This document shows positions 1 through 64,000 of a DNA stretch of 64,000 nucleotides, piece by piece; position 1 is the stretch's first letter, and every line of letters begins with the position of its first letter. The DNA is from Heterotrichella gracilis. Its lineage: Eukaryota > Sar > Xanthophyceae > Tribonematales > Xanthonemataceae. The stretch is taken from contig JAULBX010023296.1 in assembly GCA_032358255.1 (NCBI GenBank), positions 124,001-188,000 of the forward strand, read 5' to 3'. A program made the translations under genes and the position numbers. Under the pieces are notes generated by a model. That model searched no databases and was not told the DNA's origin. It saw only the letters and a program-made list of their open reading frames with translations.

Positions 1-3000
1 GATCCCCCGATGACCAGTATGCAGGAGGTGCCGCGCTGCGCCAGGGCCCGTATGCGGTGGATGAATGGCGTGATGGGCTCCTTGTCCTTGGACACCAGTG
101 CCTGGGGAGGTGAAGGTTCAGGATTTAGGGTTCAAGAGTCAGGGTTTACAGGATGAAGGGCGTGTTGGGCTCCTTAGACACCAGCGCCTGAAGAAGATTA
201 CGGTTAAGAAGTGAAGGGCATATGCGTTTACCCATGCGGGGATTGTGCATTGGTGTGCAAAGGAGAGGGGAAAGGGTGGGGTTATAGGGCACAGAGCAAG
301 CTATAGGAGATAGGTATAGGAGATATAGGGCACAGAGCAAGCTAGCCGGGCCTGCAGGGTTCACGCCACACACACGCACAGCAAGAACTGCCCCGCCTGC
401 CTACCTGCATGCGCGCATCGCGTATCATGAAGTTGGTTGCGCAGGTGTCCTCATCCAGCAGCAGCGTACTGGCACCCATCTCAAGCGCCTCCTGCAAGAC
501 AGATAGCAAAACTGTTAATTAAACAATCGCAGTAAAAGGGTTTTAATCACAGCATAGCATGCTAGAATGGCATGGAGCTGTGCCGCATGTATATCATCCT
601 TGTATTTAAATTACACCCCAACCGTATATATTCCAGGTCGGCTCCCGTGTGACTGTTCTTAACACCACATCTGATTGGCACGCGCCTGTACCTGTATGTT
701 AGCTGCCTGAGACGTGCTCCCACTGGCATCATCGGATGAGAAGCAGTTAGTGTTGCGCCCAAAGGGCAGGTTGGATATGAAGGGAGAGATGTCGACACCC
801 TCCACCCGCCTGCCATCCTCCGCACGGATCTTGACTGCGTCGGGGTCTGTGGCCACCAGCTCCCGACCATCACCAGGCACCTGTGGGATGCGTGAAATAC
901 ATGAATAAACCAATAAATAAAGAAGTAACCAAATACACATATAAATAAATTGACTCGATTTTAGTACATGAGTGTGCAGCCTTTCAGGCGCGTTGGGGAG
1001 TTGGTAAATACAGGGGCAATGTCTTGCATGTCCCCAACCATTGGGTGCGTGGGACCATGTCTCCAGCCTATCTCTGTGCGTCATACCACTGGCAGGGGTC
1101 ACACGATGCTTGGGATGCCCGACATGTCGATACTCGCATGGATCCTTTGGCATAAAATTAAGACAACAAGTATAATTAAAGTCCCCTACTTTGTTGTAAA
1201 CGCCAGCCTCGATGGCATTTAGGAGCGTGGTCTTTCCATGGAACCCGCCGCCCACAACCAGCGATATGCCCCGCCGGATGCCCATCCCCCTCACTGTCCC
1301 CCTGTGGGGCAAGGTGGCCTCCACCTCCAGTGCAAGGGGGGATTGGAAGGGAACTGCGGAAGTAGAGGGCATGGGTTCCTCTGATGCCCCGGACAACCTG
1401 CATACGCCACGAGAGTGCCGTTCAACCTGCATCTATTGGTGCTGGGTGCTGACCACGATGGATGATGGCGTGGAAGGAGTTGTACAGCCACAACAACCTC
1501 CAACCAGTAGTTTGAAGGGTCGGCAGCACATGGCTTATCGAGCCACCCAATAGGAATGTAGGTGTAGTTTGGCTTATTATCGACATCGATCGATTATAAA
1601 GTTGGCTGGGGATGAGGCATGGGATGGCAACTTGCAGTTCACATCCCATGGCTAAAATACGTTTTGCATGATGGAGAGCAATAACTACATGCATGCAAGC
1701 CCCTGTATGCAGTGGCACAGGCAGTACTATGCGATACCCACCTTGGCAGTATGGCCCCGTTGCCAACGAACGCCACTAAGCCCATCCCGGCCAGCGCATC
1801 CCTCAGCGCCTGGGTGTCCTCTACGCAGTCCACGTGGCGCTGCACAGCTGGCCCATCCAGAGAGGGGTAGTGAAACACCTCGGTGATGTACCTGCAGGAG
1901 GTATTTATATGTTGTTAATTTGAATATATTCCACATGCACCCGACACATTGCTTGTGGTACATGATGTCACACCATGTATCATTGATGTGTATCTGCAGG
2001 AGGTACCTTATTTGCAGTTGTTATCATGTACCTGTGTATGGGATTTTGTGTGTGTGACAGACTTATAGGGGCAATGGGACTGACAGGGGCAACTGAGCCT
2101 GTATCAGGAGGCAAATGCCCACCATTGATGCACCCACATGTGCAGCAGTTGCACGTGTTTGCATGTGCATGCATCACCGTTGCCATGCATTTGCCATGTG
2201 CGATCTGCAACAAAGTAGCAAGGCTTTCTTGCTGTTCGATTGTTGACGTTATTCATGAACCCTCACAAATCAGGCATCCCCGTTGGTCCTCAATCCCATC
2301 CCCACCTTGGAAGGTTGTCGACCAGGATATTCGCAGCCCACTGCCCCAGCAGGTTGCGTCCCCTGGCAGGCAGTGCAACCGTGAACCGAGCCTCCAGCCC
2401 CCCGCCATTGTGCAGCATCACTGAGGTCCTCTCAAGCACATGCTGGCCCGGGGTGTCCACAGTCATCTCGCCCCCCTTCTCCCCTTGCCAGCCACCTGCC
2501 TGCTGTCGCACATCGGCACCTGCATGCAAGACAATGATGATTCTTCCTCCTGTAGGACATTCTAGCGAGACCCCGGGATGCAATGAGATAGGGAGATCCA
2601 AGGATGAGCATGCTGAGTGTAGTGGGAGCCATATATGCAGGCACAGTACACTTACATGCGTGGCCCAAGGGGATGACATGAACAAGGACAAGGGACTTCA
2701 TCGTTACAGGAATGCACGATTTGGCAAGTTGGCGTGGGGTTCCTGCACCTGCTCTCGCCACCACGCCAGAAAATTGCCTGGTCAAGTAGTCGCACAGCGC
2801 CACTTTCCTGACCTTGTTTTGCCAGAGGTGTTGCGGGAACTGAGCAAACCAAGCCGGAACCTGCATTGGCACTCAAGCGTTAGGTGACCGCACTGATGCC
2901 ATTCACACATGCCACCACATGCACCCAGCCTCAGGAGCTGGAAGACTGAGATGGACATCAAAGTAACCAGAATGACAGTGCCTGTGTTGGCGTTACGCAC

Positions 3001-3468
3001 CAAAACCCTGCACCGAGAGGGCTGAGCATAGGGGTCAGCTTGCGCGTGATCCACTATCAAGCTGAACTCTTTGAAGTCCCACTGCCCCTCGATGTCCTTG
3101 TACGCTTTGTACCCCCTGCCATCGATGCGTGAGAGGATGCTTTTGAGGTCCTGAGAGCTCCCAGATCCCTTTGGGGTACTTATATGTGACAGCTCTATGT
3201 GCTCGTCCTCCTCATAGTCAGCCCTGTTGGAGCCCCCTGTAAGTGAAAAAAAGTTATGTATACCACGCCTTGAAGCAGTATCTAACGAATATTGAGGGCC
3301 TTGTACTCAGCAAGTCCAGGATCATGATTGACGCTCCGGTGGTATATGCATGCATATTGGCCAACCTGCACTAGCTCGCGAGTCATCCTGCTGCGGTCGC
3401 TTCCCTCGTCCAGAGCCATACAACTGCTTATAATACCAGCCACGACCGCCACCACCACCCCTGCTCAT
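1..3468 (-). CDS. ABC-class ATPase, PF09818 family (3' end missing)
   Basis: Predicted P-loop ATPase of the 'ABC class' family (PF09818); cellular role unknown. Exons on the minus strand: 3468-3366, 3236-3001, 2860-2749, 2519-2306, 1891-1742, 1397-1190, 880-692, 491-405 and 101-1, where the window cuts the gene. About 466 residues are present and all phases agree. The start gives a Gly/Arg-rich N-terminus (MSRGGGGGRGWYYKQLYG), as in plant and algal homologues. The family N-terminal region (DLKSILSRIDGRGYKAYKDI) follows. Walker A-like GGGFHGKTTLL lies in the 1397-1190 exon. The Walker B-like STLLLDEDTCATN lies in the 491-405 exon. The last intron holds a decayed copy of the final exon head (152-192). 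Family assignment is firm; function is not known. Confidence 0.9.
152..192 (-). repeat. Echo of the 101-1 exon head
   Basis: Read on the minus strand, this stretch repeats the acceptor and first codons of the downstream exon: ALVSKEPNTPFI against ALVSKDKEPITPFI. It sits inside the preceding intron and is bordered by telomere-like tttaggg/aaccct motifs at 117-150. It looks like a decayed local duplication, not a used exon. Confidence 0.75.
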
Positions 3469-4725
3469 CGCAAGCAACTTGCAGTTGCAGCTATGACAAG
3501 CCTCAAGTGCATGCAGCTTCCCCTCCTGTGCTACAACATGTGGGGTTGTGGGAAGTGTGTGGAGTTTGGCGCTGCAACAGCTTCAGTACCCTCCGTAGGC
3601 CGCAAGTTGCATCGAGTGCGGAGCAAGCTGTCTCCAAGGCAGGCAGTCTGATTGACAATTGTAATAATAGCCTGCCTGTACACCAGGTGGGAGCTTCTCC
3701 ACAGGTCTAGCAGCAAGGCGACGTTTTGGTTCAAAGGGTTTGGTACACTTGTTGTGTACAGGCTGCCTATTTCTTTGCCTTCAGGGGAGCTTTTGCAAGT
3801 ATGTTGTTCAGGTCCATGTTTTGCCTGCTGAAACCCTTGTATTAGGGTTTTCCAGGTGACACACCCTCAGGGCATGATGCTGACTTGCAGTCTGAAGGCG
3901 GGAATCCTGAACTGCACCACAAAGGAGTCGCCTCTTTCTGAACCAGCAAGTTTGGTTGGCAGGTTTATCATACCAATGTGTTACAGTAATCTCAGTAGCA
4001 AATGCCTGCCTGGCATTGCACGGGGCAGCACCAGCAGCAGCAGCCTGTGCATCAGATTTCACCCAGTAAGTATAAGTATATCAATGCTGTCCAATCCTTA
4101 AAAACATACGCGATGCACAACACACAATGGCAGTGGGCCACGAGCCGCAAGCCGCTGTAGACTGCTGATGACAGTTTATATATAAGTACGCTGACTCACT
4201 AGTTTGCAACAAAATACCTCAAGGGCGAATCCCATCCATTCCTGTGCAGTACCGCAGCAATTGGTCGGCCAAACCCCCATGTCCAGACCCACCCTACCCA
4301 CCCACCGCACATACCTCGTGCATTGCCACCACACAGCTCCCCATTAAAATTCACCGCCAACCCACCTAGCCCCAGAACCTTGAAAGCACACATATCCGAA
4401 CATAAATTAAGGCCTGTCAAGGTCTGCGCGGCGCAAGCTGTGCATGGGTGTCTGCTGCTGGAGCGCATGTGCCCCCACCCACCCTGACCCACCGACAATG
4501 CTCCTGACTCGATAATCACCAGAGTCAGGAGCATTCTCTCCTGACTCGATAATCACCAACTCCTCCACCATGGCCTTTGTGACTCCCCCACCTAGCCTTT
4601 CCAGAACACCGAGGCATTCCTTCATATAGTGGGGAGTGCGCCTTAACTGAGCGCTGGCTGAGCCCTGGCGATGCCCACCGGGAGGGGCCCACCTGATCCA
4701 CTGCCCAACATGGTACCATGCCTAT
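3469..4725. other. Intergenic, between two minus-strand genes
   Basis: Holds the upstream region of the PF09818 gene and the downstream region of the ABCA gene. No convincing coding signal. A 20-base direct repeat starts at 4501 and 4538, with an inverted partial copy between them. Confidence 0.6.
4501..4560. repeat. Direct repeat with inverted core
   Basis: The unit CTCCTGACTCGATAATCACC occurs at 4501 and again at 4538. Between them GAGTCAGGAG is the inverse of its first ten bases, so the stretch could fold as a hairpin. No function assigned. Confidence 0.8.
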
Positions 4726-7700
4726 CTAGCTGCCCCCCTCCGCCCCGATGCTCCTAGCAAACTTGATAAACACCTCCTCCAGGGTGGCGTTGGTGACCGC
4801 CCAGTCCAGGATCGTGACCCTGCTCTTGGCGGCCTCCATGGCGCCAAACACCCCTGCAAGGGTGACCTCCTGCTTGGGCAGCTCGTACTTCTGCTGGCCC
4901 GCCAGGGCGTAGGTGCGCACCGCACTGGGCGACATCTCGCGCACGATCCGCTCCGCCTCTGCCTCCTGCCCGGGGGGTGTCATGATGGTGAACACCTGTG
5001 CGGGGAGGGGAGAGGGAAGCGCGGTGAGCTTGAGGCTTGATGATGAGGTTTTGGAAAGGTCTTTCCATGGCCACCAGATGATGGCGACGAGGCAAATTTT
5101 GATCGTTTAATGAACCATCACGCCATGCCGTCACCATGCCACAGGATGCGCTCAAGGCTTCCTTCTTCCGATTACCAGCATTGACAGGGCTCCATGTTGC
5201 CAGATACGGATGCACAACAAGCAAACATGCCCAGCCAGCGCTCACGTCTAAGCCATTGCACAATTTACCACCACACTAAGCTGAAACCCACCAGGTAGCT
5301 CCCATATCTGGCAGTCAGCTCCTTTGGCCGCCCAATGCACACCAGCTGGCCCCCCACAAATATGCCCAGCCTGTCGCACAGCACCCCTGCTTCCTCCATG
5401 GAGTGTGTGGTGAGGATGATGCCCTTGTTGCGCTTGTTCATCTTCACAACGTCCCACAGGTTGCGGCGGGAGGCGGGGTCCAGGCCCTGTGGGGTGTACA
5501 AAGGGTTTGGCGTCAGCTGCTGAACCCTAAACCCTGAACCCTTGGGTTAATTGCGCACACAGCAGATAGGTGACTGCAGGGCAGGACTTCTGTTGACATG
5601 CGCTGGTTATTTCCTACCTGCCAGCCACTGTCACTAGAAAGCAGATCGTTAGAATCTGCTGCTTTATCACACACATGCTGTAATAATATCCATGACACAA
5701 TGCATGAGCTACAGTACAAAGCACACAGAGTCATGTTGCATCACCACCAGCGACAAAGAACGTGCAGTGTAGGCTCACCGTGCTTGGCTCATCCAGGTAC
5801 ACCACCTTGGGGCTGCCCATGAAAGCAACCGCCACCGACAGGCGCCGCTTCATGCCACCGCTGAAGGCGCCCACGCGCCGCGAGCGTACCCCCCCGTTCC
5901 ACAGGTTGACGTTCTTCAGAGCTGCTTCAACGGCAGACTTGAGCTCCTCGCCCTGCACAAGGGGTGGTGGTTGTAGATATTGTTACAAGAAAGGGTTCAT
6001 TCACCAATTATACTCGTTGCTGTAGACTATAAAACGCCAGGACACAAGTAACAATGGCCAATATATTACAGCCAGAAGACACAAGGTTTCCTCAAGTGCA
6101 ACGCCCCAAGACTCCTACTTAAGATAATATCCCGCCTACGTAAGATACCCCAATTAGCTTCCACAACACCAGTATGCTCATCCCTGCTACAAGCAAGTAG
6201 ATCAACACACCGCCACTGGCAAATTACCCTACCTTGAGGTTCTTCAGCCTGCCGTAGAAGTAGAGGTGCTCCGGCCCGGTGAGCAGCTCCCACAGCAGGT
6301 CGTGCTGGGGGCACACGCCCATGAGGGAGTAGATCTGGTTCATGTCCCCGGTGATGTCGTGGCCCTCAATCAGCGCCCGACCTGCACAGCACAGGATAGG
6401 AATTTGGTCAATTAGCCATCCTAGCCCGCAAGGAGACCTGTCTTGGTAAGAGTTCGAGGCATAAATCATAAAGCATCAAGGTGACAGCTTGTCATGCAGC
6501 ATGGTTCCGACAAGCTGAAAGCCTTTGAGAGTCATTACTGCAACCCCGACTGGCTGAGGCATGTTTACCGTACCCCCACGTGATAAACTCTGAGCACGGC
6601 AATCACAGGTCACAAATCCAACCTGTCTTTTTGCCTATCCCTACCTGCTGTTGGCTCCTGCAGCCCCACCATCATGCTGATGGCGGTGGTCTTGCCGGCA
6701 CCGTTGGGCCCCAGCAGGCCAAAGCACTCGCCGCGCTTGATGGCCAGCGACAGGTCACGCACGGCAACCTTGGTGGGGGCGCCGCCGATGGCTGGGTACA
6801 CCTGCACGGGAAAGCAACTGCTACATCTATATTTATGTTTATATTGGGTACACCTGCAGGCAGTGGCGATCCATTGGTGATGCGATGATGTGAGGCCATG
6901 CGGCACCAGGTCTGGGGCATGTGGGGTTGTCAGGTTACCATCACGCGGCTTTCAGAATAAAGCAGCAAGCACACCTGCCTAGCGGAGCCATGCATGTGCC
7001 ACAGTATAGTTAGTTAGTTACATGCATTCCAGCAATGCAGCCAGATTAGCAGTCAGACTTGCTCATGCGGCGCCACGCGGCTCTTTCCTGGCACAGCATA
7101 TTGACACATATCACCAAAATTCCAATCAGGGTTGCACCGTCGCCACACATCCACCCCACCCACCTTGCACAGCTCGTCCAGCAGGATGCTCTGGTCCGCC
7201 ATGGCGCCCGCGTCCCCACGCAGGGCCTCCACGCGCTGACGCTCCTCGTGCACATCAGCAGCCTCAACCATCACCACGCTGGTGCCCTGCAGACAGATCA
7301 GCCACAGTAAGAAAGGACTCCCCGCAGCCATCAACCAATCGCCTCGGCGCGCCCTCGAAAAGGCACACATTACAATGGTGCTAAACACCAAGCTGCCGTT
7401 CTGCGATGGGCATCACCATCGTCATCACCAGGCTGGCTACAGCAGCGTACAACGGAGCGCAGCCCAATACTTGCTTCAGCATAAAAGCTGATAGTGTAAT
7501 CAACCTATTATAAGACGAGGTTATCTCTACTGCATATGAGCCTGCATGCACGCACGCACGTCGTTTGAGGCGGCCTTGGCCTGCAGCGTCTTCTGCATGC
7601 TGGCCTTGCGGTAGCGCGGCAGGAAGAACAGCGGGTGGCGCCGCACCCCCACCCCCGTGGGCAGCACCTGCTCCAGGTACCAGGCCAGGGGCAGGGAGAT

Positions 7701-10700
7701 GGCCCACTCCAGGGCCAGGATGAGGAACACCACGTTCATGCCCTCGGAGAAGTTGGACCACTGCATGCCGCCCTTGTGCTGCAAGGGGGAGGGCAGGGGT
7801 GTGAGCGTGAGGGGTTTGACAGCAGCCATAGTAGCGTTTTGCAAATACTTTCAGTGTGGTTTGCATAGGCTGTAATGACCTAAGAAATTTCACATAATAT
7901 TACTTAAATGTTCCTCATGGAGTCTTTAGGAACCATTTAATGGGAACAGGAACCAAGTCTTGTTACACAGGATATAGATGCCATTGGACCCTTTTGAACT
8001 AATACATAGGGTTAAAGTGATGTGAATATAAAACGCAAGTGGGTCGCGTGGTCAGCGGGTGCGTACCTGGTAGGCGCCCTTGAACGCGTAGTTTGCAAAC
8101 TCCATGAGGCCGCGGTACAGCGCCAGGCCCGGCACCAGCTCCATCACCCACACCCAGGAGCGGTTGTTGGCCACAAAGGGCTCCAGCAGGATGTTACCGA
8201 TGAGGCCAGCCACCAGGATGTACAGGAAGGCGATGGCGAAGGCGGAGCGCGTGCCCCGGAAGAACGCCGAGTACAGGAAGGTGGTCGCGATCATGGCGTT
8301 GCCCCACAGGAAGTAGAACACGATTTGGAGCGACACCTGAGGGACGATGAAGATGCAGTGGAATAGGTGACACAAGCATTAAGGGGTAAGATTAAATTAA
8401 TAGGAGGAAGCAGGCAATCCAGAGAACAGGAGAAAGGTAGGTTGCAGGCAACCCAATGGCAATACGATTCATCATTGGTTCCTAGACCCTAGACACTGGA
8501 CCCAAAGCAGGCTGCAGTTTCACCCCCTAAGGTCAGTGCCCCACCTGGGTGAGTGTGAAGAATTTGAGGCCAATCCCCGCTCCAAATCCCATGAGCAGGG
8601 CCACGTAGGCCACGTACAGCAGCAGGTACCAGGCGTACATGATGGACCAGTAGGCCAGGTCGCTCAGGCCGTGCATCTTCATCATGATGCGCAGGCTGCA
8701 GGGGGAGGGGGGCGAGGGTTGAGCACGTCCCACACAGAGAGGTATAATGTTGACCACCAACAGTACATGGCGCACATGCTTCCCCTGTAACTTCTGCTGC
8801 AATCAACGCAGATTGCATGCAATGATCCTAAACCTACACCCTGGCGCCAAAACCCTAAACCCTACAGAAGGGTGTACAGGCGGTGCATGCACTCACTTCT
8901 TCTCCTTTTCGTACACCAGGTTGTATGTGATGATTGGCATGAGCAGCTGCAACAGCCAGCAGTAGAACATGGGGCCCAGCAGGGAGCTGAAGTCAAGCGT
9001 GAGGCGCGTGCCGCCCTTGGGGGTGGACTGGATCCCCAGCAGGGTGACGTTGTACTGCCTGCCACTCACAGCAGACAGGAAGGTGTTGAGAAAGGCGTTC
9101 ACGCCGAGGTTCTCGGCCTGCGGGGGTTTAGGTGTAGGTTAACTGCGTGTGGGGGTGGGCACAGGGTGTTATGACATGAGCATGCATGGGCGCTGCCAGC
9201 CAGTGGTGATGTGGCGCCAAATTTTATGATGCTGGAATTTTGACATGAAACATACAGCTTACATAAACGCTACAAAGTCTAGAGTGCAGACAGGCCAAAT
9301 GAAAATATATATACTTTACCCTCCATATACTTGTGGATATATCATAAAACAGTTTAGTGATATTACTGTGGACTACTGCGAAAGCATGCGTGCCCAGGGG
9401 TTAAGCACAAACAACCCCACAAACCATAAAACACACCTTGTTCATGCGCTGCGGCTTGGGCGGCGCCGAGTTGGGCCCATTCTGCTCCAGGATGTTGGTG
9501 TTGTTGTACCAGTTAGTCACGTTGAAGGTGTTCAGCCCAGAGTTGGCAAAATCCCAGGCAGTGGCAAAGCCGGGAGGCACGATGGTGGGGTTGTTTGCGC
9601 AGTTCGCCTGGCGCAACAGGACAAGCAGCGGTCGGCATGAGCGGGCCACATGCGGGTGTTTGGGGTTTAGGCAAACCCTAAACCCTAAACCGTGAAGGTA
9701 CAGCCTTGCCTGGCTGGACAGCCATGCGTCACAGATGTCATGTGCAGAAGGACTACCAGCAGCACTACAGCATGCATGTGCGCACCCCAGCTGAGGGCAG
9801 TACATGCCAGGCACCCGACCCACCTCCCAATAGCCGCAGTACAGTGCGTCGTTGATGGCGGACTCGCTGGGCTCGAACCCAGGGATGGCTTGCGCACACT
9901 CCAATGTCGGCAGGCTGCGGGCCACCGTGGCGCCTGCCAAGGTAATGTTTGAGCCGAGGGCCTGGAAGTAGGCGTTGAGCGTGGCGGTGCTGGTATCGGT
10001 GGTGCAGTTGGGCACAAGGTTGTACGGGCCCTGTGGCAGGGGATGGCACACAGGGGCATTAGTTAGTTGGTTACATGCTAATCTGGCTGTATTGCTGAAA
10101 TGCATGTGACCAACTAACTGACCCCACACAAGTTGCACTGGCAGTGGGGCTGTAGTGGCGCTGCAATGATGCCTGGCTGGGCAGAAGGCATGCGGCAGCC
10201 ATGCGCACCATGTGTGTAGCTGGGTTTAGGGTCATGAGTTAGGGTTTAGGGTACCATGCGCACCATTGTGTAGTTGCTGTTGCTGTCGTCGACAAAAAAG
10301 GAGTTTTCTAGGTAGTAGGACCAAGGAGCTACGGCAGAGGAACCCAGCACGTAGCCAAGGAGCGCAAGCGGCTGGAGGTAGATCGTTTGCTGCACAAACC
10401 AACGATGGTTAGGCTGTGCGATCAGTGCATGACGTTGGGGTAGTTGTTGATGGGATCCCAACAACAGTAAGACCCAAATAGCTATTGCATTGGGGTGAAG
10501 GTGCAGTATGCATTGAACCATGGATCAAGGGCCAAGTACCTGTTGCTGGGCCTCGGTCAAGTACCGCGAGATCTCAGAGCTGGGTACGTCAGTGAACGCC
10601 ATCGGCTCCTTGAACAAGTAGCCTGCCAGTTGTGACGCCACTTCTTTGTCGTCCCCGGTGTACAGCATCTGCGGGTTGAAGTAGGGCTGCGGGTCCTCTG

Positions 10701-11497
10701 TGCTGCGGTTGGGAAGCTGCGGGCACCACAGTAAGTTGTCAGCAGTCGGCAGAAAAACCCTAAAAAATCCCTAAAAAAGGAACCATCTGGGCCGGCCTGA
10801 CCCAGCAGGAGCTCACAGTGCTAGCTTAGCAAGCGGTATGAACACTGCCAGGATGACCGCTTGGCGAGCGCATGTGCGAGGCTGACTGACTGGTACACTG
10901 GGATGCATATGACTAGATGATGAAGTGCAGTGGAGTTGAGGAGGCGAGCAGGCCACCTGATCAACACGCATGGAGCAGTACTTGCCTGGACAAAGGCTGG
11001 CCAGACGGGAGGGCTGGCAATAGGGCAGAACGCAGCCTGCGTTGGTGTAGAGAACTCCAGCCCACATTGAGTCGTGTCATACTCTTTGCAATCGTAGGGA
11101 CAGGCTTGCGGTGAAGGGAGCAGCTGGATCACTGTGCCGTTGTCAAGCGTTTGCATGCACTGCAAACACTTGCACCCACACTTGCTGTTGCTGTCTGAGT
11201 TTATTGCTCCGTCAATGGCCTTCTGGAGCCCGAAGAGCAGGAGGCAAAAGAATATGGGGCAGAGCAGTATGCATGCGTTCATGCATTTCGAACGGGACTG
11301 CTGGATAGCGTTCTTCCTGAACAAGGCGTTGGCTTGGGTCCTGTATGTCGCCTGCAACACGGCGCAACCCAATGAGAGACTAGGGGCAGCGGCAGGGGGT
11401 GTACGGGGTACCTCGAGGAAGGATGCAATAGCTGTCATTACCATGTAGGGCATGTAGTGCGTGTTAGACTAGTCTTGCCACTCACCGAATCCGACAT
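4726..11497 (-). CDS. Half-size ABCA-family ABC transporter (ATH type)
   Basis: Membrane ABC transporter, probably moving lipid, with one membrane half and one nucleotide-binding domain, as in plant ATH-type ABCA proteins. Sixteen exons: 11497-11486, 11351-10986, 10716-10540, 10389-10255, 10030-9824, 9607-9437, 9117-8897, 8695-8545, 8336-8067, 7778-7560, 7286-7164, 6801-6645, 6381-6233, 5952-5779, 5486-5292 and 4995-4726; about 998 residues. The tiny first exon (MSDS) gives [18 protein letters not shown], the usual ABCA N-terminus. One helix follows near residues 30-50, then a long Cys-rich, Asn-rich non-cytosolic loop, then a helix cluster. Walker [10 protein letters not shown] is at about 715-723, signature FSGGMKRR at about 816, Walker [10 protein letters not shown] at about 836-844, and the H-loop His at about 872. 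The intron after 10986 starts with GC. The 10389-10255 exon could instead end at 10264. Confidence 0.93.
7006..7104 (+). repeat. Dispersed intronic repeat, copy A
   Basis: Lies in an ABCA intron (between 6801 and 7164). It contains TTAGTTACATGCATTCCAGC, then a core with CCAGATTAGCAGTCAG, then a GGCGCCACGC stretch ending in TTTCCTGGCA. It is nearly identical to 15954-16045. A DNA element or SINE-like origin is possible; no coding capacity. Confidence 0.8.
10059..10120 (-). repeat. Dispersed intronic repeat, short copy with inverted ends
   Basis: In an ABCA intron. The ends AGTTAGTTGGTTACAT (about 10060) and ATGTGACCAACTAACT (about 10103) are near-perfect inverted repeats. The core, read in reverse, matches the CAGCAAT..AGCCAGATTAGC core of the copies at 7006 and 15954. 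The form is that of a very short MITE-like element. Confidence 0.7.
10201..10270 (-). repeat. Echo of ABCA exon tail with telomere-type spacer
   Basis: The donor end of the 10389-10255 exon (CATGCGCACCAT on the plus strand) is repeated at 10200-10220, and GGGTTTAGGG-type motifs lie between the two copies. Confidence 0.65.
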
Positions 11498-12730
11498 GGT
11501 GCCCAGTCAACTGCACGGGCAGGCCGCAGCAGAGATGCGAAGGGTCACTGTGACCAGCAGGACGACATGTCAACAGTTTGGGTGGAGTTCAACTTGGTTG
11601 GTGACCCTACAGATGTGCCACTGCAGTGTGCCAAACCCTGGACAGGATAACGCAGCAAGTGCAGTTGTGCAGGCAGTAGACAACCCAATTGCAACGGTAG
11701 GCGAGGTTCAGCAACTTCAAAGTTGTGCTGGTGCAACCTTGCAGACTGCTTTTCAGCGGTGGACCTCCAGCAGTACAGTAGTAATTCCCTTTCAAGTGGC
11801 AGCGTTGTCAACAGCGCGTCAGGCGCGGGGCTATACAACCGCAACTCTGCTCATAGCGACCTTATGAACGCCCCCGTGGTTCGTTGTGGGGCGCTGGGCC
11901 TTCCTGGCCAAACGCAGTCTGGGAGATGAGCAAACCGGTTTTTTTCGTGCGAGGATTTTAGCAGGCATCGAGTACGCATGTGCACATGGGATCCATGTGG
12001 TCGTTTCAGCCAATGTCAGCCTCGCAAAACCACGGGGAAGGAATCATGTGACTTGCCAACTGTGCGCAGCTGTGGTTACGCAACCCAAATATGACAAAGG
12101 TGCTTTGCAAGCACCGGGCAAGTGCTGCAAAAGCTGGCCAAGTGCTGCAGGCTCTGAGCCCAGAACAGCCATGCTCTTTAGGCCACCAGCTGTTGAAGAG
12201 GTAGCAACATTCCAATCTTGCAGTGGGCCAACCAATCGTGGGCTGGGGTCTCTTACCACCTTGACACACTTGGAGCTGGAACATAGTTGGCGCAAGGAAC
12301 CGCAAGTGACTAGGCCACTTCAGCTAGACAAGAGTTTCTGGTGTTGTATGTGTGTGTATGTGCGTGTTGACGGCTCAAAAGCATCGCCTTGCTCGGACAT
12401 TCGTGGAGACATGTGCGTGGTCCTGAAATCGTCCTGAGAGGAACACTACGACCAGCAAATAGGTAGGAACCCACCCCAACCCGAACCCAGTACCCAAACC
12501 CAGTTACCGACGGAAACTTAGTAGTGGGAGTCGCTGTCAATGCCCAAGGCGAGCGCAGGTGTGAGCATACCCAAACTCACCACGCATGCATATGGCATTG
12601 CCCGCTGAGCTCCCACCGACCGAGGCCCGTATATATGGCAGAGGCCATGGGTGCCTCTGCAGCCACTAGTCAGTACTCTGTACTTACACAGCTTGGTTTG
12701 CGCAGCTCGCGCTTGGCAAAGCCCCCTACA
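11498..12730. promoter_or_regulatory. Shared upstream region of two divergent ABCA genes
   Basis: About 1.2 kb separates the two ABCA start codons, which face away from each other, so both promoters must lie here. A TATA-like GTATATATGG sits at 12629, about 100 bases before the plus-strand ATG. No convincing coding exon was found inside. Confidence 0.6.
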
Positions 12731-15700
12731 ATGGAGGGACCTGTGGAGAACGGCAAGCACAATAATGGGTATGCCAATGGCCATGCCGATGTCAACTCGT
12801 TCACCAAGTCGCAGAAGCCATGGCACCGGCGCTTCTCCCAGCAGCTGTATGCTCTGCTCTACAAGAACGGTGAGGGCAACTGGCCTGGTTGCTCCTGTAC
12901 TGCTGCAGTACAGTTGTACTACCCAAAGCTGCACCTCCAAAGCTGTGCATATGCTCATGTCTTGTGGTGCAGTCCACCCATGCTGTAGCCTGTGGACCCA
13001 TGCTTCTCGATGCCACCTAGCACCGACCTGTCGTGCACTGGCCTCGTCCTGAGGGCCAGGCTGTGTGGCGGTGGTTACCCAATAGGGGCTAACACACCCC
13101 ATCAACACCCCTGCTGCAGGGCTGTTTGCAGTGCGCAACCTGAAGGCCAGCCTCACCAGGCTTTTGGCTTCCTTCTTCTTCATGTTCCTGCTCTGGTTGT
13201 TTGACAAAGCGCTGCAGGCTGACTCCAACAACCTCGCTAAGTACCAGTCCATCAATGACCCTGTCGCAAAGAACATCGGGGGAATACCAGACTGCAATGA
13301 GGACCAGTATGCCTTGTCCCCTTGCTGGGACTTGCTCTACACGCCAAACAACAGTGCTGTCGTCAACGTACGTGCTGAACCATGTTTTTTGTTGTTGCTA
13401 TATCACCGCGGTCATACAGTTACAGAAACTCCTGTATTGCACCCGCAGGAGATTGTGGCAGGCATCATGACCAACAACGCCGGGGGTCCGATACCTGCAG
13501 ATAAGGTGCGCCCTTGGTAGTAGCATCCATATAGGCTTGTTATGCTGTTGTGGCCGTGCCAGCATTGGTTGCGGCGGTGGGCTTGCCAACTAGGCGAGCA
13601 GCTGCGTGCTTGGTCACTGTGGTTGCCTCCTCACCATGGTATGTAATCTGCAGGTCCTGGGATTTGCAACGGTCCCTGACGCGAACGCGTGGATGTTTGA
13701 TCACCCTGAGCAGTCCATTGGCGCCCTGCACTTTGACGTCCTCTCCCCCACCAACATTGGGTTCACCCTCCAAGTCAATACCACGGTAAGTGCGGCACAG
13801 CCCTGTCGCGCAGAGTGACTCTCCTTTGTGGTGCTGTGAACAAGAACTTATGTACTGTATTGCCGACGCCTGTCACTGAGTTGCCATGTCCCTCCTGCAG
13901 GTCAAGTACTTCAAGGGCAACTTCCAGAACCCCGACTTCTTTTCTGCACTGCCCATGCAAGTTGCGGCTGAGCGGGAGGTGTCAGCGTACTACTACAGGC
14001 AGGAGGTGGCTGCTGGCACCATCTCGCAGCCCCTGAATGCTTCGATGTGGAACGTGATTTTCAAGGAGTTTGCACACCCGGCGCTGGGATCCTTCTCCAT
14101 TGTTGGGCAAGCTATCGGGCCCTTCATATTTGCCGCCAACATGTTTGGCTTCGTCATTGCGGTGAGCTGCTGGAAACTAAATTCACTCTGCCCAACTGTT
14201 GGGTGTGCTGACTAGTTGCCTCATGTGCAGCCTATATTCATGCCCTGTGTGCTGTCTGTGGTGCATCATGCTACAGGCTACCAAAGTGATGGCATGGTGG
14301 ACCAGAGGTGCATTGCTCAGGAATCAACTAGGCTGGCTGGTGTTGGGCATGCATACAGGGGTGACTGCTAGTCCAACAAAACCGCTGGAAACTGCCCCTC
14401 ACTACCCTCCTTTCGCTGCAAATGTGCTGCGGCAAGACCTTGACTTGACTGAATTGCTTGATTTGCTGTATTTGTAGATCACATGGATTGTCGGTGAACG
14501 CGAGGCCCGGCTGAAGCAGTTCATGAAGATCATGGGCATGCTGGACAGCGCCTACTGGATGTCCTGGATGCTGGCAGAGTTCTGCTATGCCCTGGTGTCC
14601 ACGCTGCTCATGATTGCTTTTGGCTGCATCTTCGGCTTTCGGCTCTTCCTGCACAACTCCTTTGGCCTGGTGTTCTTCCTGTTCTTCCTGTTCCAGCTGG
14701 CAATGTCATCCTTGGCGTTCATCATCACGTGTTTCCTCTCCAGGTGCGTGCGCGGGCAGCAGCAATGAAGGTGGCAGTGTGTGCCTGCCACCACCTTTTG
14801 CAGATGGCATCAGCAAAGTTGCTTCACAATCTGGCGCCGAAGTGTAGAGAGCCATTATGCTCCGTGAACACCTCTGTCTGAGAACTAGCAAGCTGCATCA
14901 AGTTGTTCATGGTAACATCATTACTTCAAATGCAACCGTTGCTGACATGCCCTATGGCCAATGCAGGACTGCTGTAGCTGTCAACCTTGGCTTTGCCCTC
15001 TTCATCGTGGGTTGGATCTTCCAGATTGTTGTGAACTTTGGCTTTCCATTCACACCTGACTATGTTGGGAAATACCCAGTGGTGACTGTTATCTTTGCGC
15101 TGCTGCCCTTCTCTCTACTCACCAAGGGTGCCACGGATTTGGGCGATGCCACAGCGGCAAACAACCCAGGCCTAGAGCTCAGCCAAGCCTACAGGTAATA
15201 GTAGTCTGGTTGCTTTGTTTTAAGGACAGGAACAGTGATCCTTGCCACATCCGCTCCATATCATGTAGGTTCCCAATGCACACGCACGTCCACTACTGCC
15301 ATACCGCACATCACGGTCCATATTCCATGTCTTTGAGAATAGGCATTTACTGCTTCTCTCTGTGTCGATTACTGCCTTTTGTTTGAATTGTAAAGCTGAA
15401 AGAGTGGATGAAAGCTCGTGATATCTTTACCCACCTCCCTCCTGGCCTGTGCAGCTACTGCAAGGGCCTCATCATCCACTCCATCTGTATTTTTCCCCGT
15501 CTCTTTTTTAGTCCCAGCTTTTTGCCTGTGCAGCTACTGCAAGGACCTGACCATCCAGCAGCGCGCCGAGGAGCCTGCCCAGCCAGGCGTGTATGTGGAC
15601 TACGACTGCGTCATGCCACTAGGCAGGATCTTCGTCATCCTGTTCTGCGAGTGGATCGTGTACTTCCTCATCGCCATCTACCTGGACAACGTGGTGCCCA

Positions 15701-18700
15701 ATGAGAATGGGGTTTCCAAGAAGCCATGGTACATCTTTATGCCCAATTACTGGTCGCCCAAGGGCCGGGCCAACTACCGCCACCGGAAGGCGGCCAACAC
15801 CACCATCGGGGCGGAGATCTTGCGGGCGCCGCTGCAGCGCCAGGTGACCCTCTAGGGGAGGTGTTGCATGGCTTGCAGGTTGACACCATGCAATATCAAT
15901 TTGAAAAAATGGTTCAAGCCAAGCATCAATTTAGACCATGCCATTTGCAGTTAGTATTAGTTAGTTACATGCATTCCAGCAAAAAAGCCAGATTAGCAGT
16001 CAGTCTTGCACATGCGGCGCCACGCAGCGCTTTCCTGGCACTGTTTGAACCATCTGCCATTTGCAGTAAATAAGATAAATTCCGTTTAAGCATGCTTTTC
16101 TGTTTTTGCAATTGCAGCATCTGCACACATTTATTTCTGATCATCTATCTGTTTCCTTGTTCTTTCTTCTGATCCATGTTTGTCTCATCTGTAGGAGACC
16201 GGCACCCTTGACAGCATTGATGAGGACGTTTCAGCTGAGGAGGCTCGCATGCGGGGCCTGCTTGAGCATCGCACTGGGTCAGCTGATGCTTTGGCACTGG
16301 AGGCAGATGCGGCCAATGCCGTGGAGCTGTACGGCCTGCAGAAGCTGTTCAAGGGGCAAAGAAAGTGGTACGTGGGAGGCGGGGGCACTGAACTATGCGT
16401 GTGACATGCCCTGACACCCATGAGTAATGACAAAATCAGGAGGCGTGAAATAACGCATCTTGCTCTGTGTGTTACCGTATGTTCCGAATTAATGCTGCGG
16501 TATACCTTCCTGCACAGACGCCTCAGATAGATGCCATTGCTGTTGCAATGCTGCCAAATGACAACCTGCTGACACTGTGGCACCATGCTGCCTTGTTTGC
16601 CTGCTTGGCTCGCCTGTTTATACTTACCAACACCTGCACATTTGCCTAAATGCCTCGCCTGCCTGACCCCACTGACGCACGCCCCCGCGCACTGCAGCTG
16701 TGGCTGCCCCCCTTGCAAGTCCACCAACGACTTCTGGGCCATGAAGGGCAGCTGGTTTGCCATCGAGCGCAACCAGCTGTTCTGCCTGCTGGGGCCCAAC
16801 GGCGCGGGCAAGACCACCACCATCAACTGCCTCACGGGCGTGCTGCCAGCCAGCGGCGGCGACGCGCTGGTGTATGGCGAGGCCATCAGCTCGCCGGGGG
16901 GCTTGGACCGCATCCGCTCCATCATGGGTGTGTGCCCGCAGTTTGACGTGCTGTGGCCGGAGCTGACCGGGTTTGAGCACCTGTGGATCTACGGCAGCAT
17001 CAAGGTACAGCCTTGGCAGTTGTTTTGAATGCTCGGAAAATGTGATAAATTGAGCCAAGCGCAATAAGCGCCTGGCTGTATTGTCTTGGCATGGTCATAC
17101 AACTCACATCCAGGTGCTGATCTTATGCCATATGCTACCCGTTTCCCCACTAACAGAACCCTCTTCACTGCAGCGCCTGCTCACTGGAGCAGCCAAAACT
17201 GAGTTTAATTCCCCAAACAGCAAGCCCTTCCCCTCTAGTCCCTTCCCCTGGCGTCCCTCAACAAATCCTCCCATCTCGACCTGTAACACCCCCCCCACCC
17301 CCCTTTTCCTGCAGGGCCTGCCCGCCGGCGAAGTCAAGAGCGACTCCCTTGCCCTCCTGGAGAAGGTCAACCTGTCATCCATCCCCAAGCTGAGGTCTGG
17401 ACAGTACAGCGGGGGCATGAAGCGACGCCTATCGGTGGCAATCTCGCTGCTGGGTGACCCCAAGATTGTGTACCTGGACGAGCCAACCACGGGCATGGAC
17501 CCCATATCTCGCAGACAGGTGGGTGGATACCAGGAGGGATCTTATGTACTGGATATTAGAGATGTATGTAGATATATTCTTGGGTAGCCGTGCATGACTT
17601 CCGACATGAAGTTACCTCATATAAGGGTAAAAGCACTTGGCTGCTGCACAGGTCTTTGGTATGCAGTGGCCTCATTGTTTGTCATGTTATAATGAGCCCT
17701 CGCAATCTCAGAGCTGTCACTCAGTCAGTCACCCAGTCAGTCTCTGAAACCTTCTTGCCACACGTACATGCTCCAGCTGCCTTTGCCGCGCTCCTTTTGA
17801 TTCCCTTCATTCCTGGAACTCACACCCGCTTTGCATACCTGCCAAGCCTGCCTTCTTCCTCCCCTCACCCTTCCACCCCATTTCACCCCTTTCAGGTGTG
17901 GGACATCATTGAGGAGGCAAAGAAGGCGCGCGCCATCGTGCTGACCACCCACTCCATGGAGGAGGCAGACATCCTGGGGGACCGCATCGCAATCATGGCG
18001 CGCGGCAAGCTGCGCTGCCTGGGCTCAGCCATCCGTCTCAAGCAGAAGTTTGGGTCGGGCTACCAGGTGCGCAACAACTGGGTAGATTAAATTGTTACTT
18101 ATTGGTATTACTTGCAATTCCAGCAAAAGAAGCCAGATCAGCAATCCGCCCTGCACAAGCGTGTGCCATGCAGCCATGTCCTGACACTGCTTGTATCATT
18201 TCTGTATGTTCCTTGTCCTAAATGTGTTGCCAAGGGCACACAAGGCAATAAGCCGATGATGGCTTGGAATGACTTATGTTTGTTTTTTTGTATGTCCCTT
18301 GCCTGCCGATCCTGTAGAGCTGTTCAGTAGATCAATGGGTATTAAACTCTATATATGCGCCCATATGCATGCTGGAAGCATTGCAATGAACTAACGCAAT
18401 ACATTGCCTTTGTGCTGCAGGTGAGTGTGAGCGTCATGCCCTCCAAGGCCGCCAGCATGGCAAGCCTCCATGGGGGCGACGCCGTGGCGCAGATCGCAAC
18501 CCGCGTCGCAGCCACCCGCGCCTTCTTCCGCTCCCGCCTGGGCATCCGCCCCGTGGACGAGAACGGCGCCTACCTGCAGTTCCTGGTGCCCCGGGCCAAG
18601 GAGGGCGAGCTGTCGGCGTTTTTGGAGGAGCTTGAGGGTCAGAAGGCGGAGCTGGGGGTGACGGATGTGCAGCTCAGCCTGACGTCGCTGGAGGAGGTGT

Positions 18701-19565
18701 TTTTGAACATCGCCCGCCAGGTGAGGGGTGCAGGGTTTAGGGTTTGGGGATTGTAATTTATGGTTTAGGGAAGGGAGGGTGAAGAGTATTTAAGGACAGG
18801 GGCAGAGTGGGATGTGTGCAAATTTGTGCGTCCCCTTTCCTTCTTTCCTCTTTCCTGGTTGGTGCTGCGCCGTTGGCCCTGCATGCAGCTTGCATCGTCT
18901 CTGCTGACCCTGGCGGCAGCGGACGATGCCATGTTGACACCAAAAATCACTGCAGCCGCTAGTGTCACAGCATCCTATTGCCTATAGGCATTGCTGGCTA
19001 CTCCGTTCTTGCTACTCCCACTCCCACTTTGCCAACTTGACCCCTTTTTCCACCTCCTCACCCAGGCTGAGGTTGAGGCGGCTGCCCAGGATGGTGGCAG
19101 CCTTGTGTCCATCTACCTGGAGGATGGCGCTGAGATGCAGGTGCCGGTGGGGTCAGACCTTGGCACCCACCCGCACACGGGGGAGCGCTACACGATTAAG
19201 TGGGCACAGGACGACACGGGCGCGCTGCAGGTAGGGCCCTGTTGCATCTTGCAGAATTTTTTACCCACGTAAGCCGCCTCTGCATTGGCGGGTTCAGAGC
19301 AGCTTCGTGACCCAGAATCTGACTGAGAACCGAGGTTTTGTTGTGCATTGTCGTAGGAACTAGAATATAACTATTCATGGCCCCCATAACACTTCCATTG
19401 AACTTCACTGACATATTTTTTAATCTGTTGCGCGTCTCTTTCCTGTAGGTGCTGTCTTGGGAGGCTGTGGCCGATGGCCATGATGGGGAGGTGGAGATGA
19501 CTAACCAGGTGGCGCCGGCCAATGGGGTCAACGGCAGCGCGCACCAGAAGGCGCCCCTGGTATAG
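12731..19565 (+). CDS. Half-size ABCA-family ABC transporter (ATH type), second copy
   Basis: Membrane ABC transporter, likely lipid-related by family. Fifteen exons: 12731-12869, 13120-13367, 13449-13505, 13654-13785, 13901-14161, 14478-14743, 14967-15194, 15534-15843, 16195-16367, 16698-17004, 17315-17518, 17896-18066, 18421-18720, 19066-19230 and 19449-19565; about 1025 residues. An in-frame ATG at 12635 would add 32 residues but overlaps a TATA-like box. First helix [19 protein letters not shown]; a helix cluster lies in the 13901-15194 exons. A Cys cluster (CCGCPPC) precedes Walker [10 protein letters not shown] (about 637-645), as in plant ATH proteins. Signature YSGGMKRR is near 738, then [12 protein letters not shown] and TTHSMEEAD. 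It ends with the plant-type C-terminal extension ([11 protein letters not shown]). It is a diverged paralogue of the neighbour at 4726-11497, not a recent copy. Confidence 0.94.
15447..15480 (+). repeat. Echo of ABCA exon head (15534 exon)
   Basis: CCTGTGCAGCTACTGCAAGG occurs here and again at the true acceptor (15526). It recreates the acceptor and first codons about 80 bases upstream and could act as a decoy 3' splice site. Confidence 0.75.
15954..16045 (+). repeat. Dispersed intronic repeat, copy B
   Basis: In the ABCA intron 15844-16194. It matches 7006-7104 over about 80 bases with few differences, in the same orientation. A weaker relative is at 18113-18192 in another intron of this gene. 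Confidence 0.8.
18113..18192 (+). repeat. Dispersed intronic repeat, diverged copy
   Basis: Shares the ATTCCAGCAAAAGAAGCCAGAT core and the later CATG..TCCTGACACTG part with copy B (15954-16045), but is clearly more decayed. Confidence 0.55.
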
Positions 19566-20738
19566 CTGCTATCACAAACCAAGGCAGGGTGTAGGCCTGA
19601 TGCCTGCTATGCTGTACATATGTGATCTATGTACTGCAATAGCCTGCGTATTCTATTGTGTCCATTGGTATGACTGACACCTGGCTGTATCCTGGGGGCT
19701 TTGGTGCTTGGCACTCCTCAGGTTAACTGTATCATGGGCCAGTTGGCATGATGGAAGCCATCGAACATTGTGGGTTACAAATTCAACTATGGGAGCAAAA
19801 TTGAGGGTGCATTCTCGAACATTGCCATGGCAAATAGTTTGGTTTTTAGGGTCTGGGTATTGTAGCTGCGTTTCAGAAACATTGCATATTGTAGCGTCGC
19901 CGTCTTGATGCGAATTCACCAATAGTCACTGTCGTTATTCAGAAACTGTGTACGCTACATTTTGAAGTTCTGGCTGGCGCCCTGCGCAGTCCAATACAGT
20001 CCATTTTTTTGCAGGCCCAGGCAGGCCATAACTTATTCAATCAGCAAGCTTGGGGAAACAATTAGCGGACATTCCAGTTGACCTATATATGGTGTCCCCA
20101 CTGAATCACACCATGGATGTCAATACCAGTAATACTTGATGAATATTGGCTGGCCATGGCAGTTAATTGGCTGACATCAGCTGGCCAGATAGCTGCAAAA
20201 TGGCAGGAAATGAAAAAGAAATCATATTTCCGAAAATAGGAATTGTGTGGCATTTTCTGTCTGAAACTTGCAGTGAAAACGTTTACGAGCTGCGAGAATG
20301 CTACAAAGACATACACACATGCTCCACGGCCAGGTAATCAAGGAGACGTTGCAAGTAAGATCGCGTTATTACGGAGGTTTATTGCAGCCCATGGGTTTAG
20401 CTATGCGCGGGTCGCAGTTGGTTGCCTATTAACCACTTCACCATCTATCCGTGTGAGTACTGTTTAAGCAAAGGCGCTTGCTGCACGTTGTCAAAATCAC
20501 CAGCACTGTGCAAGAAGCTTCGACTAACCAAAGACTCTCTCCTGAGTGACATTCCGCTATGCATGCATATAGGGGGGCGTACCGTTGAGCTATAGTTATG
20601 GGGGTAGAGTAACTGGGCAGCGAGTTTGAGGCACCCTACTCATATATGAAGAGGCACTGGGCATTGGGCAGCTTTCTTACCCAACTCCGAGCGTCTACCA
20701 CGTACCCTTTTCTTTGAACTAGAGCGTGAAACTGCAAA
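19566..20738. other. Intergenic between two plus-strand genes
   Basis: Downstream region of the ABCA gene and promoter of the Myb-like gene. AT-richer than the genes; no coding exon supported. Confidence 0.6.
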
Positions 20739-22921
20739 ATGCTGTGGCGAGCAACCAGAAAACGCCAGTGCAGAAAGGCCCGGACAAACTACGACAAAAT
20801 ACGGTTGTGGATAGATGGAAAGGAGAATTTGAAGCCCCAGAAGCACGGTGTAGCGGACACCAAGGTATAGTGACTGCTGGGTTTGCTGCACTCTTCACAC
20901 ATGTGAAGTAGGTGCCTCCTGATATTTGGGTTTTCAGGGTGCGCTACAGGTTCAGCAACCACCCAAAGAGAGGAAAAGGAAGCAGCGGGTCCTTGTGGAT
21001 TCACACAACTCCACGTTTCAACCACTTGCAGCCCCAGAAAATGAGTACGAACGGCAGGTGAGGCCTTGCATCTTGTGATATTCTTTTCCGTTGGCGGCCC
21101 GCATCCTCAGCCAACCAGCGCTTCCTGCCTGCCCAGAGGTTGGAGAGGATCAGGCGGAATGCAGAAGTCCTCAAGACGCTTGGCGTGCAGAAAGCAGTGG
21201 CTGAGTTGCAAACCACAGTGCAGCAAAGCTACACCCCCAGCTCGGCACCCAGGCCTCCCAAGGTACACCTGAACAGCTTTCTATTTGCGGGCCTGAAAAG
21301 CAATGCGCAGCCTTTTGCAATGCATCTGTCAAGGGAGAGCTTGTCACTGCAAGGAAGAGTTAACTTGGACACTGCACCTACCACTCCTAAAACCCTAAAA
21401 CCTAAGGTAAAATGCCCTAACCTGGTATTACCCTTTGTGCAGAGGCAGCGCGTTGTTGAACCTGCAACGCCAGTGGACCTGAACCCTTCACGCATATCAA
21501 GGCGCCTAGCTGGACGCAGCCCAAACGCGGCTGCTATTGAACAACCCTCCCCACACGAAGACGATGACGCCACGTGCCCTGCAGGTGCCCACCCTGCATC
21601 TTGCAAGTTTTGCAAGCCTCTAGCGTAACCATGACCAATGTACCGCTGTCGGCAGAAGACCTCCTCCGCCTTGTATCTTTTGCCATTTCTGTATGCATGC
21701 GGGATGAGGGAGGTGAGGTTGGTGGGGCTGCATGTGGTGGGGTATCAATGCCACGCAGGGTGATGCAAACAAGAGTGGCTTGCTGGGTGATGCAAACGAC
21801 AGTGGTCATGGTAGCAGCACGAAACACTTATCTTGCCATGCAGGGGGTCAAGCCGGTCTGCTCACCCAGCAGGAGTATTTCAAGCGTCTGGGCAAGGAGC
21901 TTTCTGGATTTGAGGTGGATGGCCATTTTCACGGGTGAGTGTACAAAATATTCCCCCCCCTGAGCTATTTATCCGCTGTTTGGTACATGGCGCCTCTGTA
22001 TCAGGGGTCAAATCCAGACAAGAACTGGCTGGAGCTGAGCAAACAAGTGAACCAGGCACTCCTGTCGGCATGATGCTGCACAAGGGGCGCAGAAATGCAT
22101 GGAAAGGCATTATTGCACCATGCAATTTTCATGGTGCATGGTCAGGGGATATGACAGAGCAAATGAGGGTCCACAATAATGATATGGGTGGGGGTAAGCT
22201 CTGCGGTGTGCTGCTGTAGGTGGGTAAGCCCTGCGGTGTGCGAGCAGTATGGCATTGCCGGGGATGCTGACGAGGCCTGGGAGAAGAATGGTGGCGGCAA
22301 ATTCACGTTCAAAATCGACCGGAAAGGTGCGCATAGCGAATCTTTGAGCAAGCCATGTACGTCTTCAAACAGTGGAGCTTGTGGTGATTAGGGCACAGCC
22401 GCCGCACCACTTATCTGCTGCCCACTACATGCAAGCCGCATAGCAAAGCATTACCCGCTCCCATGATGAGCCATGCATAAATTATATGTTAAGCCTGCCA
22501 CCAGCATCACATGTGGAAGCACAATCACCCATGCACATTCATGATGCCCCGCCCCACCACCCTCCCCCTGCCCCCTCCCGCAGCCCTCCCTGCCCACCTC
22601 AAAGCCAAGGGCTGGTCAGACGCACGCGCGTTTGCCGCCACGCAGCTGCGGAAAAACCCAAACTCCTACTTCTACCGCCACGTGGCGCCACACCAGGTGC
22701 AGGCCCAGGGGGAGTGGACCGAAGAGGAGCACCAGCTGTTTCTGGACACCGCTCGCAAGCATGGCGTGGGGGACAAGTGGGGGCTGTTTGCCTCATATGT
22801 GCCCCAGCGGGTGGGGTACCAGTGCAGCGCGTACTACCGGGAGGTTGTCATCCCCGCGGGACTGGTGGTGGATCCCCGGTTCAAGCTGACGCAAGGGGGG
22901 AAAGCGGTGTTTGTTGGGTAG
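20739..22921 (+). CDS. Myb/SANT-like domain protein
   Basis: Probable nuclear DNA- or chromatin-binding protein. Seven exons: 20739-20864, 20938-21057, 21137-21262, 21443-21584, 21844-21934, 22220-22326 and 22584-22921; 349 residues, all phases consistent. The N-terminal part is basic (PKERKRKQRVLVDSHNSTF), then a charged helical stretch (YERQRLERIRRNAEVLKTLG) and a low-complexity acidic region. The C-terminal exon carries a Myb-like unit with spaced aromatic residues (GEWTEEEHQLFLDTARKHG, then DKWGLFASYVPQR, then CSAYYREVVIP). The 22220 exon gives FHGWVSPAVCEQYG across the junction. Only one Myb-like repeat is visible. The first exon is the least certain, because nothing recognisable marks the start. 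Specific function unknown. Confidence 0.75.
22190..22242 (+). repeat. Tandem echo of exon head (22220 exon)
   Basis: GGGTAAGCTCTGCGGTGTGC just before the acceptor is repeated, with one change, as GGGTAAGCCCTGCGGTGTGC at the start of the exon. Confidence 0.75.
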
Positions 22922-23839
22922 CAGGGGGAGGCCTCGCTGGGGAGGGATTCGCTGGACAGGGTTGGAGGTTCCGTATGACGATTGCTGGGTGCACAGCGCT
23001 TATGGTTGCACACTTTAAATTTTAGGGTTTAAGAATGCGCCACGTGATTAGGTCCAGGGTGCATGGGCTGGTGCATGGGGCTACTGACAATGTAGAGCAA
23101 TGGGATAGTGCGGTGGGTGCCCGCCTCAAGGAGACGCAATAGAGAAGCGGTGCTTGTTGGGTAGCAGTGGAGCGACGATGAAGTAGATGGGCAATTTTGG
23201 AAAGGATATTGTAGTGCACCGTGCCACTGATTCAGATACTCAGGGTACGCTCTGTGAACGATGACTCGGTCACACTGTGCCAGGAGAATAAAATCGTTTT
23301 CAAGATGATGCAGCTGCACCTGCAATGCAATAGTATGGCAATTGCTCTAGCAGACGTTGGTTGCCATCACAACAATTATCGGGACAGTTATTATTGCAGC
23401 AATATTTTTATTCGATGTCCGCACCACATTATTTGCAGGAGTCCCTTCTGAATCATAATTCTGGAACCCTGAGTAAAAAGTGCATTTCATCATTCAATAA
23501 TGTCACCAACGATGAATTGTCTATCACAGACATTGTCATTTGCAATCAACAATTGCTGAATGTATTCAATGACGGGTCGGTGCAGACACTCAGGCGAAGG
23601 CATTTTAGAAACACTGTAACTATTCCCTTTCTTGAGTCAGATGCAGGAGCAAAAAGTAAAATAGTTAGCCGTAGAGCTATCATTGTCCAACAGCAACTGC
23701 TGCACATGTGCCTTAAAACCCAATTTGCAGAAGGTGTCAATGGGGTGGTGACTGCCATATCGGTGCCCCAGGCCCATAACCACAAGCCGCCGCCGGCGCC
23801 ATAACCAAAAGACCCCCTCCTCAACAAGGACCACCGTGG
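22922..23839. other. Intergenic, convergent gene ends
   Basis: Lies between the Myb-like gene and the F-box/LRR gene, so only 3' sequence is expected. At 23143-23176 there is a decayed copy of the Myb-like stop-codon region (AAGCGGTGTTTGTTGGGTAG type). No coding exon supported. Confidence 0.6.
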
Positions 23840-26800
23840 TCAGTCATACTCGTGCGCCACAATGTCCACCGCCAGATCCTGGGGCAGCATGCGGCGCAGG
23901 TGGGAGGGTATGCGGTTGAAGGTAGGCTCGTCGATCACCATGAGCTTGAGGGCAGGCAACGCAGCAACCACCAGCGGCACCTGCTCGGCAGCGTGGGGAA
24001 GCTGCAGTAGCCTAAGCTGAGTCAGCTGCGTGACCACCTGCAGGGGGAGGGGTGGTGGTTGAGGGCCAGGAGTGGTTGCCACTGGCAGTGTACAACGCAC
24101 AATGTGGGTCATCACTGATGTATGCAAAATTTCGTAGTATGCAAAGTTTCAGACTTTTAAGCACCCAATTTACTACACCCTTGCACATGTGAGGAAGTCC
24201 ACACAAGCCAATGGCGGCTGAGAATGCCTTGTATGGTGACTGTATCTGCGTGCCTTCCCACCTCCAGTGACTGCAGCTGCAGCATGTTCATGCGCTCCAG
24301 GGACAGCACCCGCAGCCTGGCCAAACCCTGTAGGGTGACCGCATGCACCCCCTGCATGCGGCTGTGGCGCAGGTGCAGGTTGCGCAGCTGCTGCAGGGGG
24401 TGCAGGAGGCGCAGCCCCGGCCCGTCCAGGTTGATGCACTCACGCAGCGCCAGGTGGCGCAGGCCGGTGAGTGTGGACAGGGCCGCCAGGTCAGCATCCA
24501 TGATGAAGCGGCAGTCGCCCACCTGGATCCATTGGATAATGTAAGTTCTAATTGAAATATAAGTAAATGATGGCGGTTGCACCAGCAGGAGAAAGCAAAA
24601 TTTACTTGGCATCAATGCGCCTTGTATGGCATCAGCAGGAAATCCATCCCTATAATTACTCCTCACATGCTTGACAAACATGGTGAAGCTAATCCATGCA
24701 CTTGTGGCCTCACACGAGCATGCCTCGCGTGCCCCGCCATTGACGCACAATCAGGCTTCCAAGAGAATCACTGGCCTTTTCCATATTTTCCATTGGGACA
24801 CGCCTGCCAAAAAATGCGCACCTCCAAGCGTGTAAGCTGGACTAGGGCAGAGAGCGCCTTGAAGTTGGCTGACCCGCAAGGGGTGCGGGAATCGATGCGC
24901 AGGGAGCGCAGGTGGGCCAAAGGGTGAAGCAAATGGATGTACCTGCGTTATGGCACGGTCAGTCTTGTCAGAAGCAACGACCCTTCACCCTAAACCCTGG
25001 GTGGAGCAACAGGCAAATGCAGCAGCTTTGCCATGTCCAAATGGTGATGTGATTGCTAAATGCCATGCTCAAAGAAATCACCGACTGGCAGAGTAGGAAA
25101 GGCAAGGCAATAACTTGATGTGTCAGCGGCACTGAGCCTTCCGCGAACGACTGCTTGCACACCATAGCCCATCACACCAGCACACGTGGTGCAAATGGTG
25201 CAGCGAGGGGTGCTCACGGTACGGTGGTGCAAATTGTGCAGCGAGGGGTACTCACGGTACGGTGGTGCCGCTCATCGTCTGCACCCCAATGGACAAGTCC
25301 CGCATGGCGCACAGGCCCCCCAGCGCCTCCAAGAGCCCACACGGCTCCTGGAGCCCAAAGCACAGCATCTCCAGCCGCGTCAGCTGCGGCGCACGCGACA
25401 GAAACTCCAAGTCGCCCGGCTGGCTGATCCGCACAGCCGCGCCCAGGTCCTGTAGATTGGTCTGGCTGGAGGTGATGTTCAGCAGCCATTTGGGGTCTTC
25501 TACCCTCTGCGTGCGCTCGCACACAAGCTGACGAAGGTCTTGGAAGCTGTCCAGCGACCATGCACTGGGGTGGCTGAGGAAAATTGAGCCGGTGATGGCG
25601 ATGGCGCATGGCCAGAACTTCAGGCGGAAGACGTCGTCGGTGAACACGGTGTGGGTCAGCAGCAGGCATGTGAGGCTGGTCAGGGCGAATAGGGCGGGCA
25701 GTGCGGGCATGCGGGAGAGCTGCAGCTGGCCGTGGTCGTCCATCTGGCCCCCAAACTCCAGGGTCTGCAGGCTGTGGAGCGCTGACAGGGCGTGCAGGGA
25801 GCTGCGCCTCACCTGGCAGGGAACGCGAAGAAATATATGAAAGCATGCAGGGTTTAAGTTGAACACTAAACCCTACCATATGACAAACAAATTGCATTAT
25901 TATTACCCCGCCCCCATATGAACACACGTGGCCCAACCTGCACAAAACATTCTGTCTGACGTCGCTTTTCGGGGTCCCGCGGCCCGGGATGCTGGATGGG
26001 GACCTATTGTACGTGCGTTTTGGGCCGACATAAAGTACGTGACTTTGAACCAATAATAAGAATAGAAAGTATAGAAAATATATATTAATAGAATCCCCAA
26101 CCATCACAATGAATAAAGTCCCTCAACACTTGCCTCTTACCTGGCAGGCGACGGCCTTCAAGTGCGTGAGCCCCGTGAGCTGCGTCAGGGTGGGTCCAAA
26201 GAGGTAGCTGTAGGAGATGTCCAGGGTGCAGAGGCTTTGCAGTGCAGTCAGGGGCGCCAGGGAGTAGAGGTACTCCAGCCCTGTGAGGCTCAGGCTGTGG
26301 AGGGAAGTCAGGTGGCACACGCCCTGCGACAGGACCTCGGGCTTGAGCGGCCTGGCTCGGGAGAGGTCGAGGGAGGTGAGGGTTGAGGCCAGGCTGGGTG
26401 TCTGCAGCGCGGGGATGAGGTCCTGGGCCTGGCAGTAGGTGGAGGAGAGGCACAGGGACTGGAGGCGAGTGAGGTGGCTCAGGCGCTGCAGGGCGCCGAG
26501 GGCTGCGGGGGTGTTGGTCACTGCCAGGTGGGTGAGCGAGCTGCACTGCTCCAGCACGCTCCACAGCTCGGAGTCTGGCTGCCGTGGCTTGATGGTGACA
26601 TAAGGCGCGCGGAGTGAGGTTAGGTTTGGGAAGGAGGCTGCAAGCTGTAGTCCTTCTGCCAGGAGTTGAGGCAGGCTGCCCAGGTCTAGAGCTGTGATTT
26701 TGTCCTTTTGGAGCTTCTGAAGTAGTGACTTGTCCAGTGTGGCTGGGGAGATGGCAGTGACGGTGGCCGAGTCCCTCCATAGCTTGCACACCAGGCGAAA

Positions 26801-26899
26801 GCTGGGCTTGTCTTCGGTAGCAAGTAGGTGGAAGACGTCATCGAGCAGGTAGCGGTCGAGCATGGTGCCCCACGACGCCTCGAGTTGTTCACCCTCCAT
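23840..26899 (-). CDS. F-box-like leucine-rich repeat protein
   Basis: Probable substrate-recognition or scaffold protein. Five exons: 26899-26141, 25812-25256, 24942-24822, 24522-24262 and 24037-23840; 631 residues, phases consistent. The N-terminus has an F-box-like segment (LDRYLLDDVFHLLATEDK, then RLVCKLWRDSA at about residues 14-45). The rest is irregular leucine-rich repeats of the LTSLxxLxL type, for example LTRLQSLCLSS, LTSLHSLSLTG, LRHLALRECINL and LRVLSLERMNM. It ends PQDLAVDIVAHEYD. No transmembrane segment or signal peptide is seen. An F-box role with SKP1 is inferred from the family, not shown. The gene is divergent from DET1, about 0.5 kb away. The 25256 donor sits in a small tandem repeat that offers other GT sites. 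Confidence 0.85.
25195..25260 (-). repeat. Tandem echoes of the LRR exon tail and donor
   Basis: The unit GCAGCGAGGGGT(G/A)CTCACGGTACGGTGGTGC occurs twice in a row. On the minus strand each copy contains a GTACCGTGAG donor. The exon-proximal copy at 25256 gives the correct phase. Confidence 0.75.
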
Positions 26900-27405
26900 G
26901 TCAGCAGGATACAACGCCAACTCCAAGGTTAGTGGACCCCGCTAGTACCCTCTGTGGGTGTCAACGCACCGACGGGGGTAAGTGCCGCGTCACCCCGCGC
27001 TGCACATGCATGCATGCATGCATGTGGTTCCAACCGAGACAACTCCAGGATGCAATGCTACAAGGCAAAACCTTCAGCGTGAGTTACAGGGCGATGAACC
27101 AACCGTGCTAGGAGCTGAGGTCGCCTTGTCACTGGCCGAAACCCCCTTGCAAGTGGGAAGGCGACAAAATATCGACAACCATGACAGGGATAGACCGGGT
27201 CCCCGTGCCTGCACAACTTTTTCTTACCTTGGTGGGGCATCACGATGTGTTTACCACATAACCAGCCTCTGCTTTCGTGACAAAGCAGTAAGCAGGTTGA
27301 TAAACTGTCTTCTGTTTTGAACCAGTGCGAGTTCTGCGCTCTATTCAAGCACGTGTTGCGGCTGCGAATTGGCGACGTTTTGCATGCATGCACCATGCAG
27401 CTAGC
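26900..27405. promoter_or_regulatory. Divergent promoter, F-box/LRR gene and DET1
   Basis: About 500 bases separate two start codons that face away from each other. It contains an uninterrupted TGCATGCA-type run at 27004-27022 and another at 27381-27392. No coding exon is supported here. Confidence 0.55.
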
Positions 27406-30400
27406 ATGAGTCTTGCACCACTGAACATCGTACACCGCCTGCGTGCAAGGGAAACCTTCGGTCAACCTAACTGGGTACGACATATACCCTTTCCCTACAA
27501 AGTGGGCTGCCATTCTTGCTGGTCTGCGAGCTTTTGCCTTGCAGTACACAAGGCTCCACGTCATGTGTTCTTGTTGTTCCGTCATGATTCGCCCACACCT
27601 GCTGCAGGTGGCTTCCAACCGCAGGCTAGCGGAGAATTTCTTACCTACAGAGACGGTGAGTATATGCTGCCTGCAGATGCGCCTGACTGCATCAGCCCTA
27701 GTATCCAAAAGCTTGCTGGCAGGTTGAGAGCCACACGCATGCATGCATGCAACAAAAAACATGCATGCATCCACTCCACCACCACCTTGCAGGTATCGAA
27801 AGTGCAAGGCCCAGAGTGCCACATCTGCAAATTTACGCCGTGTGGGAACTACCTGGTGCGTCCTCTTCAGGCTGTTGCTTGCCATACCATGGTATTATGA
27901 ACAGGACCCCTTTCTGCCACAGCAAAATGAAAGTCGGCCATTTGCACTTTTCGAAGTGCATGACAATTGAAACCTTTTTTGACTCCGACACATACAGTCT
28001 AATCTAACCTGGCGGCACTCACGATGTGGGAACTGGTCTCTAAAACCCAAAATTTATTTACCTAGTTCTTATATTTCCACAGGTCTGCTTCGGCAGCACC
28101 CAGCAGGAGCTCGTGCTGTACCGCTTCAAGGGACTGAGCACACCTTTGAACGTGGAACCACAGGGACCCTGCCTGCCACGCTCAGCTGCGCACTTTGACA
28201 GGTGAAAACCCTAAAGGAACCCTGGACCCTCGGCTGTATTGGATAGATAGGAATCTCTGGCAAGTAGTACATGGGGTGGGGTGGGGGTGGGGGGGGCGGA
28301 GGAGTCGCAAGCAGATGCAGCGAAAGGGTTTGTTGTGTACTGGCCGCAGGGTTGTCAACGTTGCTCTCTGTGGCCAAGAGATAGTAATGCATCGGCTGAC
28401 AAAATGGTGCACTGCAGACTCATACTGTGCTGCATTCTTGGATTGCATGTAGGTAATTACCCATGTGAGTAAGCTTTTGCATGTGCTTTGCAGTTACTTT
28501 GACCAGATTTACAGCAAGCGGGTGGCCAGTGGCGAAGAGGTGCTCTGCAAGGACTTCTGCCTGGTGCGTGTGAACGTTGCCAAGGGTTGAAGTCTGCCCT
28601 ACATGAAAGCAAAATGCACCATCATTACTCGAAGTGGTCCATCAGGCAGTTGCAAGGCGCACGGTTAGAAACAACATGGTTGGAGGATGGGCAGTGGTTG
28701 CAATGCTCTTGCACAAACACTCCTTGAAGCCTTGAGTGCCTTGTTATTTGCCAATTATGGTCCGCTTTGCCCTAAGGTGCGCCTTGCCCCACTGCCCACC
28801 GCAGGTGGCCTTCAGCAAATTTCTGATAATTGTTTCGTCCACCCCTCCTTCCGTGGCTGATGCTGAGGATGACAACACCCCTATCCATGGCCTGCCTCGG
28901 GTGGAGTCAATCACATTCTATCTGGTGCGATCACAGTGCAATTCCGCAAAATGAATCAATTCAATTATTGACCCATTTGTTTATAGTGGCGAATTCGTGA
29001 AACTTTGAGTACTACGCCGAACTAGCATGCTGCATTGCATCTGTAAAGGTAGCGGCAGACCACACGTTCCGCATGTGGTAGCACTGCTGCTGTGATCACA
29101 ATCATGCACACATGTGAATCAATACCATGTTAACACATGAATCACATGTGATGCTGACATGGCACGGCGTTGCTCCTGTGCAGGTTGAGCTGACCAGTGG
29201 CGATGTGCTTGACCGCTACACCATCAACAACGACTTTGTGCACCTCACGCACCACAGCGGGGTGCACCTGTATGAGGATCTGTTCACGGTGCTGGCGGTA
29301 CGCACACAAAACGTCAAAAACCCTTGTCCCCAAAACCCTTAAACCTTCAACTCAAACCCTAGCCTCTATAGGAGCATTTCATTGCGTTAATGGTACGAAT
29401 GGTACGGCGATAATCTTCACCAGGTGCAGGTTTTAGCACATAAACCCTAGATATCCACATGTGCAGGTGCGCAGCCAAAACGTCCACCTGGTCCAGACCT
29501 CAACACATAAACCTTAAAGCTTAAGCCCTAAACCCTAAACATCAACTGGTGCAGGTGCGCAGCCAGAACGTCCACCTGGTCCAGATCTCCCCCTTTGGCC
29601 GCTTCATCTCGGTGCGCCTCATTGGGCAGCAGTGCCTGGAGGACGATGAGCTTGTGATGGAGGAGTACATGGACAGGGAGAGGAGGTGCTTGCAAGCAGG
29701 TGGGGTCCTGGGGAAACCCTTACTAAGGGTTGGAAAACCCTGCTAGGGTCTACTTGTAATGGAGGAGTACATGGACAGGGAGGGGAGGTGCTTGCAAGCA
29801 AGTGGGGGCAGGGAAGCTGCTAGAAAACCCTAAACAAGGGTTGGAAATACCCTGGGGGTTTGTACCTGTGATGGAAGAGTGCATGGATAGGGAGGGGAGG
29901 TGCCTACAAGCAAGTGGGGGCAGGGGAGCACCTCACCGCGAGGTCCTCGTGTGCTTGGGGAGATCTGAATGTACGGTACTATTACCTGTATTTGAAGAGA
30001 TTGAGTTCATGTAAATAGTCCATATATAGCCCATAGTCATAGTTTTACTTGTAAATCCATATGGCAAAAAGCAGCCCATATGTTACCATACCCATTCCCC
30101 GTTCGTTTGTTTACATGTTTATTGCCGTTGCAGCCGAGGCCGCTCTGGCACCTCCGCAAGATGGTCCCGCCACATCCAGCCAACGGGAGCAGGGTGCTGT
30201 CCCTGTGGCGCCACGTGGCATGCCCTCAGCGCCCCCCCAGCGCCCCACTCGCCTCGACTACCTACCTGCATTCAGAGCAGCCACGCACCGGCACGATGGG
30301 GGGGCTGCTGCGTCCACCAGCGGTAATGGTGAGTGGATTGGATCCCATATTCAAGGTCAACGGTTCAGGGTTAAGGTTTAAGGCATTGGATTTTGTCAGT

Positions 30401-33000
30401 GGAGTAACAGTAAGATGGGGAGGCTGCTACTTTCATGAGCGGCAATGGTGCGTTCATGGATTGGGTCACTGGTATGGGGTTTGGTTTTGAGCCCCTTTTG
30501 GGGCGAGCCACGCGCGTTGACAAGGGGACGCTTGCTGCTGCGGCAGTTGCGAACCTATACTTTAAAAATCCTAAACCCTGATGTTAAGTGGCATGGGTCA
30601 TGATTGCAAGGTGGGCATGCCAGCTGTGACAGCATCCCATCTGAGCCCCTGCGCATGCGTGGTGCAGGGTCTGTCAGGGTTTTGTCGGGGTTGAAGCAGC
30701 GCCTGCTGCACTACATCTTCCTAGATGTGTACACCCGGGCACGCGGCAAGAGCTGGGGCAAGTCCCCCGAGCTCAAGGAGTTCTTCTACCACTTTGACTC
30801 CTACGAGAGCCTGGTGCTGTGGAAGGTGCGGCGGGGTTCTGGTTCCTGGATTGGGGTTTGGACCACTTGTTCTGTATCACATGTTGTATATCACCCACCT
30901 CAATCTAGGGGGCTTTGGGATGGGGGATAGGGTTTTGCACGGGACCATTTTCAGGCACATGCAAGGTCATTCGAGTTCTTCTACCACCTTGACTCATATG
31001 AGAGCCTGGTGCTATGGAATGTGCGCTGCACATTTGCTGGGGGGTGGGCGGCTGGATTGGGGTTCTGCAAGTGGTCTAGGAATGCAGGGTATGCTTGGTT
31101 GTGTGTACTCTCTTGCTGCTGCAGACCCTAAACCCTGATTTGCTGCACAGGTTGAGATGCCTGACAGCCACCGAGTGCTGCTGCAAACCCTAAACCCTAA
31201 ACCCTAATCCGCTGTGCAGGTCCAGATGCTTGCCCGTCACCACTTGCTGCTGCAACTTTTAAACCTTAAACCCTAATTGGCTGTGCAGGTTCAGATGCTT
31301 GATCGGCACCACCTGCTGCTGCAATTTTTAACCCTGAATGCTAAACCCTAAAGGGCTGCGCAGGTCCAGATGCTTGACCGGCACCACCTGCTGCTGCAAA
31401 CCCTAAACCCTGAATGCTAAACCCTAAACGGCTGCGCAGGTCCAGATGCTTGACCGGCACCACCTGCTGCTGCAGCTGGGTGCACCCGACACCTCGGCGC
31501 TGCGCCACCCCGAGTCCAGCCAGCACAGCAGCTTCTTCATGGTGTACGACATACAGGTGCGCGAAGATGATGAATAAGGCTCTTCAAGTATGAGAGCGTA
31601 GTGACATATAGCAGCTTGTTCATGGCGTACAGGATATATGTGTGGGGGGAGGGGCACGCAACCTGGCCTGACTTAATTTGCCAGACCCTCCTAGGGGCTC
31701 ATATTTGCGCTCTTCATCACCGCCTCAAGGGAGCTTATTACCCTGGGTTCATACTTATATCGTGTAATTACAAGTATTTTTTTATAATATTTTATAATGT
31801 TAAATATCACAGGCCGCGCGCGTGGTTGCCCCTGTTCCTCAACACCTCCAAGGATCTACTGGCGCTGTTCATAAACTTGCATTTGCATGCTTCGTCACAA
31901 ATATTTTCATAGTTTCCCGTCAAATGCCACAGGCCGCGCGCGTGGTTGCCCCCTATTCTTCAACACCTTTAAGGAGCTCCTGACCCTGTTCATTAACTTA
32001 CATTTGCAAGTTTCTTCACAGAAGAATCTAATTTGGTATCAACCGTGACAGGCGGCGCGCTTTGTGGCCCATTTCCTCAACACCTTAAAGGAGGCTCCTC
32101 ACCTTGTTCATAAACTTTTGTCTGCAATTTTTTCCACAAGATGGTTTTTAAGTTTTCCGTCAACTGTGACAGGCGGCGCGCGTGGTTGCCCTGTTCCTCA
32201 ACACCTCCAAGGAGCTCCTGGCGCTGTTCATGTCGCTGCACCGCGAGTTCCACGGGGGCAGCGGGGGCGGCAGCGAGTGGGAACGCTTTATATGCCCAGC
32301 AGCAAGCTCCACGCACTCGGAGGAGTTTTGGCACCGCCAGCTGGCGCAGAACCTGCCGGATGCACAGGTGGGCAGGGGAGTGCGGGGCATCATGTTGACT
32401 ACTAGATAAATCACATTGTGTTTGGCAGCGGCTGATGGCTACATGTAATTCACTCTGCGTGCCGCCTGCGGGTGATCCACAATGCTGACGCCAGTGTATG
32501 GGTATGCCAAGCTGTCAACCGCTGAGCCACCTGCCATGCCCCCCTGCAGATCAATTGCAAGATTGTCTGACAATGGACCCGTCTGCTGTGTTGTCCTGCA
32601 AAGTAAAATATGGACTGATACTGGACTGATTTTACTTCCGTTGCTGCCCATCCCCCTGCAGATCAACCGCAAGCTGCTGACGGCGCTCCCCATGCCCGCG
32701 CAACTCTTCAGCAGCAGCCCGCTCCTGGACGCCAATCTATTTGCCTACGACGACAAGCTCATCTCGCCCTCCATCCGGCCCCGCGCCTACAGCGACGCGC
32801 CCATCCGCTTCATGTCGCGCGCGCACCCAAGGGTGTCGTTCCGCATCCAGGCCGCGCTGTTTGAGCTGCCCCAGCAGCATGGGCGCCAGGTGAAACAGCA
32901 GGTGCTGTACCTGTTCCACCCGGTGCTGCCCTTTGTGATGGGGGTCATGCAGGGCTACGGCATCACCTCGCACATCGCCATGCAGCTGCGGCCGCTGTAG
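27406..33000 (+). CDS. DET1: DET1, light-mediated development protein
   Basis: DET1 works in the nucleus with DDB1 and COP10 in a CUL4 ubiquitin-ligase complex that represses light responses in plants. Thirteen exons: 27406-27474, 27608-27655, 27793-27855, 28083-28201, 28494-28563, 28805-28924, 29184-29297, 29555-29699, 30134-30328, 30668-30825, 31440-31556, 32173-32367 and 32662-33000; 583 residues. Matches to plant DET1 run the whole length: NIVHRLRARETFGQPN, CFGSTQQELVLYR, YFDQIYSKRVASGEEVLCKD, YTINNDFVHLTHHSGVHLYE, VQISPFGRFISVRLIG, LSGLKQRLLHYIF, VQMLDRHHLLLQ, PIRFMSRAHP and a C-terminal VLYLFHPVLPFVMG. An alanine/proline/serine-rich linker (30134-30328) replaces the plant Ser-rich one. 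The first two exons were placed by similarity. The gene is remarkable for repeated exon-edge copies in many of its introns. Confidence 0.93.
29460..29497 (+). repeat. Echo of DET1 29555 exon head
   Basis: GTGCAGGTGCGCAGCC..AACGTCCACCTGGTCCAGA repeats the acceptor and first eleven codons of the exon that starts 88 bases later. Aaccctaaa-type motifs lie between the copies. Confidence 0.85.
29757..29925 (+). repeat. Two echoes of DET1 29555-29699 exon tail
   Basis: GGAGGAGTACATGGACAGGG and the following GAGGTGCTTGCAAGCA are repeated at about 29760-29812. A more decayed version is at about 29870-29925. In both, the donor has changed from GCAGGTGGGG to GCAAGTGGGG, so neither keeps the same splice site. 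Agggt/aaccct motifs lie between copies. Confidence 0.85.
30405..30468 (+). repeat. Echo of DET1 30134-30328 exon tail
   Basis: GATGGGG..GGCTGCT..AGCGGCAATGGT..TGGATTGG resembles the exon tail plus intron start at 30295-30342. It lies in the intron, after a tttagg/ggttaaggttt stretch. Confidence 0.65.
30962..31030 (+). repeat. Echo of DET1 30668-30825 exon tail
   Basis: GAGTTCTTCTACCACcTTGA, then AGAGCCTGGTGCTaTGGAA, repeat the last sixteen codons and donor region of the exon ending at 30825. It is followed by gtgcgctgc, like the true gtgcggcgg donor. Confidence 0.85.
31151..31482 (+). repeat. Five tandem exon heads in DET1, four of them intronic
   Basis: Acceptor plus the codons for VQMLDRHHLLLQ start at 31151, 31220, 31289, 31364 and 31440; spacings are 69, 69, 75 and 76. 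Only the last continues into exon sequence (LGAPDTSALRHP). The first four break off after CTGCTGCAA into CCCTAAACCCTAAA-like runs and then a new tgtgcag or tgcgcag acceptor. Similarity rises towards the true exon: 31151 is most decayed and 31364 is nearly identical. Confidence 0.92.
31813..32260 (+). repeat. Four tandem exon heads in DET1, three of them intronic
   Basis: Copies of the acceptor and exon head (GGCGGCGCGCGTGGTTGCCC type, then TTCCTCAACACCTCCAAGGA) start at 31813, 31933, 32052 and 32173; spacings are 120, 119 and 121. The intronic copies carry frameshifting differences. They are joined by AT-rich spacer related between units (TTCATAAACTTgcATTTGCA, then ttcttcaca). The last copy is the real exon. 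Confidence 0.92.
32541..32575 (+). repeat. Echo of DET1 last exon head
   Basis: CCATGCCCCCCTGCAGATCA then ATTGCAAG copies the acceptor and first codons of the last exon (32649-32676, CCATCCCCCTGCAGATCAAC). It gives INCKI against INRKL. Confidence 0.75.
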
Positions 33001-34072
33001 CCACGTTGCTGGGGTTGCATGCTTGCTAGCCATGTTGTTGTACATCGCGTCGCGGCTGCGGGCGAAGTAGCGGTGTTGCTGGGTGTTTCATGGGCCATGT
33101 AGGGGTATGGTTGCAGTAGGATGATGTCCTACCCTCAGCATTGCAGATGCTACTGTGCTGGCCATGATATCCAACATGGGTGTAGTGTTGCAGTAATTTT
33201 GAACGCGGTAGCTGTTGCTTGATATTCCCTTGGGTTGTGCGGCCATGGAAGGTATGGCATGGCGTCCCACGTTTGTGTGCAATTATTGGCCATGCTTGCT
33301 CGCTATTGGTGTTTGGTAGTTTTTGCCGGAATGGGCGGTGTTTCTATTCTTTTTCTTTCATTCAGTCATTTTGACGTGGCGCCAGCTGTGCTCTTGAGCC
33401 AGTGGCCGCCTGAGGCTTGGACCATGGTGGGAGTGCATTTGAGAGTGTGGCCTGATTTACTTAGCCAGTGGCCCCTTAAATCCGCCTTTGCGCGTCCCCT
33501 TTCTTTCTGTCTTTTTATGCTTCTTTGGCGGCATGTGCGCGGCATGTATGCTACGGGACTGTTGTCTCTCTCAGGGTGTGATATCAGCTTGTGCTTATTA
33601 AGACGGGTTTGTAAAAGACGGCACTTTGCATTGGTGGACGGGTAACTTGTCTACTTCTGTGTGGATATGGATACAGGCCGGGTTTCCTGATTGCTAGGTT
33701 AGTACACCCAGGGGGTGAGTGTCAGGATAAGGTGACGGGCTAGGGATAGGGTTTGATAATTGCCAGTTGTACAACAACGCGTGCGTTTTGCTATTGCCAA
33801 TTCATTCCGGAGCTCTTGTGCACGATATTTCGTGCAAAAGGGTTGTCATTACCTTGTCTGCGCCTCAGGTGGCTTTAACGCCTGCTGCGCTCACACCCAC
33901 GCCTGACCGTGGATGCATGCATGCATCCTTGCAGCCCGGACTTACTCGTGAAGGAGTGTCTTTGAGCTAGTGTGCACTGCAAAAGTGTACAGCAATTGTT
34001 TCTATTAATTTCTGACGTGTGCCGCATACCTTGCTACGCCTGGCAGCTGTTGTGTTCCTCTTCCACATCCAA
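33001..34072. other. Intergenic between DET1 and the bZIP gene
   Basis: DET1 downstream region and bZIP upstream region. Just after the DET1 stop, GCTGCGG..GTAG..GTTGCTGGG is repeated at 33050-33085, a copy of the stop-codon region. No coding exon supported. Confidence 0.6.
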
Positions 34073-37056
34073 ATGGCATCCACAGCGCCAGACTTTCCTC
34101 TGGGTGGGGACGTCGATTTCGATGACTTTCTGTCTTCCATCCTTGACCCGTCTGTTGCTGAGATAACCCCTGACGTGTTACAAGCTGCTGTGCTGGAAGA
34201 GCAGACCTGCTTCCAGTCCCTGTTGGAAAGCTATGAGCTGGACAACAGCCCAGCCTGCACGCTTGACTCTGCGCATGACCTGGAGTTCCATGGCCACCCA
34301 ATCACCCGACTAGAGGTCGACTGTTCCGGAGCAGAGCTCTGCAACAGTGAGGTGTGCTCAAGCAGGGCGCAAAGAGCGTCACAAACCTCGCGGGCAGCTC
34401 TGAAACTGCAGAAACCTGCGTCCAAGACCAGGCGGAAACCCCCTGAGAAGAACAGGGAGTGCCAGAAGCGCTGCAGGGAGAAGAAGAAGGTACCACATGA
34501 CTGTAGCCACTGCTGGATCTGGTCGAAAAATTACAGTACTGCATTCCCAGATCATAGTTGCCCAGCAACACTGGACAGCGACGAGGGACTCTGGTTGCGC
34601 TGCCTAGCAAAAAAGCGGCTCTCACGTGTGGCTGGGGCCAAACGCGTAGGCATTAGGCTCTCTTGCTGAACCACAAAGCGCTTGTCAACCCAGCTACCCA
34701 CAGGGTTCTCGCCCTACACCGTGTACCCTACACCCTATCCCTGGCTTCAGGTCCGCGCGGAGGAGGTATCTCGGGAGGTTGACGCGCTCACGCAGGAGGT
34801 TGCGAGGCTGAGAGTTGAGAACCGCAGCCTGGAGCTTAAGTCTGAGGCGCTGGAAAACATGGTGGCTGAGCAGCAGTGCGGGGTGGATGTGCTGAAAACC
34901 GCGAGGATGGTGAGTGCGACGCGTCTCACAGCATATGGGTCTCTCGCAGCTGCCATGCTATCGTAGGTTCACGCCATAGCACACCTGGATGATTTCCATG
35001 TCCTAATGTTGAAGGAATGGGGGCTTCTGCTGAGTTCACCATCCTACCCTTAAAGTGTTTTTGCAGCATATGGCGCTCCATGCACGTGGCAGCTTGAGAC
35101 ATTGTTACGTGGCACACGACCACCATGCTGCACCAGCCTTGCCTTGTGTGTTCCTTGACTCGACTGCCCCATGATGCGCACTGTAACAAGTGCGCCTTGG
35201 TGCAGATGCAAACGGGCCAGGTGCCGGTGGAAGGGCCGCCCGTGCCGCCTCACCTTCTGGAGAACTTGGGCAGGGAGTTTTGCATGACAAGGCAGCCCCA
35301 GGTGTTTGATGACATGGCTACCTTGCTCATGAAAGTGGGGTCCAGAGGTGTGTGTGCAAGCCTTGCGTGCCCAACATGCACCATCCTGCCCAACCTTTAT
35401 AATATACTACTTATAATGGAATACTTGTGTTCCCCAACCTTTAATTATATGATAGTTATGCATATTTTTTTCTCCCTTTGAGACCAGGAGGCGCGTGCCT
35501 AAGGTGCACCATCCTGCCCAGCTCGAGGAATATTGTATGTATGCATCTTTGCATCGGCCTCCGTGACCAGGTAGACCTACTGACAAGCTTGCACCAACAC
35601 TGCACATGTCCACACTCATGTGCAATCCTTCAATTCACAATGTAATGTATTTGCGTCTTCGCGCAAGCACTACACATGTTGAGCAGGAAGAGATGCTGGT
35701 GACTTGCTGCTGCCCTTAACCTTGATCCCCAAACCCTTAAACCATCGAATCGTGGATCTGATGCATGCCTTTTACCATGACCTACGAGCCAATGTCTGAG
35801 CACTGCAAGGTACCTCACCTAATATGTTGGTGCACAATTGCAGAGCCAACTGCTGAGGAGACCAGACATTTGCAGCTGCTGATGGACCCAGCGGTAATGT
35901 CTGCAGCTACATTCGTGGATGGACATGCACGCATGATCTGCTTGGCAATGTGTAACTGTGGATTGCATTATTTGCATGGATGCAAATTAGGCTTGTAGAG
36001 TCACAACAGTGTCATGCTCGTGGTGCAGCCAATGTGCAAACTTCTGCAAATCTTCATCCACCAATGGCTGCAGAAGCTTCAAGGGTATGCATGCATTGAC
36101 CAACAACTAATTATCTGAGTAACTTGACTAATTCCTGGCTGCAGAGGTTCCAAGGGTATGCTACGCTGTACCTTAAACCACTGGAGTACTTGCACCTGGT
36201 GCTGACGAGCAACAGCAAAACCGTGACCAGCGTGGACTGGGTCAACTTCACCGAGCTGCTTGAGCTCACACCTGCACAGAAGGACCATATACTCCTCTTG
36301 AGGTAAGTGACAGGCTGCAAGCCAGTAGATCTTGGTGCACCAGAGTGTGTTAAAGACAGCAGGGACCCTGGATATTCACAATGATTTGCAGTGTGATTTG
36401 CATTGGACATGGTCACCATGAAAATGTGAGAACAGTCATTTGGGAGCCAACCTCGAGCGCGCACTAGACTCTAAGAGAACATTAAGTTCAAGATAAAATC
36501 ACCACAAGAAATCACTGTCCTACAAACATCAATTTTCAAGGAAAAACCCAGTGAAAACAATCCCTTTGGGCTCTAGGGCAACATTTATACCTCAGTGCTG
36601 CTCAGCTAAAAGCCCTGCAAATCCCTCTGCCACAGGGAGACCTTCATGGAGCGCATGCAGCCCATCCTGGCCAAGCGCAGGAGCCTGGTCACATGCTTAC
36701 AGGCGCTGCTCACCCCCGCACCTGCTGCCGGCACACCCCAAACCGATGCCACCATTCCACACCGTGGTCCACACCAAGCCCAGGCGCACAACCTCGATCC
36801 AAGCCGATTGCACTCAGCTGATGGGGCAAGCAACCCTGCACCTGACCTGGCTGAGGCGGTTGCTGGCCTGCGCCGCAGCCTGTTTGAGGAGATGGTGATC
36901 GGGTCGGCCTGCTTCGGCACCATGATGTCGCATGTGTACACGCCCTGGCAGGTGGCGCGCTCGCTGGTGCACGCCTACCCCATCATGCCCACGCTGTACC
37001 TGTCGGAGGTGGCCAATGTGCTGGTGCAGCAGCGCAAGGGCAGGCTGCTGCAGTAG
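34073..37056 (+). CDS. bZIP transcription factor
   Basis: Nuclear DNA-binding dimer. Exons: 34073-34489, 34751-34909, 35206-35347, 35844-35893, 36029-36084, 36147-36302 and 36636-37056; 466 residues. An acidic N-terminus (GGDVDFDDFLSSILDPS) suggests an activation region. The basic region KNRECQKRCREKKKVRAEEV has the N-x7-R spacing and spans the first intron. It is followed by a heptad-repeat zipper (VDALTQEVARLRVENRSLEL). The C-terminal half (YLKPLEYLHLVLTSNSKTV, WVNFTELLELTPAQKDHILL, then an alanine/proline-rich part and YTPWQVARSLVHAYPIMPTL) is helical and not a domain I recognise. The 36084/36147 junction is ambiguous because the two exon edges are near copies; I used the acceptor that keeps phase. 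Targets unknown. Confidence 0.82.
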
Positions 37057-37939
37057 TTGCTGTGGAGTGGCAATACATGGAGGGGAAAGGGCCCTTCTCC
37101 GGAGAAAGGAAGGAACGAAACGCCCATACTCGGCGGCACATTGCAGCCAGCAACAGGCAATATGATGGGAGGGAATGTATCATACTCGGAGGGAAAGTCG
37201 CAGGTCCTGGAGATGGTAAACAGTGCAGGTCAGGATTTACAGCATGCTGCTTGTCGACTTGCATGGGTCCAGAACACAAGGCCTGCCTGCCGCCATTGGG
37301 ATGTCTATGTACGATTAGTATACTGGTATAATATGTATTGATCACCAAAACTTCATTGGATGGGTATTACAAGATGTTGCCGCCCAGCCTGGTGAGAGTC
37401 CAGGACCTGGTGGAATCCACAGATTGTCAATGTACTTAACAACGCATTGAATGTGCAAGTTACCTGTGTAGAGAGACATCCTATCATCTGATTGAAATAG
37501 TTTATCAACACGTTTGCTTTATCTGGGATTGCCTAAATTTTGAAGTTCCCTCAGACTCTTGAGTAAAGAGAGACTTTTGTTTCTAGAACAGTGGCCCTAT
37601 GCGTCAACAAAAAAGGCTGCGTGCCTGGCAGGCCGCATATCATGACATGGCAACGCCATGCAAAATATACCCGCTGTGCACAAAAACGCACAGTTTGAAA
37701 TGCGTCAACAAAGCAGTGCAGTGAACAAAAACAAATATTTACATTAATTTGGATAACCTGTACGTGCCACAAAAATTGTGAAGTGTAAAGGGCGTGTTCA
37801 GCCTATAAAAACTGTCCCCCGGGGTTTAAGAACACCCGAGGTAAAAAACTAGGTTCCGCAAAGGTTGCTTCACTTTGTGTGCAGGAAATAGAGCCCAATC
37901 CCGTCACAAAGCCGTAGTCCCCGCACCCTGCGCCATGTG
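37057..37939. other. Intergenic, convergent gene ends
   Basis: 3' sequence of the bZIP gene and of the SCAB-like gene. AT-rich, no coding exon supported. Confidence 0.6.
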
Positions 37940-40900
37940 CTAGCTCGGAGGCAGCGCATTTGTCCTGCTACTGCCTAACCTGTCCCGCAGGCGCCCCGGG
38001 AATGCCCTGGTGAGGAACGATCCCGGCTGCCACTTGGCACCTGGCTGCTTCACGCTGCTGTGTGGCTTGCGGGTCAGCAGGCCGCTGTGTGCGGAGGGTG
38101 AGGAGCTGTGGTGCTGCTGGTTGATGAGGTGGCCGTTCAGCGCCGCCATCTGCACACATACGCAGGGTGTGGGTTAGGGTTTTAGGGCTAAGGGTCAGCA
38201 GGAGGAGGGTGAGGAGCTGTGGTGCTGCTGGTTGATGAGGTGGCCGTTCAACGCAGCCATCTGTAAGCAGGCGCGTGCAGGTTGTGGGTGAAGCAACCAA
38301 GGGCCATTTGCGTGAAGGCACTTATTACGTTCCATCCCAGCAGTTCACAAAACTTTCGTTTCAATCTACAGCCTTCGGCTTTTTTCTTCTTTTATTTCCT
38401 TTTCTTACACTCAATGCCCACACTAAATTCCAACCTGGCAAGCGTATACCACAGCTAGGCGCATGCATTTCATTGGTGAATTGATTGACCATGAATTTGA
38501 CAAATTTCAAATGGAATGACGAATTTCCAACTGATGCTACACTAGCTTAACAGACACCAACAATACTGGTGATGCGCCCTCACAAGTGGTGCCAGTGCAA
38601 TTCCCCAGTCAATGCCGCCGGCAGTCAATGTTGCATCCATGACACACGCCGTGGCCTTGCTGCTCGCATGCACTCACCCATCTCAGCAGCATGATGCACG
38701 CGTTCCGCTCCCACGCAGAGCCAAAGGACAGGCCAAACGTGGTCCGGCTGTTGAGTGTGAGGATGAGGCCGGTGGCTGCGCCTTCGCCCATGTTGCGCGC
38801 CCCGCATACCTGTGGCAAAAGGGACATGGTACACGTTACAACCATGCAGAATCAATCAACGCAACGGCTGAATGCGGCTACCAGGCAACAGACAGTACAG
38901 CCTGCGCCCACACAGGGTTTGGGGATGGTGGACAAAACAGGCAGGAGCCCTGAAACCCTCCGCATAGCAATATCTGACTCACAGGCGGCCGCCTGTACCA
39001 GATCCCCACTCCCTCACCCACTTTGTCACCCCACCGGCACCCAACTCCAACTCTCACCGGCCCCACCAGTCCCGGGCACCCCACTCCACCCCCACCCCCA
39101 CCTTCACCCAAGGGTTACCCCCACTCCACCCAGGCCCCACCCCCACCTGGAGCTCGCGTGAGTACTTTTGGCGGTGCAGCAAGCGCCCGTCCAGCTTGAT
39201 GCACATTGCGTGGTGGCCAACCTCCAGGCTGCACACAATGTCCTTGGGCTGGAGTACCCCGTTCATCTGCAGGATGTGCGTGTGGAAGGTGGTCCCCCCC
39301 CGCGCCACCAGCGCATCCACATGCGCCTGCAGGCCTGCAGGGTATAGAATTTGTTGTGAGACCATGCATGCGCTTCACGCCTGGCAGGGATATGGTAGGT
39401 CAGGTTATTACAAGCGCATGCAACCTGGGGTGAAGCAGGAAATTGAGCCCAGGTATTGAGTACATGCGGTTGCAAACCTGCAGTGCCCCGACACATGGTT
39501 TTAACAAAAATTCCTGCCAAGAATCACTGGAAATCCTGTATAAAAATTCCTTGCTGCATCCCATCATGTCGCATTTACAAATGCTAATATTGCCATGCCA
39601 TGCCAAGCCATGCGCGCACCTGGTGTGGATGTGATTGGGCAGGTGGTGGTGGCCACCAGGCACCGCGCGTTGTCCTCAGAGGAGAACTCGGTGTCCCTGG
39701 CTGATGGGAAGCCAGTGGTGCAGCACAGGTGGCAGTCGATGTCATTGGGCTCCGGTGCATACTGCGGCACATCAGGGGGGGGAAACGAGGTCAACGGCAT
39801 GGGGGGGTTTGCACTGCTGGTGCGGAAATTGACGCGTATGCTTGGTGTTCCTCTATAGACTCGCATGGCCCTAGGTGTCACCCAAGGCATGCAACACGCC
39901 TAGGTTCCTTTAGGTTTCCCGTAATGGCCAACGCTACCACGCATGTACTGCACCACGCGGAATGGCTAGTTTGCTACAGATCTCCCATCACCTGTGCCTG
40001 GCTGGCGCCCACAATCTCCTCGCTGCGGTTGCCAAACATGCGGTACCACTGCACCTGACCCTTGAAGGGCAGGCCGTCGCGATCCACAATCTCAAGCAGC
40101 TCGCCCAGCTCTGGCCTGGGGTACCACAAGGGGAACATTGTGGGGATTAGGCAACGTCCCCTTCTCGTACAAGATCTAGATGGTTTTCTGAGCCGAGACG
40201 GGTACATTATTATCCTATTCTATAAGATCTAGATGTAGGGACTCACGGGCCTGTTTCAATGCCTGGGTGCAATTAGGGACAGGTTTGCACTGGCGCTTCC
40301 AATGAAGGATGTCATCCTAAGCAACCAGTGCATGCAATGCAATGTTGGACAACCCAATTCACATTTAGTCCATTTATGGCGTGGATGAGGCACCACGGGA
40401 GGGCCCATAGAGGCATGGATCCAAATGCCTGACTATCCAAAACCATGGCGTGGCTGTGTCATGGCCGGTACCTGGTCTCACTTTTTTCTTTCTGAAGCAG
40501 TGCGCATGCAGGATGCAGGTACAGGTATGCATGCTGCCCCACCTGCCCTGTACCCTGACGCCAGGCTCTGCAAAGCTGTCTGTCTCGCTGGGCAGCGCCC
40601 CCCGCACCCCATAGTGGCTGCCGGGCCCAGGAGTGGCGGGTACCGATGGTGCAGCAGAGTGCGGTCCCTGCTGCTGGGCCGACACGTGCACGCTTCCCAT
40701 CGACAGGTGCCCAGGGTTGCTGGAGCTGGGTGTGGGTGGCTGCCCTGTGTACGCGTGTGGGGAGGCCGCCTGCTGGCTGTGGGATGGCTGCGATGGCGTG
40801 CCTGCCTGGTGCTGGAGGGAGGGGCTGCTGCCGGTTGTGCTGCTTGGGGATGCTGAGGGCGATGGGTGGTCGGGGTACACAGAGTCGTACAGGCCCCAGT

Positions 40901-41785
40901 AGTCCTCTGCGAGGCCTTTGAGTTCCTTGGAGGCTGCCTGGCAGGTGGTGCGCAGGCGCTCCCTGGCCGACAGGTTGAGGGACACGATCAGGGGCGTGAC
41001 GGTACCCTCCTCCACGCCGCGCGCCTTGTCCACGGCCTGGCAGGAAAGTGTATGCTCGTTTGCAGTTGCACAGTTGGAACAGAATGGATCTGGTGGGTGG
41101 CGGTTGTGCAATGTAAGGGTGGGTGGTAGTGTTGCAGTGGAGGCGGTGGGTATTAGATAGTGGTTGTGCAGTGTGCGTTGCGGTTATGCAGTGAAAGTGG
41201 TGGGTAAGGAGCAGGGTGGTAGGTGACGGGTGGTGGGTGCCAAGTGATAGCGCAGTCAGAGTAGCACGAGGATGTGAAACGGCCAGATAAGACAACAAAA
41301 GGCTGACTTACGTTTTCAAGCATCTCACAAGCGCAGACGACCTGCCCTTCAAACTCCTTGATCTCCTTCTGAATCCACTGTATAGCGCTGATGACTGATC
41401 CCAAGTCATCCTTGTTCCTAGCCACCAACCGGTTATGCAAGTCCTGCACCAGCAAAAAGTTGAATGTTGGTGAAAACCCTCAAGTAGAATAGGTGGCTAC
41501 AGGAAGGAAGGGTAGGAGTACTCAACTGGGTGCTGCTAAACAGTAACAGTATTCAACTGTATTCACCTTGCATGCATTGAGGACCCTTGTGAAGTTGTCC
41601 GAGCCGTCCTTCACTATGAGAGGGCACTCGTCCAACACCTCTTCCTGCTGCAGCAGTAGCGATGGGTCAACCTCGAAGGCTTGTGCCACTTCCACCACCG
41701 AGAAACGCCGTTGCTTCTTGGCAGCACCTGCTGCTTTCAGTTGCTGGGCGAGCTGTTCTGCGGGCATATCCTGCATGCTCCTCAT
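37940..41785 (-). CDS. SCAB-like actin-binding protein
   Basis: Homologue of plant stomatal closure-related actin-binding protein (SCAB), which bundles and stabilises actin filaments. Eight exons: 41785-41567, 41443-41312, 41036-40543, 40115-39992, 39761-39620, 39334-39147, 38809-38678 and 38149-37940; 546 residues, phases consistent. N-terminal part AAKKQRRFSVVEVAQAFEVD then LVARNKDDLGSVISAIQWI matches the SCAB actin-binding/coiled-coil start (plant: RNKDDVEEAI). A long Ser/Pro/Gln-rich linker (40543-40800) replaces much of the plant coiled coil. The C-terminal Ig-PH-like part is well kept: GQVQWYRMFGNRSEEI, YAPEPNDIDCHL, GLQAHVDALVARGGTTF, VCGARNMGEGAATG and WERNACIMLLRW. The final exon (MAALNGHLINQQHHSS) is algal-specific and exists in a second, upstream copy. 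Confidence 0.85.
38190..38268 (-). repeat. Duplicate head of the SCAB-like last exon
   Basis: On the minus strand the acceptor and 19 codons (MAALNGHLINQQHHSSSPS) are repeated in frame upstream of the true last exon. This copy then reads two codons into a TGA, so splicing to it would give a shorter C-terminus. A gggttttaggg motif lies between the copies. Confidence 0.88.
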
Positions 41786-42789
41786 ACTTCACAACCCGGT
41801 GCGTATGGTCATCGCCTCCTCAACCACACAACATGCATGTTAACAACAACAACCAGTTCTCCTAACAGTAACAGTTGCAACCGATCGAGTGTCACGCTAT
41901 GCTAGCCATTTTTATAACGTAGGTGCTAGTCAACCCAATTTGTAACAGGCAACGGGTTCAGAGCACTTGCTGCATTGTTTTGGCTGAAACCTCACTTCCG
42001 TTGCCATTTTGCCGTCCAAAGACTTCGACACTTCCTGCAAGTTGGGCATTCGACAGCGCGGGAATCGAATTGCTGCAACAGACCCACCCAAGGGGAATGT
42101 CTTAGCGATACAGTAGATTTTGTCCCTAAGGGGATGGGGGATGTGGTGACCCTTGGCCCCCAGTGCAACGGTTGCTGATTGCTTGGAGTGGTGCAATACT
42201 TCAGGCAATCAGCAGGTTCTCCACTCGCGGCACCTGCTATAAAGCCTAGATTACATCGACATCCGGAGGTATTGCCACCCCATGCCACGTGGTTTTCTGG
42301 CAACGGGCGGCCAGCGCCACCCAAATTTTGACGTTGACTCCACGATGAACCCATCCGCACAGGTAAAGCATGATAAGTGCATGCCCGTGAGTCACAAAGA
42401 TTAATGGTGAAAAAAATGAACGCCAATTTGTTACAGCTTTCACTATGCAACCAAATTGGCGGGGAGGGGCCACATCCCCCGGGATGACGGCCCTAAAGAC
42501 AGGCCCGTCAGGGTATTCCTAAAGGGTTCCAACCTTGGCGCTCGCCGGATACATTAGGTGCACAAGCACATTCACTGAAACTTCTGTACAACACCATGCC
42601 CACGATTATGCCAGCATTTGTGACAAGTGTAACAGTAGACAAGCAGCGCCTGCAGCACATCGGGGATACCCCAATGCGTACAGTAGTCCCAGTCCACGCT
42701 CCTCTCCCATCGCAGTGCTGGCTCCTCGTGGCCAAACAACTGTCCCATTCATCCATAATTTGACAAAATTCTGCAAGCGCCTGCCAGGT
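41786..42789. other. Intergenic, same-strand genes
   Basis: Upstream region of the SCAB-like gene and downstream region of the STE24 gene. No coding exon or RNA gene seen. Confidence 0.6.
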
Positions 42790-45089
42790 CTACTCCTCCT
42801 TCTTTGTGGCTGCATCAATGGCGCTGAGGCGCTCCACCAGAGGCGGGTGTGAGTAGTGGTACGCCGAATACCAGGGGTCTACGTTGGAGGCAGACTTGTT
42901 CTTCTCATCCAGCTTCAGCAGCGCATCCTTGAGGTCAGCTGAGTAACCAAGGGAGGTAGCAAAACCATCTGCTTGGAACTCGAAGCGCCGGCTGACCATG
43001 TTCGACAGATACGAAACCACCTGCAGTGAAAACCCAACCACCCAATTAAATCTGCATACAAGGCATGCTTCAACATGATGCAATTTGATTGTACCACATG
43101 CAAACCATGGACCTGATAAGCATTCTCTGGCGGTGCATGTGCCCTGATGACATGCCATGCCCTGTTCACAGCAAGGATGTGAAGCCAGTGCGCACAAGCA
43201 CAGCAGCAGCACCACACACCTCATCCACAGGCGCCGAGATGTACTGGAACAGCAGCAGCGCCACAAACACTGGCTTGGCGTCAGTGAACCCGAAGCTGTT
43301 GTACACGTCGGGGTTGCTGCGGGTGAGCGTGAACATGCTGAGCTGGACCAGCAGGACCAGGTTGCTCATGACAAACAGGAAGGGCGTGTGGGAGAGCTTC
43401 CAATGGCCTGCAGGCGCCATGTCACATCATGTCACATGTATCAGAAGTTCAGTCACACTCATTGATCAGGATGGAACAATGTGAAATCGATTTCATGCTG
43501 CCTAGTGAGTGAGTAGATGGCAATGGCCTGCTCAATATATGATTGCATTGCTCAGATGCAATGGCAATCTGGCGAGTGCACATGGACCAGTTGGCATGAT
43601 CAGTCGTGCATTCAAACAAACATGCCTATCACATCTGCCAACTTACCAAGCTCATGAGCCAAGACTGCTACCACCTGCTGCTCCTTGCACTGCTCGATCA
43701 GTGTGTCGTACAGAACAATCCGCTTGTTCTTGAAGAACCCATACATGTAGGCATTGCTATGGGCGCTGCGCGTTGACCCATCCACTACAAACAGCTTCTT
43801 GAGCGGAAACTTGAGGGAGCCAGCCAGCTCCTCGATTTTCTCCCTGTCAAAAAATCATTAACACTCAAAGCAAGGCCCCCTGGCAAGAACCCACCCATGG
43901 GCACAGAGGCAAATATAAAAGAAAAGAAAAACAAATGCCAAGGCAATAATAAAACAGAAAGTTGGATTTTGCGGATGCAATTACCTCAAACTGTTTTCGG
44001 GAAGTGGCGTGTACTTGTTGAATAGCGGGGCGATGAGCACTGGGTAGATTGTCATGAACAACAGAGAGATGAAGAAGATGAAGAGCCACAGGTACAGGGC
44101 GACATACGGCCCGGAGTGCTGCAATATGTATGTGAATGGCGCCACAAGGAGCGGCGTCACCGTGAAGCTCAGAGCAATCTGTACAGAAAATTGCAATATT
44201 AACATTAAATTTTGAGCATCGACCGCAGTCTCAGGCAACTCAGGGTGGTGGAGTGCAGTAGCAGCATACCGTCTTCAGCTTGTCGGTGGCCCAAAGCGCC
44301 ACTGTCTGCTTGTTGAAGCCATGCTTCTGCTCCACAACAAAGGTGCTGTAGTAGCTCCAGGGCAGCCCCAGTATCGATTGCAGAGCCATCTCTGACACCA
44401 CAAACACGACGGTGTGGAGAATCTCCGATGGCTTTTCAACACCCAGGCCAGCCAGGAGGGTCCCGGAGACTCGCCACAACCAAGGCAGGTATCCAACCAG
44501 CAGGAAGAAAGTCCCTAGCACGGTTGCGTAGCCATTTTGGACAACGCCAAACCACCTGCAGGCCAGCACTGGGGTTACAAGCTGCCATGGCCTTGACCAC
44601 ACCCCAGGGCATGTCCATACACTCGATGGGCATTTCCACAAAATGGAGTAGACTTGGGATGGAAGGACAACAGCCACAAAACAAAAGCCATCTGAAAAGT
44701 GGACGCTGCTGCAGCATACTGTTGGCTCACCACTTGTCGATGTTGTACGCCTGCGCCTTTTGGTAGGCACCGTTCTCGAAAAGGTGGCGCAATTGCGCGG
44801 GTGGAGAAGGAAGTTTGATGGCCTGCCAACATCAAAGTGTTCAATAAGATAGACGATTAACCTCGATGCGTGCAGAACATCCTTCAACCCGCTGTTGCAG
44901 GACTGGGGTGTTCATTTCGTTGATGCATGCATGCGAATGCGCGCGCTGGGTTGCGATGCTGCATCTGAGCAAAGGAGATAAATGATGCGCTGCGGGTACA
45001 CGCACCTTGTACTGCCGTGTGTCCAGGTATGTATGGAATACATATACCACAAGTGAGATAGCCACGACCAGTTCCAGGTACGGAACCAT
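42790..45089 (-). CDS. STE24: CAAX prenyl protease 1, STE24 zinc metalloprotease
   Basis: ER-membrane zinc endopeptidase that removes the AAX tripeptide from prenylated proteins (M48 family). Seven exons: 45089-45006, 44822-44731, 44555-44270, 44178-43985, 43843-43647, 43407-43220 and 43020-42790; 423 residues, the usual family length. Several hydrophobic helices are seen, for example [15 protein letters not shown] and [15 protein letters not shown]. The zinc motif HELGH (about 282-286) is split across the 43647/43407 intron. The third ligand Glu lies in RRFEFQAD at about 361. [15 protein letters not shown], conserved in the family, precedes the HExxH. The protein ends in KKEE, which fits a dilysine ER-retrieval signal. 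Everything needed for activity appears present. Confidence 0.95.
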
Positions 45090-45972
45090 GACTGAAATCT
45101 ATTGCAAATGCAGCTTTAACGCAACCGTTTGTTGCCAATTTCCTGGCTGCTGTGGCGTTGATATGCTATCTTAGTATTGGAAGGTATGAAGTGCTTGCAC
45201 AAGCTTTGCAGCAAGCCGTTTCTATCACGATTTACGAGAACCCAGCCAGGTTTCGCAGGCACTGAGGATATACATATATGTGGTTGAGCCACTGTCCTTG
45301 AGCAGTATTGTTGCCCACCTGCATAGACCCACAGGCGCTGCTTCTTTTCGTTGCACTTACAAGTAATCTTGCCCACGTATATAGTTTCACGCAGCGCTCG
45401 CCAAAAGGAGACGGTGACACAGGTGGGTCCAACGACGTGAGATGTGTGGTGGGCGAAGTTTGTGCTGTTTTCTGTGCGAGGGTAACGTACAACTCTGTAT
45501 ACTAAGAAGTGACGAGTCAGAGGTGTAGCAACCGCGCCTTGTGTATGGCGCGTCTGACGCAAGGGTGACATGTCCGCAACATGCATTTGCACATGCATGC
45601 ATATGCACTGATTGGCTGACTGGTGCATGCATGCCCGTTGCAAGGGTGCACTCACGAGCATAGATAATCAATTGGATTTTTACGGGGTCTATAAAGATAT
45701 TCGATAGTGTCTGGGTTGTTACACTTTGTGGTTCCTGCGCCCAGGCCCAGCATGCTGTTGCTGCATGGGCAAGACAGCCACACTGCATGCTTGCTCGACG
45801 TTGTCAACACCTACTTAACTTTTTTTTTTATGTGTTGATTATGGTCTCAAGGGAAGACCACCTCTTATACCAGTGCTCAGGTCACCGCCGCTAACATGCG
45901 TGCATGGCCCATTGCTGACTCCAGCTTCCGCCTTGACAGTGCATCGGCCTGTGCTTGGTGCAGGGTTCTACA
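45090..45972. promoter_or_regulatory. Divergent promoter, STE24 and DUF3007 gene
   Basis: About 0.9 kb between two start codons that face away from each other. Contains TGCATGCA-type runs near 45590-45634. A 181-residue minus-strand frame here has no recognisable protein features and was not called. Confidence 0.5.
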
Positions 45973-46876
45973 ATGAGCAGCATCAAGCAGTCTGTTCAGC
46001 TGCGACCGGCTGCCCTGCCAACCTGCAGGCCAGTATGCAGGGGAGCCTTGAATGGCAGGGCTGCAGCGCCTTTCAGGAGCCGCACTCAGCACAGCTTTGC
46101 ACCAAAGCCCTCGCCAGCTCTGAGCATGAGGAGGAGCACACGTGTGGTTGTGCGGGCACAGAATGAGGGAGACAAGGACAGCAAGGTCAGTGACGTCACA
46201 GGGTGGACCCATGTCACAACCACGACGAGCCTGCACTGGTCACTTGTGACTACAGACGTGCTAACTGTGTGCTTGGTTGCAGGCTTCAGTTGAGTTTGGG
46301 TACTCCCGGAAAGACGTCGTCCTCATCGGGGTTGGCATCATTGGGGTTGGCTACGCGTTGTACTACGGCCTGCAAGCAGCTGGGTTGGAGCCAGGCATCG
46401 CCGGGAACTTTGTGCAGCTAGGCGTGGTCCTCAGTATCTGTGTCGGCTGGGTCTCAACATACTTCTGGAGGGTGGCAAACAAGGTATGAACACAGCCCAC
46501 GTGCATTTGGTGACACAACGTGACCAGCAGCCCCGCCTTTGTTCCCATCATGCAGCACCCATTGAGGGCAGCTTTGCTGTGTTACTGCGTGCTGTCTGAC
46601 GGGTGCGCCAAGCAGAGCGATTGTCCCGTGTTACATACACAATGTGACCAGCATCCTTGCCTTTATTCCCATCATGCAGCACCCGCCAAGGGCAGCTTTG
46701 CCATGTTGCTGCCTGACGGGTGCCCATTGCTGCAGCAAATGACGTATGTGAAGCAGCTGGAGGACTACGAAGAGGCAGTGATGCAGAAGCGCTTGGAAGA
46801 GATGCCCGAGTCAGAGCTGGAGGCGCTCACGAAAGAACAAGACGAGCGGAAGGAGCGCCAGCAGCAGAAGCAGTAA
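45973..46876 (+). CDS. DUF3007 family chloroplast membrane protein
   Basis: Small plastid protein of the DUF3007 family shared by cyanobacteria, algae and plants; molecular role unknown. Exons 45973-46185, 46283-46483 and 46736-46876; 184 residues. The first exon looks like a chloroplast transit peptide: rich in Ser, Arg and Ala, no acidic residues until about residue 65 (RRSTRVVVRAQNEGDKDSK). The second holds two hydrophobic segments (DVVLIGVGIIGVGYALYYG and FVQLGVVLSICVGWVSTYFW) ending in RVANK. The third is a charged helix (MTYVKQLEDYEEAVMQKRLE). The family pattern YALYYGLQAAG and STYFWRVANK makes the call clear. A thylakoid location is inferred from the family. Confidence 0.88.
46520..46735 (+). 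repeat. Tandem duplication inside DUF3007 intron
   Basis: Two units of about 120 bases share GTGACCAGCA, then CTTTgTTCCCATCATGCAGC, then GGGCAGCTTTGC and CTGACGGGTGC. The second unit ends at the true acceptor of the last exon, so the pair again multiplies the exon-proximal intron end. Confidence 0.8.
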
Positions 46877-47693
46877 AATCATAGGTTTTGGGGCTAACGT
46901 CGTTATGGGTTGACAGATGGTGCTACATCATGGGTTTATATTTTGTTGCAGAGGTAATTCTTGTTGGCAAATTTTGTGTCACACTTCAAGCGCTGGGTTT
47001 GGGCAACAGTTCAGTAAATATGGGTTTTTTGTTGGTGGACAAGGGTATGCAATGGCTGGTCAGTTGATCGACAAGGATAAGAATTGGGTTGTGCAGAGAT
47101 GCTTTGTGTGTAAGGAATGGTGTGATATGTGAAGGGTTGTAGCGCCAATTTCGAAAGTAAACAATTTCCATCAAGTGGCGCCAAAGGCCGGGCGCATCAG
47201 GTGATATAAGCTTTTCCGCTGTCTGTCTGCTTCTTAAAATCACATCTGCCTGATCCAGAGCTTAGCTGTATAGGAGAAGCCCTGCCAAATTGTGCACCAT
47301 TGCCGAAGTATCACAGGCCAGGGGGTTGATGGATTCCAGGCCAAGGCTTGACGGTCTGACAGGGCAAAACCCTCTAGGGTTTGAGTGCACTGAAATTTAT
47401 TCTTCACTGGCTGTCGGTCTAAAACTCTGCCAAAACAAGGTTGAAGCCAATACACATGCACTAATTGGTAGTACCTATGCAATGTTGTACTGAAAAGGAG
47501 CTTCGCAACAGCTGATTGCAACGCATATTGCAGCGTACATCGAGACCTGTGCTTTGCACTTGCAACCTAATAAAATAGAACAAGCTGTTTCAGTTTCGAT
47601 GTGGCCCAAGCTTGTCGGGGTCTGGGTCATTCGCAAGTGTACTCTCGGAGGTGAAAGTGTGTAGACCTTATCGGAGCACAACGCAGTCACACT
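46877..47693. other. Intergenic between two plus-strand genes
   Basis: Downstream region of the DUF3007 gene and promoter of the APH-1 gene. AT-rich; no exon supported. Confidence 0.6.
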
Positions 47694-49087
47694 ATGGCGT
47701 TTGCGTACTTTTTGGGATGTCTCTTGATTGGCGTTGGCCCTCCGCTCGCAATCTACATATTCTTCGTTGCAAAACGGTCATTCCTTGTTCTTCTCACACT
47801 TGCAAGGTATGTGGGGGCGTATTTGTCGTGCATGCATATAAAAATACAACAGAAAAGCATGCATGCACATATATGCATATGGTGTTTGGGCAGCACTAAC
47901 ACTGTACAACGTATGTAACCTGCAGTTCATTTTTCTGGTTATTAACGCTGCTTACAATATCTACTCTCTTCCGAGGTGAGTCCTGGTTTAACCCACGCTT
48001 GGCGTCCTGCTTGTTGTGCTTATGGAAAGTCCATTCAGCAAAGTGTTGTCGTGTTGTACAGCGTTTCTCCCTTTGGACAAACCCAGCGCGTATGCCTTCC
48101 TGTTGACTGTCTCCGTCACTATCCAAGAGATTGCTAGGCTTGGACTGTGGCGCATCCATCGGTGAGTGGCTTCGCCCTACCACGATCTCCTCACTGCCAG
48201 CCACAGTGCGGGGTATCGTCTGTCCGCCCCACTCTGCGTCACGCAACCTTGTGTGCAACTCAGGAATGGAATGCAATCCCTGGATAAGCTGGCAGAAGCC
48301 TCTGGCGATGCAAAGCTCACGCCATACGACAAGCTGGCGCTGTCATTGAGCAGCGGTTTTGGGCATGGCCTTGCTCACTCCATGTTCTTCTTCCTTAGCT
48401 GGCTGCCTTACACATTGGGCGGCGCAACATACTACATCCACAGCTGCCCGCAGATGTCTTTCTTCTTAGCGGCAGGTGTGGATGCCGGGATGTATTGGGT
48501 TTAAAATATGAGCATTGGCATGCGTGGACTTGACTGGCATGCTAGAGGAAGTGCTTGCCACCGCATGTGCCCTGGCTGTGCCACATGAATGTATTGGGAG
48601 ATGGGAGCATACTCAAATCATGTTCAACATGAGCATGCCTTGCAACAACCATCCATCAGGCGCCTACAGTGGCCTGCAACTTCTATACGCGGGGCAGCTC
48701 TGACTTTCCCTCCCTCCCTTTGCAGCGCTGTCAACACTGGGCTTGTTCCTACTGCACACCTTCAGCATGGTACTGGCCTTTGAGCAGCTGGCAGACAGTA
48801 CACGTGTAAGCTACAGGGCTTTCTATGTGCCAGCGCTGCACCTGGTAGCTGCACTACTGGTGCGTTTTTCAGTTCCATGGGTAGCTCAAGATTGTGCTGG
48901 CATCATAGCCTGTGGCCATGGTGACTGATGCTCTCTGTACTTGCTGCAGACGATGTTCAATTTTACGTCAGGAGGCTGCATGTACACGACGCCGGCTCTG
49001 CTTGGACTTGGGCTTGCGAGCATGGGTGCAGCTGCGTGGCTTACATTGTCGAAAACGAGGAACACGCAAGGGCTGGATGGGTTGTAA
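47694..49087 (+). CDS. APH1: APH-1, gamma-secretase scaffold subunit
   Basis: Multi-pass membrane protein that, with presenilin, nicastrin and PEN-2, forms the gamma-secretase intramembrane protease. Exons 47694-47806, 47926-47975, 48062-48161, 48264-48475, 48726-48859 and 48950-49087; 248 residues, the normal APH-1 length. The N-terminus FLGCLLIGVGPPLAIYIFFV and the IQEIARLGLWRIHRNGMQSL stretch match the family. The glycine-rich helix reads SSGFGHGLAHSMFF. The two conserved histidines of helices 5 and 6 are present: LLHTFSMVLAFE (His169) and LHLVAALLTMF (His197). About seven hydrophobic helices are visible. The partners are not in this window. Confidence 0.92.
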
Positions 49088-49851
49088 CTGTGGATTGCTG
49101 CTAGCAAATCTTTCTTGCTACTGATATAGCGTGGCGGCTCTCTTACTGGAAGGAATGGGAGCACAAGGTGTTGTTATTGGGTCATTTTTTGAGCATCTGC
49201 CAGGTTGGCATCAAACAAAGGGTCTGTTCAGTTGGCATATAAAGAATTATTATGAGCTGGCATCCAGACCTATAAACAGCTTGCAAAGTGGAGATATCTA
49301 GTGGCTGGTTGGTGGGTGGTTTAATTCGGCCTAGATATTAGTTCAATCGCTAGGGTTTATCTGTCAATTGCCCAGTATTGGAGCAAGGGCGTGTTGCTTT
49401 GTTGAGCTGAAAAGCAGGCCCTGCTCAGTAGAAATAGTGAGGTGACTGTAACAGTGAGGCACAGTGCAGAGCAACAGGATGTGGGTATTGATTTTAAGAA
49501 AGAAATGCAATTCTCTTCTCAAGAATCGGATGTGAAAATGCAATTTCTTTTCTTGGGTAATTATCCACTCGTCTTTCTAATCGTATGATACCCCGTCCAG
49601 CATCTCCACCTGGCCCTTTGCATATGCCCAGTGCCTTTTTGCTCAAGTGCCGCAACCCTTTGTTCCTAAAGCTGTTGTAAGGGCACCACAAGACGCAGCC
49701 GTTTTTCTGGTATGCGAGTAGAGTCGTTGGGGAAACTGTGGTTGCGAGCCTAGCTTCGCCAGGCGTTATGGAAGTGCAGTGCCCTTGAAGTGCAGATCGC
49801 TGCACGATCTCATACATCGCGACTTTGCTGCCGGTGGCCAAGTTGAACAAC
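49088..49851. other. Intergenic upstream of DRP2-like gene
   Basis: Read in all frames for a missing GTPase domain; no GxxxxGKS-type P-loop or other G-motif exon was found here. It also holds the APH-1 3' region. Confidence 0.6.
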
Positions 49852-52800
49852 ATGGATCAACCACTAGAAGTCGATGCGGAAACTTTGCAGGAGGTCAGTA
49901 TTGGGTGCAAGTCTGCCTACGTTTCTAGGCAGGGCAAACGTTCAAACGGTTGCACCCAAGCCATTACCCACTGGGTGTCTACAGCGCAGTTGCTGGTTGC
50001 TCACAACGGCCCCAGCTGGTTGCTGTTTACAGCCGTCCATACAAAACCATTCCCCAGTCCATTCCACAACATCACCCACCTTTTCGTTGGGTGGTCACGG
50101 CATGAACTTGCAATCGATGTGCAGGTGCTAATCAAGCTGACAGAACGCAAAGAGGAGGTTGAAAAAGAGCTTAACGGCTATGGCGACAAGCCCAAGGGCA
50201 TGAATGAGGTTTTCCAACTCTGCCGAGGTTTTGAAAGGGCATTCAAGAACGCCATCACGGTGAGCCTGGCATGGACCTTGCTGCAGTGATTGTCCCAGGG
50301 TCTCTCCAATATCAGTACTGACTGGCACACTATTCTCGTACCTGCAGTCTACCCAGGTGGCGTACGAAATCAAGGACAGCTTTGTCTCTGTCAAGGGGCT
50401 GGCTGGGTCACTGGCCAACCTGCCTCTGGACAAGAAGTTCCGTTTGGACTACTTGAAGCAGGCAAGCAATAGGAATACTTGTTGCAGCTTTGCAGAGTGG
50501 CTGGTGGCGTTGCGTGGCTGGCTGGGCTGGAAACTGACACCAGGCGTGTCTTTGTTCAGGTTTGCCGAGAGGCAGATGGGTACCAGCCATACTTGATCTC
50601 GCCTGAGAGGGGCCTGCGGAGGGTCATTGGTGAGGCTGTGGAGCTGTGCCTTGAGCCAGTACAAGTGTGTGTGCAAACCGTCCACCAGCTGCTCATGCAC
50701 GCCGCCAGGTGAGTTCTCATTAGAGGTGGTGACTGCGCTCCACATACGGTGTGCACAACACTAGTTGCCGCCATGATTGCATGCGGATCTTCTGTCTATT
50801 GCTCTTGAGACGCAATATCGCATCCACAGGGAAGCTGCTTCCAAGGCTTCAAGCGCCGCAAACGACATTGACATCACGTACAATGCAAAGATGCCAGGGT
50901 TTGATAACCTGGTGTTGGCAGCAACCCAGAAAGCCCTCGAGGAGTGGAAGGATGATGCCTTGAGAGGTACCGCAACCACCACGCTTTCGTGCACAGCACT
51001 GTGCACCAGCAATATAACAGCACTTACACTCACTGTGGCCCCTGTGGCGTGCAGTGGCGCGGATGCTGGTGCACATGGAGGGGGACTACGTCACCGCTGC
51101 TTTCTTCAAGAAGCGGCTGGTGGACAGGGCCCTTGCGGCTGGGTTGAACGCCCAGATTTCACACGAGGAGGAGGATGCTGACGAGCCAGACGATGATGGT
51201 GAGGGCTTGCCTTATGCTGTCTTCTCTTGGCAATCGTTGAACGGCAATAAGTGAACCACCCGCAGGACCATGAGGGTCTAGTGCTACTTCACTCGGCCAT
51301 GTGCAGGCTGCTGTTGGCTGACCCGCGCTTTGTATGAATTTGCAGGAGACAAGGGTACAGATGAGGACGAGGACAGGTCTGACGCTGGGTCAGTGGTGTC
51401 TGATGACGGTGAGAGCACCACTGTGGCTAGCTCTGGCGCGTACCTGGATAACTCTGACCCCGCACTGCTGAAGATGGGATGGGTGGAGAAGCGCATTGGC
51501 GAGACCAGCGGGCGGAAAACGGTGCCGCTGGGTTCTTGGAAGTGGCAGCGGCGCTGGTTTGTGCTGTCTGAAGCACAGGGCATGCTGTACTACTTCAAAT
51601 CAGCGGATGACCCACCAAACTACAGGGGCCTCATCAACATCAAGTAAGTGTCCAAATTAAGGGCCGGGGTTATCGTGCATTTGCCTGGCCAAGCAGCGGC
51701 AAATGTGGCTCAAATAAGTTTAGACAACCCCTTCCTAAACAGCCTGTGATTGGCACAGGGACTGCTTCATTGAGGATTTGGATCAGCAGGGCAACCCGAA
51801 GCCAGCAAGCGCTCGCATCGACACCAGCTCGCTGCTGTTCCGTGTGTCCCACAAGGTAGGTGCTAGTAACACGAATTTCTTTTATCACTTTTGTGCCCTA
51901 GTTCCCAGAAGACATGGTTCTGTACCATGTGGTGCGCTCACACATATGAAAATAGGAAAATAAGGAGAAATATTATAAACTAATCTTGATTACCTTGCTC
52001 AAAAAATGGATGAAAGGAATTAACTCTAAACTATTTTATTCTGGCAGGATCCAAACAAGACCATTGTGAAGAAGCACCATGCAGTGGTCCTGCGCGCAGA
52101 AAGCCCAGGTGACAAGAGCGACTGGATCACCCGCATGCGCCGCGCAGCTGACGGCGGAAGCAGCCAGGCTGCGAAGCTGAAGCCATCTGCAACCCTGAAG
52201 AAGTCACCCACCACCACCATGCGCGAGTCACCTGAGCCACCCACGCCTACGGTGGGTAGCACACACTGCAGACTTTGCATTGCAGCTCATGCAGGTCGGA
52301 TGATGCACTGTGCCATATCACTTTGAGCATGTGCTGTGAAGGCCCTACTGACCCATCAGCTGTTGCCGCGCTGTTAACTTCTGATTGCCGGTGTGTGATG
52401 TGTGTGGTTCGGCTGGTGCAGTATGTGGGTCCCACGAGCGACGACGACCTGCTGCGGGGAATCGGCGTGATTGTGAGTTTTAACGAGTCCAGCCAGCGGC
52501 TGACCCCCATCCCCACATGGAGCCCCGACGAGGTCCAGGCTGGCAGGGAGTTTGACGCCTACCTGGAGAAGCTGTCGGCAGACTCCCTGGAGTACACCCG
52601 CACCATCTGCGACACAGTGGCGCTGGAGGTCCCCAAGGCCATTGTGTTCTGCCAGGTACTGCGCCCCTCAACCCGCCGCATGGTTCCTTGCAGGTGGTAA
52701 CCACAAAAGGCATGCATCTACAAGATTTCCTTGTTTCTCAACCTATAAATTGGCCCATAGTATTGTAATATAACCCGCAGTCAGTATGTGCGTTCCAGCT

Positions 52801-53819
52801 TTTACCACTTACAGCGTGCGTGTGCTATTAGTTTAATTCGATAGAGGTTCATTGGGTAAAAAGCAATAAATTAGTTGAGGTTTAAACTCCAATATATTCT
52901 TGTAAAGCGAAGGCCATGTCTAATATATTGCTGAGTGTATAAAATTGGACTATCTCGTGCACCTGGTCAAGAATCAAAGATGCGAGATGCAAACCCTGTC
53001 CCTTGGGTTGCAGGTGAAGAAGGCCCAGGACACCCTTCTGGAGCGCCTGTACTCCCACCTGTCGGCACTGGGGCCCACCCAGCTGGAGGTGCTGCTGAGC
53101 GAGGGCAACGACACCACAGGCAAGCGCGCCGCCTGCAAGCAGGCCGTGAATGACCTGTACGACGCGCAGCACCTGGTCAAGAACCTGCAGGAGGAGCGTG
53201 CAGGCGTGCCGCCGGCGCAGCGCAGCCCGATGGTGGACGTGCCGGGCAACATCCTGGAGCTGTCGGGCATGTGGCACCTGTTTGGCAACGCACGTGAGTG
53301 GAGCCCTGCGCGTTTGCATCCCCTCCTGCATAGCATGGAGCAACATAGGCCCATGCTGATCACATGTTTGGCATGTGTGCTGTGTGGGTGATCATATGCG
53401 TGCTTTCCAGTGTCTATTCCCTGCAGTGTCCATGATCTGCCTGACACACTGGCTGTATGTTGTGCAGCGGTGCAACACGGGAAGCTGTACGGCAACTTCA
53501 CGCCGACTGCGCTCAGCCGGCCTGCCCCAGGCATCCCGCGGGCGGCCCCACGCACAAGTGCTGCACCATCACCACGGCCCGCTGAGAACGGAGTCCATGA
53601 CAACGGGTAAGCATTCTTTTGCCATCCTGCACTGTGTGATTGATGCGCATGCAGGGATTTGACTGGGGTATTAGCACTTGCTTTTCACTGCATGCGTGTG
53701 TCACATGTGAATGCAGCTGTGTACCTGACAGCGTGCACCTGTGCAACAGGCATGGGGCGCCCGGCCCGCGCCCAAGGCGGCGCCCACCCCCAGCACCACC
53801 AGGTGGCGCACCAGTCTAG
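49852..53819 (+). CDS. DRP2-like dynamin stalk-PH-GED protein lacking the GTPase domain
   Basis: Related to plant DRP2, a membrane-scission dynamin of endocytosis and post-Golgi traffic, but only its C-terminal two thirds are present. Thirteen exons: 49852-49893, 50125-50259, 50348-50461, 50560-50708, 50830-50966, 51055-51198, 51346-51643, 51759-51855, 52048-52251, 52422-52655, 53014-53293, 53468-53606 and 53750-53819; 680 residues, phases consistent. Stalk: NLPLDKKFRLDYLKQ then VCREADGYQPYLISPERGLR, as in DRP2. PH domain at about 283-405 (MGWVEKR, WKWQRRWFVLSEAQGMLYYF). GED at about 480-600 (AIVFCQVKKAQDTLLERLYS). A Pro/Arg-rich tail follows (GAPGPRPRRRPPPAPPG). The intron after 50461 begins with GC. 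The start is the first ATG of a short exon (MDQPLEVDAETLQE). No GTPase motif was found upstream before APH-1. Confidence 0.85.
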
Positions 53820-54889
53820 GTGAAGTGGGGGAGGCAACGGCACCAGCGTGCGGGCGATGCAGTGGTTTGAATTATCAAGTGGGCGCCGGCAAGCTGATGA
53901 ACACTTCTGCTGAAGGGACCCACAGGATAAGCGATTGTTTGAGCAACTTTCCGTATTAAATGTTTGGCAACATGTGGTTCCGACTGGTGGCCTTCTCATA
54001 TGGTTGTGTGCATGTACCATTGCATGCTTTGAAGGGTTTTCGTGCGCATACCATAGCAATGCTTAGGTATCTAGTAGCACTGCAGCAGCATCGGAGGAGG
54101 CTCCATGGGACCATTTTCTGGTATGCCAGCCATCAGTCCTCATTATGCATGTTGGCACCAGTCTCATCTGAATTGGATGGAACACTTGTGGATGTTCCTT
54201 GCGTTCCATTGGCCAGGTCTATGGTAGACATATCCAGCAGTTGGTGCACTCATGAGCTGGCAGCTCATTGACGAGATATCATCTGTAAATACAATCACAT
54301 TCTCATGGTGCCTTCCGGCAAAGCTTAAAATGGAATTCCATCATGATGATCCTGTCGTTGATGAGCACAATGTGTTTAGTTAATTACTATCTATCAGCCC
54401 AGCTGTATTATAAAAAATTATAAATGACCTGGTCCAGGAGGCTCCAAAAGCCTAGGCCAGAAAATGCCATACGGCGTATGCTTTGCATGAACGTCAACAT
54501 TGATGCTGTCAGCTGCATGCGGGTACTTGATACTAAAGTTAGTGTTAACACTGCACCAGTTGAAATTATTCGCTCTACCTACAATCACATACTAGTTTTT
54601 AGGTTAAGAAACAGGTCGCTCAGCAACCTGGCAGCGGAATGCCATACACAGAGGTAGATCCCTTGACTGCTAAGCAACAATTACGTTCTTAGAAAATACA
54701 AATTGCAATGCACAGGAAGCTCAAGCAGATCAGCCATGCCGGCCATGTTTCAGATTCAATCTGGCACCATTACTGCAAAAAATGGTCATGGCCAATGGCT
54801 GATGATTGGTACATAAACCATCATCCCTTCATGGCCAAAGACTTCTGTACATCACCCAATGCTCCGGATATATCATGGCCAGCAGCCGT
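53820..54889. other. Intergenic, convergent gene ends
   Basis: 3' regions of the DRP2-like and DUF3754 genes. AT-rich with no supported exon. Confidence 0.6.
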
Positions 54890-57800
54890 TCACTGTTGCT
54901 GACTCCTCGCAATTTTGTGCTCCAGTGACTTCACCCAGTATCGCTTCATTGCTTCCACACCCTCCCTTGGACCCATCAGACTCGTGGCACTTCTAGCAGA
55001 TCTGACGTTCTCCTCCACCGATGCAGCGTCAGACCCTGGCTGCAACAACTGCACCCCAGCCCTTTCCCCTTCTATCCCAGAGGCTGCTCCATCTGCACTC
55101 CTGCCAGCCGGATCAGAAACAGCGCCTGCTTGCATCTCAAACTGACTTGCGTTTGCTCCTGAAGTACCCAGCCCCAGGGATGAGCCCTGCTCCATGCTGA
55201 GCAATCCCAACCGCTGCAGCTGCGCCAAAGCTCCATCCCCGTCAAACCGAACCTCGATTCCCAGGGACTGCTCCAGCTGATCCTCCACTGCGGAGTTCAC
55301 GTGTGACACACTGGTCCCCAGCTGGCTATTCCTGCGCAGTGTGACGTACGCCAGCGCTGCCTGCAAATTCACACACACACACACACACATTCACAAACTC
55401 ACACATTCACACACTCCATGTACAAGGGCATCCAACAATGAACACAAACATCCGACCGTCCAACCAATTGCTAGTCTACAGCTCTTGGCAAAACCATGCG
55501 ACAAAACTCAATCGAATGAAAATCAACAAAAATAAAATTAATCAAGTCAGGCACCCTCACCAACAAAATAGAAAGTTAAATGTTAATTAAACATTTTATG
55601 CAGAGTTCAATATGGTCCACTTGGTGGAAATTAACCAATGGCGAGGGATAACATGCTTTTTTTCTTTATGTGTGGTTATTGAAAGCGCTCAAAGCACTAC
55701 CTGCTTGAACTGCTGCGCGGCTGCTGCACCAGCCAAACACTCTATGGCCGCCTCCTGCGCTGCCACGGTGCTCTCCCGCAGCAGATCGTTCACCAAATTC
55801 TCAAAACGGTCCACCATGCGCTTGTAGCCAAAGAAAACACGCGACAGCAGCACCCCTAAGGAGGTGAGGCTCAGGACGTCCAGCAGCAGGGAGTCGTAGC
55901 GCGCCTGGGCGGCAAAGGCTGCGCAAGAAAAGTGTGGGTAAGTCCTCTGTAGACCCTTGAACAGGGTTTTTTGGGTGGCGGGGTGATGCAGAGGGCGTAA
56001 GGAGAGAGTAGAGTGTCTTGGAGAGGTAAAAGACACTATAAAGGAGAACCGATTGCCTGCCAAGACATGCCATAAGAAAGTGGATGGATTTGTCTCCACG
56101 CTTACCAATGACACCCAGCACCGTGATGAGGTCGGCTCTCAACCCATCCAGGGGACGGAATTGCAGCAGCTTGTCGGGGAAGACCACCCTCCATGTGGGC
56201 ATGGGGATATCCCGGTAGATGCGGATGTTGATGCTGCCGTGGGCACCCGCCTCTTGGTTCTGCATTTCCAGCAGCATCTCCTCGGAGCCCAGCACCCGCT
56301 GCTGCAGCTCGCGCAGAGGGTTTGTGGTAGGGTTTTTGCGGTACACCACCACCAGCTGGTTGAAGGTGGGCTCCGCCAGCTGGATGGGCTTGAAGAAGTT
56401 GCTGAAGTCCAGGTGGAACTGGCCGTTCTTGGTTTTCCCTGCAAGTAGATGTTGACCCTGTCATGTGCCTTCCCTCATGTACCCACAATGACACACAATA
56501 TCGAAGGCAAAATGGCAGGTTGACATTCCCAGGGTGACCAATCAGAATGACTGGGTATATATATATATCTGTGATGTCATCCAACCCAGCCAGTATCGAT
56601 ACATACTTTGATCCATCAGGCAGGAGCACAAGGCAACGAAGCGCACAGCTTCTCCTTACCCATGGCATCCCGCAGCGACACACGCTCCACATACACGGGG
56701 TGCAGCCTGTCGGGCTCCTTGACAGGGTAGGCGGCATCAAATCGAGACAGCGGGACCACATTCAGCACCGGCAGCACTCCCCATTCTGACAACGTCACCA
56801 GCAGCGCGCCCCCTGCAGAGGTATAAAAACATGCAACGGCAATCAAGAAGGAGGAATATATTTTGCAAGCCCATGTACAGCTTTGTAGCTCATGCAGAGG
56901 TACACATCCATGCCATGGCAACAACAGAAAAGAAAAGTCTATCTAGCGCACTTATGCACATTTTTGTGGCGCGTGCAGTATTTGTGGCTGAGCGGAGCCT
57001 CTTTGCACACCTGCAACCACCTTGGGTGCCATGCCCCACGAGGTGAGGGCGCCCAGGGTGGCCTTGAAGCTGTTCTTGATGCGGGTCCACAGCTTCTCAC
57101 GCACCTGGGGATGGGGGTTGCTGTGAATATGATGTAGCGGTTTCTGAGTTTTTTTTTTCTTTGCATGCATGGCGCATGTCTGCCCGTGCATGCATCCGAG
57201 AGCGCTCAGCCCAGAAATGGACCTGGGCTCAAAAGTGCACAGAAGTTCCATCATTTTCATGATATTCTACTACCCTTGGCGCTGTTTCTTATGCGTGTCA
57301 GAAGCTCCTCCCGCACCTGGGATGGGACCCCTAGCTAGGGTATTGCAACGAATTATGCCAAGGCTATGGAATTATCAGAAATGTGGCGAGAAGACATTGG
57401 ATAAGGGGTCATCCACATGCCATGTGACATGGGCAAACTAATAGTATGCTGTGAATGCTGGCGGAGTGTACGCGGTTATCAGTACTGTCTCCACTAGGGC
57501 TGCATACCTGCTCCATATCCTCCTGGGATGCAGTAGCAGTCGCTTGCGCCTGCAAATCACACAAAACGCTTACTTTGCTAATGATCATTTTAATTGCGGT
57601 GCAATCTTTCAGCAATGGTACGTCCACTGTAGGTATACATAATGCTGTGCAAAGAAGAACAGTTGACATGCACTGGGCTCCGGCATGTTAATTTAGTAAT
57701 TGTACTGTTAGAGATTACTAAACTGGTGCGCACCTGTTCTGCGGCAGTGCCAGGTGGCATCACCTGGTCCCACATGGATGTAAACCCCTCTTTGATGGCT

Positions 57801-59583
57801 GCCAGGCTGGACTGTACCGCCACCAGCTGCACAAAGTCCACCTTCTGGATCAGCAGCCTGCCCTGCTGCTGGAGCTGGCCGTAGCTGCACCAAGGGGGGG
57901 GTGAAACGGTCACAAGCCTGTGCCGTGTTGTTTCTGACACCACTGCCAAGCAAACACTGAATTAGGCGTGTGTGGTGGGTGTGTGTGTGTGCTGTGCTTA
58001 TGTGTGCAGAATCGCACAATCCTGCTAACACGAGGGCTGATGGCTGTTGGGTAGGAAGCTTGGAAGGGACACATGGGATGAAATACATAAGATTACACAG
58101 CACAGCACAACCACAATACATGTCATATCACATTCGCCGTGGATACAGCTGGCCACATCACATGCCACACGATTGCCGCACACCGTGCAAGGGTGGCTGC
58201 TTGGAATGATTCCATATACCCACACTGACAAGTGTCTGCTCGGCCAGGCAGACACTTGTCACCAATGAATTCTCTGGTTCAAACACATATGCATCCAATG
58301 GCCCATTGGGGAAGGATGCATGGAGCAGCTCACCCGCATTTGTACACCAGCATGGACCTCTCCTCCTCTGCCAAGTCATCATCGCCAGGTGGTACCGCAT
58401 GAGCCACAAGTTCTGCACCCACAAACTAGGGATGCTGAGTTTTTACTTCGGCATTGCAACTAAAAATGAATCGGCATTGGAAGTAAAAATGAAATTTAAT
58501 ATGGAAAAATTGTCGACCTAAACAACAGCGGGATGTTACCTTGATCCAGGTTGGAGACATTCGCCTTGATGAACAGCTGTGCAAGGTACTCAGAGTTGAG
58601 ACTCCGTGAGATCTCAACGTCACGCGCACCCAGGGGCGCAAAGTGGGCCTGCTGCAGCAGGTACACCAGGGCCTGCATGAAGCGCCTGTCTGCATCGTCG
58701 CCATGGCTGATGCCTGGGTTAAGGGATGGTGCGGTTGCTGGCTCTATGTTGGCAGGTGGTGGTGGTGTAGATACTGAGACTGGATTGGGGTTGATGAGAG
58801 TTGCTGAGCTGTCAGCGGTGGGTGGTTGTCCATTGCCGTGGGCCACAATCGTGTGTAGGCTCGTGGCGATGTCTTCACCACTACTCAAGCTACCTGTGGC
58901 ATCCAGAGCTGTGCTTTCGCAGGAACTGCCATTGTCGCTAGTAGATCCATTGGACAGCGCAACGTGAGACTCAGTGGGACTGTCCTGGGCGGGCGTGGTG
59001 ACCACAGGTGGCGTGTTGGCCTCCACAAATGCATCCAAAGCCTCCTGGCCGGCATCATGTAGCTCATTCCTGCATTTGCAGGGGTTAATTCCTGAGAGCA
59101 CATCTCATTCCTGCATGCAAATGTACTGCAATATAGCCCTCCCATAACGGAGTGGCATTGGTGTGTGTAGCCCTTTGACGCCGCATGCTGCGAATATGCA
59201 CCTAGCCACCTAGCCACTTGTTGGCCAGAACGGCTTACAAGGCTGCATGCGGCAACGCCACCTGATAAAGTGCTTTACACCAGCTTTATCTTATCCCAAA
59301 GGTGACATTCCCCAAGTATGCTCGGATGCACACTGACCCCGCACCTGTAGATCGCCTCAACAGCTGTCAGCAGCGCGCACACCTCTTCCCACTCTTCCAC
59401 AGGGGTCACATCCCTCAGGAGCTTCCATATCTGCTGCCTGGTGGCTGCTATGTGGGTCTGGCGCTCCACCCGCACCTGGGTGGGCTTGGGACGCACCACC
59501 TGGGAGCCTGGTGCGGGTGCGGGTGGGGTGGAGGTGCGGCGCCGCGCTTTGGTAGATGAAGGCTGCGCTGCTGCTGTGGTGCC
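54890..59583 (-). CDS. DUF3754 (TMEM143-like) membrane protein; 5' end unresolved
   Basis: Member of the DUF3754 family of plants, algae and bacteria; function unknown. Exons: about 59583-59345, 59069-58540, 58412-58334, 57884-57734, 57549-57508, 57104-57011, 56812-56660, 56438-56106, 55918-55701 and 55360-54890. From 59345 onward all phases agree. The order is: N-terminal helical region (TRQQIWKLLRDVTPVEEWEE), a long Ser/Thr-rich insert, LNSEYLAQLFIKANVSNLDQ, a LIQKVDFVQL segment, the family core (SINIRIYRDIPMPTWRVVFP, then LQFRPLDGLRADLITVLGVI), a membrane segment LLLDVLSLTSLGVLLSRVFF, then FGYKRMVDRFENLVNDLL. The C-terminal tail is Gly/Ser-rich and ends in ARSQQQ. No in-frame ATG lies in the first supported exon, so at least one upstream exon is missing from this model. 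A (CA)n tract lies at about 55372-55390. Confidence 0.8.
55370..55425. repeat. CA-rich microsatellite in DUF3754 intron
   Basis: A run of CACACA units, then ATTCACA/CTCACAC variants, next to the 55360 acceptor. On the minus strand it reads TGTGTG and forms the intron end. Confidence 0.9.
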
Positions 59584-60866
59584 TTCAAAATATGTAATAG
59601 AATATGGGGTGAGTTGTATGCAGTGTTCTGCGCTAGAACAGGTTGAGTGGACACGACTGTTGTATTAGTCACAAGCACAAAGGACACACCAGATCTAGCA
59701 GATCCCCGGCAGGCACCCCTTACATACCCAGGCACCTGGTCACCACCCAACTACCAATTTTTATATAACAAGCGGGTTCAGAGGAAAAAGAGGCGTCGCT
59801 GTGCACAGTTGGCGTGCATATGTGAACCACATGCATGCATAACAATTGCATGCATGCATGTGCGAGCCACCTTGGGCAACCCTTCGCCCACCAGCCACGG
59901 TGAAAGCGACCGTGCATGTGTAGGTATATCAAAAACCTTCAAAACTTTTACCCACCTGGTTGACGACGGCTGCCTTGTTTATCATGAGCCCATGGTTTAC
60001 TCCTCAGAGCGGGTGCGGGAGGCGACAGCAACCCTGTGTGTACCCTTTGGTGACCAGCGCGACATCGCCACCCAACGCCTCCTGTCATGAAGCTACAAGA
60101 ACAGGCTTGCGGATGGTTCCCGTCCTACCAGTGCCAGTTGCATGTCAGCTACCTCGTGCACATGTGGCTAGCCTTGATATTGAGGGAGTGGTACAAGAGT
60201 TCAAGCCCCTGGCAGAAGGGTTGGTTCAGGAACTGGACGAGTTCTCGCGGACAGAACAGAACCATGTCGCCACTTCTGCCGCTCTTTAGCTGCCACTGGC
60301 CAGTGGCAGTGCCAATGGACGTGTGGTGAACACATGTACAACCTAGTAGGGTTTTGCCCCAAAGGCTGAGCCTCAGTGACCCACTCTAGAGCTACAGTTT
60401 CTGTGCAGATGGGACCGCCAATGGCTGGTAGGCGTGCAAAGCTGATTCCGGAATTTGTTAAGTAGCTCTGCTTGAAGTGCTCTGCCCTGCCACAGCCAGT
60501 GCTGCAGCCTGCCGCGCAATGCCATGTTGTTGCCTCCTGAAAAGGCCATGCACATGACCAAGTTGCGCTGCCCTGGTGCGAGCCTGTGACCCCCTAACTC
60601 TGCCTAGGCTTTGTGCGTTCCCTTTCGTTTCATCTTCCCACATGCAGCACTGCGCTGACATGAGCAGTCGCAGCAACATCCGCAGCGCCGTGCACCACAG
60701 CCCTTTAGGGCTGGGCTGCTTGGCAAGGGGTGCAAGCAAGGTTGCGAAAGGTTTGCAAGTTACAGGGGGAGTATGAGTGGCATCACAAGCACAGTCCAGC
60801 CCTGCAACGCTGCAGTTGGCCCAGGCCTGCCGCCACTTGCGCGCGGGCGGCTGCTGCCTTGTCCAT
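59584..60866. other. Gap holding the missing 5' exon of the DUF3754 gene
   Basis: Lies between the first supported DUF3754 exon and the uL13 stop codon. A start exon must be here; short ATG frames followed by GT exist near 60070 and 59980 (minus strand), but neither can be preferred. TGCATGCA runs occur at about 59829-59860. Confidence 0.4.
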
Positions 60867-63150
60867 CTAGGCCAGGCTTGCTGCCAGCTTTGCGCGGGTG
60901 GATGCCGCCTTCTTCTTTGCCTCGTAGAACACCTTGCTGCGCTCCTTGCGGGTAGCCTCCAGCTCCTCCACAGCCTCCTGGTGCTTCCAGCCAACCTGAG
61001 GGGGGGGAGAGGGGGGCGATGGGTGAGTGCGAGGGGAGGGCGAAGAGGCAGGGTCGGGAGGGGCGCGGCAAGCTCAACGTGGGGGTGGGGGTGGGGTGAG
61101 TGTTTGTCGACGTTTATGGGGCACACACGGGTGGGCTGTGGCAGATCAACGTGGGGGGAGGTTATCCCGCATATTATGCCCATATGCCCCGATGGATAAA
61201 TGCAGGGTGTGCTCTCAGCAAGCAGCCCAACCACTTCTCTTGGCCCCAAATTCCCTGTTGATTGACACTCTAAACAACACACGCATGCGCTGTGTGTGCA
61301 AACCGCATGTTGGTTGGACAATGCATCCATGACTGACGCACTCAAAAGCCCGGTACAAAAAATATCCTGGAGCCACCTCTTCTGTCCCACGCACCACCAC
61401 CGGCGGAGCGTGCGCCAGCCGATGTCGCCCATAAATCATGCACAACTTCCCCATAGAACATAGCACGCATGCGCCGCCATCTTGCTGGCATCCAAAGCCA
61501 ACCAACCCCACGCCGTCTAGCCCCTATTCGTCGTGCTGAGTGATTGACAGGTCACCCAGCTTGCAGCAGCAGTGCCCATGCCGCAGCCTGAGCACCCCGA
61601 GTGCGTCTGGTACCGCTAGAAGCACAACTTCAAAAAGGACCTTCCAAGCCAACCGCTGGCATATGCCCACGCCACCGTGGTGAGAAACATTCCACATATC
61701 TGTCCCCGGCAGCAAGCCCTACCCCAACTTCCTTCCCTTGTTACGTACAGAACACGTATTTGCCACTCAATAAGCGCTGTTAACACTGCTGATGCGGCTG
61801 TTGTGCTGTAATGCTTGTGATATCTGGCACTCACCGAGTTGGACAGGTCGCCCAGCTTGCAGAAGCGGTGCCCGTGCTGCAGTCTGAGTGCCTTGAGTGC
61901 GTCGGGCACCACCAGGCGCTTCACCTTGTCGTAGGGCGTGGGGATGCCCTCAAAGGCCTTCAGGCGGTCAAGGGCGATGGCGCCGCGCTTGGTCTTGTGG
62001 GGCACCATGCTGCAAGGGGGGAGGCGAGGGGGGTTCAGAGGGGGGGGGGGGGAGGTGGGAGGGGGTGTTGGGGTGGTGGTGAGTCAGTGCGTGCAAGGGT
62101 GTGGTGGGGTGATGTGGGTGAGGTTGTAAGAGCAGTGGTGCACAGGCATTGAATCTGCCGCCGCTGCTGCTCTGAAAGCTACGCCTTTTTACTAGGTTTG
62201 GTAAGGGATGACTACCGGCTGAGCTTGGCTTTGGCAAGGGGAGGCTGTTTTGCCAAGGGATGAATACTGCCTGAGCTTGGTGGGTCCCGAAAGCATCGGG
62301 TCCAGGTCAGAAGCAATAGCTTTTGACTGTACTACGTGGTGGTTCAATACTGCTGCAACTTCCTGTGCAGCTGCTGTAGGTGGCTGTGCCACTGAGCCCA
62401 AAAAGCTACAAAATCTAGCTTAGCTGCTGCACTATCCCCTCAATATCCACAAAGTGGAACTCCCACGGCCCACTTGTTGCCACCTCAACTTCAAGTATTG
62501 GAAAGAATCCACCCCAGGGAGCTGACGATGGGCTGGCGCCTTGCTGTGATTTTGCTGCCTTGCCTCTTACCCACCAACCATCCTGCCAATGGCTAAGAGC
62601 TGACATGATGCAGTAGGCGTCTGCAGCTGTCACGACTCTGCCTTCAACTCACCCACGGATGGTCCTCCACAAGATCTTGGAGGGTGCACGGAAGTGATAT
62701 GGCCCCTTGGTTGGGTTTGTGTTGTGCCTCTTTCTCAAGAACTGCTCATACTTCCGCTTCTGGCGAACCAGTCCTCCTGAGATGTTGATCTCCTCTGTGC
62801 GGACGGCAACCTGCAGACGTTTGGCAGCAGTTGGCAAAGGCAACAGCCACAACACTTGAAGTGTATGGGCCATGATGTCAAGTCAGGTCACTCGAAACTG
62901 GAGCCCAGCAGCAGCACGTACGATGTATGTGCCGTTCAAGAGCTCCTTGGCGATGACGGAGGCCAGCCGTCCGAGCATGTGCCCGCGGCAATCGATTACT
63001 ACTGCCTGCAACACACCAACAGAGGTTATGGGCCGAGATGGGCACTGCAATCACCATGCAAAGGAAGGATGAACGCCGTCATGCATCGATGGCGGCCAGG
63101 CACAACGGCAAGCTGCTGGGCGGGTGGGAACCAACGCGTACCTTGGGCAT
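60867..63150 (-). CDS. RPL13A: Large-subunit ribosomal protein uL13 (RPL13A)
   Basis: Cytosolic 60S ribosomal protein. Five exons: 63150-63142, 63005-62922, 62810-62653, 62009-61835 and 60995-60867; 184 residues from the first ATG. The family sequence is clear throughout: [80 protein letters not shown]-type [19 protein letters not shown], and a basic C-terminal helix [18 protein letters not shown]. The first coding exon is only MPK. Just upstream, in frame, the codons for LVTGPT continue the family N-terminus (MVxG type in others), but with CTG where ATG would be expected. The intron before the last exon carries a decayed copy of the 62009-61835 exon tail. Confidence 0.95.
61546..61625 (-). 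repeat. Echo of uL13 exon tail
   Basis: On the minus strand this reads [21 protein letters not shown], a decayed copy of [23 protein letters not shown] from the 62009-61835 exon. It sits about 290 bases downstream of it in the intron. Confidence 0.85.
62036..62105. repeat. G-rich intron tract in uL13
   Basis: A run of thirteen or so G, then GGAGGTGGGAGGGGGTGTTGGGGTGGTGG on the plus strand; C-rich on the coding strand. A second G-rich stretch lies at 60995-61100, next to the last exon's acceptor. These form extended pyrimidine tracts for the minus-strand gene. Confidence 0.8.
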
Positions 63151-63862
63151 GGTGGGTCCTGTCACCAGCCAACCCCAAACAGAATGGAAAGAGGGAGAGG
63201 GTGGTGCGCCGCCGAGCTTATGACTTTTGCCTGCGCGCTGCGGGACAAGGGAGGTGGCAGGGGGAGTAGGATATGACTAATAAAACACATATGTCCCCGT
63301 TTTCAAATCTGCCAGATTTGTCCCCTTGTAAAGGATGGCCATCGTTTTCAAGCCTCTTTTCAAAGAAGCCTTGCCACGCTGTGTTTTTTAGGAGGTCTCC
63401 ACTATTGTAACATAAACTGAACATTTGGTCATACAGGTGCACGCCACTTCAGAACTGGTGGTTGAAAATGTCTGCATCGTGTGCACATGACTATGGCGCA
63501 GCCGTGACTACATGGCTATGGCGCAGCCGCACTTGTAAATTATCTACCTATCCATCTATGATATTGTCTGCCCTCTGTGATATTAACTATGGCATTTTGA
63601 CCCGAGTGAAAGGAGCCCCGGGGATGGCTACGCCACTGACACCGCTGTCAATTATCTATCTGTCTATCTACCTATTTATCTATGATTTTGTCCAAAGCCT
63701 GCCAAGCTTAATCATTATGATGATTTGTTTGATGAACAACTTGCCACTAGCAATCAGGATAATTGGTTCTACAACCTGATCGGAAGCAATGTCATGCACT
63801 CATTGTGCCATAACCATAGGGAGACAAGGCCCCCACACAAGCAGCCAGTTGAAGAGCAAAGG
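63151..63862. promoter_or_regulatory. uL13 upstream region
   Basis: Presumed promoter of uL13. From 63540 to 63690 it holds an imperfect TATC/TATCTAC tetranucleotide repeat (for example 63540-63565 and 63650-63690). No exon supported. Confidence 0.55.
63540..63690. repeat. Imperfect TATC/CTAT microsatellite
   Basis: Two blocks of TATCTACCTATCCATCTATG-type units, separated by about 80 bases that lack them. Confidence 0.85.
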
Positions 63863-64000
63863 CTACATTGCACGCTCCACCCCGCTGGGCCTCGGGGTCG
63901 CTGTGCCACGACCTCCCCCGCCAAAGGCTTGATCACCATCCAAACCCTTCTCGAGGAGTTCCATCACAGCCCTGGCCTGCCAGGGCCCACCACCACTGCC
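63863..64000 (-). CDS. Possible C-terminal exon of a further gene (window edge)
   Basis: On the minus strand the window edge opens into a GC-rich frame of about 45 codons that ends at TAG 63865-63863. It reads VMELLEKGLDGDQAFGGGGR near its middle. The base composition resembles the exons here rather than intergenic DNA, but no family is recognised and no splice site is in view. It may be chance. Confidence 0.3.
   Translation of the reverse strand, partial: GSGGGPWQARAVMELLEKGLDGDQAFGGGGRGTATPRPSGVERAM

Follow-up and report, generated by a model that had tools for sequence, protein, structure and literature searches.

How an exon edge comes to stand several times in a row within its own upstream intron, with telomere-type sequence between the copies, is the question raised by one gene of the xanthophycean alga Heterotrichella gracilis. 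The gene lies in a 64,000-nucleotide stretch of contig JAULBX010023296.1, referred to here as the window. An initial annotation, made from the letters alone, had described five tandem copies of the head of one exon at 69–76 bp spacing and had assigned this exon to DET1. The assignment is borne out: the protein joined from the exon models matches Pfam PF09737 (E = 6.2e-58), and the alignment with DET1 homologues from the PDB crosses the junction without a gap (WKVQMLDRHHLL vs. WKMQLLDENHLF).

The array occupies 31124–31474 and consists of five units spaced by 69, 69, 75 and 76 bases (Table 1). A repeat search places the five copies at 31117–31496, and Tandem Repeats Finder reports 4.9 copies at 31125–31474 with a score of 359. 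Each unit combines CCCTAAA-like filler with an AG|GT acceptor and with a copy of the 35 bases that open the exon; only unit 5, which contains the real exon head, continues into coding sequence. The intronic units carry potential decoy 3′ splice sites, as had been proposed, and a frame read from a decoy acceptor meets a stop within the filler after 18–20 codons. The common break-off place claimed for the intronic copies is present in all four, each of which ends after one and the same exon base (CTGCTGCTGCA). The claim that they run straight on into telomere-like sequence holds for units 1 and 4, in which the exon-like part is followed immediately by clean AAACCCT repeats, but not for units 2 and 3, in which a T-rich stretch comes first and CCTTAAACCCTAA or CCCTGAATGCTAAACCC follows. 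Over the 38-base stretch used to compare the units (CAG|GT...CTGCTGCTGCA), the number of differences from the real exon copy falls from 8 in the farthest intronic copy through 3 and 2 to 0 in the nearest, which agrees with the decay by distance noted earlier, and each pair of copies shares only 0–1 derived sites. The exon parts of units 4 and 5 are identical, and their fillers start differently, that of unit 5 with clean heptamers and that of unit 4 without them. A sixth copy upstream of unit 1 is only suggestive, with a p value of about 0.03–0.04 that becomes 0.49 once the CTG end is dropped. The motif TGCTGCTGCA precedes the oldest filler and recurs at the unit end.

Table 1. Duplicated exon edges of the DET1 gene, in window positions
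Feature	Position	Strand	Remarks
Intron and next exon head	29298–29589	+	Intron 29298–29554; head copy at about 29466 with telomere-type filler; real head at 29555
Exon tail with donor, three copies	29653–29919	+	AAACCCT-type joins
Exon tail and one intronic copy	30295–30467	+	76% over 54 bases
Upstream exon tail (30778–30830) and intronic copy (30973–31025)	30778–31025	+	91% over 53 bases
Possible sixth, strongly decayed exon-head copy	31081–31123	+	Ends in TGCTGCTGCAG adjoining the oldest filler; p about 0.03–0.04
Unit 1	31124–31185	+	Telomere-type filler, AG|GT acceptor, decayed exon head from 31151; 8/38 sites differ from real head
Unit 2	31186–31254	+	Exon-like part from 31220; 3/38 sites differ from real head
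Unit 3	31255–31323	+	Exon-like part from 31289; 2/38 sites differ from real head
Unit 4	31324–31398	+	Exon-like part from 31364; 0/38 sites differ from real head
Unit 5	31399–31474	+	Filler, real acceptor, real exon head from 31440
DET1 exon with copied head	31440–31556	+	Pfam PF09737, PDB DET1 alignment through the junction, splice sites
Short stretch near exon tail and downstream copy	31527–31630	+	90% over 21 bases; weakest in the set
Second exon-head array, four copies	31809–32231	+	Non-telomere filler
Exon head and one upstream copy	32540–32673	+	91% over 22 bases
End of coding sequence and single copy in 3′ flank	32972–33092	+	76% over 51 bases

The units are not copies of a dispersed mobile element, a candidate that is ruled out by a genome search (skipping very common words) in which the 332-base array matches only its own locus and, through 34 bases of filler, another contig. 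On that contig (L004), the match is a telomere tract between two copies of a different sequence, which reads like an exon tail with its donor. The duplication occupies 4937–5070 of L004, and the tract, ~35 bases long, contains the variant AAATGCT, similar to GAATGCT in the DET1 filler. The 274-kb sample used below consists of the window and 21 further stretches of 10 kb, all from other contigs. L004 was chosen for its filler match, and it is excluded from the count of local duplications and from that of coding overlap but included in the others.

Most other exon edges of DET1 are also touched by similar duplications. Comparison of the window with itself reveals nine duplicated DET1 exon edges (starts at 29441, 29651, 30295, 30778, 31112, 31527, 31799, 32540, and 32972). 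The last of these involves the end of the coding sequence, and two, at 31527 and 32540, span just 21–22 bases. Under a stricter cut, six merged duplications lie in the 5.5 kb of DET1 and 30 in the remaining 258.5 kb of the sample. DET1 carries an unusually dense set of telomere-joined duplication scars. With units of 30–120 bases placed at random, the probability that all nine fall at exon edges is at most 0.0014 if equal survival of copies is assumed; we make no claim of targeting, because copies with a coding partner may survive longer, which lies outside the placement model. In the second array (31809–32231), divergence is greatest in the copy next to the exon (8, 11, and 16 differences from far to near), and 4–6 derived sites are shared per pair, unlike in the telomere-type arrays.

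The filler is of the type of the alga's own telomere repeat. Among 7-mers seen at least 40 times in the sample, rotations of the telomere heptamer rank first in over-representation. In 68.5 Mb, the 17-mer AAACCCTAAACCCTAAA has 2731 matches (overlaps are counted, so that longer tracts count more than once), and its reversed control has none. Runs of six repeats occur in 18 contigs, at the start in eight, at the end in five and internally in five, and all 13 terminal runs are in chromosome-end orientation, which identifies TTTAGGG as the telomere repeat. This repeat is thus also present at internal sites. The same genome holds 43 matches to the chlorophyll-binding family; the best, a CP26 protein, aligns to chain 7pi0_S with 311 bits, and this chain and the next best come from green algae, a likeness that by itself would make a chlorophyte likely.

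Local sequence is frequently duplicated around internal telomere tracts. Among sample tracts of at least 11 bases, 22/61 have a direct repeat on both sides (score of at least 34), compared with 116/3000 random positions and 0/1631 mismatched pairs. DET1 accounts for five of the 22 positive tracts and L004 for four; without both loci, 13/48 are positive. At 60 further sites fetched with AAACCCTAAACCCTAAA, local direct repeats flank 22 tracts, against 3/3540 mismatched flank pairs; the other 38 have no detectable flank duplication and may be old or otherwise formed. The distance to the tract is at most 10 bases for both copies in 9/22 cases, for one copy in 9/22 and for neither in 4/22; duplication of local sequence by the join is accordingly close on both sides at 9/60 sites. 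In the cleanest examples (L074, L083, and L086), copies of 25–34 bases lie 0–1 bases from a tract of 24–26 bases on both sides. At positions 1–300 of L086, an apparent short exon has, by eye, a copy of its head upstream and a copy of its tail downstream in the order S–telomere–S, where S is the duplicated stretch. The initial annotation had suggested break repair that also adds telomere-type DNA, and this suggestion gains support because flank duplication around tracts recurs at many sites in the genome.

Viewed from the duplications instead of the tracts, 14/36 local duplications contain a telomere heptamer, compared with 13% of random spans (10/30 without DET1). The other 22/36 contain none, so telomere DNA is not required for duplication. 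Sixteen cases pass a filter for the register of the break site with the telomere repeat, which telomerase priming would be expected to produce, and few of these are clean. Tracts of at least 11 bases in predicted introns number 27 in the C-rich sense and 12 in the G-rich sense (20 and 12 without DET1), a weak bias. Without L004, 0/57 tracts lie inside predicted coding sequence, a partly circular result in that the repeat contains stops. Local duplications are also found in other genes of the window, at 38093–38289, 46513–46723, 57062–57326 and 61546–61910, and predicted introns near 38, 57 and 61 kb contain copies of adjacent exon edges. Elsewhere in the window, two divergent predicted genes (4729–10722 and 12785–19559) have, by eye, ATP-binding cassette motifs and membrane-like stretches.

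Exon edges are a common partner of these duplications. A codon model seeded on DET1 predicts 205 introns in the sample, and in 21 of them the edge of a neighbouring exon is copied (8 tails and 15 heads, some with both), compared with 4/14384 mismatched pairs and 3/4792 non-adjacent pairs within the same locus. DET1 and L004 contribute four each to the 21. At the fetched sites, 15/22 duplicated flanks overlap predicted coding sequence; among random 45-mers from the same loci, 34% do. Because a coding partner keeps a copy recognisable for longer, the excess at exon edges need not mean that breaks favour them.

Seven loci picked for closely spaced tracts were examined, and five have arrays of 3–5 copies; the other two, L030 and L091, have two-copy duplications. 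In L092, the copied stretch is an exon end with its donor in a gene for the acetolactate synthase (ALS) small subunit (PF10369, E = 3.1e-14), followed by AAACCCTAAACCC joins, and four of the five copies have the join in common. By eye, one of the two arrays in L089 reads as an acceptor with an exon head and those in L093 and L094 as exon tails; the fifth such locus is L090. Divergence from the exon grows with distance in 4/5 arrays compared, with one tie; the exception is the telomere-free DET1 array at 31809. The number of changes shared per copy pair is 0–1 in the main DET1 array and 0–2 in the other three. In the ALS and short tail arrays, the copy closest to the exon has few changes, most of which also occur in farther copies. 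Growth of the arrays beside the exon is therefore likely on the evidence of these ladders, and only the main DET1 array shows a clean pattern of descent from the exon-proximal unit or from the exon as it reads today. The initial annotation took the DET1 array for a peculiarity of one exon; the flanked tracts at the fetched sites (22/60), the exon-edge copies in introns (21/205) and the arrays (5/7 loci) instead place it in a genome-wide class.

We consider it probable that the DET1 array has grown from a break-repair scar of a kind widespread in this genome, an S–telomere–S structure whose unit was then multiplied. The starting point would have been a double-strand break across the DET1 acceptor and exon head that left long staggered ends; fill-in of both ends would have duplicated the stretch S (about 46 bases), with telomere repeats added or captured between the copies. 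Unequal exchange or slippage would then have multiplied the unit, chiefly on the side near the exon, where neighbours are most alike. The last copy, the only one continuous with the reading frame, would be kept by selection, and the earlier, intronic copies would decay. The first S copy of the founder would be represented in DET1 at best by a remnant, at 31081–31123. The footprint itself, which consists of the array, the ladder from the exon and S–telomere–S structures at many unlinked loci, is well supported; the staggered break, telomerase as the source of the repeats, fill-in of the CST/Pol α type and unequal exchange are what we infer from it. The direct duplications of 17–100 bases around inserted tracts would be the trace of staggered-break fill-in with telomere addition before joining. 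Telomerase and CST both act on 3′ overhangs at telomeres, which makes a pairing of telomere addition with fill-in plausible.

The main-array copies derive from the exon itself, with distances of 8, 3, 2 and 0 and next to no shared derived sites, and this would also be expected if each unit had arisen by a separate break and a separate telomere addition at the exon edge, as the initial annotation implied. The different filler starts of units 4 and 5 point the same way and argue against plain amplification of a unit, although the filler of unit 5 may have been renewed. Independent breaks should nevertheless have left different end bases, and the DET1 copies end at one exon base (CTGCTGCTGCA), just as the join is common to most ALS copies. 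The idea of repeated additions therefore stands as far as growth from the edge is concerned and is doubtful for a separate addition per unit: one founding event followed by amplification fits better, and unequal exchange among the youngest and most similar neighbours would preserve the common break-off point. We regard separate additions as unlikely. Slightly less likely still is ordinary minisatellite growth, in which telomere-like intron filler would have expanded by slippage between short direct repeats such as TGCTGCTGCA without any telomere insertion. The position of this motif ahead of the oldest filler and again where the unit ends (it occurs 15 times in 274 kb, on both strands), the frequency of telomere heptamers across the genome and the majority of local duplications that have no heptamer are all in keeping with such growth. 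Against it, local copies are found on both sides of tracts at a much higher rate than at random positions (22/61 vs. 116/3000), the copies abut the tract in the cleanest cases, and heptamers are found in 14/36 local duplications against 13% of random spans, or in 10/30 when DET1 is left out.

A role in splicing, by which the array would be kept for regulation with the AG|GT units as recursive splice points or with CTAAT/CTGAT as branch points, is very improbable. The AG|GT is kept in five of the five units, and CTGAT or CTAAT, which resemble the branch-point consensus, begin 16 bases before the exon-like part in units 1–3. The copies nonetheless decay steadily with distance, the GTTGAG, GTCCAG and GTTCAG of the units are unlike the DET1 donors (7/9 of which read GTGNG), and arrays of exon tails exist as well. 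Runs of N at two other array loci might raise the suspicion of an assembly artefact, which the graded divergence of the copies and their recurrence at many unlinked loci make scarcely credible.

Telomere insertion and tandem duplication at breaks are each already known. In mammals, short interstitial telomeric sequences are inserted at double-strand breaks, and direct target duplication is put down to staggered breaks in the horse study (PMC2246262, PMC7215372). As in the alga, the tracts reported there are short and lie at unlinked internal sites, some with direct target duplication. According to the accessible parts of these reports, such duplications are a minority in mammals (6/130 rodent, 4/25 primate and 3/66 horse loci, plus two complex cases) (PMC2246262, PMC7215372), whereas 22/60 and 22/61 tracts here lie between local copies of at least 17 bases and some have grown into exon-edge arrays; the counts are not strictly comparable, as empty sites were used there and flank similarity here. 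In mammalian cells with designed breaks, fill-in by CST and Pol α-primase at breaks with 3′ overhangs (of 43 bases in one design) produces small tandem duplications (PMC8355091). The likeness is that a stretch between staggered nicks is duplicated in tandem at similar length and that CST is also a telomere complex; the difference is that telomere repeats at the joins, present here, are unmentioned in the accessible text of PMC8355091. A description of telomere insertion and tandem duplication combined as exon-edge arrays was not found in our searches of open papers.

Intron gain by tandem duplication provides a third comparison. The start of intron 29298–29554 of DET1 resembles the downstream exon head with a score of 37, compared with 15–19 for the other eight DET1 introns and up to 29 for pairs of different introns, apart from one pair with overlapping regions. 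The donor of this intron may come from a copied exon head, to judge from this resemblance, and the case may thereby match the known route, in which the duplication crosses an intron–exon boundary and a copied exon segment supplies the donor. In the published accounts available to us, that route is a single event without telomere DNA. In a strict test for intron birth by duplication, in which the contexts of the 5′ and 3′ splice sites must match, 0/202 predicted introns are positive, and this test has low reach, as it also misses the DET1 intron; a wider comparison of splice-site contexts is positive for 1/9 DET1 introns. The strict result means that the evidence bears mainly on the growth of introns.

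These findings link telomere addition with tandem duplication at ordinary breaks, two processes that are usually studied apart, and the genome offers many natural cases from which the rules of such repair can be read. Gene finders should be warned of the false exon copies that result. The scars provide a route by which introns lengthen and collect decoy splice sites at exon edges. It is conceivable, if rather doubtful at present, that telomere addition coupled to staggered-break fill-in is a leading source of intron growth in this algal lineage; if the sample is typical, some thousands of telomere-sealed duplications would then have planted decoy splice sites throughout the genome and occasionally given birth to an intron, as may have happened at DET1 29298–29554.
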